Positions 1 to 64,000 of a DNA stretch of 64,000 nt are shown piece by piece. Position numbers and translations under genes: made by a program. A model generated the notes under the pieces. The model was given only the letters and a program-made list of their open reading frames with translations, did no database searches and was not told the DNA's origin. This stretch comes from Hemileia vastatrix (Eukaryota > Basidiomycota > Pucciniomycetes > Pucciniales > Zaghouaniaceae). The stretch is taken from positions 26,902,501-26,966,500 of the forward strand of contig JASXTE010000015.1 of NCBI GenBank assembly GCA_030280995.1, in the 5' to 3' direction. The first letter of the stretch is position 1. The number at the start of each line of letters is the position of its first letter.

Positions 1-1482
1 TATGTGGTGAAAATATGAGGGGGAAACAAATTTTATTAGGATTGTTTACAGGGGAACCTTCTAGATTTTATATTGGCAAGTTTGGGGGTAATTGATGAGT
101 TGGAAGCTCTATTCATAATTACCCCGTAATTTTTTTTTCCAACCCTTCTATGTTTCTAGTTGAATCCTGGCTTTGTTTTTTGTTATATAGGTAGTCCTCT
201 AGGACTATAAACTGGAACCTTATGTTGACACAGCACAATCTTTTGGAAGTCTGGATTCAAGAATTTAGTTTTGTTTCATTTTTTTTGTTGTATTGGGGTG
301 GATGATCACTTGTGGTCTCCAATCATTTTTACAAATTGGAGGGAGCCCACCCAGTGATCATTAGTTTGTTTCCTTGATTTTCATTAAATTATCATTTTTC
401 AAATCTTCAAATTTTCAAAATTTAATTTAAAAAAAAAAAAATTATTTTCAAAATTTAATTTTCAAAAAAAAATTTATTATTTTCAAAAATAATTTGTTTT
501 CAAAAATTTCATTTTACGTTATATTTTTAATTTTTCTTTCCTGTGTATCCGCAATCAATGTGCACTTGGATGTGGGTATGATGTCAGGGGTTCGGCTCAT
601 CCAAATGGCTGGGGGACATCTTTTATTTGTTTTATTTATCTTTAATTTAATTTCTCTTTTTCTTTTATTATATATTTATTTTATTTATTCTGCTAGTTCA
701 TAAAGACTTAAAACTGAAATTCTTTTCAAGATCATTTATGATTGGTCCTAAACTTCAAGACCGTGGAAAACTGAAGATGTCAATAAAACTAGGAATTATA
801 ATGGTCAAGATTTGAGGAGGTTTTTTTTTAGTTAGAAGTGTTCATTGGGGAACCTTCTAGATTTTATATTGGAAAGTTTGGGGGTAATTGATGAGTTGAC
901 AACTCTATACACAATTACCCCACAAAGTTTGTTTATATGCTTTATTGTTTATAGATTGATCTCTAGCATTGGTTTTGTGATGCAGGTGGAAGTCCTCTAA
1001 GACTATAAACTGGTGATTTTTGCGCTTGATGACTCAAGAAAATTCAAGTAGTTAGTGATTTTGGAAATTGGAGGACCTCATGGCGATGTCCAGATCATTG
1101 CAGTTCTGGCTCAGTGGAGATGAAAGCCCACTCTCTAAATTTTCTTTCCTGTAGTTGGTGATTTTGGAAATCGGAGGACCTCATGGCAATGTCCAGATCA
1201 TTGCAGTTCTGGCTCAGTGGAGATGAAAGCCCACTCTCTTAATTTTCTTTTTTTTTGTTGGAGGTGAATGGTAGAGGAGTTTGGAGGACCTCATGGCGGT
1301 GTCTAGATCATTGCAGTTCTAGCTCAGTAGGGTTTAAAGCCTACTCTTTCATACTCAATGGATTGAAGCATCAAAAATCAAGTGGAGTCAACTTTAGAAG
1401 CAAAATTTTTATTGTAATGATGGTGGAAAAGTTTTTTATGTGATTCAGAATGAAATGGGGACATTCCATATTGGAGGGAGGA
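1..1482 (+). mobile_element. E0: 3' non-coding tail of a gypsy retrotransposon, cut by the window edge
   Basis: No convincing protein is encoded here. The stretch is homologous in reverse orientation to the tails of the minus-strand elements E1, E2 and E4. It holds two copies of a module (about 40-215 and 840-1020): a GGGGTAATT/AATTACCCC stem, then an AGTC-N6-GACT hairpin followed by ATAAACTGG. Between them lie a TGATCAC/GTGATCA hairpin (303-360) and a GTGCACTTGGATGTGG block (about 560) also present in E1 and E4. The end is a purine-rich polypurine-tract-like run (TTGGAGGGAGGA, 1471-1482) directly before the LTR, which fixes the orientation as plus. The coding part lies left of the window. 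Confidence 0.7.
1051..1359 (+). repeat. Three tandem copies of a 103-bp unit in the E0 tail
   Basis: Copies begin near 1051, 1154 and 1257. Each contains GGAGGACCTCATGGCGATGT, CCAGATCATTGCAGTTC and GGCTCAGTGGAGATGAAAGC, with few differences. Element E2 has two diverged copies in its own tail on the other strand (about 20941-21045). The unit is therefore a feature of the element family and not a local slip product. Confidence 0.75.
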
Positions 1483-1801
1483 TGTGGCATTCCAAATCTG
1501 GGTAGGCTACTTAGGTGAAGATTTGATTGGACCTTTTTTGGAAGAAAATCATGGTGTTAGTAGGTGTTAATTTGGTTGAAGGGAGTTAACTGGATTTTTT
1601 TTTGGGTGGATTTATGGTGATTTTTGGAGGATTTATGGTGATTTTTTGGAGGATTTATGGTGTTTTGGGAATGAATATATGTTGGTATTCCTATTGTTAT
1701 TTGATGGTTTCATGGATTGGGTATTGGTTTTACTGGATTTTCTAGTGCTCTCTTGGTATTTTTGGTGGATGCAGTGTGCTCATGAAGTAGCCATTTTTTT
1801 C

Positions 1802-1836
1802 CGGTGCACTCCGGTGCACTCCGGTTCTCTCCGGTG
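1802..1836 (+). repeat. CCGGTGCACT short tandem repeat in the E0 LTR
   Basis: CCGGTGCACT occurs twice in tandem, followed by CCGGTTCTCT and CCGGTG, just before the longer minisatellite. Confidence 0.7.
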
Positions 1837-1855
1837 ATTTTCTGGTGCAAAAGAG

Positions 1856-2222
1856 AAGTCACTGTGGTAAAGTTGGTCATTGTGGCAAATTTTGGTCATT
1901 GGTGCAAAAAGTCTGGGCACTGTGGAAAAGTTTGGTCACTGCAGAAAAGTCTGGGCACTGTGGCAAAGTTTGGTCACTGTAGAAAAGTCTGATCACCAGT
2001 GCAAAGTTTGGTCACTGCAGAGAAGTCTGGGCACTGTGGCAAAGTTTGGTCACTGTAGAAAAGTCTGATCACCAGTGCAAAGTTTGGTCACTGCAGAAAA
2101 GTCTGGGCACTGTGGAAAAGTTTGGTCACTGTAGAAAATTCTGATCACCAGTTCAAAGTTTGGTCACGGTGCTAAGTTTGGTCACTGTGCCAAAAGTTTG
2201 GCTATTGTGGAAAAATTTGGTT
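1856..2222 (+). repeat. Minisatellite of the E0 LTR, about 19-bp units in a 76-bp higher-order repeat
   Basis: The basic unit resembles GTCTGGGCACTGTGGCAAAG or TTTGGTCACTGTAGAAAA. Four such units form a period of about 76 bp that is repeated nearly perfectly in the middle of the array (for example GTCTGATCACCAGTGCAAAG recurs 76 bp apart). Open frames here are products of the repeat and are not annotated as genes. Confidence 0.85.
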
Positions 2223-2906
2223 AGAAAGTTATTATGCTTACTAGATCAATAGTTTATTGTAGATCATATGCATGTAGGGTATTGTTGGAAAGGTCTGGAG
2301 CAGGAGAATCATATGGAGAAGGGAGAATCATAGTCTTCTACATGTTTTTTGTCTTTTACTTTCGATAATAAGAGTCTTTTTTGACAATTAACAATATTTA
2401 TCATATAACAACAATTATAATAAAAAATATCAGCATATAGGGTACCATTGGATAGCTCTCATCCTTGGTGACTCAAATTTATTTATTTTTTTATAAAATT
2501 TATAAAATAAAAATATAATAAAGAACCCTCTTTAATTTTGGTAGGAAACTGGGTAAATCTGGAGCAGACCTTTAATAAGGCACCTTTGAACAGATCATCC
2601 CAAGGGTAGTTTCTGGGGTACTTTACTGTACTTTTCAGTCTCTGGGACAAGTGTTGTGGCTTGTTCTAAGTATTTGCTGTGACTTGTATCAGTGTAATCT
2701 GGTATTAGGTATTTGTTTTGGGGGTGTAATCAGCTATTGCACTTATTTTTTTCTATATTATAGGTTTCCAACACTTTAAAAGTCTTTCTCTCAGACTTTC
2801 AACTTATCCAACTCTTCAAGCAGATCTTCAAGCTTAGTTAATTGAATCTTATGTTTACTTATATGGACAGGGATTTCTTTTGTTTTTCCAACTCCCTTGG
2901 ATTCTG

Positions 2907-2928
2907 CCTACAGCAAGGTGACTGTAGG
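2907..2928 (+). other. U5 terminal hairpin (CCTACAG/CTGTAGG)
   Basis: A 7-bp stem with an 8-nt loop (CAAGGTGA) near the LTR end. The same hairpin occurs at 19523-19544, 28861-28882, 42867-42888 and 58661-58682 with stem CTTACAG/CTGTAAG. Here both sides of one base pair have changed (T-A to C-G), so pairing is kept. Confidence 0.7.
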
Positions 2929-2941
2929 AGTCTACTCTACA

Positions 2942-4033
2942 CCCCCTGCCTCACTAGACAGTGAAAATCTGGCTCAAAACCTCCAAAAACAACCAGAAAA
3001 CAGCCAAATTCCTCCAATCAACGAAAACAACTCCATGCAATTACCTCCCACTGCTCCCAGAGCAATGCAGCCAGCCTCTCCAAGGTCCAAAAACTCCAAA
3101 ATTTCCCAAACTTCTAGGAGAACTGCCAGAGGACCTAACACTGCACCAAAGTAACAACTACATCCCCAGTTAAGGCAAAAAATCTACACCTCTCCTCTGT
3201 CAGCCAACTATTCTTCAGACAGTTCCATTCCTTCAAAAGCTCCATTCAGAAGAGTTAAATCCCCTTCCAAATCACCCTCTCCTGCTACATCTTATAACAA
3301 CCCTGGTACTCCATCACCAGCACCTCATCCAACTGAATCAAGCAGAAGTATTAACAACAGCAACAGCAGACCTGCTTCTCCAACTAGGCTCCAGGAAAAT
3401 CAGACTCCTAGTTCACCTTCTCAAAACCTTTCAGAGGAAGACCAAGAGAATCCATATCTATCCCTGATTGATCCACCTACTATTACCATTCCAAAATCTT
3501 CAGAAGTCCAAATTTCAGCCACTTACAAATTTGATGAGCTTCCAATCTGTAAGTACCACATTAATTCATCAAATTTCTTTAACAAAAATAATTACTGATC
3601 CAATTTTTCTTGTCTAGTTGGCACCCCTCCTCCTGAATCCACTATTGGAGTTGGCCAACCTCTAGAAACTTCTTTGACCCTGGATTATGGAGACATGAAA
3701 CAACACCTCAGCACCATGTTTTTAAACATGCTGAAAGCATTTGCCCTCCATGGACCTTTAAAAGACTTTGAGAAAACCTTGAGGAAACAACTATTGGACG
3801 ACCACTGGAAGATGTCTAGGATCATTAAGCACACCTTCCAAAAATCCATTCCTGCCTCTTCTTCTTCCTCTTCTGAACTTCCATCCAAACCCATTCCTAC
3901 CCATTATAATCCATATAATCTCTCCAGCAGGATGCACTTCAAAGAACACAGTGCTTCCCACAACCCTAACAAAAAACAAAAACAACATCATAATCCGGAC
4001 CAGCCTCCAGAAACTTCATCATCCAGACAATGA
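2942..4033 (+). pseudogene. Intron-containing gene antisense to E1, truncated at its 5' end
   Basis: One reading frame runs from the E0 LTR junction to 3548, broken only by a TAA at 3152-3154. An intron of 69 nt follows (3549-3617; donor GTAAGT, branch-like TTACTGAT, acceptor TAG). Exon 2 (3618-4033) continues in frame to a TGA. Exon 1 is rich in Ser, Pro, Gln and Asn; exon 2 has a likely helical segment (about 3680-3840), a Ser run and a basic KKQKQHH stretch that could be a nuclear signal. I recognise no family. Any N-terminal domain was removed by the E0 insertion. It lies where E3 carries its two antisense genes, between tail and 3' LTR. Confidence 0.6.
3549..3617 (+). other. Predicted intron of the E1 antisense gene
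   Basis: Donor GTAAGT, an internal ATTACTGATC that fits a fungal branch site, a pyrimidine-rich stretch and acceptor CTAG. Removing 69 nt joins two open frames through a TTT codon. On the E1 sense RNA these signals are reversed, so the intron is not spliced from it. Confidence 0.65.
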
Positions 4034-5330
4034 GCTCCTGCAAAAAGATTAAAAACATAATAATTAATAAATAATAAAAACAATTGATAACTATAAATTC
4101 TAATTATTTTTTTTGAATCACTCTACTAACATACTAAAATTAAAAATTGATAAATAAATTAAAAATAAATAAAATAAAAATAAATGAAATAAAATAAAAG
4201 ATTAAAAATAATACAAATGGTATCCCCTAGCCAATTGATGAGCTGATCCCCTGATACCTTGCCCACATCCAAGTGCACCTTGATGTGGATACACCTTAAA
4301 AAATTTAAATAATTTGAAATAAGAAACATAAATTAAGGGTAATAATGAGAATAATAATAAAAAATAACATTAATGAAAATAAAAAATAAAAAATAAAATA
4401 AAATAAAATGATAAAATAGCATTGCCCGGCCAATTGATGAGCCTTTCACCACCAATGCTTGCCCACATCCAGGTGACCCTGATGTGGTAACACCCTAAAT
4501 TTTTGATTTTATAATTTTAACAACCTCCTTAAAAAATTAAAAGAAAAAAGAGAAAAAATGAAAATAATCTGAAACTACTATCTAGCAAAATCATAACTAA
4601 AAAATCAAAGAAAGTCCAGCTCCATGGATGGTCCAGATTAAGAGAAGGTCCAGTAGGAGAAACCAGTTTATAGAAATGATCATTGGGTGGGCTCCCTCCA
4701 ATATGTAAAAATGATGGGAGACCACCAGTGATCCACCACCAAACCAAAAAAAACCAAGGATAAAGAATCCAGTCCCAAACCAGTTTAAAGTCATAGTAGA
4801 CTTGAAACCTAAACAATAAACAACAGAACTAGAATTCAACTAGGAAAAACAAAAGACTTGAGACAGACATTCTTGGGTAACTGTTCTACAGAGCAGCCAG
4901 CTCATCAGTTACCCCCACACTTGCCAAAATAAAATCTACAAGCCCCCCCCTGGGTACCTTCTAACAAAAAAAAACATAACATCCAACACAATTAAAACCA
5001 AAACCAATGAGAGTGAAGAGTCCAGCACATGAAAACCAAAGGAACTTCAAGTTTAAATTCATAGAGGACTAAAAACTGTAAAAAAGAAACCAATGCTAGG
5101 GTTCAACCAAATCAAGAGAGAGGGTTGGAAACAGACAATCTGGGGTAACTGTTCTACAGAGCAGCCAGCACATCAGTTACCCCTACACTTGCCAAGATCA
5201 AATATAGAAGCCCCACCCATGGGTACTTTCTAACAAAAAGTTTTCAACACAAAAGTTTCTTTGCAACACCAAAAATTCCAAAATTTAAAGAACGTTCCAT
5301 AGTTTATCCTCATTGCGGAGTCAATCTTCT
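4034..5330 (-). other. E1 3' non-coding tail with structured repeats
   Basis: There is no protein. Two copies of a block ending in GCCCACATCC...TGATGTGG lie at about 4217-4295 and 4420-4497. A hairpin (GATCATTGGGTGG...CCACCAGTGATC) lies at 4678-4733. Two copies of the stem GGGTAACTG/CAGTTACCC lie at 4875-4924 and 5142-5183, each followed by CCCACACTTGCC or a variant. AGTC/GACT hairpins next to AAACTGG and a CTC/GAG copy (about 5303) are also present. Confidence 0.7.
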
Positions 5331-6750
5331 TCATGCCTAGTGCCTCTGGGATAGAACCTCTTCACCTGGTCTTCAGTCACTCTCTTCTTTAAGACTGCAC
5401 CATCCAACTCTTCCAAAACATAAGATCCTCAAGACACCTGAGATCTGACTCTGTAAGGTCCGTTCCATCTGTCAGAAAACATTTTTCCCCACTGACTCTC
5501 CAAACTTGTATTATAAACCAAAACCAAAAAACCAGGTTTCAAGGGATTCCTGAGTCTATGAGCCAACTTCTTGTCCCAGTATCTGACTGATTGATTGCTA
5601 ATCTTCATCATTCTAGAGTATGCCTTCTCTTGACATTCCTCTTTACATTCCAACTGTTGCATCCTGGCACAGAGCAATTCTTCTGTTGAATGCATATCAT
5701 CCCAATCAATTCCAAGATAAGAGAAAGCTTCCAAGTCCACTGGTAGAACAGCTTTATGACCAAAAATTAACTCATAAGGAGAATAGCCAGTTGTCCTCTT
5801 CACAGTGACCCTATCAGCAAAAAACACCAAGGGTAAATAATGCCTCCACTTTTCAGCACTATCTCCGCACATCTTTACCAAAGAATTCTTGATAACTTGA
5901 TGGCCTCTTTCAACCATGCCTTCAGCTTCAGGATAATAAGGTGTGGCCACTCTAACTTTAGAACCAAAACTAGGCACAGCTTCTTTAAGTTTGGCACCAA
6001 ACTCTGGCCCGCCATCAACAGTAACCAACTTCATCAACCCATACCTATAAATCCACTCCTTCTTCAAAAACTCTGCCACATTCTTGGCAGTCAAATTAAC
6101 CAGAGGCACTGCCTCAACCCAACCAGACAAATTATCCCTGGCAACAATTTAGTATTTATACTTGCCCTCTTTAATATGGACAGCATCCAGACTGACTCTT
6201 CAAAAACAGTTGTTTCACCAGTAGCACGGCCAATCTCTTTAGGTTTCAAGTGACTTCTTCTTTGAAATTCTTCACAAGATTGAACCCAACCCTGCACAGC
6301 CAACTTCATACCTGGCCACCAAAATCTGTCAGCTACTTTTCTATAAGTCTCACCAAAGCCTCTATGACCAAGGTCTTCATGCATTGACTTCAACACAACT
6401 TCTTGACCCTTCTTCTGAGTCACCACAACTTGAGGATTAGGATGTTTTCTCCTCATCAACCTTCTTCCTGACACATAAAATCCAGGACTCTTCTTCTTGA
6501 TTGCCAACCAAGTATCATCATCACAACTATCTGGCCTCTCCAAGGTCAACAGATATTCTACCAAAATAAAATAAAACCCAGACTGACCCCAGGTCTCATC
6601 TTCAAAATCCAACAAAACAACATCCAAGGGTACAACTCTGTCATCAAAATCACCAGTGTGAACATGAGCCAATTGATCAGCACAACCAGGACACGAATCC
6701 TTAAATTTTGGCACATCCTTCTCTTTCCACTGAATCTTGTGAGAATCCAG
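5331..6750 (-). pseudogene. E1 integrase region
   Basis: The encoded integrase would insert element cDNA into host DNA. The zinc-binding part shows GHRGFGE and FWWPGMK, but C-E-E-F-Q-R-R where E2 has C-E-E-C-Q-R-R, so one zinc-binding Cys is lost. The core keeps TVDGGPEFG, ATPYYPEAEG and MVERGHQVIK, so the second Asp and the Glu remain. The end reads SQWGKMFSDRWNGPYRV. A one-base loss before the first catalytic Asp region shifts frame, a TAA follows KYKY, and a TGA precedes the last 25 residues. Synteny with RNase H upstream is normal for gypsy elements. It cannot be functional. Confidence 0.8.
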
Positions 6751-8991
6751 TTCACTAACAAAAACACCCTTTTCCAAATTTGAGCTGTCCCAAACAACTA
6801 CTCCATCTTCATCAACAAAAACATCCCAATCACTAGAATCAAGATCAGATCCAGCCAGTTTAGCCTCTTGGGGGAGGTCAGAGAAATCTTCAGCACCCTT
6901 AGTGCTGGCCCTAACCACTAGAACATCTTCATCACACTCTTCAGCCTCAGAATCTTCATCTGTAGGTGGCCTTCTTGATAATCCATCAGGAAAAGTAAAA
7001 GTTTTGCCTGGTTTGTGTACCAGGTCAAAAGAAAAATGTTGAATAAATGCCACCCACCTAGTCATTGGAGCATTTGGAAGACTAGGCGTATTGATCATAT
7101 GAACCAAAGATTTTGCATCCACCTGCAGCTCAAAATGCTGCCCCCACAAAACCGTTTGTAGCTTCTTTAAAATTTTTGCTACACCACACAATTCAAACTT
7201 AGGTTTAGAATACCTTGATTCCACCTCATTAAACACTACAGACTCATATTGTACTGGCCTGAACTTCCCAGTTTTATCCTCCTGAGACAAAACAGCACCA
7301 GCAGCAATATAGCTTGGGTCCACTGCCAGATAATTTTTTCCAGCACCAACACCATAATCCAACTTATAAAGAACAATATCTTCGCCAACAGCCTTTTTCA
7401 ACTTCTGAAAAGCCTCTTCACACTCTTCAGTCCATTCCCAATCTGCATCTTTCCTGGTCAACCTCCTTAAAGGTGAAGCCAACAAAGAAAAAACCTTAAT
7501 AAAAATCCTGACATATACACACTCACCCAAAAATCCCCTGACTTCAGTAGTATTTTAAGGCCTTGTCCATGACTGAATTTTATTAATCTTCTTCTTTGCC
7601 ATAATCCTTCCCTCTCTACATACCACATGACTCAGAATTTCCAAAGAAGGAACACAACAACAGAATTTTGACCCTGAAATGGTCAAAACATCCTCTTCAA
7701 TCCTAAACAACACTCTCTCAAGAGTTATTGCATATTCCCAAACAAACCTCCTTATGCCAGGGTTCTCCGCTAACACCTCATTAACATAATCAGTGGATGG
7801 TCCTTTAATTCCACCATCATCAATAAAAATACCAGCATGAGTAGGAACCTCATCCTGCAAAATCCAAGCCATCTGTGCTTGATATACCATCTCTGAATTA
7901 GTTACTCCTTGAGGCAACCTAGTTAGCTGAAATCTTCCCAAAGGAGTCTCAAAAGTTGTGAGAGGCCTTGAATCTTTATGAAGCTCCCTCTCATCATAAC
8001 CACCCATAGTATCACCCAATACATAACTCACCCTTCCAGCAAAAGCTTCAACAAAATACTCTGCACTTGGTGGCATACCAGCATCCTTGATAGTGACTCT
8101 ATTCAAGGCTTTAAGATCATGAACCACCCTCAACTTCCCATTCTGCTTCTTTACACAGAAAACCGGACTTGAGTAACTGGATGTTGATTGTTCGTATAAC
8201 CCAGTCCTGACTCTTTCCCTAGCAATCTCCACAAAATCCTCTCTGATAGCAGCTGGAATTGGAAAAGGTTTGATATGCCATGGTTCATGACAAACCACAG
8301 GAATCAAGTAAGGTTCCCCATTAGTGTTCTTCAACACACGCCTTTCCTCCTCAACAAAATCCACAGCTTTTTCCCTCAGCACAATAACGTGCAACAACAA
8401 CTTCTTTTCTTCTTCAGAAAACCACTCATCAGGACCAAAATTAACAACTTTAAACCTTTCCACAGTCACCCTAGCCGTCTCTACAAATTCTGGAGGATTC
8501 TTCACCAAAGGAGTACAGTACGGATCTCTTGACAAAGGAGGTCTTTTCAAGGGCAGATTCAAACCCACAGGCATAGGCTCATTGACAGGCCTAATCCTCT
8601 GCACTACCTTCTTATACTTCACCGCTCCACCTTCAACTTGAGGGATGTTCAGGAAATTTTCACCACCAGACCTTAAACAAAAGCCAAGGGTTTCCCCATT
8701 GCTCACATGTGTGGCCAAGGTTATGTTTTTGAAAGGTGTAGAAGAAACCCTAGCGGTGCACAATTGGGAGGACTTACTTTTAGGCCCCAATCTCACCACT
8801 CGAAAACTTTTCCGCAATACCAAATCTTCATCTTCACTTCCGTCTTCCAAATCTTCAAATCTTGATTCATCTTCAGAATCAACTCTTTTAAAATATTGCA
8901 GTTTAACCCCATGCTTGTGGCCCAGAAATTGATCTTGATGATCTTCTTTCTTCATAATTTTCTGCAGTTTAACATCATGCTGGAGGTCCAA
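6751..8991 (-). pseudogene. E1 reverse transcriptase and RNase H region
   Basis: RT motifs in order: KQNGKLRVVHDLKALNRVT, LTRLPQGVTNS, and the catalytic FIDDGGIKGP followed by NPGIRRFVWEY, the basidiomycete gypsy form of Y/F-x-D-D. RNase H follows (LAVDPSYIAAGAVLSQ, SRYSKPKFELCGVAKILKK), then DGLSRRPPT and an acidic linker with a PQEAKLAG copy of the dispersed hairpin repeat. A TAA at about 7555 separates RT from RNase H at a position where E2 reads PKNTTEV. RT would copy element RNA into cDNA; RNase H would degrade the RNA strand. Confidence 0.85.
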
Positions 8992-9340
8992 AAATTGAAC
9001 TTGATGATCTTTTTCTTCATAATTTTCTGCAGTTTAACCTCATGCTGGAGGCCCAAAAATTGATCTTGACAATCTTCACAAAAATATTTTGAATCTTCTT
9101 TCTTTATTATCTTCAGATTTTTTTCTTGATTTTCTTGAATTATCTTAAAATTTTTATTTTCTTTTCTTGAGCTTTCTTCTGACCTACAAAAATAACCAGG
9201 GGTTTCCCCAATGCTCACAGGTGTGGCCCAGGTAATGTTTTTGAAAGGTGTAGAAGAAACCCTAGTGGTGCACAATTGGGAGGACTTACTTATATACCCC
9301 AATCTCACCACTTCAAAATTTTTCTGCATATCTTTCAATA
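8655..9340 (-). repeat. About 525-bp tandem duplication in the E1 protease-RT linker
   Basis: The segments around 8655-8815 and 9180-9340 are near-copies, both encoding SSQLCT(A/T)RVSSTPFKNIT. Three copies of the CAGTTTAAC...GGAGG hairpin repeat lie between them (about 8902, 8964, 9032). E2 has no such duplication. Confidence 0.7.
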
Positions 9341-9581
9341 AAGATATATAACTAATCTTCTTCCTTGAGCTTGAATTAAAAACAATTGATAATCTTGAGA
9401 GAGAACAGAGACCTGATAAAAAACTTGAAGAATAATTGCAGAGAAGAGAAACATTAAAAAGAGAAAGTTGAAAATCCACTTGGTATATCTCCAAGGGAGC
9501 TGACCTACTACAACCTGGGATTTCTTCATCTTGGGGAGAGGTTGTAGCACTAGGGTGATCAGCCCTCATTACTCTAAAAAA
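8952..9581 (-). pseudogene. E1 protease-RT linker in the -1 frame
   Basis: This open frame begins where the protease frame ends. It starts FFRVMRADHPSA after a -1 shift at the TTTTTTA heptamer and contains SPQDEEIPGC, which aligns with SPQDEILDC at the same place in E2. It is lysine-rich near its end (RKENKNFKII, KKEDSKYFCED), with repeated LQHEVKLQK units encoded by the dispersed hairpin. A frameshift separates it from RT. It is probably a flexible spacer; no enzymatic motif is visible. Confidence 0.6.
9575..9581 (-). promoter_or_regulatory. Slippery heptamer TTTTTTA for -1 frameshifting, E1
   Basis: In the protease frame the codons are TCT TTT TTA GAG TAA, so the heptamer is in the register needed for -1 slippage and lies one codon before the stop. 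The -1 frame leads into the linker and RT. E2 has TTTTTTG at the matching place. Confidence 0.6.
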
Positions 9582-9770
9582 GACAGACTCTCAATAGAGC
9601 CTGAGCCACGCTCCAAAAGACCAGAGGAGGCACCCACTTCTTTCCTTCTCCTGCAACAATCCATGCACTGGCACATTGAAGATAAACCAGGCCTGCTCTC
9701 CCAACCATCCTCTCCAGGGGATGATAAACTCATGTGAAGTCTCCTTTCATCTTCACCAGTCAACTCCAAA

Positions 9771-10031
9771 CACCACACAATATGGGGGGCGGACTTGCTA
9801 GCAAGTCCGCAACCTTGGACCCAAACTCACCATAGATTGAACACACATTGAGCTATTGATAAAGGAACCATACAATCAGGGATGAACACCACTCAGCAGA
9901 ACAGTTTTAGGTGGGTGTTCAAGTAGAGTTCAGTATGGGTTCAGTCTGAGTTCAGTCTGAGTTCCATCTGAGTTCCATCTGAGTTCAGGTTGAGGACTTG
10001 CTAGCAAGTCCACCCCCTATATTGCGTAGTG
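9771..10031. mobile_element. CACTA-ended MITE inserted in the E1 protease
   Basis: A 261-bp element with inverted ends of about 45 bp: CACCACACAATATGGGGGGC on the left and, read inward, CACTACGCAATATAGGGGGT on the right, both leading into the 18-bp palindrome GGACTTGCTAGCAAGTCC. It is flanked by AAA on both sides (9768-9770, 10032-10034). A CAC(T/C)A end with a 3-bp target duplication fits the CACTA/EnSpm superfamily. It encodes no protein. The interior has GAGTTCAGTCT-type tandem units (about 9916-9990). Diverged partial copies lie at 16297-16410 and 58178-58311. Confidence 0.8.
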
Positions 10032-10525
10032 AAACTGATTCCCAAATCAAATTGATAACCAATTCTTGCCTGAAAATCCTTCAAGAATGGCCCACCCAAA
10101 ACAGCTTTAATTGTTCCCTTAGCAATATAAAAATGAACCTTCCCTGAGGCTCCACCAACATCTAACTTCACAAACTCAGAAATTCCAACCAATTCAGTGA
10201 CATGGCCACCGATCCCTCTCAAATTCTCACCAATACCATTTTTGATGAGGAGGCCCAAATAAGTTGCCTCAAACAAAGAAATCAGGTTTATCTGAGAACC
10301 TGAATCCACCAATGCCCTTGCCTCCCTGCCATTCAGAGTGAAATTGACATAACCCAGAGGAGAGGAAAAATGAGTTTCCAACCCCTCACCAAACTTTTCC
10401 GCAGAATCACAGATGTATTCCACCTCCCCAGAAGAAACCCTTCTCCTGGTCAACAACTTTTTCTGTCTATCAGCAAACCCTGGACTGATAGCATACAATT
10501 CCCCATAAGAAAGGGAAACCTGACC

Positions 10526-12190
10526 CTAATTCATCCTTGCCAGGACAGAGTCCATAACATTAACTTGACCAGCAACTACTGGCCTCTCAAAGTGAGCTCT
10601 TTGCTTCACTACCTTGGTCCTAGAAGCTTCTTGAGGACCAGCACCACCAACAGATTTACCATTAACAGGAATCAAACCAGACCCCTCACCAGAACCTCTA
10701 ACTCCAGCAGGCTTTGGAAATGAAGCCAAAGGAACATCCTCCTCAGAGTCAGAATCAACCTCCATTGGCATTGGCTCACCATTCATGTCCAATGCGCCAA
10801 ACCTAGGGGGGCCCATGTCAGTCATACCCTTCTGCATCTTGTACAGCTCCTCTTTGCTGTACCTCTTTCTAGCTGCACTCAGCTCAGGATCCGCCTTTGA
10901 AGCATTTGGCTTTGGTTGGGCCTGAGAACTGCTCTTAGGCCTTCCCACCTTCCCTGCTTCCACATCATAAACGCCAGCCAAGCATTCCCCACTTGACTTT
11001 CCATCAGAGGAATACAACTCCAATCCGCCAAAGGAAGTAGAAAAAGAGACCCTATTGACCTCCTTACCCTTTCCCTTGCTGTCATCATCCTCTTTACCAA
11101 AAGACTTCCCCTGATCAGGAATCTCCTCAAACCTTGGCCTCCTTTGATTGAGACCACCCCTTCTCCTGACCAAATGAACAGGAGCCTGCCCCTCACTGGG
11201 CTTCACAAATGAACTGTCAGGGAGCTTGAAAACCCTGCCATCAAATTCCACCTTTCCTTCAGACACATCCCTGTTCAATTCCCAAAAATCATTGGACCTG
11301 TTCCCCCTCCTGCTGCAATAAGAGCAGACCAAAGGATCACTCCTACCAGCCCTCCTATCAAAATCTCTAGGCTGAGAAGGTGACTTATTGACCTTCTTAG
11401 CCTCCTGAACAAAAATATGCAGCTGCTTTGTGAGATCAGCCAACTTCTCCACAACTGGGTCACTCTCCTGTTTTGGAACCTGCACCATATTCTTCTCCTC
11501 CTTCTTCTCCCTAACTTCCTCTTCAGCCAAAGCCTCACTGACTTTGCTGACATATTTGGCACACCCTTCCTGATAGGTGTCCACAGCCAATAACTTCAAA
11601 TGGGCCTCAACAGCCTCCTTCACCTTATCTAAGGCAGGCAACATCTGGTCCCCATTAGAAAGAGTCTTCATCAAGTCCTTCCTTGACAGCTCCTTTAACA
11701 CATCCATCCTGACATCTCTAGCTAGGGCAGAACAAAAAACATCCTTGGCAGAATCTTCATGTGCCAGCTCCTCCACTTCCACCAAGTATTCCACCACAGG
11801 ATCAAACTGCAGCAGAAACTTTCTGTAACTATGCAAGTTACCAACACCACCATAAGATTGCCATTCACTGACAACCTTGTTCAGATCCACCATAGTGAAT
11901 CAGACACCCCATCTATCTACCATCTCCCTACACAGTAACATCCAATCCCTCTTCTTGTAGCCAGACATGGCCACAATCTCCTTCTCCACTTCCCTATCAC
12001 CAATGAAGAAGATAATCTGTTTCACAATGTCCAGGTAAGAAGCACCATCCACTCCAGAAGCAGTTTCATACTTCTCTAGAAACCACTTAACATCCTCCCC
12101 ATTAAACTTGGTACCATCCCAAGTTTTAATCCTTACACACTCCTTGACCATCACAGCAGGAGGACCATCTCCCCCACTGACAGTCACCAC
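10526..12190 (-). pseudogene. E1 gag
   Basis: The structural protein that would package element RNA. It aligns along its length with E2 Gag: RIKTWDG, DVKWFLEKYETASGVDG, FFIGDREVEKEI, then KELSRKDLMKTLSNGDQ. A TGA at 11900 sits where E2 has Arg (WGV-R-FTM), which fits CGA to TGA. The zinc knuckle reads CSYCSRRGNRSNDF, so its His is Asn and its last Cys is Phe. The C-terminal part is basic and low in complexity, with SDSEEDVPLASFPKP conserved in E2. The listed 5' end is a GTG at the junction with the LTR remnant, not a real start; the true N-terminus is deleted. Confidence 0.85.
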
Positions 12191-13084
12191 CAGACCAAAG
12201 AACTGAAATGTAGACCAATGTCCACACCAGAGAAAGCAATGATACTTGATGTAGGCTGAAAATCCACACCAGAGACAGAAATAATTCTTGATATAGCTTG
12301 CAAGACTATACCAGAAAACCTGTTGCTAAAGTTGAGTTAAATGAAGAACTAAACTTGCAACCAACACAGCCAGTTGTGGCCAAAAAACAGTGAAAACTGA
12401 GTGAGGAAGAAGGATATCACCTCCAGATGGTTGTATAATAATTAAAGTTGCCCCAAACTGTCTTATTCACTATGTACACACAGACCACTATCTAAGAGCC
12501 CATGCACACCAACAAATTTGGCACCTGTACCAGCCAAATTGAATAAAAACCCTCCAGAAGCGCTCCCCAACCTTCTAAAACAGAGGCAGGCGGGCCGCCC
12601 AACTTCAGAGATGTCGCCTGAAGTGGCCCGGCCTCCCTGAAGCCAGAAAACTAATAAAAACACCTAATCTACTTAGAAAAATTAGCTACAACTACTAAAA
12701 CCTTTAAAACACGGAATTTCACTACAACTACATTGAGACATGAAATATAGAGCTAAATTAGCCCTATCCAATGGTACTAAGTACTTAACCCTAAGACTTA
12801 AGGTTAGCCCTTAAAACACAAAAAACAAAATTAAACAGCTATCTTTTGTAGCTGAAGAATGAGGAAATGACCCCTTAAAACTTAGAATATGAAGCATATT
12901 ATCAAGACATGAAATATATAAAAAAACAGGGGCTATCCAATGATAGTACCCACATACCCGCAGACCCAATATCCACGAAATAAAACCAGAAAAATACCCA
13001 ATTCTTCAACAGATGTCAATTAAGACATGCACAAACAGCGCCAAAACACACAACAAAGGCCCCTGCCAATGTTGAAAGACCACA
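12190..13084 (-). mobile_element. E1 5' LTR, missing its 3' end
   Basis: It aligns with the solo LTR S0 (39916-41009): it begins TGTGGTCTTTCAACATTGGC on the minus strand and runs as far as CATTTCAGTTCTTTGGTCTGG. There it joins gag directly. About 200 bp of LTR, the primer-binding site and the gag leader are deleted. The flank at 13085 is ACGT. Confidence 0.8.
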
Positions 13085-14092
13085 ACGTCACTATATTTAT
13101 TACTTAAGGAATAATATTCAAGAGCTAGAGCCAAGTGTTCTTTCTCTAATTCTTTATTTCTTGTAGCTGGTTGAGAAATATTCAATTTCAAGGACAAAAT
13201 TGTGTCATTTGTAATCTTAATTTCCTCTTCCACACCCCCAGTCATTCAATTCCATAATGCCAAAGAATGCTATGGACAGTTGGATTTTTGTTAAAATACT
13301 CAACATCTTTCTTCTCACATTCTTCACTATTTTTTGAAGCTCTCAATTAACTAATAAGTGGTGGCCACTGAGGTTTAACTTTATTATTATTATAAAAAGT
13401 ACTATTGTTATTTACACAAGATAATTCAGGTGTATCTACATCAAAACCCAATTTTCTCAAGTCCTCCTCAATTTTCTGGACAGATTTCACATCAATTATA
13501 TTACCTGCATTGTAATCATCAGTATTGTGTGCAATCTTAGAAGGAAATCTACTTACCAAGGAATAGGTGCAAGCCCTTATTTTTGGCTCTTTTTCTTTTC
13601 CTTTTAAGGGTGAGTTGAAGTGGTCTGATGAGGGGGTGAATCCTTGTTACGGTTGTGACTGGCCCACTGTTGGTTAAAACAGTCCCATTTCCATTTCCCT
13701 ACCAAGATCTTGTCCTGAGACTGACCTGATACTTATTGAATAGGGGGTGACTGGCTTACCTGTACTCCTTTAAGCTCTGCAAGAGCTTGGTTTAATTTAT
13801 GGAATCCTATCTTGCAGTTGTTTTCCACCTTCTCCACTTCTTTTATGATAGAAGATTTTGACTCTTCCAGCTTCAGAACTTACTTTCCCAAGTGGGACAG
13901 TTGATCAGGAAGAGAAGGTGATGTCTTCTTTATAGTTATCTTTTTTAGAAGGGTGTCTTTTTCCTCTATGCTCATTTTTTCTGGCTGTGGGTAAGACTGA
14001 ACTTCAATAATGATGTCCTGGTACATTGTTTTTAGCTTTAGATCTGGTATTAAAAGCAGGTTTATCACTTAAATTTCCAGTGGAGCACACAT
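13085..14092 (-). pseudogene. E5' chromovirus gag fragment, split by E1
   Basis: It is homologous to the E5 gag at 61.8-63.4 kb: NTRSKA near the start, NIIDVKSVQKIEEDLRKLG, FDVDTPELS, NDTILSLKLNISQPATRN and LALEYYSLSNKYS. There is a frameshift near the start codon and several stops. The downstream rest of this gag should lie beyond the far end of E1, outside the window. Confidence 0.7.
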
Positions 14093-14194
14093 TATTTCTA
14101 AAATAACTATTTTTACGCCTAAAAAAGGGAAAAATTGTATTTTAATCATTAGAAAAAAAATATTAGCAATATAAATACTAAGAAAAGTGCTGGA

Positions 14195-15774
14195 GCTTAA
14201 CCTGAATTTATGTTTTTATTTATTTAAATAAAATATAATAAAAATTCAAAAAAATCTGTTAAAAATTCAATATTAAGCTTAACTAGAACTTTTTAAGTTT
14301 GAATAACTATCTTACCAAGCTTTAACCAAATACCAATTAAATTGGGTGTTGTATTGGTGACTAAATACAAAGTGAAATTGGGTTTATATTGGTACAGTTA
14401 CAACTGTAAATACACAATTTTTATTTTAAAAAATTAGTAAAATTATTATAAGGGTTCTTTTCAGCAATCACTGAGTTATGATAACACACTAATGTCCTTA
14501 AGACCCAAATATTGAGTTTATATGAGGTATAATAGAATAAAAATCATGTCCTAAGGCTTATACTAAATAATAAGTAATAATTAAGGAAAGACCCCAAATT
14601 GTCAGTGTATGCTAGTATCTAAGTATGATTCAACAGTAAATATTAATGGTCCAACTATTTATTGATAAATGATTTAGTGATTAAACCTCAGGGGAAGACT
14701 AATAAATATTCATACTCAATATTAATTCACAATATTTGGGTTAGTGTGTGCTAGTGGTCAAAAATAGGTTAATAAAATAGAGTTATAGCTAATATAAATA
14801 TAATATAACCTTATAAATGTTTTATAAAATATTTTTATATGATAATAATTGTTTTATAATATTAATTTTAATTTTAGTAAGTAAGTGATGTCCAATAACC
14901 TGTCAAAATCTCCCTTACTTAAACCAAAATTCACTGGAGTGCACAGACCTTCAATCCAGATGATGTCACTTCTCTACCCATAAATTACAGAACTTTGAGG
15001 GCCTATCATCTACCCATGGCTTCCACTGCAAGAATTTTCAACACCTATACCTCCATTAAGGACCCTCCATCACAATTAATGGTGTCATAGACCCACATCA
15101 TAAATAGATTGAACAGATAAAAGCGGATACCATAAAGAAACAGGTAAAATAACTCATTCAAAGAGTATAGAATGAGACCAAAGCATATAAAGGAACCGAA
15201 TTTACTTTTCAAGACCCCAAAAACATCTCAAAGCATTCATATTAACCCAGTAATCATATCCCAACCCATAAATCAATGAAAATTCATCAAATGAAGCAGA
15301 TTAAGTTGTCTAAACTGGATATATGCACCTGAAAAAAGGTGTATATGCTTGTGTAGGAGTTTTGAGTACACTTAATACATCAATAAAACCTAAAACAAGC
15401 TGAAAAATAAATCTTATAGGCTATTTAGAGGTAAAAACCCCATTATAGACCTATATATACATAATATAACTACATATTTCACTGAATATGAGATTTATGT
15501 ATACATATAAGCTTATGCATGTCTATAATTACTTCTTATCACTTAAGATAAGTAATTTATAACTTCATTAAAACTTTAATAAGTATTATAAGGCCATGGA
15601 TAAGCTATTTAAACTTATATAAGTCATTTAATATTGTAATACATATATATATAAGCACAATAATCATATATATAAGTATTATAACCATAATATTTAATTC
15701 TAAGCTTAATTTATTTAAGGATATTTTATTTTAAGCAAAAGAAATACTCAGTCCTGGGGATACCTAGACTGAAA
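14195..15774 (-). mobile_element. E5' 5' LTR
   Basis: It is homologous to the E5 LTR at 58690-60276: shared blocks include AATTGGGTGTT, ATTATAAGGGTTCTTTT, the AATAAGTAATAATTAAGGAAAGAC block, CACTGGAGTGCACGGACC-like sequence and GATACCTAG(A/G)CTGA at the end. It is very AT-rich with almost no CpG, which suggests age. The internal side is at 14195, next to the gag leader. Confidence 0.7.
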
Positions 15775-16296
15775 GTGCCTTATTAGTTTGATGATTATCA
15801 CTTGAAGAATTACAAAATTCTTCCATACTTCCATTTCATAAACCAAAGTCAATGATGAATTTATGATCTGGAAAGTATATTTCATGGCCTTAAATTTTAG
15901 CAGGTGAAGAGATCAGTCTGCAAGTAATAGGATCAATATATCAGAATAGACAAAAATTAAGCATATTAGAATTATTTTTTTCAGAATGCCTCTAGCTATG
16001 AAATCATCCATAGTTGTTGATAAAATCAAAATAAAAGATACAATAATTAATAAGGTCAACCCATTCCGGGACATCCAGAATTCTTGGCAAGTTTATGATT
16101 AGATTGAAATTCATAAATATATAATTTTTTCAACCCATTGGCTAAGAAATAATTGAGTGATCATAAGCTTTGGGAGATAAAAGTCTATATAATCATCTGA
16201 TAAGTGTTTCAGAAGCCTTATTCTGAAATTATGCAATATAAAAACATGAAATAAATTAAGTGAATTTTAAAAAAAGCTCAACTTTAAAGGTTAATA
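15775..16296. other. AT-rich flank of E5', related to 58.5 kb
   Basis: No coding frame. The last 120 bp (about 16180-16296: CAGAAGCCTTATTCTGAAAT, AAATTAAGTGAA) resemble 58500-58610. The region may belong to an older repeat that carries the MITE next to it. Confidence 0.4.
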
Positions 16297-16534
16297 CACC
16301 ATGCAATATGGGATGCCAACTTGCTAGCAAGTCTGCAACCTTGAACCCAAATTCATATCTATTTGAGCACACATTGAGGTGTTATCAGAACAATAATGAG
16401 GAAATATTGATTTTAATTTGAACACAACTTGAAATTAATTCAAAAATTTATTAAGGCACAGCTGATCATTAGAAAAACAAAAATTGATGCTTGACTTACT
16501 AGAATTTTTTAGGATTATTGAAGTAAGTGAACGT
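16297..16534. mobile_element. Partial second copy of the CACTA-ended MITE
   Basis: It starts CACCATGCAATATGGGATGC and continues with ACTTGCTAGCAAGTCTGCAA, matching the left end of the 9771 MITE for about 110 bp to TTGAGGTGTTATCAG. The rest is diverged. E3 begins at 16535. The right MITE end is not visible at the far side of E3. Confidence 0.6.
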
Positions 16535-17854
16535 TGTGGTATGCGCCTCCCAGGAAGCGTGAATTTAGACCAATCAGCGCGCGTAGTCCAGGAAGAATAA
16601 AGGGGAGTTAGCGCAGCAGGAAGTATAAAAATATAATATGTATTTGTGTGTTTCAAGGAACAAAGGAAATAGAAGCGCAGAAAAGGATTAAGGGTCTGTG
16701 CGCTTGGACTTTGCAGCAAGATGTTCCACACAATAGGGGAATTGTGTTTTATGGATTTACGACCGCAAGCGCTAAACAATATGGATTTGGATTTTCCAAT
16801 AATTGTGTGTTACACATTAAAGAAGGAGTTATGGCTTAAGGACGACTCAAGTGCATAGTATACTGTACCGCGGCAAGTGATATAACTTACTGAGATAAGT
16901 AATGAAGAAGGCTAACAAGTTAAGCGAGCTGTCGGAACTATGAACTTAGTATTAAAAGCAAAGAGAGTGGGGACTCAATCCTAATACTACCCAAGAGTTA
17001 AGGCAACTAGACGCAGCATTAGGATAAGTCAAACCTGGAACTAGTGCTGAAACAAAACAAGGTATAGTTAAAAGCGCATATGTGGAGCATTAGTGAATTA
17101 AGTTAATACTAGTGTTAGTAATTATAGGGTAAGATTTAGGCACTGTAGTTTCTACAAGCGGTGTACGTAGTTTAATAATAGATTAGTTGTTGTTTTACTA
17201 ATGTGGCGCTAGAGTCAGCAACGGAGATCCATTGGGGAGCTATGTCTTAAGCGCTAGAAAAATATAAAAGGAGGACTGGTTGATCTATCTACTCAGAAAA
17301 AAAATAATAATAAAATAAGAAAAATGGTATTAGTTGTCGTTTTAAAACGCAGATCATAGAAAAATCAATATAGAGATATATGAGTAGCTTTAGTCATAGT
17401 ACCCAGTATAAGATATTAGATCTTTTGTGATTAATTGTTTGAGAGAATATTAATAGGTATTTCTGAGTCTTTTAGAGTTCGTGCGTCTGTGTGTGTATTT
17501 CATATAGTATAGTGAAAGAGCGCAACATAGAGAGAATATATAGATTCAGTGGGATTAACTATTATTAGAGATATTTTATTACTATAATAAAGCATATTCA
17601 TAGAGAGCGCTTCAAGAGGGAGTAGCTGTGAATAATAGCGCTTATTAAGAATAGAAATATCCAGATATAAATACTTGTTTTTTTCCTTATCTTTAACTCA
17701 TCTCAACTTATAAACTTTCTAGTCAATTATTAGTGTTGCACATTATTACACTGTCTTTAAAATAAGAGTGGCAGGAGCTTCTTTTAGAAATTAAAAAGAA
17801 GAACCAACCCATCTCGCATTGTGTCTACTGCTTAGTACTTTAGAACAGTCTACA
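16535..17854 (+). mobile_element. E3 5' LTR
   Basis: It starts TGTGGTATGCGCC and ends CAGTCTACA. Unlike the E2 family it has no CTTACAG hairpin end. Confidence 0.9.
17263..17270 (+). promoter_or_regulatory. TATA-like box in the E3 LTR
   Basis: TATAAAAG within AAATATAAAAGGAGG, kept in the second LTR. It is well placed for a Pol II start that would leave R and U5 downstream. Confidence 0.5.
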
Positions 17855-17856
17855 AT

Positions 17857-17874
17857 TGGTGTCCCAACAGTGGC
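17857..17874 (+). promoter_or_regulatory. E3 primer-binding site
   Basis: TGGTGTCCCAACAGTGGC begins two bases after the LTR, in the standard position. The complementary tRNA 3' end would be GCCACTGTTGGGACACCA; I do not assign the tRNA. It differs from the E2 and E4 sites. Confidence 0.6.
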
Positions 17875-18100
17875 ATAATTGTAACTAGTGTTTTTGATTA
17901 GATTGTTTGGTTTTTTAGGGTTTTGTCAAGAGGACGTAATCAAGCCGGCGCTTCAGCAGAAGAGTCGTAGGGTCTACAACAAGTGGATAAATAGCCATTA
18001 TCAGAGGATAGCGTAGGGCTGTATCGTGAAAACAGTCAGGTTTAATTACCAAGCGTGTGTTTTTTCTTTGTGATCTTTGTTTTGATTTGATATTTCAGGA

Positions 18101-19506
18101 ATGGATCCTACTGCAACTACATCTAAGGGATGTCAGGAGAGGGTTAAATCGCCCAATTCTTCGGCATCGTTTCCAAAAACGGTAACCAAGATTATAAGGT
18201 GTAAAGATGAAAGCTTGCGCTTTGCAGGCGTTAATACCAAAAAGGTTTTACGCAGGTTTGAACAAGCAGCCGAAGTTCATGGAGCAACCGAATATGATAT
18301 GGTACAACAAGTACTATTCTTTGTATCTGATGAGTGCAAAGACATTTTAGAGGATCTAAAAGGGCATGAGGAGCAAAATTGGTCAGCGCTAAAAGAAAAA
18401 ATGCTCAAGAGAAGGCCAAAAGTTACCGAGGAAACTAGGTATACGATGAAGGACCTGGATATTTTGGTAAATAGGGTCAAGGCTAGAGGAGATGTTCAAG
18501 ACCCCAAGGAATTTAAAAGTTTTAGGGAAGACTTCTATCGGATAGTGGAATATTTAGTTAGTTACAAAGATTTTAGTGATGTTAATGCGTCGTTACCTTG
18601 TTTTTGTGAAGCGTTAGTGCCAGAAGTTGAAGACTGGGAAAAAAGGCGCTTGGATAACAAAGGAAAGATGGTTAAAAAGAGGGACATAAATTATAAGTAT
18701 CCCGGATTAGAAGAAGTAGAAATGGCAGTGGAAGCTGAAATGAAGTTGCTTCAAGTTGAGCGACGTGCAGCAAGGGTGGCTCTGGATAATGAGGATATGG
18801 AGGAAGATGCACCAGGCGTACGATCACCTTCTCAGATCTCGTCTCCTAAAGTTAAAATTTTCTCTAAGGATCCAGATTCAGTCATCGCAAGAATCAATGA
18901 GTTGGAGAAGAAGATAGTTGAAGCGGAAAAGGCGAAAGAATTGTTTAGGCCCAAGAGTTCCCCTCAACCTTCGCGTTTTTCCGCTATGGTGTGCTATTAT
19001 TGTAATAAAAAGGGGCATACAAGGATGAGGTGTAATGTGCTTCAAAAGGATAAAGAGGAAAAGGTAGTTTACGAGGATGGGACTACGCTTATGTTGGAAG
19101 ATGGTATTAAGATGGTTAAAGACAAAGATCAAGGGATGCCAGCCATGGTCATCAATCATATTAATAAAAAGTCTATGGAAAGCGGGTCAAGAAAATGCAA
19201 AGAGCCGGAAAATAAGGAGAAAGGCAAGGATGCGAAGTTGGTTAATTTTGCAGTTACTTGCGCGGTGTTAGATTTTAAAGTAAAAGAAGGAGCGGTTTCA
19301 GCGCCACTTACCGCAGAAAGATTGGAGATGTTCGCGGCAAAGCATAAGAAAATGGCCCCACCTACAATTACGAGGCCAAGAAGGGCTGGCGTTAGGTATG
19401 CAAATCCAGAGGATATGGAGGAAGTAGGGTATACTACTAGAGATAATACACCTGCGCCTATCGAGGATGTTGAAATGGATGGTATGGACTCTGGAGGTTA
19501 TGGCGT
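18101..19506 (+). pseudogene. E3 gag, N-terminal part of gag-protease, split by E2
   Basis: A clean frame from ATG at 18101. The N-terminal half matches the gag fold of E1 and E2 in layout (FEQAAEVHGATEYDMVQQVL, FFVSDECKDI). A helical ELEKKIVEAEKAKELF stretch precedes an intact zinc knuckle CYYCNKKGHTRMRC (C-x2-C-x4-H-x4-C), which would bind element RNA. The frame runs into E2 at GGC-GT. Taking out E2 and one GCGT copy, the GTG codon continues into 30006 without a shift; the joined frame would be 768 codons, ending at the TAG at 30904. Apart from the insertion I see no damage. Confidence 0.9.
19503..19506. repeat. Left target-site duplication of E2 (GCGT)
   Basis: GCGT precedes the LTR start TATGGTAAGG and recurs at 30002-30005 after the other LTR end CTACCACA. 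Confidence 0.85.
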
Positions 19507-20652
19507 TATGGTAAGGTAAACTCTTACAGTCGCCTTGCTGTAAGCAGAATCTGGAGGAGATATGTGGATTTAGCTGAAAACCCCGTCCTTCCAATAAAAA
19601 TAACAAAATGGGAATTCTAAATCACTAAGCTAACCAATCTACTTGAATCTGATTGATAAAAATAATGAAACTCTATAATAATTAACGCTTATTGAGATTT
19701 AAAGAAAGTGGCTGTTGATAAAGAAATACTGATAACAACAATTAAGGTGTACCAGTGAAAGATCTGAAAAGATTGACTTTTATGTTTTTATAATAATTTG
19801 AATTTTTATGAGACAGCAATAATCAAGTCCCAGCAATGAAGACCTTTCTAAAGATACCCTGTATGAAGTGTGTTTTAAATTGTTGAGTGGTATTTCTAAA
19901 ATGTTATATATAAAATATAAAGTTATAAGGGTATTACAAATTTATTTAATTTGTTGAGTGATAAAAAATGAGACTGTGGTAGTTAATAATTAAGCTGTAT
20001 GATCTGTCCCCCTCCTCAATTTCAAGTTTGAGAAGCGCTTAAGTATTCCTAGTCACGTGCCTAAGTTTTCCCCTCCAGAGCTCTTCCAGAGTCAATCCGG
20101 AGCCCGTACGGAGTCCGTACGGAGCCGGAATGGAGTCCGTACGGAGTCTGTACGGAGTCAAAGCGGAGTCTGTCCGGACTTCCGGACTCAATTAGAACCT
20201 TAAAACTATAATATAAAATCTAGAAAAATTACACATAATAGAGCTACTTCCCCTTTACATACCAAACTAATTTTCGTATTCTGCGCAGCTCTAATTACCC
20301 CGTGAAAATTCATCAAAGTTAAGTAATTTTTGAAAACGTAAATATTTCTATAAAACTTTAAAATTCTTTTAAAAATATAAGAAAAATAGTAAAAATTCTG
20401 GGAAAATTTCCCAAGGTTCTTGAGTGACTCGACTTGATACTTATAAGTTTTTCAGACCGTAAAAATAAGTTTTCTCCGTAAAATAAATTGTTTCTGTGTA
20501 GGCATTCGCTTTTGACCAATTTCTTCATATTTAAAACTCAAATAAATTAAATAAAACCTTTTTATATATAAAAAAATAATAACGCCAATCTTGCACACCG
20601 TAATAACTCCATTTACGTACTTAGGTGCCATACTAAACTTTAGGCTACCACA
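19507..20652 (-). mobile_element. E2 3' LTR
   Basis: 1146 bp. Its right edge touches the polypurine tract, which identifies it as the 3' LTR. It carries the CTTACAG/CTGTAAG hairpin at 19523-19544 and the GGAGTCCGTAC minisatellite at 20097-20189. Confidence 0.92.
20097..20189. repeat. GGAGTCCGTAC minisatellite in the E2 3' LTR
   Basis: Units of about 11 bp (CGGAGTCCGTA and variants). The other LTR has a longer array at 29435-29540. The 11-bp total length difference between the LTRs equals one unit. Confidence 0.85.
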
Positions 20653-20662
20653 TCCTCCCTCC
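20653..20662 (-). promoter_or_regulatory. E2 polypurine tract
   Basis: On the minus strand TTGGAGGGAGGA lies directly before the LTR start TGTGG. The same tract precedes the LTRs of E0 (1471-1482) and E4 (44076 onward). It would prime plus-strand DNA synthesis. Confidence 0.75.
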
Positions 20663-21786
20663 AATTGAGAACGTCCCCATTCTTGTAACTTTGCATAAGT
20701 GGTTGAGCAATTCCAAAAGAATTATCTTTTCCAATAAAGTAATTTGATAAATTTGTTTTAGCTGGTCTTCTTTTAATTCTTGATAATAAAAACGTTGTTT
20801 CTTCTTCTCTGGCTTCATATAACATAAAATAAAATAATATAAATCTTGTGATGATTCCGCTACTGAGAGCAAGGTTTGAATCCCTTCAGACTCCCATATA
20901 CCAGTCTTCCTTCTTGTCACAGCATTGAGAGAGTGGATCTTCCTATGAGCCGAATACTCCTGATTCCAACCTCATAGGGCCCCCCACTGAGCCGAATTCT
21001 ATGATTCCAATCTCGCCATAAGGTCCTCCAAGCTTCACACCAAAAATGGCCTAACACTGAGGCACTAAAAAAAATCATTCCCTAAAATCCAACTACCATC
21101 CTAACTTCTGATTCCTTCATCACAATTTTCAAACTTTGCCATACAGCGAACCCATAAAATACTTTTGCCAGGCTTCCAATAATAATTTTAACTTTAGACC
21201 ATGTTAAAGCGCCACAAATTTCACCTAATTACCCATTATGCTTTCCTTAGCATCATCACCACCTAAAATTTTAACCTCCTAAAGCTTATCAGCACCCAAT
21301 TCCAGAAATAATTGAATAACCAGTTTAGAGTCTTAGTGGACAGTGATAAATTAAAAGACAAATCCAGGATTCAACTAGAAACAGGGAAAATTTTGGAAAC
21401 GAACATTATGGGGTAATTGTGTATAGAGCAGCCAGCCCATCAATTACCCCCACACTTGCCAATATTAAATTAAGAAGGTTCCCCTGTGAACACTTCTTCC
21501 AATAAATTTTAAAAATTTTCCAACACTATCTTCACCCATATTTTAAGAATTTTAAGTTTTCGAAAATTTCAAAGAAGGTCTTCTTGCATTTCGTTAAGTT
21601 TCATCAGAGTTTCGTTGACCATGTACAGTGTAACAATAGTAAAGTATTTTTGATAAAAATAAGAAGATAGTTTATACTCGTTGCGGAGGAATCCATAAAA
21701 TTTCGTTGATATCATAGTTTATCCTTGTTGCGGAGGTATAAATTTAATAAAAGTCATTAAAATTGTAGTTTATCCTCATTTCGGAG
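20663..21786 (-). other. E2 3' non-coding tail
   Basis: It contains two diverged copies of the 103-bp E0 unit (about 20941-21045), the covarying stem GGGGTAATTG/CAATTACCCC (21410-21450), an AAACTGG hairpin (about 21325), and three copies of the GTTTAT(A/C)CTC...CGGAGG hairpin repeat (about 21680, 21716, 21766). Short minus-strand frames ending in NWREDVV run across the polypurine tract; I do not count them as genes. No antisense gene is visible here, unlike E1 and E3. Confidence 0.65.
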
Positions 21787-23346
21787 TTAGACTTCGGCAC
21801 TCCTGGTGCCTCTAGGATAGAACCGTTTCACTTGATCGGCTGCTACCCTCTTCTTTAATACTACTCCATCCAACTCTTCTAGCACATATGAACTGCCGGA
21901 AACTTGCTCCTTGATTTTATACGGTCCATTCCACCTATCTGCAAACATCTTTCCCCATTGACTTTCCAAACTCCTATTATACACCAGGACCATATCTCCT
22001 GGGTTCAAAGGTTTCCTTAATCGATGTGCCAACCGCTCATCCCAATATCTGACTGATTGATTTCGGATCTTCATCATCCGCAAATATGCCTTTTCTAAAT
22101 ATTCTTCTTTCTTTTCTAGCTGCATCATTCTTGCACACAATAATTCTTCAGTAGTTTTGACCGTGTCCCAGTCAACTCCAAGATATGATTCAGCTTCTAA
22201 ATCAACCGGTAAAACTGCTTTCTGTCCAAAAACAAGTTCATAAGGTGAAAATCCAGTCGTCCTTTTGGCAGTGATTCGATCAGCAAATAAAACTAAAGGT
22301 AAATAGTGCCTCCACTTTTCGGCACTTGTCCCACACATTTTAACTAAAGCATCCTTAATAACCTGATGCCCTCTTTCAACCATGCCTTCAGCTTTGGGAT
22401 AATATGGGGTTGCTACCCTAACCTTTGATCCAACTTTCACTATGGCCTCTTTAAACTCTATCCCAAATTCAGGACCTCCATCTACCGTTACCAACTTCAT
22501 CACCCCATACCTATATATCCAATTATTCAAAAAAAATTCTGCCACATTTTTGGCAGTTAAATTAATAAGAGGCGCTTCCTCTACCCAACCAGATAAATCA
22601 TCTCTGGCCACAATTAAATATTTATACCGTCCCTCTTTTATATGAACGGCATCTAAACTAACTCTCCCAAAGAGCGTATATTCACCTGTCGCGCGTCCAG
22701 GTTCTTTTGGCCTTAAATAACTTCGTCTTTGACATTCTTCGCATGACTGAACCCACTGTTTAACAAACATCTTCATGCCAGGCCACCAAAATCGATCAGA
22801 AATTCTTCTAAACGTTTCTCCAACGCCTCTATGCCCAAGGTCTTCATGCAGTGATTTCAAAACTAATTCTTGCCCCTTCTCTTGAGTTATAACTACTTGA
22901 GGATTTGGATACCTTCTCCTCATTAAACCTCGACCAGATAGGTAAAACGTAGATGACTTCCTCTTGATAGCCACCCATTCATCGTCTTCACAATCTTCTG
23001 GCCTCTCTAAAGTCAACAAATATTTGACTAACAAAAAATAAAAACCAGTCTGACCCCAGACTTCATCTTGAAAATCGATTAATATAACATCAATAGGGAC
23101 TTCTCTATCAACAATATCACCTGCACATGGATGAGCCAATAATCGTTGACCCCTAAATAAATTTTTAATCGAGCTATGTTGACGTTTTTCTTCTGAACCT
23201 TTGGATCCTTCGTAAACCGTATTTGAAAATACCTCTTTCTCTTTATCCACCCTTTTATTTAAATTCTCTAATTCTCCAACATATACACCATTCCTTAATT
23301 TACCACTATCCCACACTACCAATCCATCTTCCTCTACATACACCAC
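21787..23346 (-). pseudogene. E2 integrase, intact domain in a broken pol
   Basis: 519 open codons. Zinc-binding part: GHRGVGE, RFWWPGMK and CEECQRRS, with the H-H-C-C set complete. Catalytic triad visible: Asp in SLDAVHIKEG, Asp in TVDGGPEFG and Glu in MVERGHQVIK. The C-terminal part reads YWDERLAHRLRKPLNPGDMV, WGKMFADRWNGPYKI and VKRFYPRG. It is separated from RNase H by a TAG at 23359-23361 but remains in the same frame, so the domain itself looks undamaged while the polyprotein is not. There is no chromodomain. Confidence 0.85.
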
Positions 23347-23358
23347 ATCTTCTTCTAA

Positions 23359-24324
23359 CTACTCTCTGCTGAATTTATCTACACCTTTTCCAACACCTTT
23401 ATTAACATAAAAACTATTTTCCAGTTTATCCTCTTGGTGGAGGTCATCATCACCATAATCTAAACACAATAGTCCTGCCAGTTTAACCTCATGGGGGAGG
23501 TATGGAAAGTCTTCAGCTCCTTTAGTGCTGGCTTTAATAATAGGTATATCTTCATCAAACTCTTCTGAGTCTGAATCTTCTTCAGTGGGTGGTCTCCTTG
23601 ATAAACCATCTGGCATAGTAAAAGTTTTGCCAGGCTTATGAACTAAATCAAATGAAAAATGTTGAATAAAAGCTACCCATCTCGTCATGGGTGCGTTCGG
23701 TAAACTTGGGGAATTAATCATCTGGATTAACGATTTCGCATCCACTTGCAACTCAAAATGTTGCCCCCACAAAATATGCTGAAGTTTCTTCAGTATTTTC
23801 GCCACACCACATAATTCCAATTTTGTTTGAGAATATCTTGATTCGACCTCAGTAAATAGTACAGATTCATACCTTACTGGCCTGATGTAACCAGCTTTAT
23901 CCATCTGAGACAAAACCGCCCCAGCTTCCACCTGACTTGAATCGACTGCTAAATAAATTCTGCCAGCTTCTTTTCCATAATCCAACTTGTGCAGGACTAA
24001 ATCCTTCCCCACAACCTCCTTCAACTTCACAAATGCCTTCTCACACTCTTCATCCCACTCCCAGTCTGCATCCTTTCTCGTTAACCGTCTCAATGGAGTT
24101 GCCAATGAAGAAAAGTCCTTGATAAACATTCTAACATATACGCAAACGCCTAAAAACCCTCTGACTTCGGTCGTATTCTTGGGTCTTGGCCAGGACTGAA
24201 TTTTGTTAACTTTCTTCTTGGACATAATCCTACCCTCTCTACATACCACATGGCCTAATATTTCTAAGGCTGGCACACAACATGAAAATTTTGAACCTGA
24301 AATAGTTAAACCAGCCTCTTCAAT
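23359..24324 (-). pseudogene. E2 RT C-terminal part, RNase H and tether
   Basis: It begins after the TGA at 24325 (R in LFRIEE became stop) with ISGSKFSCCVPALEILGHVV, the RT thumb. RNase H follows: LAVDSSQVEAGAVLSQ (catalytic Asp region), ESRYSQTKLELCGVAKIL, and DAKSLIQMI. Then come DGLSRRPPT and an acidic tether with two hairpin-repeat copies (PHEVKLAGL and HQEDKLEN) before the TAG. Confidence 0.85.
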
Positions 24325-25214
24325 TCAAAACAAGATTCTTTCTAAAGTAATTGCAAACTCCCAAATGAATTTGCGTATCCCGGGATTCTCTTTCAACACT
24401 TGGTTATCATAGTCGGTTGTTGGTCCCTTAATTCCTCCATCATCTATATAGATTCCAGCATATTGTGGAATTTCATCTTGAAGGATCCAAGCCATCTGAG
24501 CTTGATAAACTGCAACCAAATTTGTTGCTCCTTGAGGTAATCTTGTTAACTGTAAACGTCCAAGTGGTGTATCGAATGTAGTGAGAGGCCTTGAGTCCGG
24601 ATGTAACTCTCTCTCATCATATCCTCCCATAATATCTCCCAAACCATAACACACTCTCCCTGCAAACGCTTCAACAAACTCCTCAGCACTAGGCGGTATC
24701 CCAGCATCCTTTATTGTAACCCTATTTAATTCCCTAAGATCATGAACAACTCTAAGCTTGCCATTCGGTTTCTTGATACAAAATACCGGACTAGAATAAC
24801 TTGATGTTGATTGCTAATACAGTCCAGTGCGTATCCGTTCTCTGAAAACTTTGATATAAGCTTCTTTCAATGCAGCCGGAATAGGAATCGGTTTCTGCTG
24901 CCACGGTTCATGACATACCACAGGAATCTTGTAAGGCTCCCCATAGGAATGCTTCAACACACCCCTCTCCTCTTCTACAAAAGCAATGGCCTTCTCTCGC
25001 TTGACCATCACATCCAACAACAACTTCTTCTCTTCTCCAGACAACCAACCATCAGGTCCAAAATTAAAAACACCCAGTCTCTCAAAAGTGATTCTTGACA
25101 TCTCAGAAATTCAGGCGGATTCTTTACCAAGGGACTTTCATAAGGATCTCTTGATAACCTTGGTCTTCTCAAAGGTGGATTTAATTCAGCAGGTAGCGGT
25201 TCATTAATAGGTCA
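24325..25214 (-). pseudogene. E2 reverse transcriptase core
   Basis: Motifs: FGPDGWLSGEEKKLLLD, NGKLRVVHDLRELNRVT, the catalytic IYIDDGGIKGP, and NPGIRKFIWEFAITLERILF. Breaks: a TGA at 25212-25214 where E1 reads Arg (IRPVNEP), a one-base loss at about 25108-25115 after NPPEF, a TAG at about 24814 where E1 and E3 have GLYEQS, and the TGA at 24325. RT catalytic Asp residues are intact. Confidence 0.85.
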
Positions 25215-26069
25215 AACTTTATTTGCTACTTTCTTATATTTGGCTGCGTCCACATATAAATTAACTTGAGGTAAAACAATTTCTTTTTTATTGCCATTAA
25301 AACTTTCATCAAATGAATCTTCTTCATCGCCAGAATCAGAATAAGAAAAATTAGAAAAATATTTTATTTCATTTTTAAATTTTACCCTTTTCTCCTTTCC
25401 CTCGTCTAATTTATAAACAGATTTTCCAACACCTTTGCTTCCCTTATCCAACAGTAAATCGCCAGTAAAGAAAGTTAGCAGTTTAACCTCTTGCTGGAGG
25501 ACCGGAATTGAATTTTCACAAAAATTATTTTTTTGAGTTTTAATTATACTGAGATTTTTAATCGGATTTAGATAAGATTTTTGCAGTTTACCCTCTTGCT
25601 GGAGGTCCAAAATAGAAGGAGATACTTGCAGTTTAGCCTCTCGCTGGAGGTCCATAATAGCATTTTCACATAAATTATTTTTTTGTGTTTTAATTATACC
25701 AAGATTTTTAATCGGGTTTTGATAAGATTTTTGCAGTTTACCCTCTTGCTGGAGGTCCATAATAGAAGGAGATAATTGCAGTTTAACCTCTTGCTGGAGG
25801 TCCGGAAACATACCCTTCCAATTTTTATCCAACCTAATTTGGCCCATTTTGCCTTTTTCACCATTTTTAAATTTAATAGAAAAACTGGGTAAATTCAATA
25901 AACATATAGAAAGGTCCAAAACGTATTTGCACTCCAAAGTAATATTAACAGAAAATAATTGAGAATCCACTTGAATTATCTCCAAGTGAGCTGACCTATT
26001 GCAATCCAGGATCTCATCCTGAGGAGAGATTACAACATTAGAGTGATCAGCCCCTGCTACCCCAAAAAA
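25212..26069 (-). pseudogene. E2 protease-RT linker in the -1 frame
   Basis: It continues FFGVAGADHSNVVISPQDE in the -1 frame after the heptamer. The middle is built from repeated LQQE(V/G)KLQ units, each encoded by the CAGTTTA(A/C)CCTCTTGCTGGAGG hairpin repeat (about 25480, 25584, 25630, 25735, 25780). Two blocks of about 150 bp around 25550-25610 and 25690-25770 are near-copies. No catalytic motif; probably a spacer. Confidence 0.65.
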
Positions 26070-26719
26070 TGAGGGCATCCATCCTTTTCCAACAAACATA
26101 ATTCACCAGAAGCCGTCCGTTTTATATGCCGCTTCTTGGTGCAAACACAACACTGGCACAGAGTAGTAATCCCTGGCCGTGTTTCCCAACCTTCATCTCC
26201 AGGAGGCGCTAACCGCATATGTAACCTCCGCATATCTTCACCAGTGATTTCCAAACTAATCCCCATGCCAGCTTGATACCCTATCCTGGCCTCAAAATCC
26301 ATCAAAAAAGGACCACCAAGAACAGTTTTGACTGCTCCTCTGGCCACATAAAAGTGAACCTTACCAACAGATCCACCAATGCCTAACCTGACATGCTCAG
26401 CTGTACCCATCAGCTCGGTTGCATGCCCTCCAATGCCTCTGAGGTTTCCCCCAGTTCCACTTTTAATTGGAAAGCCTATACTCGTCGCTTGCTCCAATGA
26501 AATTAAATTAATTTGAGACCCTGAATCGACCAAGGCCTTTACTTCTTTACCATTAAGAGTTACCACCAGGTAACCCAGGGGAGCGGAAAAATGTGTATCT
26601 ACATCTTCCGCAAACTTTTCAGCATTTTCACAAATATATTCCACCTCTCCAGTTGAAAACCGACACCTCGTCAAATGCTTCTTTTGCTTTTCAGCAAGCG
26701 CCGGACTAATTGTAAATAA
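26057..26719 (-). pseudogene. E2 retropepsin
   Basis: Active site ALVDSGSQINLIS, then GGHATELMG, VLGGPFLMDF and GISLEITGEDMRRLHM. It is in the same frame as Gag and separated from it only by a TAG at 26720 (E1 reads GELYAISP there). It would process the polyprotein. It ends CPHFLG at the frameshift site. Confidence 0.85.
26063..26069 (-). promoter_or_regulatory. Slippery heptamer TTTTTTG for -1 frameshifting, E2
   Basis: Protease codons CAT TTT TTG GGG TAG place T-TTT-TTG in the right register, one codon before the stop. The -1 frame is open into the linker. The matching site in E1 is TTTTTTA. Confidence 0.65.
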
Positions 26720-28668
26720 CTACCCTAAAGATAAGGGAATCTGCAGTTGATTCACCCTATTCAAAACTTCGTCCATCGCATTAGCTTGACCAGAAACTAC
26801 TGGCTGCTCATACTGTACCTTTGATTTAAAAACCTTGGCCCTGGGTACCTCTTGAGGTCCAACCGAGCCATCTTCACCCCCCATTATAACATCTTCACTT
26901 TCTATAACCCTAACTCCGTCACCAGCTTCTTGCACTAATCCTGATCCATCGCTAGTCCTTCTTACACACTCCATTGGGATGGGACCGCTAAAACTTGGTC
27001 TGGGTAGAGACGCCAACGGTACGTCCTCCTCAGAATCGAAATCATCCTCTGGCATAGGCTCACCATTTAAATCAAACTTGCCATAACTAGGGGGCCCCAT
27101 ATCAGCAATCCCCTTCTGCATTTTATATAATTCATCCTTAGAGTAAGGGTTCAATTTTTTGGCTGCAGTTTTAGCACTAGAATTCTTGTCCTTAGAGTAA
27201 GGGTTCACTTTGTTATTGGCCTTGCCAGGATTAGCCCTCAATTGGCTCTGAATGCTACTCTTCGCCTTAGTAGCAGCTGCTCTTCTAGCAGCATTAACAT
27301 CGTATTCGCCAGCCATACAGCTACCCTCCACCTGGGCAACCGTCGCCAGCTCTAAACCACCAAAAGAAGTAGAAAATGTGGCTTTACTGACCTCTTTCTC
27401 CTTTCCCTTGTCAGCTTTACCACCATTACCATTACCATTTTTGCCACTCTTGGCATTAACATCTTCATCCATCACCTCTTCAAATCTGGCTCTCCTTTCA
27501 GCCTTTAAACTTCTTCTGACCAAATCAGAAGGAGACTGTCCATCACTGGGCTTGATGAACGAACCATCAGGAAATTTATAAACTTTACCATCAAATAAAA
27601 CTCGCCCAGCATCCATATCCTTATCAAGAGCAAAAAAAACTGTTGCTCTATGCCCCCTTCTATTGCAATAGGAGCACACCTTTGGCTCGTCATAGCCACC
27701 TCTATATCCATTACTACCACCATTCCCACCATTTCTCCCCTTGCCTGGGAAGCGGTTACCGTTGTTATTTCCATTATAATTTTGACGTTCATAACCTCTG
27801 GACTGATAAGAAGTAGACGTCAACGAAGAAGCAATTGGGGCCTTGTTGGCCTTCTGGGTTTCTTGAACAAATATTTTTAATTGTTTAGTTAAATCGGCCA
27901 GGTGATCGACCATCTTATTATCTACGTTGCCCTCAACTTTAGCAGCAGGTAATCCCATTTGAGCCTTCTTGGCCTCCTGGGCTTTTCCATAATATCGTTA
28001 TTTTCGGCCAAAACTTTGCTAACCTTGCTAACATATTGAGTGCATGACTCTTGATATTTGTCCAACACCAATAACTTTAAATGGACTTGAATGTTGTCCT
28101 TGATAACCTCCAGAGACGGCAGTTTCTGCTCACCATTAGGCAGTTCCTTCATCAAATCTTTTCTTGAAAGATCCTTCAAGACGTCCATTCGAATATCCCT
28201 GCTGCATGCTGTCCAAAACAAATCTTTTGCTTGATTCTCATGCACTAACTCGTCCACCAGTATGAGATATTCCAACACTTCATCAAACTGAACACACAGC
28301 TTTTTGAAGTCTGCCATAGAAGAAACACCACCATTTGCTTGCCAGTCTCCAACAATTTTATTGAGGTCCATCATTGTAAACCTAACACCCCATCTATCAA
28401 CCATAGCTTTAGAAAGCTTAACCCAATCCTTGTCCTTAAATGCCTGCATAGCAATAACCTCTTTTTCCACCTCCCTATCAGCAATAAAAAACCTAACTTG
28501 CTTCACCATATCCACATGAGAAGCACCATCAACAGCAGCAGCAGCTTCATACCTGCTAATGAACCATTTAACCTCCTCCCCATCAAAATTTGGGCCATCC
28601 CAAGAAACAATTCTAACTGAGGGAGTAAGAGGGTTAGAAGATCCAGAAGCAGCAGCAGAAGAAGACAT
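26720..28668 (-). pseudogene. E2 gag
   Basis: It starts at ATG 28668 (MSSSAAASGSSNP), 176 bp from the LTR. It contains VRIVSWDGPNFDGEEVKWF, YEAAAAVDGASHVDMVKQV, KDLSRKDLMKELPNGEQ and a Gly-, Asn- and Arg-rich stretch (YNGNNNGNRFPGKGRNGG). The zinc knuckle reads CSYCNRRGHRATVF, with Phe in place of the last Cys, as in E1. One base is missing at about 27975 (EKA-QEAKKAQ), which shifts the frame; the two pieces otherwise join. Confidence 0.88.
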
Positions 28669-28824
28669 CCCAATAAGTAATGAAAAGCGTTAACAATCAA
28701 TAAAATAACAAGCCTCTTTCATGCCAATAACAAAAATCCAATTAGAGTTCCATAAAATAAGCCTCTTGCAGGCTAAGAACGTTCTTGATCCAACTAAGTC
28801 TTTAAAGAAAGCTAGAGAAATCGA

Positions 28825-28842
28825 ACCCCATGTTGGGCGCCA
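28825..28842 (-). promoter_or_regulatory. E2 primer-binding site, tRNA-Lys-like
   Basis: On the minus strand TGGCGCCCAACATGGGGT starts two bases after the LTR. It is close to the tRNA-Lys(1,2) complement TGGCGCCCAACGTGGGGC known from spumaviruses. Confidence 0.65.
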
Positions 28843-28844
28843 AC

Positions 28845-30001
28845 TATGGTAAGGTAAACTCTTACAGTCGCCTTGCTGTAAGCAGAATCCGGAGGAGATA
28901 TGTGGATTTAGCTGAAAACCCTGTCCTTCCAATAAAAATAACAAAATGGGAATTCTAAATCACTAAGCTAACCAATCTACTTGAATCTGATTGATAAAAA
29001 TAATGAAACTCTATAATAATTAATGCTTATTGAGATTTAAAGAAAGTGGCTGTTGATAAAGAAATACTGATAACAACAATTAAGGTGTACCAGTGAAAGA
29101 TCTGAAAAGATTGACTTTTATGTTTTTATAATAATTTGAATTTTTATGAGACAGCAATAATCAAGTCCCAGCGATGAAGACCTTTCTAAAGATACCCTGT
29201 ATGAAGTGTGTTTTAAATTGTTGAGTGGTATTTCTAAAATGTTATATATAAAATATAAAGTTATAAGGGTATTACAAATTTATTTAATTTGTTGAGTAAT
29301 AAAAAATGAGACTGTGGTAGTTAATGATTAAGCTGTATGATCTGTCCCCCTCCTCTATTTCGAGTTTGAGAAGCGCTTAAGTATTCCTAGTCACGTGCCT
29401 AAGTTTTCCCCTCCAGAGCTCTTCCAGAGTCAATCCGGAGCCCGTACGGAGTCCGTATTGAGTCTGTACGGAGTCAAAGCGGAGTCCGTACGGAGTCGAA
29501 ACGGAGTCCGTAAGGAGTCCGTCCGGACTTCCGGACTCAATTAGAACCTTAAAACTATAATATAAAATCTAGAAAAATTACACATAATAGAGCTACTTCC
29601 CCTTTACATAACAAACTAATTTTCGTAGTCTGCGCAGCTCTAATTACCCCGTGAAAATTCATCAAAGTTAAGTTATTTTTGAAAACGTAAATATTTCTAT
29701 AAAACTTTAAAATTCATTTAAAAATATATGAAAAATAGTAAAAATTCTGGGAAAATTTCCCAAGGTTCTTGAGTGACTCAACTTGATACTTATAAGTTTT
29801 TCAGACCGTAAAAATAAGTTTTCTCCGTAAAATAAATTGTTTTCGTGTAGGCATTCGCTCGTGACCAATTTCTTCATATTTGAAACTCAAATAAATTAAA
29901 TAAAACCCTTTTATATATAAAAAAATAATAATGCCAATCTTGCACACCGTAATAACTCCATTTACGTACTTAGGTGCCATACTAAACTTTAGGCTACCAC
30001 A
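28845..30001 (-). mobile_element. E2 5' LTR
   Basis: 1157 bp, touching the primer-binding site at its left edge. Hairpin at 28861-28882, minisatellite at 29435-29540. Confidence 0.92.
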
Positions 30002-30005
30002 GCGT
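30002..30005. repeat. Right target-site duplication of E2 (GCGT)
   Basis: It matches 19503-19506 exactly. Confidence 0.85.
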
Positions 30006-30906
30006 GGATCACCAGGAAGTAGAACAGACGTCAATGTTGGAGGAGCCAGAGGTAGTACAGCAAAGAGCGGTACCTGCTGAAGGAATTCCAGGAGCAAAGA
30101 ATAATACTCCAAAGAACCCACCTGGAAGAGCGAAAGCTGGTGCCAAGGCAATTCAGCCTAAATGGAGAATGCAGGGCCCGGTTCATTCTGATTTTCCTAA
30201 AGCTGCCGAGGATTTAGATGCGGAATGTTTGAAGACTACAGTCTCTGTTCCATTGGGGATTCTGACAGCAGTAGTGCCAGATGTAGCAAATGGAATAGTG
30301 GATAAGTGCAGAAAGCAAAGGATTACTAATTGCGCTGGGTTCGATATGGAAGAACAGTCATTTCATCCAGTCGTTGGATTACCTAGGGCGCCACATTATG
30401 CAGGACTAGGGTATTTAAATATTACGGTAAATGGTAAGCAAATTAAAGCGTTAGTGGATACGGGTTCACAAATCAATGTGGTATCAGTGGATGACACAGT
30501 GGAATTAGGTCTTCCTGTAAAAGACGGCGAAGGCACTGTCGCAGGAATTGGGGGAGGTAGGTTACCTGTTATAGGTGTAGCAGAGTATGTACGCACTAGA
30601 GTTGCAGGAGCAACAAGAGATATACATTTTTATGTTCCAATGGGTGTAGTTAAACCAGTTTTAGGCATGCTATTTTTAATGGATTATTCAACGACTATAG
30701 ATTATTGTTTAAAAAAGACTATTGGAATAAGGATTATGGGTGAAGATGGTGTTCCAGTAACAGCAGTCTTAGTAGCGCCCAAGGATGGTGGCTGGGAAAC
30801 TAAGTACTCTGGAGCTGCGCGGTTAGAGAAAGAAAGAGAGTTTTATGAGGAAGTCTCAGATGAGGAGATAGGGCAACCGCCAGGAAGGCACCAACATTTT
30901 CATTAG
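30006..30906 (+). pseudogene. E3 retropepsin, C-terminal part of gag-protease
   Basis: It continues the gag frame of 18101-19506 after removal of E2. The active site reads ALVDTGSQINVVS, followed by GIGGGRLPVIG and VLGMLFLMDY (E2 has VLGGPFLMDF, so Gly-Pro became Met-Leu). It ends HQHFH at TAG 30904-30906. The -1 frame is open from CATTTTCAT onward and aligns with the linkers of E1 and E2 (VTISQDE against VISPQDE), so a frameshift site is likely, though the heptamer is not canonical here. Confidence 0.85.
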
Positions 30907-33329
30907 GGACTGGCATTTTAGGTGTTACTATCTCCCAGGATGAGAGGAACCGGGATAGTGACCAGTCAGTCCAACAAGGAGGGATACATAAAGCGGTACT
31001 TCATTGATGTCTTTGGAATACTACTGTAGAATGTATTATACCTAAACTTTTTGATTTCTTTAATTTTGGATATTTTTATACTTATATTAAAAAGAAAAGA
31101 CAAAAACAGGATTTAGGTGCAACCTGTAGTTATATTAGAAAGGGTTTGATTTTAATTAATGAAGGAAGTAGCAAGGACTTTTTTTTATTGAAGTATAAAC
31201 CAGTAGCTGTTAAGGTTAAACCAGTGAATATAGCAATGCCTGATTTGAATCCCCCTTTGCACAGGCCGGCGCTATCTAGAAATCCTTATGATACGCCTTT
31301 AACAAAGTTTCCGCCTGATTTTGCATCTATCAGTAAGATTACAATGGAAAGGCCTCAGATGGTAGATTTTGGACCGGAGGGCTGGTTATTGCAGGAAGAA
31401 ATGAAGTTATTATTACATGTTATGGTTCTTAGGGAAAAGGCTATTGCCTTTTCAGAAAAGGAAAGAGGTTTGTTAAAACACTCTTATGGTAAACCTTATA
31501 TTGTTCCAGTTATACCTCATGCACTGTGGCAAAAGAAGGCTTTTCCAATACCAGCGGCTATAAGAGAAGAGTATACGGAATTAATTAGGGGAAGGTTAAA
31601 GTCCGGCTTGTATGAACAGTCTATGTCTAGTTATTCAAGTCCAGTGTTTTGTGTGGTCAAAAATAATGGTAAATTGAGGGTTGTTCATGATCTTAGGGAG
31701 ATGAACAAGGTTACAGTAAAGGATGCAGGGATACCACCAACGCCAGAAGAATTTGTGGATTCCTTTGCGGGATTTGCATGTTACGGATTAGATGATATTA
31801 TGGGAGGATACGATGAGCGCGAGTTGGAAGAATCGTCCAGACCCATGACGACGTTTGAAACACCACTGGGGCACTTTAGGTTGACAAGGTTACCGCAAGG
31901 CGCAACAAATTCTGTGGCGGTATATCAAGCACAAATGATGTGGATATTGCAGGATAAAATTCCAGAACATGTGGGAATTTTCATTGATGATGGCGGTATA
32001 AAAGGACCAGCCAGTGATTATGAAGGGGAAGTGTTAAAAGAAAATCCGTATATTAGAAAGTTTATTTGGGAATATGTGATTACCCTGAAAAGAGTGCTAT
32101 TTAGGATAGAGGAGGCAGGATTAACAATTTCTGGGTCTAAATTTGCCTGTTGTGTTCCAGCGCTAGATATAGTGGGACATGTGGTATGCAAGGAAGGGAG
32201 AATCATTGCTGAAAAACAGAGGAATAAGGTACTTACATGGCCAAGACCAAGAAATATTAAGGAAGTTAGATGGTTTTTAGGCATTTTTACATATGTAAGA
32301 ATGTTTATTCAAGATTTCGCTTTGTTGTCTTCATCTTTACGGCGCTTAACAAGAAAGGATGCTGTATGGGATTGGACGGAGGAATGTGAGGAGTCATTCG
32401 AGTTATTAAAGAGGGTTGTAGGGAAAGATATTCTTTTGAAGAAATTGGAGTATGGACCAGGCGCTGGAAAAATTACTCTAGCGGTGGATTCTAGTGTGTC
32501 CGCTGTGGGCGCAGTTTTGATGCAGGAGGACGAGGAAGGTAATGATACACCTGTCCTTTACAACTCCACGACTTTTACAAAAGTGGAGTCTAGGTACTCC
32601 CAGTCTAAGCTGGAGTTATGTGGAGTAGCAAAAATTCTTAAAAAGCTACAATGGATGCTTTGGGGGCAGCGTTTCGAGCTGCAGGTTGATGCGCTGTCGT
32701 TGGTTCAAATGATTAATAGCCCAAGTTTACCAGATGCGCCTATGACAAGGTGGGTAGTGCAGATTAATATATTTTCTTTTGATTTAGTCCATAAGACGGG
32801 GAAATCTTTCACTATGCCAGATGCGCTGTGGAGAAGACTGTTATGTGAAGAAGACTTGGAAGCGGAAGAATTTGAAGAAGATAAGAGATGTGTAAACGGG
32901 ATAGATTATTGTTATACAAAATTTTATAAGGACATCCGCAATGACGATAAACTATCAGGCAAGAACGTCCGCAATGAGGATAAACTATCAGGCAAGAACG
33001 TCCACGATGACAATAAACTAGCAGGTAGGATTGTCCATGATGACAATAAACTAGTAACATGGAATGTCCGAAAAGACATAAAACTAAATGCTGACAACGC
33101 AAAGGATGTTTGTAGGAAGTTTGAGCTGCAACTGGATTTAGGGAACACTGAAGCTAATATAGTGACAAGGAGTGCACAAGGCAAGGTAGTGGAGGAGTCA
33201 GATGATGTAGATGCTTCAAAGGGAGGTCAGGACAGTAGTACTCAACTTGAAGAGGAGGAGTATTTAGTAGACAACGCATCTACAGATGAGGCAGTAGAGT
33301 TTTTAATGTTATATTTGGAAGGTAATAGT
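30897..33329 (+). pseudogene. E3 reverse transcriptase and RNase H
   Basis: The -1 frame runs from the gag-protease end to 33329 with one TGA near 31002. RT: NGKLRVVHDLREMNKVT, GLDDIMGGYDERE, catalytic IFIDDGGIKGP, NPYIRKFIWEY. RNase H: LAVDSSVSAVGAVLMQ, ESRYSQSKLELCGVAKILKK, DALSLVQMI. The tether (32925-33095) is built of about five 11-residue repeats of the type RNEDKLSGKNV, encoded by the dispersed hairpin repeat. A clear ATG is lacking, as expected for translation by frameshift from gag-protease. Confidence 0.88.
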
Positions 33330-34577
33330 TGACCGGATTTTTGCAATAAAAAGGTTTGGCACAATATTAAGAAGCGTGCTAAAGGCTATTTTATTAAAAA
33401 TGGGAAATTATGGAAGAATCAAGCTTTTTCTCCTCAGTTAGTTATTCAAACTAAGGAAGGGAAGGAGAAGATACTCAGGGAGTTAAACGAGAATTTAGGA
33501 CATAGAGGTCAAGAGGAGACTCATTGCAGAGTTAGGGAAAGATTTTGGTGGCCCAACATGAAAAATGAATTAAGGGATTGGGTTAAATCTTATCCTGAAT
33601 GCCAGCGCAGAAGTTACAGAAAGCCAAAAGAAAAAGGAAGAGCAATGTGCAAAGATACTGTTTTTGGTAGGGTTAGTTTAGATGCAGTCCATACAAAAGA
33701 AGGACACTTTAAATACTTGGTAGTAGCCAGGTATAATCTATCAGGATGGGTTTAAGCAGCGCCGTTGATAAACCTTAAGGCAAGTAATGTGGCCAAGTTT
33801 TTGAAGAAAGAATGGATTTATAGGTATGGGGTAATGAAGATGGTAACCATAGATGGTGGCGCTGAATTTGCGGGAGAATTCCAAGAAGTAGTAAAAGGTA
33901 TTGGTGCAAAGTTACGAGTTGCAACACCATATTATCCTGAAGCAGAGGGAATGGTAAAAAGAGGGAATCAAGTTATAAAGGATGCGCTGGTTAAATTATG
34001 TGGAAATAATGGGTTGAAGTGGAAGAACTACTTGCCATTAGTTTTGTTTGCGGACATGATTTCAGTTAAAAGGACAACAGGTTTTTCACCGTTCGAACTT
34101 ATGTTTGGTCAAAGGGCGATATTACCTATTGATCTGGAGGCTGGATCTTTCCTAGGATATGATTGGGATCAAGTGCAATCAACCAAAGACTTAATTCTAG
34201 CAAGGGTAGCGCAACTTGAAAGAAAAGACGAGTTTGTGGAGAAAGCGTATGAAAGAATGATGCAGATCCGGTACAAGTCAGTTAAATATTGGGATGAGCG
34301 CTTAGCGCATAGGTTAAGAAAGCCATTGAACCCAGGAGATTTGGTTTTGGTTTATAATAGAAGTTTAGAAAGCCAATGGGGGAAGATGTTTTCTGACAGA
34401 TGGAATGGTCCTTATAGGATAAGAAAGAAGATAGCTGGAGGGTCTTACTTACTGGAGGAATTGGATGGTACTGAGTGGAAGTGGCGTGTGGCCGCAGATC
34501 AGATCAAAAGATTCTACCCAAGGGGTGTTCCAGTGATACAGGATAACCTCCGGAATGAGGAGAAACTACCAGAATAA
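33330..34577 (+). pseudogene. E3 integrase with a lost catalytic Glu
   Basis: Same frame as RT but entered through a TGA (33330-33332) and broken by a TAA at 33753-33755 where E1 and E2 read GWVE. Zinc-binding part: GHRGQEETH, FWWPNMK and SYPECQRRS, with the first Cys of the C-x2-C pair replaced by Tyr. The triad keeps Asp in DAVHTKEG and Asp in TIDGGAEF, but MVKRGNQVIK has Lys where E2 has Glu. The stops, Tyr and Lys changes make it inactive. It ends VKRFYPRG-like, then NLRNEEKLPE, which is again a hairpin repeat. Confidence 0.85.
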
Positions 34578-35181
34578 TACCTCCGGGAAGAGGTTAAACT
34601 AACAAGTTATGTTAAATTTTGTTTTTCTAAAAGGACTCACAGGAGGCTTCGACACGGTTGTGACGGATAGAGGGCGCTAACTGGAAGTTAGGCGGACTAT
34701 GGCTGAACAGGCAACTGGCATAAGGGCTCAGATGAGGGAATAGAAGAAAATGAAATCATATATCTTCATCTTTCGAGGAGATATGATGAAATAGGTAATT
34801 GGATTGAAGGAGATGTGTACCATGTAAACGCAAAAGACACTGGGAATTTAACTAATGGGTTAACTAACCAGGAGTGGAATAGTGATTCATAGATGGGGCG
34901 CTCTATAGTTCAATTCTTATTCTAAATGGTATAACACTGTATGGCAGTAAAGGCGGTAAAGTTTTATGATATAAAGTTTATTTGGGATTTTTTTTAGGGG
35001 TTTATAGTTTTTTAAAGAAAGTAGAGGGAGAAAAGTTAGGCGCTCTAAAAGTATGGAAGACAGGTGTAATAAAATAGTGCCATGTTTAAAAAGATTATTT
35101 GAAGGCATAGCATAAAAAATATATGAGGACTATGTACAGGGATAATGGAAAGAGGAGACTCATAAGGAAAGCACTAGTGGT
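34578..35181 (+). other. E3 tail between integrase and antisense genes
   Basis: It holds one more hairpin repeat (CCTCCGGGAAGAGGTTAAACT, about 34580) and otherwise no recognisable feature. It would contain the 3' ends of antisense transcripts from the gene at 35182-35981. Confidence 0.4.
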
Positions 35182-35981
35182 CTATTCAGTATCAGGGTGA
35201 AAGCTAATAGGATATCCTTTCCAGTCTTCAGGAATGATGCAGTGAAGTGGATTGGCAGGGAGTTCAAGAATAGTTGATGAGCTGATTTCGTTCATTAGTT
35301 GACCTATCATTTCTATATGAGTATAGCGAGCTTCAAGTTCAGCATCAGAAAAAGCTGGTGCGTTATTGTAGGATAGGGACATAGCGTCATATATAAGACA
35401 AAGTCTGGAAAACATTGGAATGGAATGGACAAAGGGTAAAGGAATGGGAACCCATCCCAAGGAGATGGATTCATTGAAGCCTGACAGGAAGTTAGTAAGC
35501 AAGAAGAGCATAAGTATAGTAAAGGATACTTACTTGCTAATAAGTTTTGTGGGTGCGCTGACGGTGAAGTAACTGTAACCGCGTCAGGAGCAGCTGCAGT
35601 GGAGCCTGAGCGCATGGAAGCACTGGAACTTGGAGGGGAAGAAAGTGTAGCGCTAGGCTGTATGGATATTTTGGGCCTGGGAAAACTAGGAAGCAATGGC
35701 AACTCACAAGGAACATAATTATTATTAGTGGAAATAGTGGGACTAGTGGTGGTAATTATGGGAGCGCTACTAGTAGAGCTAGGTGGAAAGCGATTATAAC
35801 CAGTAGGCTGAGAAGTATTCTGGTTAAGGGAGGTATCACAAGTTTTGTGGTATCTATAGTAATTGTCACAGGCAGGTCTAAAAGAGGCATACCCCCGAGG
35901 TCTAGAAAATGTACAATGAAAGTTACGGCGTTTGCAAAATGAGCAAGCTTGATCTCTGGGAACTGTGCGATATTGAGTCAT
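35182..35981 (-). CDS. Antisense gene in E3 encoding a Zn2Cys6-like protein with one Cys lost
   Basis: Complement of 35534-35981 joined to 35182-35480, giving 248 residues. The 53-nt intron has donor GTAAGT, a CTAAC branch-like site and acceptor CAG; splicing completes an AGC codon and joins two open frames. Residues 13-48 read CSFCKRRNFHC, 14 residues, then CDNYYRYHKTC: C-x2-C-x6-C-x14-C-x2-Y-x6-C, a binuclear zinc-cluster pattern with Tyr for one Cys (a G-to-A change would do this). A Ser-, Pro- and Thr-rich middle (about 50-145) precedes an acidic, partly helical end (AFSDAELEARYTHIEMIGQL). A TATA-like box lies about 40 bp upstream of the ATG. It is probably a DNA-binding regulator or a relict of one; the function is unknown. 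Confidence 0.7.
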
Positions 35982-36018
35982 GATGTTAGGATAGAGGAAA
36001 TTCAGGTTATTAGAAGGG

Positions 36019-36027
36019 CTATTTATA
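36019..36027 (-). promoter_or_regulatory. TATA-like box of the 35182-35981 antisense gene
   Basis: On the minus strand CCTATAAATAGCC lies about 40 bp before the ATG at 35981. It is independent of the LTR promoter. Confidence 0.5.
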
Positions 36028-36485
36028 GGTTAAAAATAGCATTATAAAGAAGTCATCAGTTGCACCATGTCTGACTTGAGCGCTGGATGGTTTCTAAGAA
36101 GCTAGTGAGAAACGTTTGTTATAATGAAGAACCCAAAGAAAGATGAATTGTTACAATCAAGGGAAAGACATGTAATACGAAGATTTAAAGATTAAAAGAG
36201 AGTGCATACATAAATGATGCAGGGGAAGTAATTGCTGCTATAGAGTGTAGCAAAGATCTCAAGTTTTTATTTATTATTATTTGTTGTTTCATCTTTCATA
36301 GGCACTTAGTAGAAGGGTGCGCTGCTTAGAAAAAGGATGATATTTTGGGGGCAACTCATCTTGCAGTTGTAGAGCTCTCACAGGAAAGTTAAGTGAAAAT
36401 AAAAAAAATAAATAAATATATTACATTTTTTTACAAGGCTATATACACATTACAAGGAATAAATACAAAAGAAGATATTTTTTTT
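36028..36485. other. Spacer between the two antisense genes of E3
   Basis: No coding frame, repeats or hairpins recognised. It should hold the 3' end of the 36486-37509 transcript and the upstream region of the other gene. Confidence 0.4.
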
Positions 36486-37509
36486 TTAGTATTCTGCTTC
36501 ATCAACGATTGGGATGCAGAAAGCCCAATTGTTAACAGCCTCTTGCATGTTTTGTTGCAAGGCAGTTATCAGTTGTTTTCGCTTATTATACTCAGCGCAA
36601 GTATAAACCGGAACCTCCTCGAGGAATTCTTTGACGGCTGCTATCATGTTATTCATACAACGCATGGTTGCATCGTAAGGAGTGCAGGCAATTTGTTCTG
36701 CGAATTCCCAGTTTTGAGCCATGGCGGGCTCTTCATCATCAATGACCGGAAAGTTTTTGGTTGGACATTCGTCCAGAGTGATGGCATCAAAGACCGGCTG
36801 CATATCAGTCCAGTCAGGAGTTGGAGAACAAGGAGTGGGTTCAGGTGTAGGTACGGTATCCCAGAAGGGATCTTCTTCCAAGGCAGGAAGGAATAACGGA
36901 GCAATAGGAGGCAGAGGCGTTTCAGCGTAAGGAGTGCCTGGCGCATTCTACATAATATTAAAAAAAAAAAAAAGAAGAAGAAGTAAGAAAAAGAGACTTA
37001 CTGTACTTTCCTCCAAGAAAAGAGATTTAGGGATTGAGGAGGCGCTACTAGGAGTAGTTTTGTGGTAACCAAACTTGGCTCGTTTGTTACCAGGAGGAGT
37101 AACAGGAGCTGGCGCCGGGCGCTTGATGGTCATTTGACTCATCATGTTGGTGGTGGAAGCGTTGGGGTCCAGGCGGGCATCAGTGGGCGGCCCATCATAA
37201 CTACATTTCTTCTTGTGTTTCTTGCAGTAATTGCACGACTGGAATAAAGGAAAAATTAAAGATTAGTAACAAATGGGAAGAAAAATGAAGAAAACTTACA
37301 GTGAAAAAATTATTGCCACGGCGGGCTTTTGAAAAATGACAAGGAGTTATGCCATTTTCAATGCAATGGGTGCATCTTGTCCCACCCATCAGTGTGGTTA
37401 TGGGCATTGTTGGAGAAGCAGTAGGGGGCTGAGTGCGCACGAACTGTAAAATAGCGTCCATGACGTTGACGGTATTTTCAGCGTTAGGAGGGGTTCTTCT
37501 AGTATTCAT
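36486..37509 (-). CDS. Antisense gene in E3 encoding a Zn2Cys6-like protein, intact
   Basis: Complement of 37300-37509, 37002-37238 and 36486-36947, giving 302 residues with no stop. Introns of 61 and 54 nt have GTAAGT donors and CAG or TAG acceptors, and both joins are in phase 0. Residues 46-82 read CTHCIENGITPC, 14 residues, then CNYCKKHKKKC: C-x2-C-x7-C-x14-C-x2-C-x6-C, close to the fungal Gal4-type cluster but with a longer middle spacer. The first intron falls just before the fourth Cys. A basic region (IKRPAPAPVTPPGNKRAK) follows. The C-terminal half is acidic, then helical (MNNMIAAVKEFLEEV, KQLITALQQNMQEAV). It lies 147 bp inside the 3' LTR and reads away from it. Role unknown; transcription control of element or host is an inference. 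Confidence 0.75.
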
Positions 37510-37613
37510 TGAGAAAGATAAAAATAAGAAAAAGAAAAGAAAAGAAGATGATGATTTGTAGAGAATAAGAGAAAAAGATAGAAGATGGAGGAAGAAAACT
37601 CTGCGAGACGCAG

Positions 37614-37623
37614 GGTATTTATG
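37614..37623 (-). promoter_or_regulatory. TATA-like box of the 36486-37509 antisense gene
   Basis: On the minus strand CCCATAAATACCC lies about 105 bp before the ATG and just outside the 3' LTR. Confidence 0.45.
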
Positions 37624-37647
37624 GGCTCCTGGGGACAGTCGCGAGTA

Positions 37648-37656
37648 GAGGGAGGA
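37648..37656 (+). promoter_or_regulatory. E3 polypurine tract
   Basis: GAGGGAGGA lies directly before the LTR start TGTGGTACGC. Confidence 0.75.
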
Positions 37657-38975
37657 TGTGGTACGCGCCTCGCAGGAAGCGTGAATTTAGACCAGTCAGC
37701 GCGCATAGTCCAGGAAGAATAAAGGGGAGTTAGCGCAGCAGGAAGTATAAAAATATAATATGTATTTGTGTGTTTCAAGGAACAAAGGAAATAGAAGCAC
37801 AGAAAAGGATTAAGGGTCTGTGCGCTTGGACTTTGCAGCAAGATGTTCCAAACAATAGGGGAATTGTGTTTTATGGATTTACGACCGCAAGCGCTAAACA
37901 ATATGGATTTGGATTTTCCAATAATTGTGTGTTACACATTAAAGAAGGAGTTATGGCTTAAGGACAACTCAAGTGCATAGTATACTGTACCACGGCAAGT
38001 GATATAACTTACTGAGATAAGTAATGAAGAAGGCTAACGAGTTAAGCGAGCTGTCGGAACTATGAACTTAGTATTAAAAGCAAAGAGAGTGGGGACTCAA
38101 TCCTAATACTACCCAAGAGTTAAGGCAACTAGACGCAGCATTAGGATAAGTCAAACCTGGAACTAGTGCTGAAACAAAACAAGGTATAGTTAAAAGCGCA
38201 TATGTGGAGCATTAGTGAATTAAGTTAATACTAGTGTTAGTAATTATAGGGTATGATTTAGGCACTGTAGCTTCTACAAGCGGTGTACGTAGTTTACTAA
38301 TAGATTAGTTGTTGTTTTCCTAATGTGGCGCTAGAGTCAGCAACGGAGATCCATTGGGGAGCTATGTCTTAAGCGCTAGAAAATATAAAAGGAGGACTGG
38401 TTGATCTATCTACTCAGAAAAAAAATAATAATAAAATAAGAAAAATGGTATTAGTTGTCGTTTTAAAACGCAGATCATACAAAAATCAATATAGAGATAT
38501 ACGAGTAGCTTTAGTCATAGTACCCAGTATAAGATATTAGATCTTTTGTGATTAATTGTTTGAGAGAATATTAAAAGGTATTTCTGAGTCTTTTAGAGTT
38601 CGTGCGTCTGTGTGTGTATTTCATATAGTATAGTGAAAGAGCGCAACATAGAGAGAATATATAGATTCAGTGGGATTAACTATTATTAGAGATATTTTAT
38701 TACTATAATAAAGCATATTCATAGAGAGCGCTTCAAGAGGGAGTAGCTGTGAATAATAGCGCTTATTAAGAATAGAAATATCCAGATAGTAATACTTGTT
38801 TTTTTCCTTATCTTTAACTCATCTCAACTTATAAACTTTCTAGTCAATTATTAGCATTGCACATTATTACACTGTCTTTAAAATAAGAGTGGCAGGCGCT
38901 TCTTTTAGAAATTAAAAAGAAGAACCAACCCATCTCGCATTGTGTCTACTGCTTAGTACTTTTGAAAAGTCTACA
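37657..38975 (+). mobile_element. E3 3' LTR
   Basis: 1319 bp, starting TGTGGTACGCGCC and ending AAAGTCTACA. Near-identical to 16535-17854, including the TATAAAAG box (about 38384). Confidence 0.92.
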
Positions 38976-39915
38976 AAGTCACTACCAGAAAAAAATGGGC
39001 AAACTCATAATATTGTGAAAAATCATGTTTTTTATTTTTTATTTAAAAATATATAAATTGATATATAAATTGAACTAAAACCCCTTTTTCATGCTTTTAC
39101 AAAATTTTTCAATAATGAATTTAAGAATGAATCTCCCAATACTATAAAAAGTTATTCAAGAAAAAAAAATATTAAACTGATACTTTTTGTCAGCCAGGCT
39201 ACTAGACTTACCCAGTAAAATAATTAATTATTTACTGGATGAAGCCACACCTTATTATTTTAATTATTTAATTAAATAAGTTACATTAAAATAACCTGTA
39301 ATAAATTAACTAATTACAGAATGGTAACATTAAATGAATAATTAAAATTAAATATAAAATTTCCCTTATATTTTTATTCTCTAACACCATGCTCATTGAC
39401 AGGTTAGAAGAAATAAAATTTTATATTAAAAAATAGATTTTTAAATTAAAATAAAATTTTAATATTCAAATAAAAATAAATATATACAAAAAATTCAAAT
39501 TTCTTATTTAGAATTGACTTCTACAGTAAATATTAAATAAATTTATGTATTTCTGACATACTCTGTAAATACATCTTTAAAATACAGCTTTTTGACACCT
39601 TCTTTTTAGAACAACTTTGTTATTTGAAATACTCCATCTGCAATATTCTTTTTCTCTCTCTCTCATACTACTGTTTTTAGAATTTCATTGCCATGGTTTG
39701 TCCCTCCTTTGCCTATATAAGGCCTCTCTCTTGGTTGTTTTTTTATTCATTCAATTACTTACTTATTTTACTACAACTACTTAAAATCCTTATATTACTA
39801 TTTATTATTGCCTTAGTATTTACATTAAACGTAATTCTAATCCATTAATTTTTTTAATAATCCAACTCTTTAGCTTTATTATTGAGTAAATAATCTTTAA
39901 GATAGGAAAATACGT
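38976..39915. other. AT-rich region starting with a CACTA-like end
   Basis: No gene. At 38981 the sequence reads CACTACCAGAAAAAAATGGG, like a CACTA transposon terminus. A near-perfect palindrome centred on AATAATTAATTATT lies at about 39213-39240. A TATA-like CCTATATAAGGC is present at about 39709. No convincing opposite terminus was found. Confidence 0.35.
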
Positions 39916-41009
39916 TGTGGTCTTCCAACATTGGCAAGGGCCTTTGTTGTGTTGTTTGGCACTGTTTGTGCATGTCCATATTGACATCTGTTGATGAATT
40001 GGGTATTTTTCTGGTTTTATTCCATGAATATTGGGACTGCCGGTATGTGGGTACTATCATTGGATAGCCCCTGTTTTTCTCTATATTTCGTGTCTTGACA
40101 ATATTTTTCATATTCTAAGTTTTAAGGAGTCATTTCCTCATTTTTCAGTTACAAAAGATAGCTGTTTAATTTTGTTTTTTGTGTTTTATGGGCTAACCTT
40201 AAGTCTTAGGGTTAAGTGTTTAGTACCATTAGATAGGGCTAATTTAGCTCTATATTTCATGTCTCAATGTTGTTATAGCGTAATTCTGTGTTCTAAGGGT
40301 TTTAGTAGTTGTAGTAAATTTTTCTAAGTAGATTAGGTTTTTTTATTGGTTTTCTGGCTTCAGGGAGGCCGGGCCGCTTCAGGCGGCACCTCTGACATCG
40401 GGCGGCCCGCCCGCCTCTGTTTTAGAAGGTTGGGGAGTGCTTCTGGAGGGTTTTTTATTCAATTTGGCTGGTACAGGTGCCAAATTTGTTGGTGTGCATG
40501 GGCTTTTAGATAGTGGTCTGTGTGTACATAGTGAATAAGACAGTTTGGGGCAACTTTAATTATCATAAAACCATCTGGAGGTGATATCCTTCTTCCTCAC
40601 TCAGTTTTCACTGTTTTTTGGCCACAACTGGCTGTGTTGGTTGCAAGGTTAGTTCTTCATTTAACTCAACTTTAGCAACAGGTTCTCTGGTATAGTCTTG
40701 CAAGCTATATCAAGTATTATTGCTGTCTCTGGTGTGGATTTGCAGCCTACATCAAGTATCATTGCTTTCTCTGGTGTGGACATTGGTCTACATTTCAGTT
40801 CTTTGGTCTGGTAGTCTGTCTGGGGACTACTTTCTTGGCTCATCAAGCAGTCAAGTGTGTTGAAAAAGGGGCTTTAGCAAAACAGGAACCAACTTACTTT
40901 AGCAAGTAAATCTCACTCTATTTTTCTAAAGAGACAGGGGATTTTCTCTCTGGTTTTTCTCCAACTCCCTTGGTCAAGGCCTATAGCTAGTACTATAGGA
41001 TTGTCTACA
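39916..41009 (+). mobile_element. S0: solo LTR of the E1/E4 family
   Basis: It starts TGTGGTCTTCCAACATTGGC and ends AGGATTGTCTACA, matching the E4 LTRs in opposite orientation and the E1 remnant. No internal sequence adjoins either side. Flanks are ACGT (39912-39915) and ATGT (41010-41013), a 4-bp duplication with one C/T difference. Confidence 0.8.
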
Positions 41010-42851
41010 ATGTACCTGAGTTTAAATCTCTTAAAAAAAAGGCCGTTACCGCTATTGGAACTCCCTATAAAACCTTCTAGACTTTAAAGACCCCTTAACA
41101 CTTTTCATCAAAATTTTAACAGTAAATAATTCCTGTAGTGTATATTTTTTCTCTTTGTAGAAGTATATATATTTAAGTAGATCTCAAGCATTAAAGTATT
41201 AATGGAGGCTACATAAAGTTAAAAATTCATGGTAAAAATAATTTAGTTACTTTTACAATCCAAAAAATTAATAGGGGTATTGAAGTTAGAAATCTTCCAT
41301 TTCAAAAAACATTTTTTCCCAACCAAATCAACCATATTTTTTTTCAATATAGGACATATTGTACCCCAAAAACACCTTTTTACTTAGATTTAATGTCAAT
41401 TTTGTGGCTCTCTTTTTTGTGTTGTGAAATACCTTTTAAATCATAACAAATTTCTAACTTTGATACCCCTAAATATTTATATTATATTTTTAGATTTAAA
41501 AATATTTTATTGTAACTGTTATTTCAAAAATATAATTTACCATTCCCTTCATTCTAGAAAAAAAATTAGTGTCAAATTTCAAAAAGAATAATATATATGG
41601 CTAAAAAGTTTTGCACAATAGTTATAAGTTTTTTTTTTGTTTCATGTCATTTCATTTTTAATTCTCAATAATTTATTATATATATATAATATTTATTCTC
41701 TTTAAAAATTATCCTTCCTAATACTTTACTTGCCTCCTTTGTGCTTCCCATATGCTTCCCATCACACATTCTCTCACTCTCTCAAATTTATTGCTACTCT
41801 CCCCAGTCCTCTCCCCTCACCACCCCTTGTATCCCGCTTCTCTACCACTCTTTCTCCCACCTCACATCACTTATATCCATTTGTTACAAATACCACCCCT
41901 TTTGATCCCCTATCTACCCTTATATATCTCATATCACTATTAATATTCTTAACTGATATCCTTCTCACCCCTTTTCCTCTATATGGAAAAAAGGTGTGAA
42001 TTTAAAAGCCAAAGAGGTGGGTTGATAAGAAAAAGGATCAAGATGATTTTGAGGTTAAATGGTTGGGATGGGGAACAAGAAGGTTGGATTGGGAATTGAG
42101 AGTTTTAGGGTATATTAAGAAGAGCTTGGTGGGTTATAGGGTGATATGGAAAGGTTGAGGTGGGAGGTCAAAGAGGTGGAGTGGGGTAGGGAGGAGTGAG
42201 AAAGGAGTGAGTATAGATGAGGAGGGAAGAAAGAGTAGCTGGGTAGGGTGAAACGTAAGAGGGGAGGGAAGGGAAGGGAAGAGGAGTATGGAAACTTACT
42301 CATGAATCTTGGATACTTCAGGAACTGCCTTGGTATGTTTATCAAAGAGGAGATATGGGAATGAAGTTAGAAAGAATAAAAAGGCAGAGAAAGGCATGTA
42401 TAGAGCTCAAAAGTGTGTGAAACAAGGTTGAAAAAAACTGAAGGTGGACTCTATCTTTTGGCCTATGAACAGATTTCGCCCTGTAAGATTTTAGTACTCA
42501 TTTTCCATAATCAAAAAAAACACGTAAAAGTGGTTTATATCTATTTTTACCCCTCAATCAATAGAAGCTACTAGTCTATTTAATTTTTATAGTAAGCACT
42601 GAAAAATTGGACTGAAGATCTACAGGAATTTAAAACTAGCCATTAAAAATATTTCAATTTTTTGCAAAGTTTTTTACAGAATTTTTTTTAAGAATATACA
42701 TAAGATAGAAAACCAATAAAATGGGTAAACTTTTGAAACAAGTTGGGAAAATTAAAAAAGCTTATATTGAAATTTTGAACTAATGCACTTTTTTATTTTA
42801 TTAGATGGATGAATAGAGCCTTCATTCTAGTTCAGAAAAATTTTAGTGAGA
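41010..42851. other. AT-rich region with a pyrimidine-to-purine strand switch
   Basis: No gene is supported; the open frames are low-complexity. From about 41710 to 41995 the plus strand is rich in C and T (TCTCCCCAGTCCTCTCCCCT), and from about 42000 to 42300 it is rich in G and A (GGGGAGGGAAGGGAAGGGAA). At the switch TTCTCACCCCTTTTCC faces GGAAAAAAGGTGTGAA, an imperfect hairpin. Confidence 0.5.
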
Positions 42852-43014
42852 TAATGTAAAAAGACTCTTACAGTCACCTTGCTGTAAGAATAATTTAAGG
42901 GAGTTTGATAAACAAAAGAAAACCCTGTCACTTAAAGTAAATTATGAGTTTACAATAAACTATGCTAAACCTCTACTTGACATAAAAATACCAATAAACC
43001 ATTTTTATTTACAG
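42852..43014 (-). mobile_element. S1: old E2-type LTR, left part, interrupted by E4
   Basis: It begins TAATGTAAAAAGACTCTTACAG (compare TATGGTAAGGTAAACTCTTACAG in E2; compared here in parts) with the hairpin at 42867-42888, then GAAAACCCTGTC as in E2. It ends at ACAG, the E4 target site. The other part is 54731-55673. Confidence 0.75.
43011..43014. repeat. Left target-site duplication of E4 (ACAG)
   Basis: Identical to 54727-54730. Confidence 0.8.
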
Positions 43015-44075
43015 TGTAGACAATCCTATAGCACTAGCTATAGGCCCTGACCAAGGGAGTTGGAGTAAAGCTGGAGAGAAAAACCCCTGTCCCTTTGAGA
43101 AATATCTGGTGAGTTTTATTTGCTACAGAAAATTAGAGACTGTTAAAATACTCCTTCTAACACACTTATTGACTGCTTTACAAGTTAAGACAGTAGCCAA
43201 TAAAGACCACCAAGAACCAAAAAATCAGAAAACCTTAAATGCAGAGAAATTCACACCAGAAACCAAAGACACAGTGCACTTGTTTCACAAACACAGCAAA
43301 AATACTTGATGCAGGTTTCAAAGCTACAACAGAGAAAAAAGTTTCCAAAGTTAATTTAAATGAAGAGCTAAACTTGCAGCAAAAACAGCCAATTGTGGCT
43401 AAAAAACAGTGAAAACTGAATGAGAAACAATGATATAACTATCAGATGGTTGTATGATAATTAAAGCTTCCCCAAACTTTCTTTTTCAGTATGTACACAC
43501 AGACCACCTATCTAAAAATCCATTCACAGCAACTAATTTGGCGCTTTTAGGAGCCAAATTGAATAAAAACCCTCTAGAAACACTCCTCAGCCTTCTATAA
43601 CTGAGGTGGGCAGACCTCTCTGAAGCCAAAAAACCACCAAAAACATCTAATAAAGCCCAAAATACTTAGAAAAATCCACCCTAACTACTAAAACTCTTAA
43701 AACACAAAATTAAGTTATGAAAACATTGTGACATAAAATATAGAGCCAAATTAGCTCTACTCAATGGTACTAAGCACGTAACCCTAAGACTTAACATTAG
43801 CTCATAAAACACAAAAAACAAAATTAAATGGCTATTTTTTAGAAATGAAAAATGAATAAAAGACCCCTTAAAACTTGGAAAATTAAAAATATCAAAGGGC
43901 ATCAAATATAGAGAAAAAAAAGGGCTATCCAATGGTAGTACCTACATACCCATAGTCTCAATATTCACTGAAAAACCCCAAATAACCCCTAATTCTTTGA
44001 CCAATATCAATTACAACATAAAAAAACAGCACCAAACAGACCAAAAAAGGCCTCTGCCAATGTTGCAAGACCACA
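43015..44075 (-). mobile_element. E4 3' LTR
   Basis: 1061 bp. On the minus strand it starts TGTGGTCTTGCAACATTGGC after the tract TGGAGGGAGGA and ends GGATTGTCTACA. Confidence 0.85.
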
Positions 44076-44458
44076 TCCTCCCTCCAGTTGAGAATGTCCA
44101 CCTTCTCCTTCATCAGATCCACTATGTTCAGCTTTTTTTCAAAATCTGCCTCTGACATCATCCCTTTCCATTACTGCATTGACAACAATCTAATCTGCAC
44201 CATCACACCACCATCTCATTCATACAGAACCTCCTGTTATGTCTGACAATTTAAAAAGAAGACTTGCTTCAGACCTGGTCCATTATCATCTTCAACAGCT
44301 TCACATCCACCTCAACAAGGTTCATCTTCCACCAGCACCAGAGGATCCAGGCCATTTATCCTGATAACCAGATTAGTCAACAAACTAGACCCTTCAAAAA
44401 GAGTGTCAATACCAGTACAGCAATCAATACCACCATGCTTGGTCCATCTGATAGTAAA

Positions 44459-44742
44459 AAAAACTTTTATTCCTTCCTTCTACTTTTAAAACTGATGACT
44501 TCTCTGTTCCTCCATCTTTTGACAGTTATGATAACTGTGTAGGATCCATTGAACCACCAACTCCTAACCACTTTCACACCATCAATGTTAAGTTTCAACA
44601 ACACTCCTCTGAACAAAAACACCTCCTACTAAACTACTTCCAACCCACTCCTTCTAGAAATCCACAGGACCTTGAGAAAAAGAAGCACCTCATCCACCAG
44701 TTCAAAGCTAATGCTGAACACTTTGTTTCATCTCTTGATTGA
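44459..44742 (+). pseudogene. Possible antisense gene remnant in E4
   Basis: About 94 open codons on the plus strand, opposite to E4, ending at a TGA. It contains DDFSVPPSFDSYDNC and a charged, probably helical end (DLEKKKHLIHQFKANAEHF). It lies between the E4 tail and 3' LTR, the same slot as the antisense genes of E3 and E1. No zinc cluster is visible, upstream sequence (44230-44458) is open only in pieces, and no sure homology to the others was found. It could be chance. Confidence 0.35.
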
Positions 44743-44766
44743 ATTTTTTGACTTAGAAATGGAAAT

Positions 44767-45320
44767 TATTAGAGTAAAATTAAATTTATTAGATTCCGTT
44801 TCATTATTGTCAGACAGCTTAGCATGTACATTTCATTATTTTCATTATCTAAAACTTTTTTCCGTACCTGTGTTCCTTTGTAGTCGCCAATCTCCTCTAT
44901 AAAAGAGAGATCCCTCAGACCGCTTATTGGTATCTCTCTTTTGTCTCTTTTACTTAATTCTGTCCTTTGGACAGTCTTTTACTCATTACTCATTTGTCTT
45001 ATCTTTGTTCTCTTTATTATTTTAGTTTGTGGCAGCTTCTTTATTTTGATCTTATTACTTATTGTTATTTGATTTAATCCCTTCTAAACCAGGTACTTAT
45101 TTTATATGTTAGTATGCTCTTTCTGCTGCAATGCATCTCTCTTTTGTCTCTTTTACTTAACTCTGTCCTTCGGACAGTCTTTTACTCATTACACATTTGT
45201 CTTATCTTTGTTCTCTTTATTCTTTTAGTTTGTGGCGGCTTCTTTATTTTGATCTTATTACTTATTGTTATTTGATTTAATCCCTTCTGAACCAGGTCTC
45301 CTGAGCATTATCGTTTATCA
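44767..45320 (+). mobile_element. Copia 5' LTR
   Basis: It starts TATTAGAGTAAAATTAAATT and ends GTTTATCA. TATAAAAG at 44898-44905 is a likely TATA box. A block beginning ATCTCTCTTTTGTCTC occurs twice, about 195 bp apart (44931 and 45126). The same duplication is in the other LTR. Confidence 0.9.
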
Positions 45321-45339
45321 GGTTATGGGCCCAGCGCTC
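45321..45339 (+). promoter_or_regulatory. Copia primer-binding site, half-tRNA-iMet type
   Basis: GGTTATGGGCCCAGCGCTC follows the LTR. It is complementary to the anticodon arm of initiator tRNA-Met (GCTGGGCCCATAACC), not to a tRNA 3' end. Drosophila copia primes in this way with a 5' tRNA-iMet fragment. Confidence 0.75.
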
Positions 45340-45468
45340 CTCTTACTTTTTCTAAAAGTGGCGTCCTCTCAAACTAATTTAGAATCCTTATTCTATGAAT
45401 CATTCTCTAACACTATTTCACGATATCTCACCACTATCTCTCACCTTGTCCCAGAGAACTGGAACAAT

Positions 45469-46719
45469 ATGGAGACCACATCTTTTTCAGAAATAAAAGG
45501 GGTCAAGATTCTCAATAGCAGAAATTATGCATCCTGGAAAAACCAAATTTTTTATGCTTTGGGAATTCAAAATCTAGATAAATTCCTCCTTAAAACTACC
45601 GTCTCCCCTACTGATGCTGCCGCCCTTGAGATCTTCAATTTACGAAAGAAGCAGACAGCCCTCATCTTACGAATGTTTATTGATTCTGAAAACCATAATG
45701 GATTCATCCATGACAAATCAGTCTTCAAACCTGCCTCTCTGTGGAAACAGATTAAAGAGCACTATGCATCTACTTCCGCCAAAAACTGTGCAAGTGTCAT
45801 TGCTGATCTCTTCAACATCCACTTCAATGAATCAGACATCTCTCTCTCTATCAAGGAATTTCGTTCTACTCTCAAACTCCTCAACAAAGTTTCTCCTTCA
45901 CTTTTCACTGGTGAAGTCTTATCAACAATTATTGCCTTCTACATTCTTCATCTTTTACCGGAATCTTACCACAATGTGTCTCATCTTATTTTTACCAACA
46001 TAAAAGTAACTAAGAAGACCCCATCAATTGAAGAAGTCCTAACTGAGCTTGATAAAGATTGGAAGCGAAGAAAGTCTGAACCATCAAAAACAAGTATGGC
46101 TTTCAACGTTAGGAATAAAAATCTCTGCTCCAACAGAAAACACAATCCGCTGGCACCCCACTCTGAGGCCACCTGCTTTCAATTACATCCAGAAAAAAGG
46201 GACGAATATCACAGAAGGAAGAAGCAACAGGAACAAAAAGAAGGAAAAGCCCTTGCAATTCTTAACTCCACAAGCAACACTGCTATCCTCGATAGCGGTG
46301 CTTCTTTTTCCCTTTTTAACAATGAATGATTCTTCACCTCACTCCTTCCTTTGTCAAAGACTCTCCTCACTGCCAATGGAAAAACCATCCAGGATCAAGG
46401 TTTGGGAACGGTCAATCTTCTAATCAATCAAAGGCTTTTTTCCATTTCTAATGCCTTATATGTACCCAGTGTCCAGTCAAACCTCATCTCAGCTGCCTGG
46501 TTTCTACGACAAAATTTCATTATAAAAGGATGTGGGAATTCTGCAAAATTTTTTGATGAAAATAAAAACTTTATTGTCAAATGCTCTCTAAATGACAACA
46601 TTCTTTCTCTTCCTCTTAAAATATCCGGGGAAGTAAATTCTGTCATTTCAACTAAATCTCTCATCAACTTACATAATTCTTGTGGCCATCCCAACAATGC
46701 AATCACTAGTCTTATGTAA
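45469..46719 (+). pseudogene. Copia gag and protease
   Basis: The ATG at 45469 (METTSFSEIKG) is the first plausible start after the primer site; the open frame reaches back into the LTR. KILNSRNYASWKNQI and the DUF4219/UBN2-like helical region are typical copia Gag. The protease active site reads TAILDSGASFSLF. A TGA at 46327 interrupts it before FFTSL, where copia proteins usually continue, and the frame goes on through NALYVPSVQSNLISA to a TAA at 46717. No full zinc knuckle is visible. Confidence 0.8.
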
Positions 46720-47763
46720 CCTAACGTTGATTTTTCAAGTCTTGAATTCATCCGATGTCTTATCTCGAAATCTCACCGACTCCCTTTTCCTGGAAAATTT
46801 CCAATCCCCAATCAATTCCTCAATGTGGTTCACATGGATCTGTGTGGACCAATCACTCCGATCTCACGAGGAGGTAGCAAGTACTTCTTGCAAATTGCCG
46901 ATGGATATTCCAGGTACCGTTTCACTTACTTTCTTTCTCTTAAATCAGATACCTTCAACTACTTTAAAACATTCTTTAATTTGGCTGAAAACAAGACTGA
47001 AAAAAGGGTGAAAATGGTGGTAACTGACAATGGGGGTGAATTCATTAACAGTTCTTTCGATAACCTTTTTGTTGACAAAGGAATTTCTTTGTTAACCACT
47101 GCTCCCTATACACCTCAACAAAACCCACTTTCCAAAAGAGGTAATCGCACACTAGTCGAGAAAGCTCTTACTCTACTGGAAACCTGTGGACTGGATGGCT
47201 CATGGTGGGGAGAAGCAGTAAGCACTGCTAATTACCTTCTAAATCGCACTCCTTCAAAAACCTTACAAAGGAAATGTCCATTAGAATTATGGGATCTAAA
47301 ACCCAAAATTTCTTATAGTAAGCTCCACCCATTTGGATGCGATGTAATCTACAATATTCCTAAGCAAAGAAGAGTACCTAAATTTGATCCTATTGGTGAA
47401 CGGGGTATCTTCATAGGATACGCCATGAGACATCAAAATTTCAAAATCTACTCCCCCAAATTAGATAAATTTCTTGTCACTCATGACGTCAGATTTCTTG
47501 ATGACTCCTTCCTTCTGGCAAAATGCCTTACTGACACAAAATCAAACTACACGCCTTTCCCTGACTTTTCCTTCTTACCAGATGTAATATCAACTCCTCA
47601 GATTTCTGAACCTATTACTGAAATTTCTCCTCCTCATGGAAACCCTGAATCCCTTTCAGAAACCATTTCGTCTCTCCCAGCCACCTTTCCACCAGCTTCA
47701 GGAAAACCTTTACCTGGATCAACAAAACCTCGCCTTCCCCTCATAATCTCTCTAGCAATATAG
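46720..47763 (+). pseudogene. Copia integrase
   Basis: Same frame as gag-protease. Catalytic core: HMDLCGPITP (first Asp), VVTDNGGEFINS (second Asp), then TAPYTPQQNPLSKRGNRTL, where copia integrases read NG-x2-ERGNRT. The catalytic Glu is Lys and the Gly is Pro here, so activity is lost. WGEAVSTANYLLNRTPSKT and the GKC-type FGCDVIYNIP end follow. The frame is lost after KPRLPL, and the next frame carries the rest. Confidence 0.82.
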
Positions 47764-48647
47764 ACCCATCAAACATCCTCACCCATTCAAGACGTAACAA
47801 AAACTCTTGTAACCTCATTTTCCAACAAGGCAATGTTCCCTAAACATATTCTCAGGATGTTTCAAGTCCCAAATCCTCTCATTGGTGTGATGCTATTAAC
47901 TCGGAATTAACCAGCATTGAGAACCACAAAGTTTGGAAAACTGTCCCAAAACCAAAAGATAGAAAACTCTTGGGTACGGTATGGGTGTTTAAAAAGAAAT
48001 TAGATAGCAACGGCAAATTGTCCAAATATAAAGCCCGTCTTTGTGTTCAAGAATACTCTCAAACTGAAGGAATTGACTACAACGACACTTTTGCTCCGAC
48101 TGGTCATTTATCTTCACTTCATACCCTTCTAAGTCTCTCAGCTTGTGAAAATTTTGATGTTCATCAAATGGACGTCAAAACTGTCTTCCTACTTGGTGTT
48201 CCTGAAGAGGACATTTACATATGCTTCCCGGAAGGATTCTCTGGCCCCCGCCCATCTGACTCTTGTCTCAAGCTTGAAAAATCTCTCTACGGTCTTAAAC
48301 AAAGTCCTCGGTGCTGGTATAATAAACTTAAAGAATTCTTTACCTCACTCCAGTTTCACCCTAATCCAGCTGATCCATGCGTATTTTCCAACAATCTTCC
48401 GGATAACCCATGTCACATTTTCATTCACGTAGATGACCTGGTTATATGTGGTAAGAATGTTACTCCCATTAAACAAGCCCTTATGAATCAGTTCAAAATG
48501 GTCAATCAAGGTGAAGTATCATGGATACTTGGCATGAAAATCACCTAAAATAGAGATAAAAAGGAATTTTATGTCTCTCAACCACTTTATATTTCCAACA
48601 TGTTAACTGAATATAACATGCTTGATTGCTGACCAGCCTCCATTCCA
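47764..48647 (+). pseudogene. Copia reverse transcriptase
   Basis: After the frameshift: RRNKNSCN linker, VWVFKKKLDSNGKLSKYKAR, QMDVKTVFLLGVPEEDIY, KSLYGLKQSPRCWY and the catalytic IFIHVDDLVICGKN (H-V-D-D, with both Asp present). Stops: TAA at about 47840, TAA at 48546-48548 after GMKIT, and TGA at about 48632 where copia proteins usually have Arg (CR-PASIPL). Confidence 0.85.
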
Positions 48648-49385
48648 TTGGTACCCAATGCAAATCTTACTCCTAAAGATCCTAACGAACTAACTTGCAC
48701 TTTTGATTACTGCAGGGCAATTGGTTTACTCAACTATTTAGTCTCCTGCTCACAACCAGATCTTGCTTATGCGGCCACCACCTTATTGCAATTCCTCAAT
48801 TCACCATCTAATGAACACTTACAACATTTCAAATATGTTCTACGATATCTTCAAAAAACCATTAACTTTGGCCTAAAACTAGGAGGTCTCAAAAATGACT
48901 CACATCTTTCTGGTTTTGCAGATGCTGATTGGGGTTCCTCTGTTGGCTGTAAATCAACCTCCGGATCAATGGTCTTTCACAATGGCCTTCTTGGTTGGCG
49001 ATCGATCAAACAACAAGTTGTCGCTCTCTCAACAACTGAGGCCAAGTATCGAGCAATGTCTGAAGCGGGTCAAGACACTGTATGGTTTACCCAACTATTT
49101 CACGGCTTAAATATTTCTACCAATCCTCCTGTAATCTTTAACTACAATCAAGGAACCATTGCCCTTGTCAAGAATCCCTTATATCAACATAGGACTCGAC
49201 ACATTCATCTTCGACTTCATTGGCTTAGGGAACTTTTCAATTCTGATCAGATAAACATAGAATATGTCTCCACTACTGACATGATTGCTGATCTCTTGAC
49301 AAAATCACTGCCACGTCAAAAACATATTGAATTTTGTAATCTTATTGGGTATTTGATAGCAGCATTGAGCATGTGGGGGTATTAG
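48648..49385 (+). pseudogene. Copia RNase H
   Basis: Motifs YLVSCSQPDLAYAA, SGFADADWGSSVGCKSTSGS, KQQVVALSTTEAKYRAMSEA (acidic active-site residues) and HIHLRLHWLREL are characteristic of copia RNase H. The end NIEYVSTTDMIADLLTKSLP is intact. The frame ends at the polypurine-like ATGTGGGGGT before the LTR. Confidence 0.87.
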
Positions 49386-49934
49386 AGTAAAATTGAATTT
49401 ATTAGATTCCGTTTCATTATTGTCAGACAGCTTAGCATGTACTTTTCATTATTTTCATTATCTAAAACTTTTCTTCCGTACCTGTGTTCCTTTGTAGTCG
49501 CCAATCTCCTCTATAAAAGAGAGATCCCTCAGACCGCTTATCGGTATCTCTCTTTTGTCTCTTTTACTTAATTCTGTCCTCCGGACAGTCTTTTACTCAT
49601 TACTCATTTGTCTTATCTTTGTTCTCTTTATTATTTTAGTTTGTGGCGGCTTCTTTATTTTGTTCTTATTACTTATCTTTATTTTATTTAATCCCTTCTG
49701 AACCAGGTACTTAGTTTATATGTTAGTATGCTCTTTCTGCTGCAATGCATCTCTCTTTTGTCTCTTTTACTTAATTCTGTCCTTTGGACAGTCTTTTACT
49801 CATTACACATTTGTCTTATCTTTGTTCTCTTTATTCTTTTAGTTTGTGGTAGCTTCTTTATTTTGATCTTATTACTTATTGTTATTTGATTTAATCCCTT
49901 CTGAACCAGGTCTCCCGAGCATTATCGTTTATCA
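49380..49934 (+). mobile_element. Copia 3' LTR
   Basis: It starts TATTAGAGTAAAATTGAATT after TGTGGGGG and ends GTTTATCA, with the same internal duplication of about 200 bp. It is near-identical to the 5' LTR, so the insertion is recent relative to E4. Confidence 0.9.
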
Positions 49935-49939
49935 AAAAT

Positions 49940-51420
49940 GCTTGACCTGACTTAGAAATGAAAACTCTTGACCACTCTCCAGACTTCCTGAAAGTAGGCA
50001 ATAATAAGAAGTTCCTCAGTTTACAATCTTGGGGGACTCATCCTCAGTTTTAAGTCATGGGGGACTAACAGTCCTCATTTTATAGTCTTGGGGGACTCAA
50101 AACCCTCAGTTTATAGTCTTGGGAGACTACATACCTAAAGCATAAAGACAGAACCAGAGATCAAACTATTAAAGACCAAAAAAATAAAATAAAATTCTGG
50201 GGTAACTGTTCTGAAGAGCAGACAGCTCATCAGTTACCCCCACACTTGCCTTAACTAAACTCAGAGACTCCCACTTTGGATTCCCTCTGCCAGAATCACA
50301 CAAAAACCACATTATCAGTTTATAGTCCTGAAGGAATCAACCATCAAACCATCCTCAGTTTATAGTCTTGGGAGAATACCATTTTTTAGTTTAAAGTCTT
50401 GATCAACTGACCATAGTGTTCAGTTTAAATTCTTGACAAAATTCCTCAGTTTTCAGCTTAAAGACTTGATGTACTTCCCAAAAAAAAAAATCTTGAAGAT
50501 ATAACCCATATAATACAAACTCAATAACCATCAAACCCAAAAAATTAAAACCTTCCCTGAAGAACCTGAAAAATATTAAAATATAACGCATTGGATCAAA
50601 CAACAAAACCATCAAGGAAAAAATATTAAAACTCCTTTAACAAATATAATAAAATGGTATTCCCCAGGTAATTGATAAGCTGATCCCCTGATACCTTACC
50701 CACATCTAAGTGCACCTTGATGTGGTCACACCTAGAAAATTATTTTTATTTTGACTCCTCCTCTTCTACCAAAAACATTTCCAGAGCTCTATCTTGAGCA
50801 TTGAAACAAACATAGCTTCCATAAAAAAATTAAAAGAAAAAAAGAGAAAAAATAAAATAATCTTTAATCCACCACTTTAACAGCCAGCACCCTAAAACCA
50901 CATAACAGAGCCAGATCCAGGTCCACAGAAAAGATCGCTGGCTAAGCTCCCTCCAATAAGTAAAAATGATGGCAGACTGCCAGTGATCCACCATCAATCT
51001 AAAAGCACCAAAGATAAAGAAGCCAGTTCCAAGCCAAGGAACCTGTCAAGTTCATTTTTAAGTCATAGTGGACTAAAAACCTGAATAATAAGAACCAGAA
51101 CTAGGATTCAACTTAGACAAAAGAAATACTTGAAAAAAACATTATGGGATAACTGTTCTGCAGAGCAAACAGCTCATCAGTTACCCCCACACTTGACAAA
51201 ATAAAATCTAGAACCCCCCCCCTGGGTACCTTCTAAAAAAAACACAACATCCAACACAATAAACCAAAACCAATAAGTGTGAAGAGTCCAGCACTTGAAG
51301 ACCTAAAAAATTTCCAGTTTATAGTAATAGAGGACTAGAACCTGTGAAGAGAAACCCTTACTAGGGTTCAACCAAATTAAGGGAAGGGGTTGAAAACAGA
51401 AAATCTGGGGTAAATAAACA
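49940..51420 (-). other. E4 3' non-coding tail
   Basis: It contains several GTC(T)TGGGGGACT hairpins next to CAGTTTATA (about 50010-50400), the stem GGGGTAACTG/CAGTTACCCC (50199-50240) and a second, slightly damaged copy (51147-51186), the TGATGTGG block (about 50653-50735) and the GATC hairpin (50935-50990). It matches the E1 tail in order. Confidence 0.7.
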
Positions 51421-52720
51421 CCATTTTTCAATTTTGAGGCCCCAAACAACAGCCCCTTCTTCATCAACAAAAATATCCTGATTACTAAAATCAAGATCAG
51501 ATTCAGCCAGTTTAGCCTCTTGAGGGAGGTTTAAATCTTCATCAGAAAAACAATTATCACCAGCCAGTTTGGCCTCTTGGGGGAGGTGAAAAAATCTTCC
51601 AGATTAGCCTCATGGGGGAGGGGAAAAAACCTTCCAGTTTAGCCTCATGGGGGAGGATAAAAAACCCTGCTGATCTTCACAGAATAATTCTTATCTTCTT
51701 TCTTCATTATTTTCAGTTTTTTTTTCTTTTTTGATTATCTTGAGTTATCTTGAAATTTTTCTTTTCTTTTCTTGAGTTTTCATCTGACCAATTAAGTAGT
51801 TTATCCTCATTTTGGAGGAACTGGATTCTTGAAATCCCAAGGTTAAAACCAATAAGTTTTCCCCTAGGACTACAAAAAGCTAAGCCCCTCTTCCACTTCT
51901 TATATCCCATAATCAGACCTCCAAGAAATATCCCCATCCTTCTCCATACACTGAATTTACCATCAATTTAATTCCCAGTTTCAAGCCACCCTATATCCTT
52001 TGAAACAGAGAAATCTACAGCATCAATAATTTTATTTTCTTTCTAAAAAGCTTTCTCCTGTTGAGGGAAGAAGCTGAGAGCTTACTGTCTCTAACTCCAA
52101 ATCATCAATTAGAAAATTTTTCTTAAATTTAAAAAAATCCTTTAAAAAAGGACCCAGATCACTAAAAAAGTCATCTTCCCCCAAGAAAAAATATTCTTAT
52201 CTTGAGGGAACTAGCTTGGAACTATTTTCCTCCAACAAACATACATCCAGAACATAATCATTCTGGAATTCAAAAATTTCTATAGAGAGATTTTTACCAC
52301 TTCTTCCATCCTCTGATCTTGAAAGAAGAAACTGAGAATCTTTTTTGTGAGGCTTCAAATCATTAAGTTCAGAATTACTCTGAGAATCCAAAAGATACTC
52401 CAGAATAGAATCCATAATGTCAAAACTAACATCCTCCTCCAAGAATTTGTCTTCTGAACTTAAAGAGCACCTGTAAAAAAATTTTCCTCTAAGAGCAATT
52501 GATCCAACACAGACTCTTTCTGACCATCAACAGATCTTAAAAAAACATCTTTATACAAAAAATCCATTATCTAAACATGAAGAAACCATATCACCATGAA
52601 AATCCAATTTTTCCTTCCCACAGAGCTCATCCACCTTTGAAAAGATACAATGATCATCCAGTGTGTACATATCCAAAACATCAAATGAAGCACATTCTTG
52701 AGATCCATTGACATCATCTG
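51421..52720 (-). pseudogene. E4 pol linker and tether remnants
   Basis: 51421-51500 matches the tether of E1 (EDGVVVWDSSNLEKG region). 51500-51680 has at least four CAGTTTAGCCTC...GGGGGAGG hairpin repeats. 51700-51930 matches the protease-RT linker of E1 (SRKEKKNFKI). 52197-52442 is an acidic frame without known motif (DSILEYLLDSQSNSELND). RT, RNase H and integrase are absent between these, so a deletion joined tether to linker. Confidence 0.55.
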
Positions 52721-53425
52721 TTAAAGAAATAAAAATTTTGAAACATTACAAACATCATCATCTTCCAAAGTGGGTGATTCAAAAATCTCCACTGTAGCTG
52801 AATTTTCTGCCACTTCTTCCTGAACCTTTCCATCCATTAAATTTTCATTTTCAGGTTTCACCTCTTTAGAAACATGGTTTTCAAGATGCCCCAGAATAGC
52901 CTTCTTTAAAACACTTATAGCAGGAATCCTATTTTCTCCATTTAAAAGTGTCTTTATCAGCCCAGCCTTTAACAGAAATCCCTGAAACTCCTTTTTGACC
53001 TCCAGACCCATGGCACTCCAAAAAAAACTCTTGGCCTCCATTTAATGAGAGGACATACCATTATAATCCAGATAATGCATAACCTTTTCAAACTCCTCCA
53101 TAAACTTACCATACTGAGCCAGAGAAGTTACACTACCATCAATTTTCCATTTTGTAGCAATGCCATAAAGATCATCCATTGAAAACAAACTGGGCCACCT
53201 CATGATCATTTCCATCTTTAAATTTCCCAAATCCTGAATCCTATATCTCTCCACCCTAAGAACTTCCTTCACCACCTCTCTATCATAAATGAAGATGATC
53301 ACCTGCTTCACACTATCCAAAGAAGAAACCCCATACACATCAGAAGCAGCATCAAAGATCTCCAAAAATAACCTTGCCTCCTTTTCATAGCAAACTTTCC
53401 CTTTCCATGACTTGATCCTGACCAT
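52721..53425 (-). pseudogene. E4 gag, N-terminal half
   Basis: It starts at ATG 53425 (MVRIKSWKGK), matching VRIKTWDG of E1. FIYDREVVKEVL and WPSLFSMDDLYGIATKW align with E1 and E2. A single TAA (53042-53044) interrupts at H-x-MEAKSFFWSA, where E2 reads HENQAKDLFWTA. The C-terminal half with zinc knuckle is gone. Confidence 0.75.
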
Positions 53426-53644
53426 CTTAACTATTTTAAATTAAACCTCCCCAACTTTACACCACAGATAGCAAAAGTCCCACCAATAGCCTTCAGAGAC
53501 CTAGGAGGGGCCAAATCCAGCTAGAGAGAAGACCCACTAGACCAACCACAGAGAGATACAGCACCAAAAATTCAAAATCCACAAAGAGTCCACAAAAGAA
53601 GAGAGTCCAACAGTAAAAGGAATTCAAAAAGCTAGAAAATCCTT

Positions 53645-53662
53645 GCCCCACATTGGACGCCA
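53645..53662 (-). promoter_or_regulatory. E4 primer-binding site
   Basis: On the minus strand TGGCGTCCAATGTGGGGC starts four bases after the LTR. It is close to the E2 site and likely derives from the same tRNA-Lys-type primer. Confidence 0.6.
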
Positions 53663-53666
53663 GAAA

Positions 53667-54726
53667 TGTAGACAATCCCATAGTACTAGATATAGGCCTT
53701 GACAAAGGGAGTTGGAGTAAAACTAAAGAGAAAAACCCCTGTCCCTTTGAGAAATACCAGGTGAGATTTATTTGCTAAAGCAAACCAGAGACTATTACAG
53801 TACCTCTTACAACACACATCTTGGCTGCTTTACAAGTCAAGACAGTAGCCAATAGAAGACCAATGAGAACCAAAGTACCAGAAAACCTGAAATGCAAAGA
53901 AATCAACACCAGAAACCAAAGACACAGTGCACTTGTTTCAAAAACACAGAAAAAATACTTGATGTAGGTTGCAAAGCTACAACAGAAAATCAGTTTCCAA
54001 ATTTAAGTTAAATGAGGAACTAACCTTGCAACAAACACAGCCAATTTTGGCCAAAAAACAGTGAAAACTGAGTGAGAAACAATGATATAGTTACCAGATG
54101 GTTGTATGATAATTAAATTTGCCCCAAACTGTCTTCCTCAGTATTTACACACAGACCACCTACTAAAAATCCATGCACAGAAACTAATTTGGAGCTTTTG
54201 ACAGCCAAATTGAATAAAAGCACTCTAGAAAAGCTCCCCAGCCTTCTATAACCAAGGTGGGAAGATCTCCCTGAATCCAGAAAACCAACAAAAACCTCCA
54301 ATAAAGCCCAAAATACTTAGAAAATCCACCACAACTACTAAAACCCTTAAAACACAAAATTAAGCTATGAAAACATTGTGACATAAATATAGAGCCAAAT
54401 AAGCTCTACTTAATTATACTAAGCATATAAACCTAAGACTTAAGGTTAGCCGGTAAACCATGAAAAATAAAATTAAACAGCTATCTTTAAGAAATGAAAA
54501 ATGAATAAATGACCCCTCAAAACTTGGAATATGAAAAATATCATCAAGACATCAAAACTTGGGAAAAATTGGGGCTATCCAATGGTAGTAACTACATACA
54601 CATAGTCCCAATATTCACTGAATAAAACCAAAATAACCCCTAATTCTTTTACCAATGTCAATCAAGACATAAAAAAACAGTGCCAAAAAGACCAACAAAG
54701 GCTTCTGTCAATGTTAGAAGACCACA
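53667..54726 (-). mobile_element. E4 5' LTR
   Basis: 1060 bp. On the minus strand it starts TGTGGTCTTCTAACATTGAC and ends GGGATTGTCTACA. Confidence 0.85.
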
Positions 54727-54730
54727 ACAG
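54727..54730. repeat. Right target-site duplication of E4 (ACAG)
   Basis: Identical to 43011-43014. Confidence 0.8.
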
Positions 54731-55673
54731 TGATGAGATTTAGAATTAGTGTACTTTATAATGAAGGTAAGAGATAAACATTTAAGCTGTATTTAGAAAA
54801 TTTATTTAAATGATTGAATATTTATGTTTTATGAAGATTTTATTTTATCAAATTTAGTTGTTAAATTCAGATCCATTATTATGACACCTTTACAAGGGAA
54901 CCCTTTAAGTATAAATTTATAAAATTTTATATAAGTTAATAAAGTGTCATGAAAAGTGTTATATTATAGGGGTATTACAATTTTAAAGTGTTACTATTAT
55001 TTAATGATTGTTAATGTATGATGTTGTTTTTAATGATTAAGATGTGAGATAGATTGTTAGATAATCTTCTAATTTTGAGGCTACAGGCATTATATGCATA
55101 GTATGTCACATACTTCCTTTTTCGCAGCCAGAGAATCCCAGAGCTTGTCCAGTGATCTCCAGAGTTCATATAGAACATTCCAGAGCTCATAGGGACTTCT
55201 GGACTTAATTAGAACCTTAAAATACTAATGAAAAATATAGAAACATTACAGATGATAGAAATATTTCTCTTGTATAATCCAAGCAAATTTTTGTAGTCTG
55301 TGCAGCCCTATTCATCTTATAAACAATCACCAAAGTTATGTAAATCATGTTAAATTAAAAATAATCAAAAATATTTTATCAAATTAGTAAAAATAGAAGA
55401 AAAATAGTAGAAAGTTCATAAAAATTCCCATATGCCCTTGAGACTCCTGACTTTAATTTCAATAAAATTTTAGACCTATACTTGCACTCTCTGATGGCTA
55501 ATTAATTGTTTAATCTTGACTTGTAAAATAGCCCTTTTTAACCCTTTTATATACTCATTTTCTTAAATATAAACCATTATAAAAATAGATTGGCTTTTTC
55601 AATCTCAATAATCATCTCCAATAAATCTTCTTTCAATAAACCTTAGTTCCATACTAAACTTTATGCTGCCAAA
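54731..55673 (-). mobile_element. S1: old E2-type LTR, right part
   Basis: It matches the E2 LTR in order: AGGGGTATTACAA, GGACTTCTGGACTTAATTAG, AACCTTAAAA, TGCAGCCCTA and the end CATACTAAACTTTATGCTGC. CpG sites of the E2 minisatellite are replaced here, consistent with long-term deamination. Confidence 0.75.
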
Positions 55674-58177
55674 ATTTATAATTTATTCAAATTCAATCAT
55701 AAATTTTAGATAAATATTTAACATGAAAAAATTGATATATATATTAAAAGATTTACTTTATTTCATGTTCTATGATTACTTTACATGCAATAATAATTAA
55801 TTATAATAAAAAAATTGAATAAAATAAGTATTTTATCTTCCTCAATATCTGTTCTATAATATATTAAATAAGATAAAAAACATTTTGAGTGCTTTTTTTA
55901 CTAAATTTTTTTCATTTCAATGACCATATAAGTTTTCCAAAAATGATATATCTTAATTTTTTTGTAACTTAAATTGAACTCACAATAAGATCCTGTTTCA
56001 AAATTTAGTTCAAGCTAAGTTAAAATGTGAAAAAATTTATAATTTCTAAACCGTTTTATCAAATATTTTTTAATGTAATCATAAGTATATTCTTATATTA
56101 AAATGATTTATATTAAATACTTTAAATTTCAGGAAATAAATACAAATGATAAGTTAATTTTGAGAAATTTTTTCTCAAAAATATTTGGATGATGATTTTC
56201 TAATATTATCAAATTGTTCTTTTTTCTCCATCAAAGATTAAGAAGAAAACTAAAAATTATTTTAATACAACTATAACATATGAAATAGGTATCTGATCTT
56301 TTTTTTAGATTCATACTAATTTAAAAAAATAATTTGTTTGTTTTTAGTACAAATTATCTGGATTCTTCACAGCCTCACATTATTCTTTTGATTTTCATGT
56401 GTAAATTAAGGGAAATCGCATGGGATAAAATTGGTATCTTTTTATAAATTAAATAAATAAATTTCAAATAAATATATATTTTTGGAAAACTCTAAGCTTA
56501 ACCTTAAGTTTATGTTTGAAATGTTTACTGATGAGTTGAGATATTCTCTGTTAAAATTCAATTTTTTTTAATATATTCCTTCTAGTATTTCTTATTTATA
56601 AATCCAATTACATGAAGATTAATAAAATATTATGTCTACATATAATATCAAAGGGATTTTAAATTAAAGAATTTTAAATTTAATAGCAGAATCATATAAT
56701 TTTTACCTATCAGTGTGTAAATTGTTTTTCTAATAAATGATTAATAAATTTTTAGCTCATATATTTTATTTAGGAAGTATATGTAAGTGTTCAGTTGTAA
56801 ATTAATCCTGTCAAAACCATTTTTCCAAAGACTAAAAAAATAAACTTGCAACTTTTTACTTAACTTATTCATTGACAACATAGAATTGAAATATTCTCTC
56901 TATTAATATAAAATATGCATCATTATTTATTTTAATTAAAATATAATCCCTTAAAAACTAGCTTTTTTATATGGGTATAACTCAAAATACCTATTGTGTC
57001 TTTTTTACAAAATAATTTTCATATGGTAGTTATTCAATGAGAAACTAATATAATAAGAAAAATTACCACTTCTACCTATTGTTTTCAGTTCATGCACATT
57101 ATTATACTCTGAAATTTGACCTGAACCACATTTATTGACATTAGAACACTTTTGAGAATCTATGGTGCTTATTCCCATGTGTACATATTAACTATCCAAC
57201 CATATAGCATGGAAGCACACTTAAGCATTAATATTAAATTTAAAGAATTTTATGCTTTTTTGTTGTTTTTTATCTTTAAAATTTTACTTCTAGTTTGAAC
57301 TTCAGTTTTTTATATAGAAAATTCATTGATTAGTGATTAATTATTTCAGCTCATGAGATCAATCACCAACTAACAATATTTTCACAGAATTTCAATGAAC
57401 TAAATCATGAAATATTCTGGAATCTCATACATTTATTATATAAAATAAATGCTGATTACAAAACTACTTAGTATTTGAGGAATAAACAGAACAAATAAAA
57501 GTTCAAAAATGAATTTTCTTTTGATTTTAATCATTGAATTGCATTTAAAAACTTTAAAAGCTCAAAAAAAATCTACTATTATAAGGGATATAATTTTTTA
57601 CAGACATGTAATCAAATGGTTTCTCAAATATTAGTGTTGAGTATAAGGAATTTACATAAGTACTTCATTGAGCCAGAGATTGAGAAAACACATTGATAAT
57701 TGTTTTTGTTTAGCTATATGTGTTTCAACTGAATTCTAGTAGTAAAAATATAAGAAATTTGATGGTTCAATATTTTTTTGGATAACTAAACTGAATTTAA
57801 AATAATTATATTGAATGAAAAAAATATAAAAATACCTGAAATAAAGAATCAGGTCATATTGGTTAAAATTAAAAATCAAAGCTTCAAATTCTGGATTAAA
57901 AGGAGTTTTCAACAAAAAGAGGCAAATATATAATTTTATATATTTTTTCCCTAAAAATTAATTAACTCATTAGAAAGCTTAGAAGTAATAGTTTTGAAAT
58001 AATTACTGTGATTTTCAGTCTTTTTACTGATAAAGTGAGATTCAAAATTAGCCTAAAATTGTGGTTTATTAAAAAATACTGTGGATTTATCAGATTCTTA
58101 AGCTCTTCAAATTTGTATTTCTATTAATTTTTCCTTAAACTCTCAAAATTATTTCAGCACAGTATCATTAATCCTTG
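55674..58177. other. AT-rich region without recognisable features
   Basis: I find no frame with protein-like composition, no LTR motif, no hairpin repeat and no MITE end. CpG is nearly absent. It may be very old repeat sequence. Confidence 0.5.
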
Positions 58178-58311
58178 GTTAAGAGCTCAATATGAGTTCA
58201 AAGTAAAGTTCTGTATCAGTTCATTATAAGTTTAGTGTGAGTTGCATATAAGTTCCATCTAAGTTCAAATTTAGGACTTGCTAGAAAGTCCCCACCAAGT
58301 ATTGTGTGGTG
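58178..58311. mobile_element. Right end of a third copy of the CACTA-ended MITE
   Basis: It contains degenerate GAGTTC units, then AGGACTTGCTAGAAAGTCCC and ATTGTGTGGTG, matching the right end at 9930-10031. The left half is not recognisable. Confidence 0.6.
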
Positions 58312-58655
58312 ATATCTCTGCAACCACTGAATCAAATTCAAATGTGTTTGTAATAAATGGAATATAGGCTTCAGAAGAATCCTCAACTAAAAGATTATTA
58401 GATTTGAATAAATGTAACCCTGATTCTGACTCTTCTTTTTAAAATTGCACAAAAAATTGAAAAGTAATGATGAAAGTTCCAAAAAGAAGGAGATAAAAGC
58501 CTAGGGAATTATCAGATAAGAATTTTAGAAGCCTTATTCTCCAATTATGTAATATAAAAATATAAATTAAATTAAGTGAAATTTGGAAAAAAAGGCCCAA
58601 GATCAAGGGTCAATATCTTAGCAACCACTAAACCAAATTTAAAACCATTTTAGAA
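58312..58655. other. Repeat-like spacer related to 16.2 kb
   Basis: 58500-58610 resembles 16180-16296. The sequence GCAACCACTGAATCAAATTC (58321) recurs diverged as GCAACCACTAAACCAAATTT (58621), a direct repeat about 300 bp apart. No gene. Confidence 0.4.
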
Positions 58656-58690
58656 AGACTCTTACAGTTGCCTTTCTGTAAGCAGAATCT
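58656..58690 (-). mobile_element. Fragment of an E2-type LTR end
   Basis: GACTCTTACAGTTGCCTTTC and CTGTAAGCAGAATCT match the end of the E2 LTR, including the hairpin (58661-58682). The match stops where the E5 LTR begins, so E5 may have inserted into this LTR. Confidence 0.5.
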
Positions 58691-60276
58691 AAGATTTTTA
58701 TTTTTTTAAATAAAATATAATTAAAATTTGAAAAAATATGTTAAATATTCAATAATAAGTATAACTAGAACTTTATAAGGGTGAATAATTATCTTACCAA
58801 GATTTAACCAAATAACAATTTAATTGGGTGTTAAATTGGTAACAAAATACAAAGTGATATTGGGTCTATATTGGGTACAGTTACTACTTTAAATACCTGA
58901 TTTTTATTCTAAAAAATTAGTAAAATTATTATAAGGGTTCTTTTCAGTAATCACTGAGTTATTATGACCCACTAATGTGCTTCAGATATAAATATTGGAT
59001 TTTTATGAGCTCTACTAGTGTAAAAATCAGGTCCTAAGGCTTATACTAAATAATAAGTAATAATTAAGGAAAGACGCCCAATCGTCAGTGTATGTTAGTG
59101 TCAGTGTATCTAGTATATAAGTATAGTTTGATAGTATTTATTAATTCTCCTACTAATTATTTATAAATGATTTAATAATTAAACCTTAAGGGAAGACTAA
59201 TAAAAAATTTATACACAAATAAAACTCACAATACTTAGATTTAAATGCGTGCTAGTGGTGGAAAATAGATAAATAGAATCTAGTTATAGCTTATATAATG
59301 ATAATGTCAATTTATAAAGGCTTCATAATATATTTATAAATGATAATAATTGTTTTTAAGTGTTTAATTGAATTTTATTAAGTAAGTGATGTCTAATAAA
59401 CCATAAAAATCCTTACTTACTTATACCAAAATCCACTGGAGTGCACGGACCTTCAATCCAGATGATGTCACTTCTATCCCTAGAAATTACAGAACTGTGA
59501 GGGCCCATCAACTTCCCATGGATTTCACTTCAATAAGATTCAACACCCAGACCTCCAGTAAGGACCCTCCATCACAATTAATGATAACACAGACCCATAC
59601 CATAAATAGAAAATCCAGATAAAAGCGGATACCATACAGAAATAGGTAAAATAACTAATCCAAAAGGAATAAAATGAAACCCAAAGCATATAAAGGAAAA
59701 AAATGAAATTTCTAAGCCCCTAATTACATCCCCAAGCATCCATATTAACCCAGAAATGACCTCCCAAACCATTAATCAGTGAATATCCATCCAAGGAAAC
59801 AGATTAAGTTGTCCAAACTGAGTACATACGCCTGAAATAGATGTATATGCTTCTGTAGGCGTTGTGAGTCCACTGGATACTTACATATGACCTAAAATAA
59901 GCTGAAAAATAATGTTTATAAGCTATTAAGAGGTTAAAACCCATTTATAGACCTAAATAAACATAATATAACTACATATTTCACTGAATATGAGGTTTAT
60001 GTATATATATAAGCTTATGTGTGTCTATAATTACTTAATATCACTTAGGATAAGTATATTATGACTCCATATAAATCTTAATAAGTATTATTAGGCTATA
60101 GATAAGTTATTTAAACTATTATAAGTCATATAATAGTATAATAATTATATATATATGTATTATAATCATATATATAAGTATTTTAACCTTATTTTTAAGT
60201 TATCATCTTAATTTAATTAAGGTTATCTTATTTTAAACACAAGAATTAATCAGTCCTGGAGATACCTAGGCTGACA
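58690..60276 (-). mobile_element. E5 3' LTR
   Basis: On the minus strand it starts TGTCAGCCTAGGTATCTCC directly after GGGTGAGGGAG. The inner end is placed where it stops matching the two 5' LTR copies, so that edge is uncertain by some tens of bases. Internal AT-rich blocks are shared with 14195-15774 and 63540-64000. Confidence 0.72.
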
Positions 60277-60287
60277 CTCCCTCACCC
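60277..60287 (-). promoter_or_regulatory. E5 polypurine tract
   Basis: GGGTGAGGGAG on the minus strand adjoins the LTR start TGTCAG. Confidence 0.6.
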
Positions 60288-60322
60288 AAAAAAAACAATA
60301 AAAAAATGTTAAGACATTTTAA

Positions 60323-61140
60323 TTAATAAGGAAGGAGTGAATAGAAAAATAATTTTAAAATTTCTATGATACATATACTGAATTTTACAGTATTATTTGG
60401 ATTTAAATTTTTTAAGAGATTTTTAAGATCAGATATTTCATTTTCTGGAATCCACTGGTCATATTCACTTGATTTATTTCTAAATCTTAATAGATACTCA
60501 ACTCCCTTTTCTTTAGTAAGGTGTCTCTTTTTAAGTATCTTTTCAATTTCTGCCTTTTCAACTATTTCTTCAGGTTGCTGTCTATGCCTTCCTGATCTTC
60601 TTTTAAATAGAGCAGTATCATTAGAATGGTATAGTTTTATAAGAGAAATAGGAAATACTGGATGTTTTCTATCATATGGTGCATATAGAATAACCTCAAC
60701 GGCATTGTTAACAACAATCTTTTTAACTACAAATGGTCCAATGAATGGATACTTCAATTTAACATTACCGTTTAAATTGAAATGTAGTGTAGAAATAAGG
60801 AATTCATCACCCTCTTTTAACATTTGTTCTTTATGGGCTTTATCCCATCTTTTCTTCTCATACTCAAACGCCTTATTTATACATTCTTGAGCATGTTTTC
60901 TGCATAATTCTTGCATCTGAAGAAAAGAATTATTACCTGGATGAATATTCAATCTAGGTAATTTATAAAGAGTTTTAGCAGGGGTATTAGGTACATAACC
61001 CAACCATAACTCAAATGGCTTTTTGCCAGTGACATAATGTACTGTACTATTGTATGCAAATTCTAAACCTGGGATAAGGGTTACCCAATCATGTGTGAAT
61101 TTGTCATTGTCTTTAACGTCAAGACCTAAATCACAACATC
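60323..61140 (-). pseudogene. E5 integrase C-terminus and chromodomain
   Basis: It opens within the integrase core (GLEFAYNSTVHYVTGKKPFE), continues through the GPFVVKKI beta-rich domain (LKYPFIGPF, HPVFPISLIKLYH), and ends in a chromodomain: VEKAEIEKILKKR, GVEYLLRFRNKSSEYDQWIP and ENEISDLKNLLKNL. Chromodomains in this position help target integration to chromatin marks in chromoviruses. The Trp-Lys-Gly-Tyr core is changed to Phe-Arg-Asn-Lys. The catalytic D-D-E residues are absent because of the deletion. Confidence 0.8.
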
Positions 61141-61159
61141 TTGTTCTATATCCTTAATG

Positions 61160-63435
61160 AGTTCAACATCCTCAAAATTCATTAAAGATTCATTTGAGTC
61201 CATACTTAATATTTGATTATCAAAGATGGACAAATCATCTTCCAAAATACAGACTTCATTTTATTCACCATATGAGATATTACTGTAATAATCACTTGAA
61301 TCATTAATCTTTCCTGTGTCATTTTCATATTCATGTTGATTTTCAACAATATTTGTGTTTTTCTCACATTTGTGAACTTTAACCCAAGGTTTGTTGCACT
61401 TATAACAAGTATTAGTTTCATACTTTTTAGGTACTACAGGTGCAGTAGGTTTTTTCTGCTTCTCCTGAAGTGTTTTTGAATTCTGATTTCTAAAAGGTTC
61501 AATATTTTTTAATAAGTGGAATACCTTGCTTCATACTTCTGATTTAACAATATTTCATTACAAATATTAATAAAGTCAGAATATTCAGTAACATTTATTG
61601 TTCTAGTTACAACAATAACTCTGACTGATATAGGTAATTTATATATTATCTTATAGTTCCATAAGTTAAAATCCATGTTAGGCTTAATAGCTTCTAATAT
61701 TTTATTTAAATTCATTAAAAATACCATAGGTTTGTCACCATTCAACATATTGTACCTAGTTTTCTCATAAAGTCTCTGCTGAGTGAGCCTGAATTTAGAA
61801 CCTCCAAATTGTTTTTCAATTAGTTGTTTCCATTCAGCCCAAAATTAATCTTTACCCTCACTAAAAACAGCTTCAAACCATAATAAATCAACATCCTTAA
61901 ATAAAGAAATTAATTTGTATGTTATTTCTTCATCTGGTAACTTATATGAGAATTTCAAGTTGTCAATTCTTTGAATAAAATGTTGCCAATTTGAGCTGGC
62001 TTCCCCATCATAAGTTGGGTACTGATCTATCTTAGACCAGTTCTTCTGATTGGATTTAATTTCACTAATCTTAGGTAAATTCAATAACTCATTTACTCTT
62101 GATAAATGGTCTTGTATTTCCTCCTGTACTGATTTGTGACTTACGTTTTCAGATTTGACACTACCACCAGATGGTTTTAGTTGTGGTGGTATAGGCAAGG
62201 AATGAGATTCACTTTTTCCAATGAAAGGATTATTGTTATATTGAGTATACTTATGATTATCCTGGCTCATTAGTAGATTGGAAGTTTCAATCTCAATTTT
62301 AGTCAATCTTTGTAGCAGCTCAGAGACACTTTGATTTTTTGGGGAAAAAGATAACTTAGTTCTTGATTCAATTTTCAATAAGTGTGCTTCATAAAACTTT
62401 TCTAACTCACAGAATTTTTTTGAAAGTTCACTATATTTATTATTCAATGAATCATACTTAAGAGTTAGAGACAGATTTTCACTCTCTAATTCTGTATTTT
62501 GTGTTGCCAGTTGAGAAATTTTCAATGTTAAGAATAAAATTGTATCATTTGTGAGCTTAACTGTCTGCTTCTCACAATCAGTCATTCTATTCCACAATGC
62601 TGAAATAATTCTATGGACAGTTGGATTGTTGTTAAAATAATCCATGTCTTCCTTCTCAATTCTCTCACTATCTTTTGAACTTCTCATCTCACTAATAAGT
62701 GGTGGCAACTGAGTATTAACTGTATTATTATTATGAATATTACTGTTGTTATTGACAAAAGACAAGTCAGGTGTATCTACATCAAAACCTAATTTTCTTA
62801 AGTCCTCCTCAATTCTCTGTACAGATTTGACATCAATAATATTACCTATATTGTAATTTTCATTATTGTGTTCAATCTGAGAGGGTAATATACTTACGAC
62901 AGGATTTTTTCAAGTCCTTATTTTTGGTGCTTTTGCTTTCCTTTGTAGGGGTGAGCTGAGGAAGTCTGATGAGGAGGAGGATCCCTGTTGCAGCTGTGAC
63001 TGGACCATTGTTGATGGAACCAATCCCACTTCCATTTTTCTACCAGGATTTTTTCCTGGGAGTGATGTGAACCATCTGTGGTAGGGGGTTGCTGACTTGT
63101 CTGGCCTCCCTTTAGCTCTGCCAAGTTTTGATTCATCTGTTGGAATCCTACCTTGAAATTGTTCTGCAATTGCTCTACCTCCTTCAGCATGAGAGACTTT
63201 GATTCCTCCAACTTCAGGACCTGTTTTACAAGATTGGAAAGTTGATCCTTCGAGGAGGAGAAGTCTTTTTTATTGAAATCTTTTTAAGAGGGCGTCTTTT
63301 TCCTTTATACTCATTTTCTCTGGCTGGGAGTATGATTTACCCTTCATGGTTATGTCCTGGAGCAATGTTTTTATTAGCTTTAGACCTGGTATTATAAGCA
63401 GCCTTTTCACTTACATTGTCCCGGGGAGAACTCAT
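61160..63435 (-). pseudogene. E5 gag
   Basis: ATG at 63435 opens with MSSPRDNVSEKAAYNTRSKA. Downstream pieces in order: LMLKEVEQLQNNFKVGFQQM, NIIDVKSVQRIEEDLRKLG, a coiled-coil-like stretch (LTLKISQLATQNTELESENL), then the capsid-like WAEWKQLIEKQFGGSKFRL region. A Cys/His cluster CYKCNKPWVKVHKC precedes an acidic tail. Several stops and frameshifts break it. It is the only large retained part of the element apart from the integrase tail. Confidence 0.72.
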
Positions 63436-64000
63436 ATTGATATTAATAACAATATTTTACGTCTACAAAAGAGAAAACCTATATTGTAATTAGTAGACAA
63501 TAATTATTAGCAATACAATTACTAATAAAAGCTCTGGAGCTTCCCTGAATTTATATCTTTATTTATTTTAATAAAATATAAGAAAAATTTGAAAAAATCT
63601 GTTAAAAATAAAATAATAAGTTTAACTAGACCTTTATAAGGGTGAATAAATAGCTTACCAAGCTTTAACCAAATACCAATTTAATTGGGTGTTATATTGG
63701 TGACCAAATACCAAGTGAAATTTGGTTTATATTGGGAGCAGTTACTACTGTAAATACCTAATTTTTATTATAAAAAATTAGTAAAATTATTATAAGGGTT
63801 CTTTTGCGCAATCAATAAGTTATGATGACCCACTAATGTGCAGAAGACCCAAATATATGGTTTTTTTGAGCTATACTAAAGTAAAAATCAGGTCCCAAGG
63901 ATTATACTCAATAATCTATAATAATCAAGGAAAGACCCCCAATTGTCAGTGTATCTACTATATAAGTATGATTTAATAGTATTTATTAATGGTACTACTA
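63436..64000 (-). mobile_element. E5 gag leader and beginning of the 5' LTR
   Basis: 63436-63540 is the leader, matching 14092-14195 of E5'. From about 63540 the sequence matches the LTR (AATTGGGTGTTATATTGGTG, ATTATAAGGGTTCTTTT). I could not place the primer-binding site with confidence. Confidence 0.6.

What the first reader, a model, noticed from the sequence alone, without database searches (positions are those of the whole stretch)
35182..37509. A gypsy retrotransposon carries two spliced, TATA-equipped zinc-cluster genes on its antisense strand
Seen: between integrase and 3' LTR of E3, two minus-strand genes can be assembled from open frames using three GT-AG introns (53, 61 and 54 nt). 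All joins are in frame. Both start near an N-terminal six-cysteine pattern with a 14-residue middle spacer and have a TATA-like box upstream. Known: Zn2Cys6 clusters are fungal DNA-binding domains, and LTR elements normally lose introns during their RNA stage. Inference: antisense placement lets intron-bearing genes ride along, and these proteins may control transcription of the element or its host. Antisense genes exist in some retroviruses (HBZ) and plant elements, but I know of no such zinc-cluster pair in fungal gypsy elements.
Basis: partly seen in the sequence, partly recalled or inferred. Interest (0 to 1): 0.93.

Follow-up and report, generated by a model that had tools for sequence, protein, structure and literature searches.

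The report
Retrotransposon carrying two antisense DNA-binding genes
A jumping element with many copies in a large, probably rust-fungus genome carries, on its back strand, two intron-containing genes for zinc-cluster-like proteins that natural selection has preserved, and the element is studded with one short DNA word that these proteins might recognise.

Summary
E3 is a Ty3/gypsy element (LTRs 16535-17855 and 37657-38976, 98.2% identical) split by a nested gypsy. Between integrase and 3' LTR, on the minus strand, lie gene A (302 aa, introns 61 and 54 nt) and gene B (248 aa, intron 53 nt). Of 20 other copies' 3' regions fetched from the same genome, 16 carry both genes with the same splice positions. 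Against divergent copies, dN/dS in the spliced frames is 0.19-0.31 (A) and 0.32-0.45 (B), versus 0.75-1.5 in shifted frames, so the proteins have been under selection, more clearly A than B. This copy's B has lost its fifth cysteine. Zinc-cluster (Zn_clus) similarity passes Pfam's cut-off in 4 of 6 copy fragments, not in the window's own proteins. A further finding: GCGC is the most over-represented of 256 tetranucleotides in E3 (56 seen, 13.7 expected) and rare outside it. I propose that A and B bind the element's own DNA, perhaps at GCGC, to regulate or de-silence it; binding, transcription and splicing are untested. Antisense accessory genes are known (Boty brtn, Retand, Grande); my paper searches showed no zinc-cluster pair.

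The parts
16535..17855 (+). 5' LTR of E3
   Evidence: 98.2% identical (1297 of 1321) to 37657-38976
17856..17873 (+). primer-binding-site-like stretch after the 5' LTR
   Evidence: sequence beside the LTR end; function inferred
18086..19507 (+). gag of E3, 5' of the nested insertion
   Evidence: open frame of 477 aa to 19519; weak zf-C2H2_10 match, E 4.2e-4, below Pfam's cut-off
19507..30001 (-). nested gypsy element that splits E3; not part of E3; no A/B relative detected in it
   Evidence: its LTRs 19507-20652 and 28845-30001 are 96% identical; tblastn and profile search
30002..30906 (+). protease region of E3
   Evidence: Asp_protease_2 E 4.6e-8, RVP E 1.1e-5
31008..33332 (+). reverse transcriptase and RNase H of E3
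   Evidence: RVT_1 1.6e-8, RT_RNaseH 4.9e-20; relatives
33333..34577 (+). integrase region of E3; in-frame stops at 33330-33332 and 33753-33755, so this copy's pol is broken
   Evidence: open frames; rve E 0.0085, below cut-off; aligned to the copies at 92-95%
35182..35981 (-). gene B: exons 35981-35534 and 35480-35182, intron 35533-35481 (53 nt); 248 aa, zinc-cluster-like
   Evidence: both genes in 16 of 20 other copies; dN/dS 0.45 and 0.32 in the spliced frame against L029 and L030
35838..35945 (-). cysteine domain of gene B; fifth Cys position is Tyr in this copy
   Evidence: Zn_clus above gathering score in 2 of 3 copy fragments of B
36020..36027 (-). TATA box of gene B
   Evidence: TATAAATA in 11 of 14 aligned rows, divergent L027b included
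36486..37509 (-). gene A: exons 37509-37300, 37238-37002, 36947-36486, introns 37299-37239 and 37001-36948; 302 aa, zinc-cluster-like
   Evidence: dN/dS 0.19, 0.31, 0.23 against L027b, L029, L030
37616..37623 (-). TATA-like box of gene A
   Evidence: CATAAATA in 12 of 14 aligned rows; TATAAAAA in divergent L027b
37647..37656 (+). polypurine tract
   Evidence: AGAGGGAGGA next to the 3' LTR; its complement is seen in the aligned copies
37657..38976 (+). 3' LTR of E3; densest part in GCGC
   Evidence: 12 GCGC in 1320 nt

Best explanation
E3 belongs to a Ty3/gypsy family with many copies in this genome, probably that of a rust fungus, and carries its own pair of spliced zinc-cluster-like genes between integrase and 3' LTR on the strand opposite gag-pol. 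Shown by sequence: both genes sit at the same place in 16 of 20 fetched copies, with nearly fixed exons, a drifting intron length and protein-level purifying selection, so they serve the element. Inferred: each gene is transcribed from its own TATA promoter; the introns survive retrotransposition because they are not introns on the sense RNA; A and B are nuclear proteins that fold a Zn2Cys6-like cluster and bind DNA. Inferred, weaker: their main target is the element itself, and the GCGC word scattered through LTR, gag, pol and tail is the binding site, so that they mark E3 DNA to control its transcription or lift host silencing, as VANC proteins do for VANDAL elements.
For: Both genes in 16 of 20 other copies. 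Of 17 gene-A/RT pairs within 40 kb (128 of the listed A hits typed against 58 RT hits), 16 have A downstream on the opposite strand, 11 of them 3.05-3.21 kb from the RT end. B intron 53 nt with GT..CAG in 17 of 17 aligned rows; A intron 2 varies from 52 to 97 nt in 16 rows while exon 2 is 237 nt in 16 of 17. dN/dS for A 0.19, 0.31 and 0.23 against L027b, L029 and L030, shifted frames 0.97-1.52; for B 0.45 and 0.32 against L029 and L030, shifted 0.75-1.11. Fixed differences between two subgroups in A: 5 nonsynonymous, 21 synonymous. Zn_clus above cut-off in 4 of 6 copy fragments. GCGC: 56 against 13.7 expected, z 11.9, first of 256 words; 36 against about 16 after synonymous permutation in six E3 frames (sums mine); 6.32/kb in E3-like against 0.54/kb in other parts of 20 loci.
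Against: No RNA or protein data: transcription, splicing and binding are unshown. Within the young family B's dN/dS is 0.77 and hardly lower than its shifted frames (0.78, 0.84); its single-copy and shared changes look alike, and its few fixed subgroup differences are 4 nonsynonymous to 1 synonymous. B exon 2 against L029 gives 0.81, with one shifted frame lower at 0.53. The model of B's cysteine domain has pLDDT 45. Nothing ties GCGC to A or B except co-occurrence; in divergent copies most GCGC sites sit at family positions, so their density may be inherited rather than regained. Zn2Cys6 proteins usually prefer CGG-type triplets (recalled). The most divergent B copy, L018b, has no GCGC in 880 nt, though it is CpG-depleted. 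One copy, L020, has lost most of both genes.
Confidence: 0.6

Rival explanations
1. A and B are self-limiting regulators, like HBZ of HTLV-1: antisense products that damp sense transcription from the 5' LTR and so limit damage to the host; GCGC is unrelated.
For: Same geography (antisense, next to the 3' LTR) as the antisense genes discussed in PMC7264820 and PMC11963269 (parts read); 147 nt lie between gene A's ATG and the LTR.
Against: Gives no reason for the element-wide GCGC excess; no expression data either way.
Confidence: 0.2
2. A and B act after transcription: as nuclear-import, packaging or integration-site factors that bind the cDNA or host chromatin.
For: Another antisense accessory protein is nuclear (Grande GENE23, reported in PMC7264820); the proteins carry a DNA-binding-type domain.
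Against: No chromatin-reader domain found in A or B at E up to 1; insertion-site bias was not tested.
Confidence: 0.15
3. The antisense RNA itself matters, as a silencing trigger or decoy, and the frames are incidental.
For: Antisense transposon RNAs are reported in a fungal phytopathogen (PMC10648671, search listing only).
Against: Protein-level selection in the spliced frames, nearly fixed exon lengths and drifting intron length.
Confidence: 0.03
4. Chance open frames, or host genes caught once in this copy.
For: None found.
Against: 0 of 400 shuffles; both genes in 16 of 20 other copies; 5046 first-look candidates for gene A in the genome, 130 scored, 329 exon matches.
Confidence: 0.01
5. 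The GCGC excess is a mutational or historical base-composition effect unrelated to the genes (not exclusive of the genes being real).
For: CpG loss is strong in this genome (o/e 0.08-0.12 in the most depleted parts), so word counts depend on age; in divergent copies most GCGC sites are at family positions; gag and protease alone exceed codon choice only slightly (6 against 4.2, 4 against 2.3).
Against: The nested gypsy, with CpG o/e 0.50, shows no excess (0.73/kb); over six E3 frames the excess exceeds codon choice.
Confidence: 0.35

Closest known systems
brtn, the antisense gene of Boty-like gypsy elements of Botrytis (Zhao et al. 2011, title only seen)
   Same: fungal LTR element with an additional antisense gene; listed among pol-3'LTR antisense ORFs in review PMC7264820 (parts 1-2 of 3 read)
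   Different: no zinc cluster mentioned in the passages read (PMC8365987, PMC4227169, PMC7264820); original paper not read, so its intron status is unknown to me; Boty gag-pol has a chromodomain (PMC4227169 passage), none was found in the E3 frames scanned
Retand TRP28 antisense ORFs and Grande GENE23 of plants
   [quoted passage not shown] PMC7264820)
   Different: plants; other domains; the word 'intron' does not occur in PMC11963269's main text
HBZ of HTLV-1
   Same: antisense gene read from the 3' end of a retroelement; regulatory (recalled)
   Different: bZIP-type protein of an animal retrovirus (recalled)
VANC anti-silencing proteins of VANDAL elements
   Same: protein encoded by the element plus a short word very dense in that element and rare in others (PMC5735166 passages)
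   Different: DNA transposon of Arabidopsis; nine-base oriented motifs, mainly non-coding and often in tandem repeats; here GCGC is palindromic, spread over coding and non-coding parts, and binding is untested
Fungal Zn2Cys6 transcription factors (Pfam PF00172; AlcR)
   Same: CxxC-x6/7-C-x14-CxxC-x6-C and half-domain matches; AlcR is the only PDB match up to E 10 for the B domain profile, at E 1.8
   Different: halves apparently in reversed order, though one fragment (B of L026) aligns weakly in canonical order; encoded by a retroelement

Membership tests
Ty3/gypsy LTR retrotransposon | paired LTRs, PPT, order PR-RT-RH-IN | tested here: met
   LTRs 98.2% identical; Pfam order of domains, integrase match weak
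Ty3/gypsy LTR retrotransposon | target-site duplication | tested here: not met
   flanks of the two LTRs do not match; does not outweigh the rest, may reflect recombination
[quoted passage not shown]
   16 of 20 other copies; dN/dS
[quoted passage not shown]
   TATA boxes only; no RNA data
Zn2Cys6 zinc cluster (PF00172) | six cysteines in two CxxC-x6-C halves | tested here: met
   pattern across copies, with one x7 in A; not met by the window's own copy of B (five Cys)
Zn2Cys6 zinc cluster (PF00172) | score at or above Pfam's gathering cut-off | tested here: inconclusive
   4 of 6 N-terminal fragments above; the two window proteins below
Zn2Cys6 zinc cluster (PF00172) | canonical order of halves and fold | tested here: inconclusive
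   half fragments suggest reversed order, all four matches below cut-off; L026 B aligns in canonical order at 13.2 bits; model too poor (pLDDT 45)
VANC-like anti-silencing system | word dense in own family, rare elsewhere | tested here: met
   GCGC 6.32/kb against 0.54/kb in 20 loci
VANC-like anti-silencing system | protein binds the word and removes methylation | not testable with these tools
   needs binding and methylation data

The most novel reading that the evidence does not exclude
E3 runs a sequence-specific self-recognition system: antisense zinc-cluster proteins, with the cluster halves in reversed order, bind a GCGC word that selection has spread through every part of the element, coding parts included, and thereby shield or reactivate E3 copies against CpG-methylation silencing. 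It would be a retrotransposon counterpart, in a fungus, of plant VANC/VANDAL.
Probability: 0.25. Interest if true: 0.92.

Novelty: new variant of a known kind. Interest (0 to 1): 0.8.

Why it matters
Antisense accessory genes of LTR elements are described as being of unknown function (PMC7264820, PMC11963269). Here is a pair with a recognisable DNA-binding-type domain, evidence of selection, conserved introns, and a candidate target word in the same element. That makes the question testable with a binding assay. If true, it would show a retrotransposon making its own sequence-specific regulators, and could help explain how such families swell large fungal genomes.

Tried and rejected
Protein searches with A and with B's unspliced frame found nothing at E up to 10, although proteins of Puccinia and Austropuccinia are in that database, so A and B look lineage-restricted at that sensitivity. 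Viral-contig scans gave no relative. Rfam at gathering thresholds: nothing. A/B relatives elsewhere in the window: none by tblastn or by profile. A-versus-B paralogy: full-length score reached by 1 of 2000 shuffles, cysteine regions alone by 29 of 2000, C-termini by 99 of 2000 (unspliced control 1633 of 2000); suggestive only, because the local alignment pairs A's second half with B's first; that script stopped with an error after printing these. Codon-usage scoring was uninformative: the coding frame is the best of its own strand in both genes, but one of three opposite-strand frames (A) and three of three (B) score higher. The first reverse-transcriptase dN/dS table was wrong because loci were unoriented; the corrected one gives 0.49. 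The structure model was too poor for a fold search, so none was run. Rows dropped: L024 and L018 from the pairwise counts; L024; L018, L024, L011 and L023; those four and L027's main copy, which leaves 12 family rows there. L027b is cut after B exon 1, so its exon 2 figures are not homologous and are not used.

Full report
What was checked. Translation confirms 302 aa over three exons for A and 248 aa over two exons for B, with introns of 61, 54 and 53 nt that begin GTAAGT and end CAG, TAG and CAG. In 400 dinucleotide shuffles of 34600-37656 the longest gene allowed by GTAAGT..YAG splicing was 190 aa; none reached 246.

The element. Its 5' LTR (16535-17855) matches its 3' LTR (37657-38976) at 98.2%, and a second gypsy element with its own LTRs (19507-20652, 28845-30001) is nested between gag and protease on the other strand. 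Protease, reverse transcriptase, RNase H and integrase follow in gypsy order; the integrase match is weak. This copy's pol has in-frame stops at 33330 and 33753; protease and RT lie in different frames, which may be normal for the element. A polypurine tract abuts the 3' LTR. No clean target-site duplication was seen.

Host. The genome holds 747.6 Mb in 791 contigs. Of 98 relatives of the reverse transcriptase, the closest are unnamed metagenome proteins (up to 72%); the named ones nearest to it are Puccinia striiformis (up to 69%), P. coronata (67%) and Austropuccinia psidii (53-59%), and one row at 65% is labelled a bacterial MAG.

Other copies. The RT search listed 59 matches; 58 of 52,918 first-look candidates were scored. 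Sixteen of the 20 carry both genes in recognisable form: L009, L011-L018, L021-L027; among these L024 lacks A's exon 2 and L018 has an insert in A. Of the other four, L010 is interrupted inside integrase by an element of the nested family, the E3 match in L028 ends before gene B, L019 ends in B's intron although a gene A match lies 11.5 kb on, and L020 has an internal deletion from 35555 to 37398. Gene A had 5046 first-look candidates in the genome, 130 scored, 329 exon matches, not all listed.

Splicing. In 17 aligned rows (the window and 16 copies) the B intron is always 53 nt with GT..CAG. A intron 1 has GT..AG in all but L012 (GC..AG) and the deleted L024. A intron 2 ranges from 52 to 97 nt in 16 rows while A exon 2 is 237 nt in 16 of 17; A exon 3 is less constant, 462 nt in 10 of 17. 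Branch-point-like TACTAAC/T sequences are kept in most rows. Fully intact reading frames by that count: A in 5 of 17 (window, L009, L015, L016, L017), B in 3 of 17 (window, L009, L015), both in 3 of 17.

Selection. Young copies mostly carry post-insertion noise: within the family (15 rows, 105 pairs) dN/dS is 0.41 for A against 0.65 and 1.17 in shifted frames, and 0.77 for B against 0.78 and 0.84, so B shows next to no contrast there. Reverse transcriptase gives 0.49 among eight copies. Single-copy changes in A are near neutral (110 nonsynonymous, 37 synonymous, 3 nonsense), shared ones less so (72 and 55; Fisher p 0.0013), and fixed differences between two subgroups are 5 nonsynonymous to 21 synonymous; B shows no such contrast (p 0.35; fixed 4 to 1). 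Divergent copies are clearer. For A, dN/dS against L027b is 0.19 (13 family rows), L029 0.31 and L030 0.23 (12 rows), and shifted frames give 0.97-1.52. For B, L029 gives 0.45 and L030 0.32, shifted 0.75-1.11. B exon 1 gives 0.31 against L027b and 0.35 against L018b (shifted 0.70 and 1.25); B exon 2 gives 0.12 against L018b (dS saturated) and 0.25 against L030, but 0.81 against L029, where a shifted frame gives 0.53. One opposite-strand frame also shows a low ratio (0.27 for A, 0.30 for B exon 2), as expected of a shadow frame, and it holds 11-16 stop codons on average. So the spliced frame of B exon 2 is favoured by two of three comparisons.

Proteins. The spacing seen in most copies is C-x2-C-x7-C-x14-C-x2-C-x6-C in A and C-x2-C-x6-C-x14-C-x2-C-x6-C in B. 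The window's B has Tyr at the fifth Cys; 15 of 15 other rows scored there have Cys. Pfam Zn_clus: window proteins below cut-off; of six N-terminal fragments from copies, four above and two below. Split into 30-residue halves, A's second half matches profile positions 1-18 (2 of 2) and B's first half 19-37 (2 of 2), all four below cut-off; the other four fragments gave no Zn_clus match. This suggests halves in reversed order, pieced together from two genes. The one PDB match, AlcR, not significant (E 1.8), aligns the same way: B's first half to AlcR's second and B's second to AlcR's first. Against it, B of L026 aligns weakly (13.2 bits) in canonical order. The AlphaFold model is poor (pLDDT 45).

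The GCGC word. Over E3's internal part and one LTR, GCGC occurs 56 times against 13.7 in dinucleotide shuffles, the highest z (11.9) of 256 words; density is 4.2/kb in the gag part, 4.6 in pol, 4.9 in the tail, 9.1 in the LTR. After permuting synonymous codons, observed against expected is 6/4.2 (gag), 4/2.3 (PR), 10/3.3 (RT), 6/1.9 (IN), 6/2.6 (A) and 4/1.7 (B), so gag and PR alone are unremarkable; in six frames of two gypsy elements without A/B the sum is 3 against 4.8 (sums mine). In the 20 loci, E3-like parts hold 650 in 102,821 nt and other parts 37 in 68,539 nt; the window outside E3 holds 17 in 52,054 nt. Divergent copies L027b, L029 and L030 keep 3.9-4.3/kb, but mostly at positions also seen in the family: only 3 of 10, 1 of 11 and 1 of 10 sites are at no family position, so this may be inheritance. 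L018b has none in 880 nt.

Reading. The genes belong to the element, are selected as spliced proteins (A firmly, B less so), and look like DNA binders. The most economical target is the element's own DNA. The GCGC excess gives that idea a candidate site, on co-occurrence alone. VANC/VANDAL is the functional parallel (PMC5735166, passages); this is not a claim of membership.

Literature. No listing showed a zinc-cluster antisense pair in a fungal element; several listings are capped and only open-licence papers are held. Seen: PMC7264820 parts 1-2 of 3; PMC11963269 abstract, discussion and passages; passages of PMC8365987, PMC4227169 and PMC5735166. Zhao et al. 2011 (brtn) was seen only as a title.

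Noticed in passing
window 16535-38976 and E3-like parts of L009-L030: GCGC is strongly over-represented throughout the E3 family, in coding and non-coding parts, and rare in the rest of the window (17 in 52 kb).
   Followed up: yes
window 1-5000, 5300-12171 and 50000-64000: CpG observed/expected is 0.08-0.12, against 0.47-0.67 in E3, the nested gypsy and the copia element: a sign of CpG methylation and decay in this genome.
   Followed up: partly
L020 (G000:C338:3018400-3027000), window-equivalent 35555-37398: An E3 copy with an internal deletion of most of genes A and B but with its 3' LTR; L019, L020 and L022 share a small gap at window-equivalent 34930-34989. Possible non-autonomous sublineage.
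   Followed up: partly
window 2846-4033, + strand: Three successive open frames in one reading frame (102, 147, 144 aa), on the strand opposite the neighbouring minus-strand gypsy at 5300-12325 and beyond its integrase; no Pfam match and no A/B similarity.
   Followed up: partly
window 44767-49934: A copia element with 96.8% identical LTRs that contain a repeated 163-nt stretch.
   Followed up: no
window 60326-61153, - strand: Integrase end with a chromodomain (PF00385, E 1.3e-6): a chromovirus-type gypsy, unlike E3.
   Followed up: no
gene A residues 237 and 293: Two cysteines outside the zinc cluster are present in 15 of 15 rows, hinting at a structured C-terminal domain.
   Followed up: no
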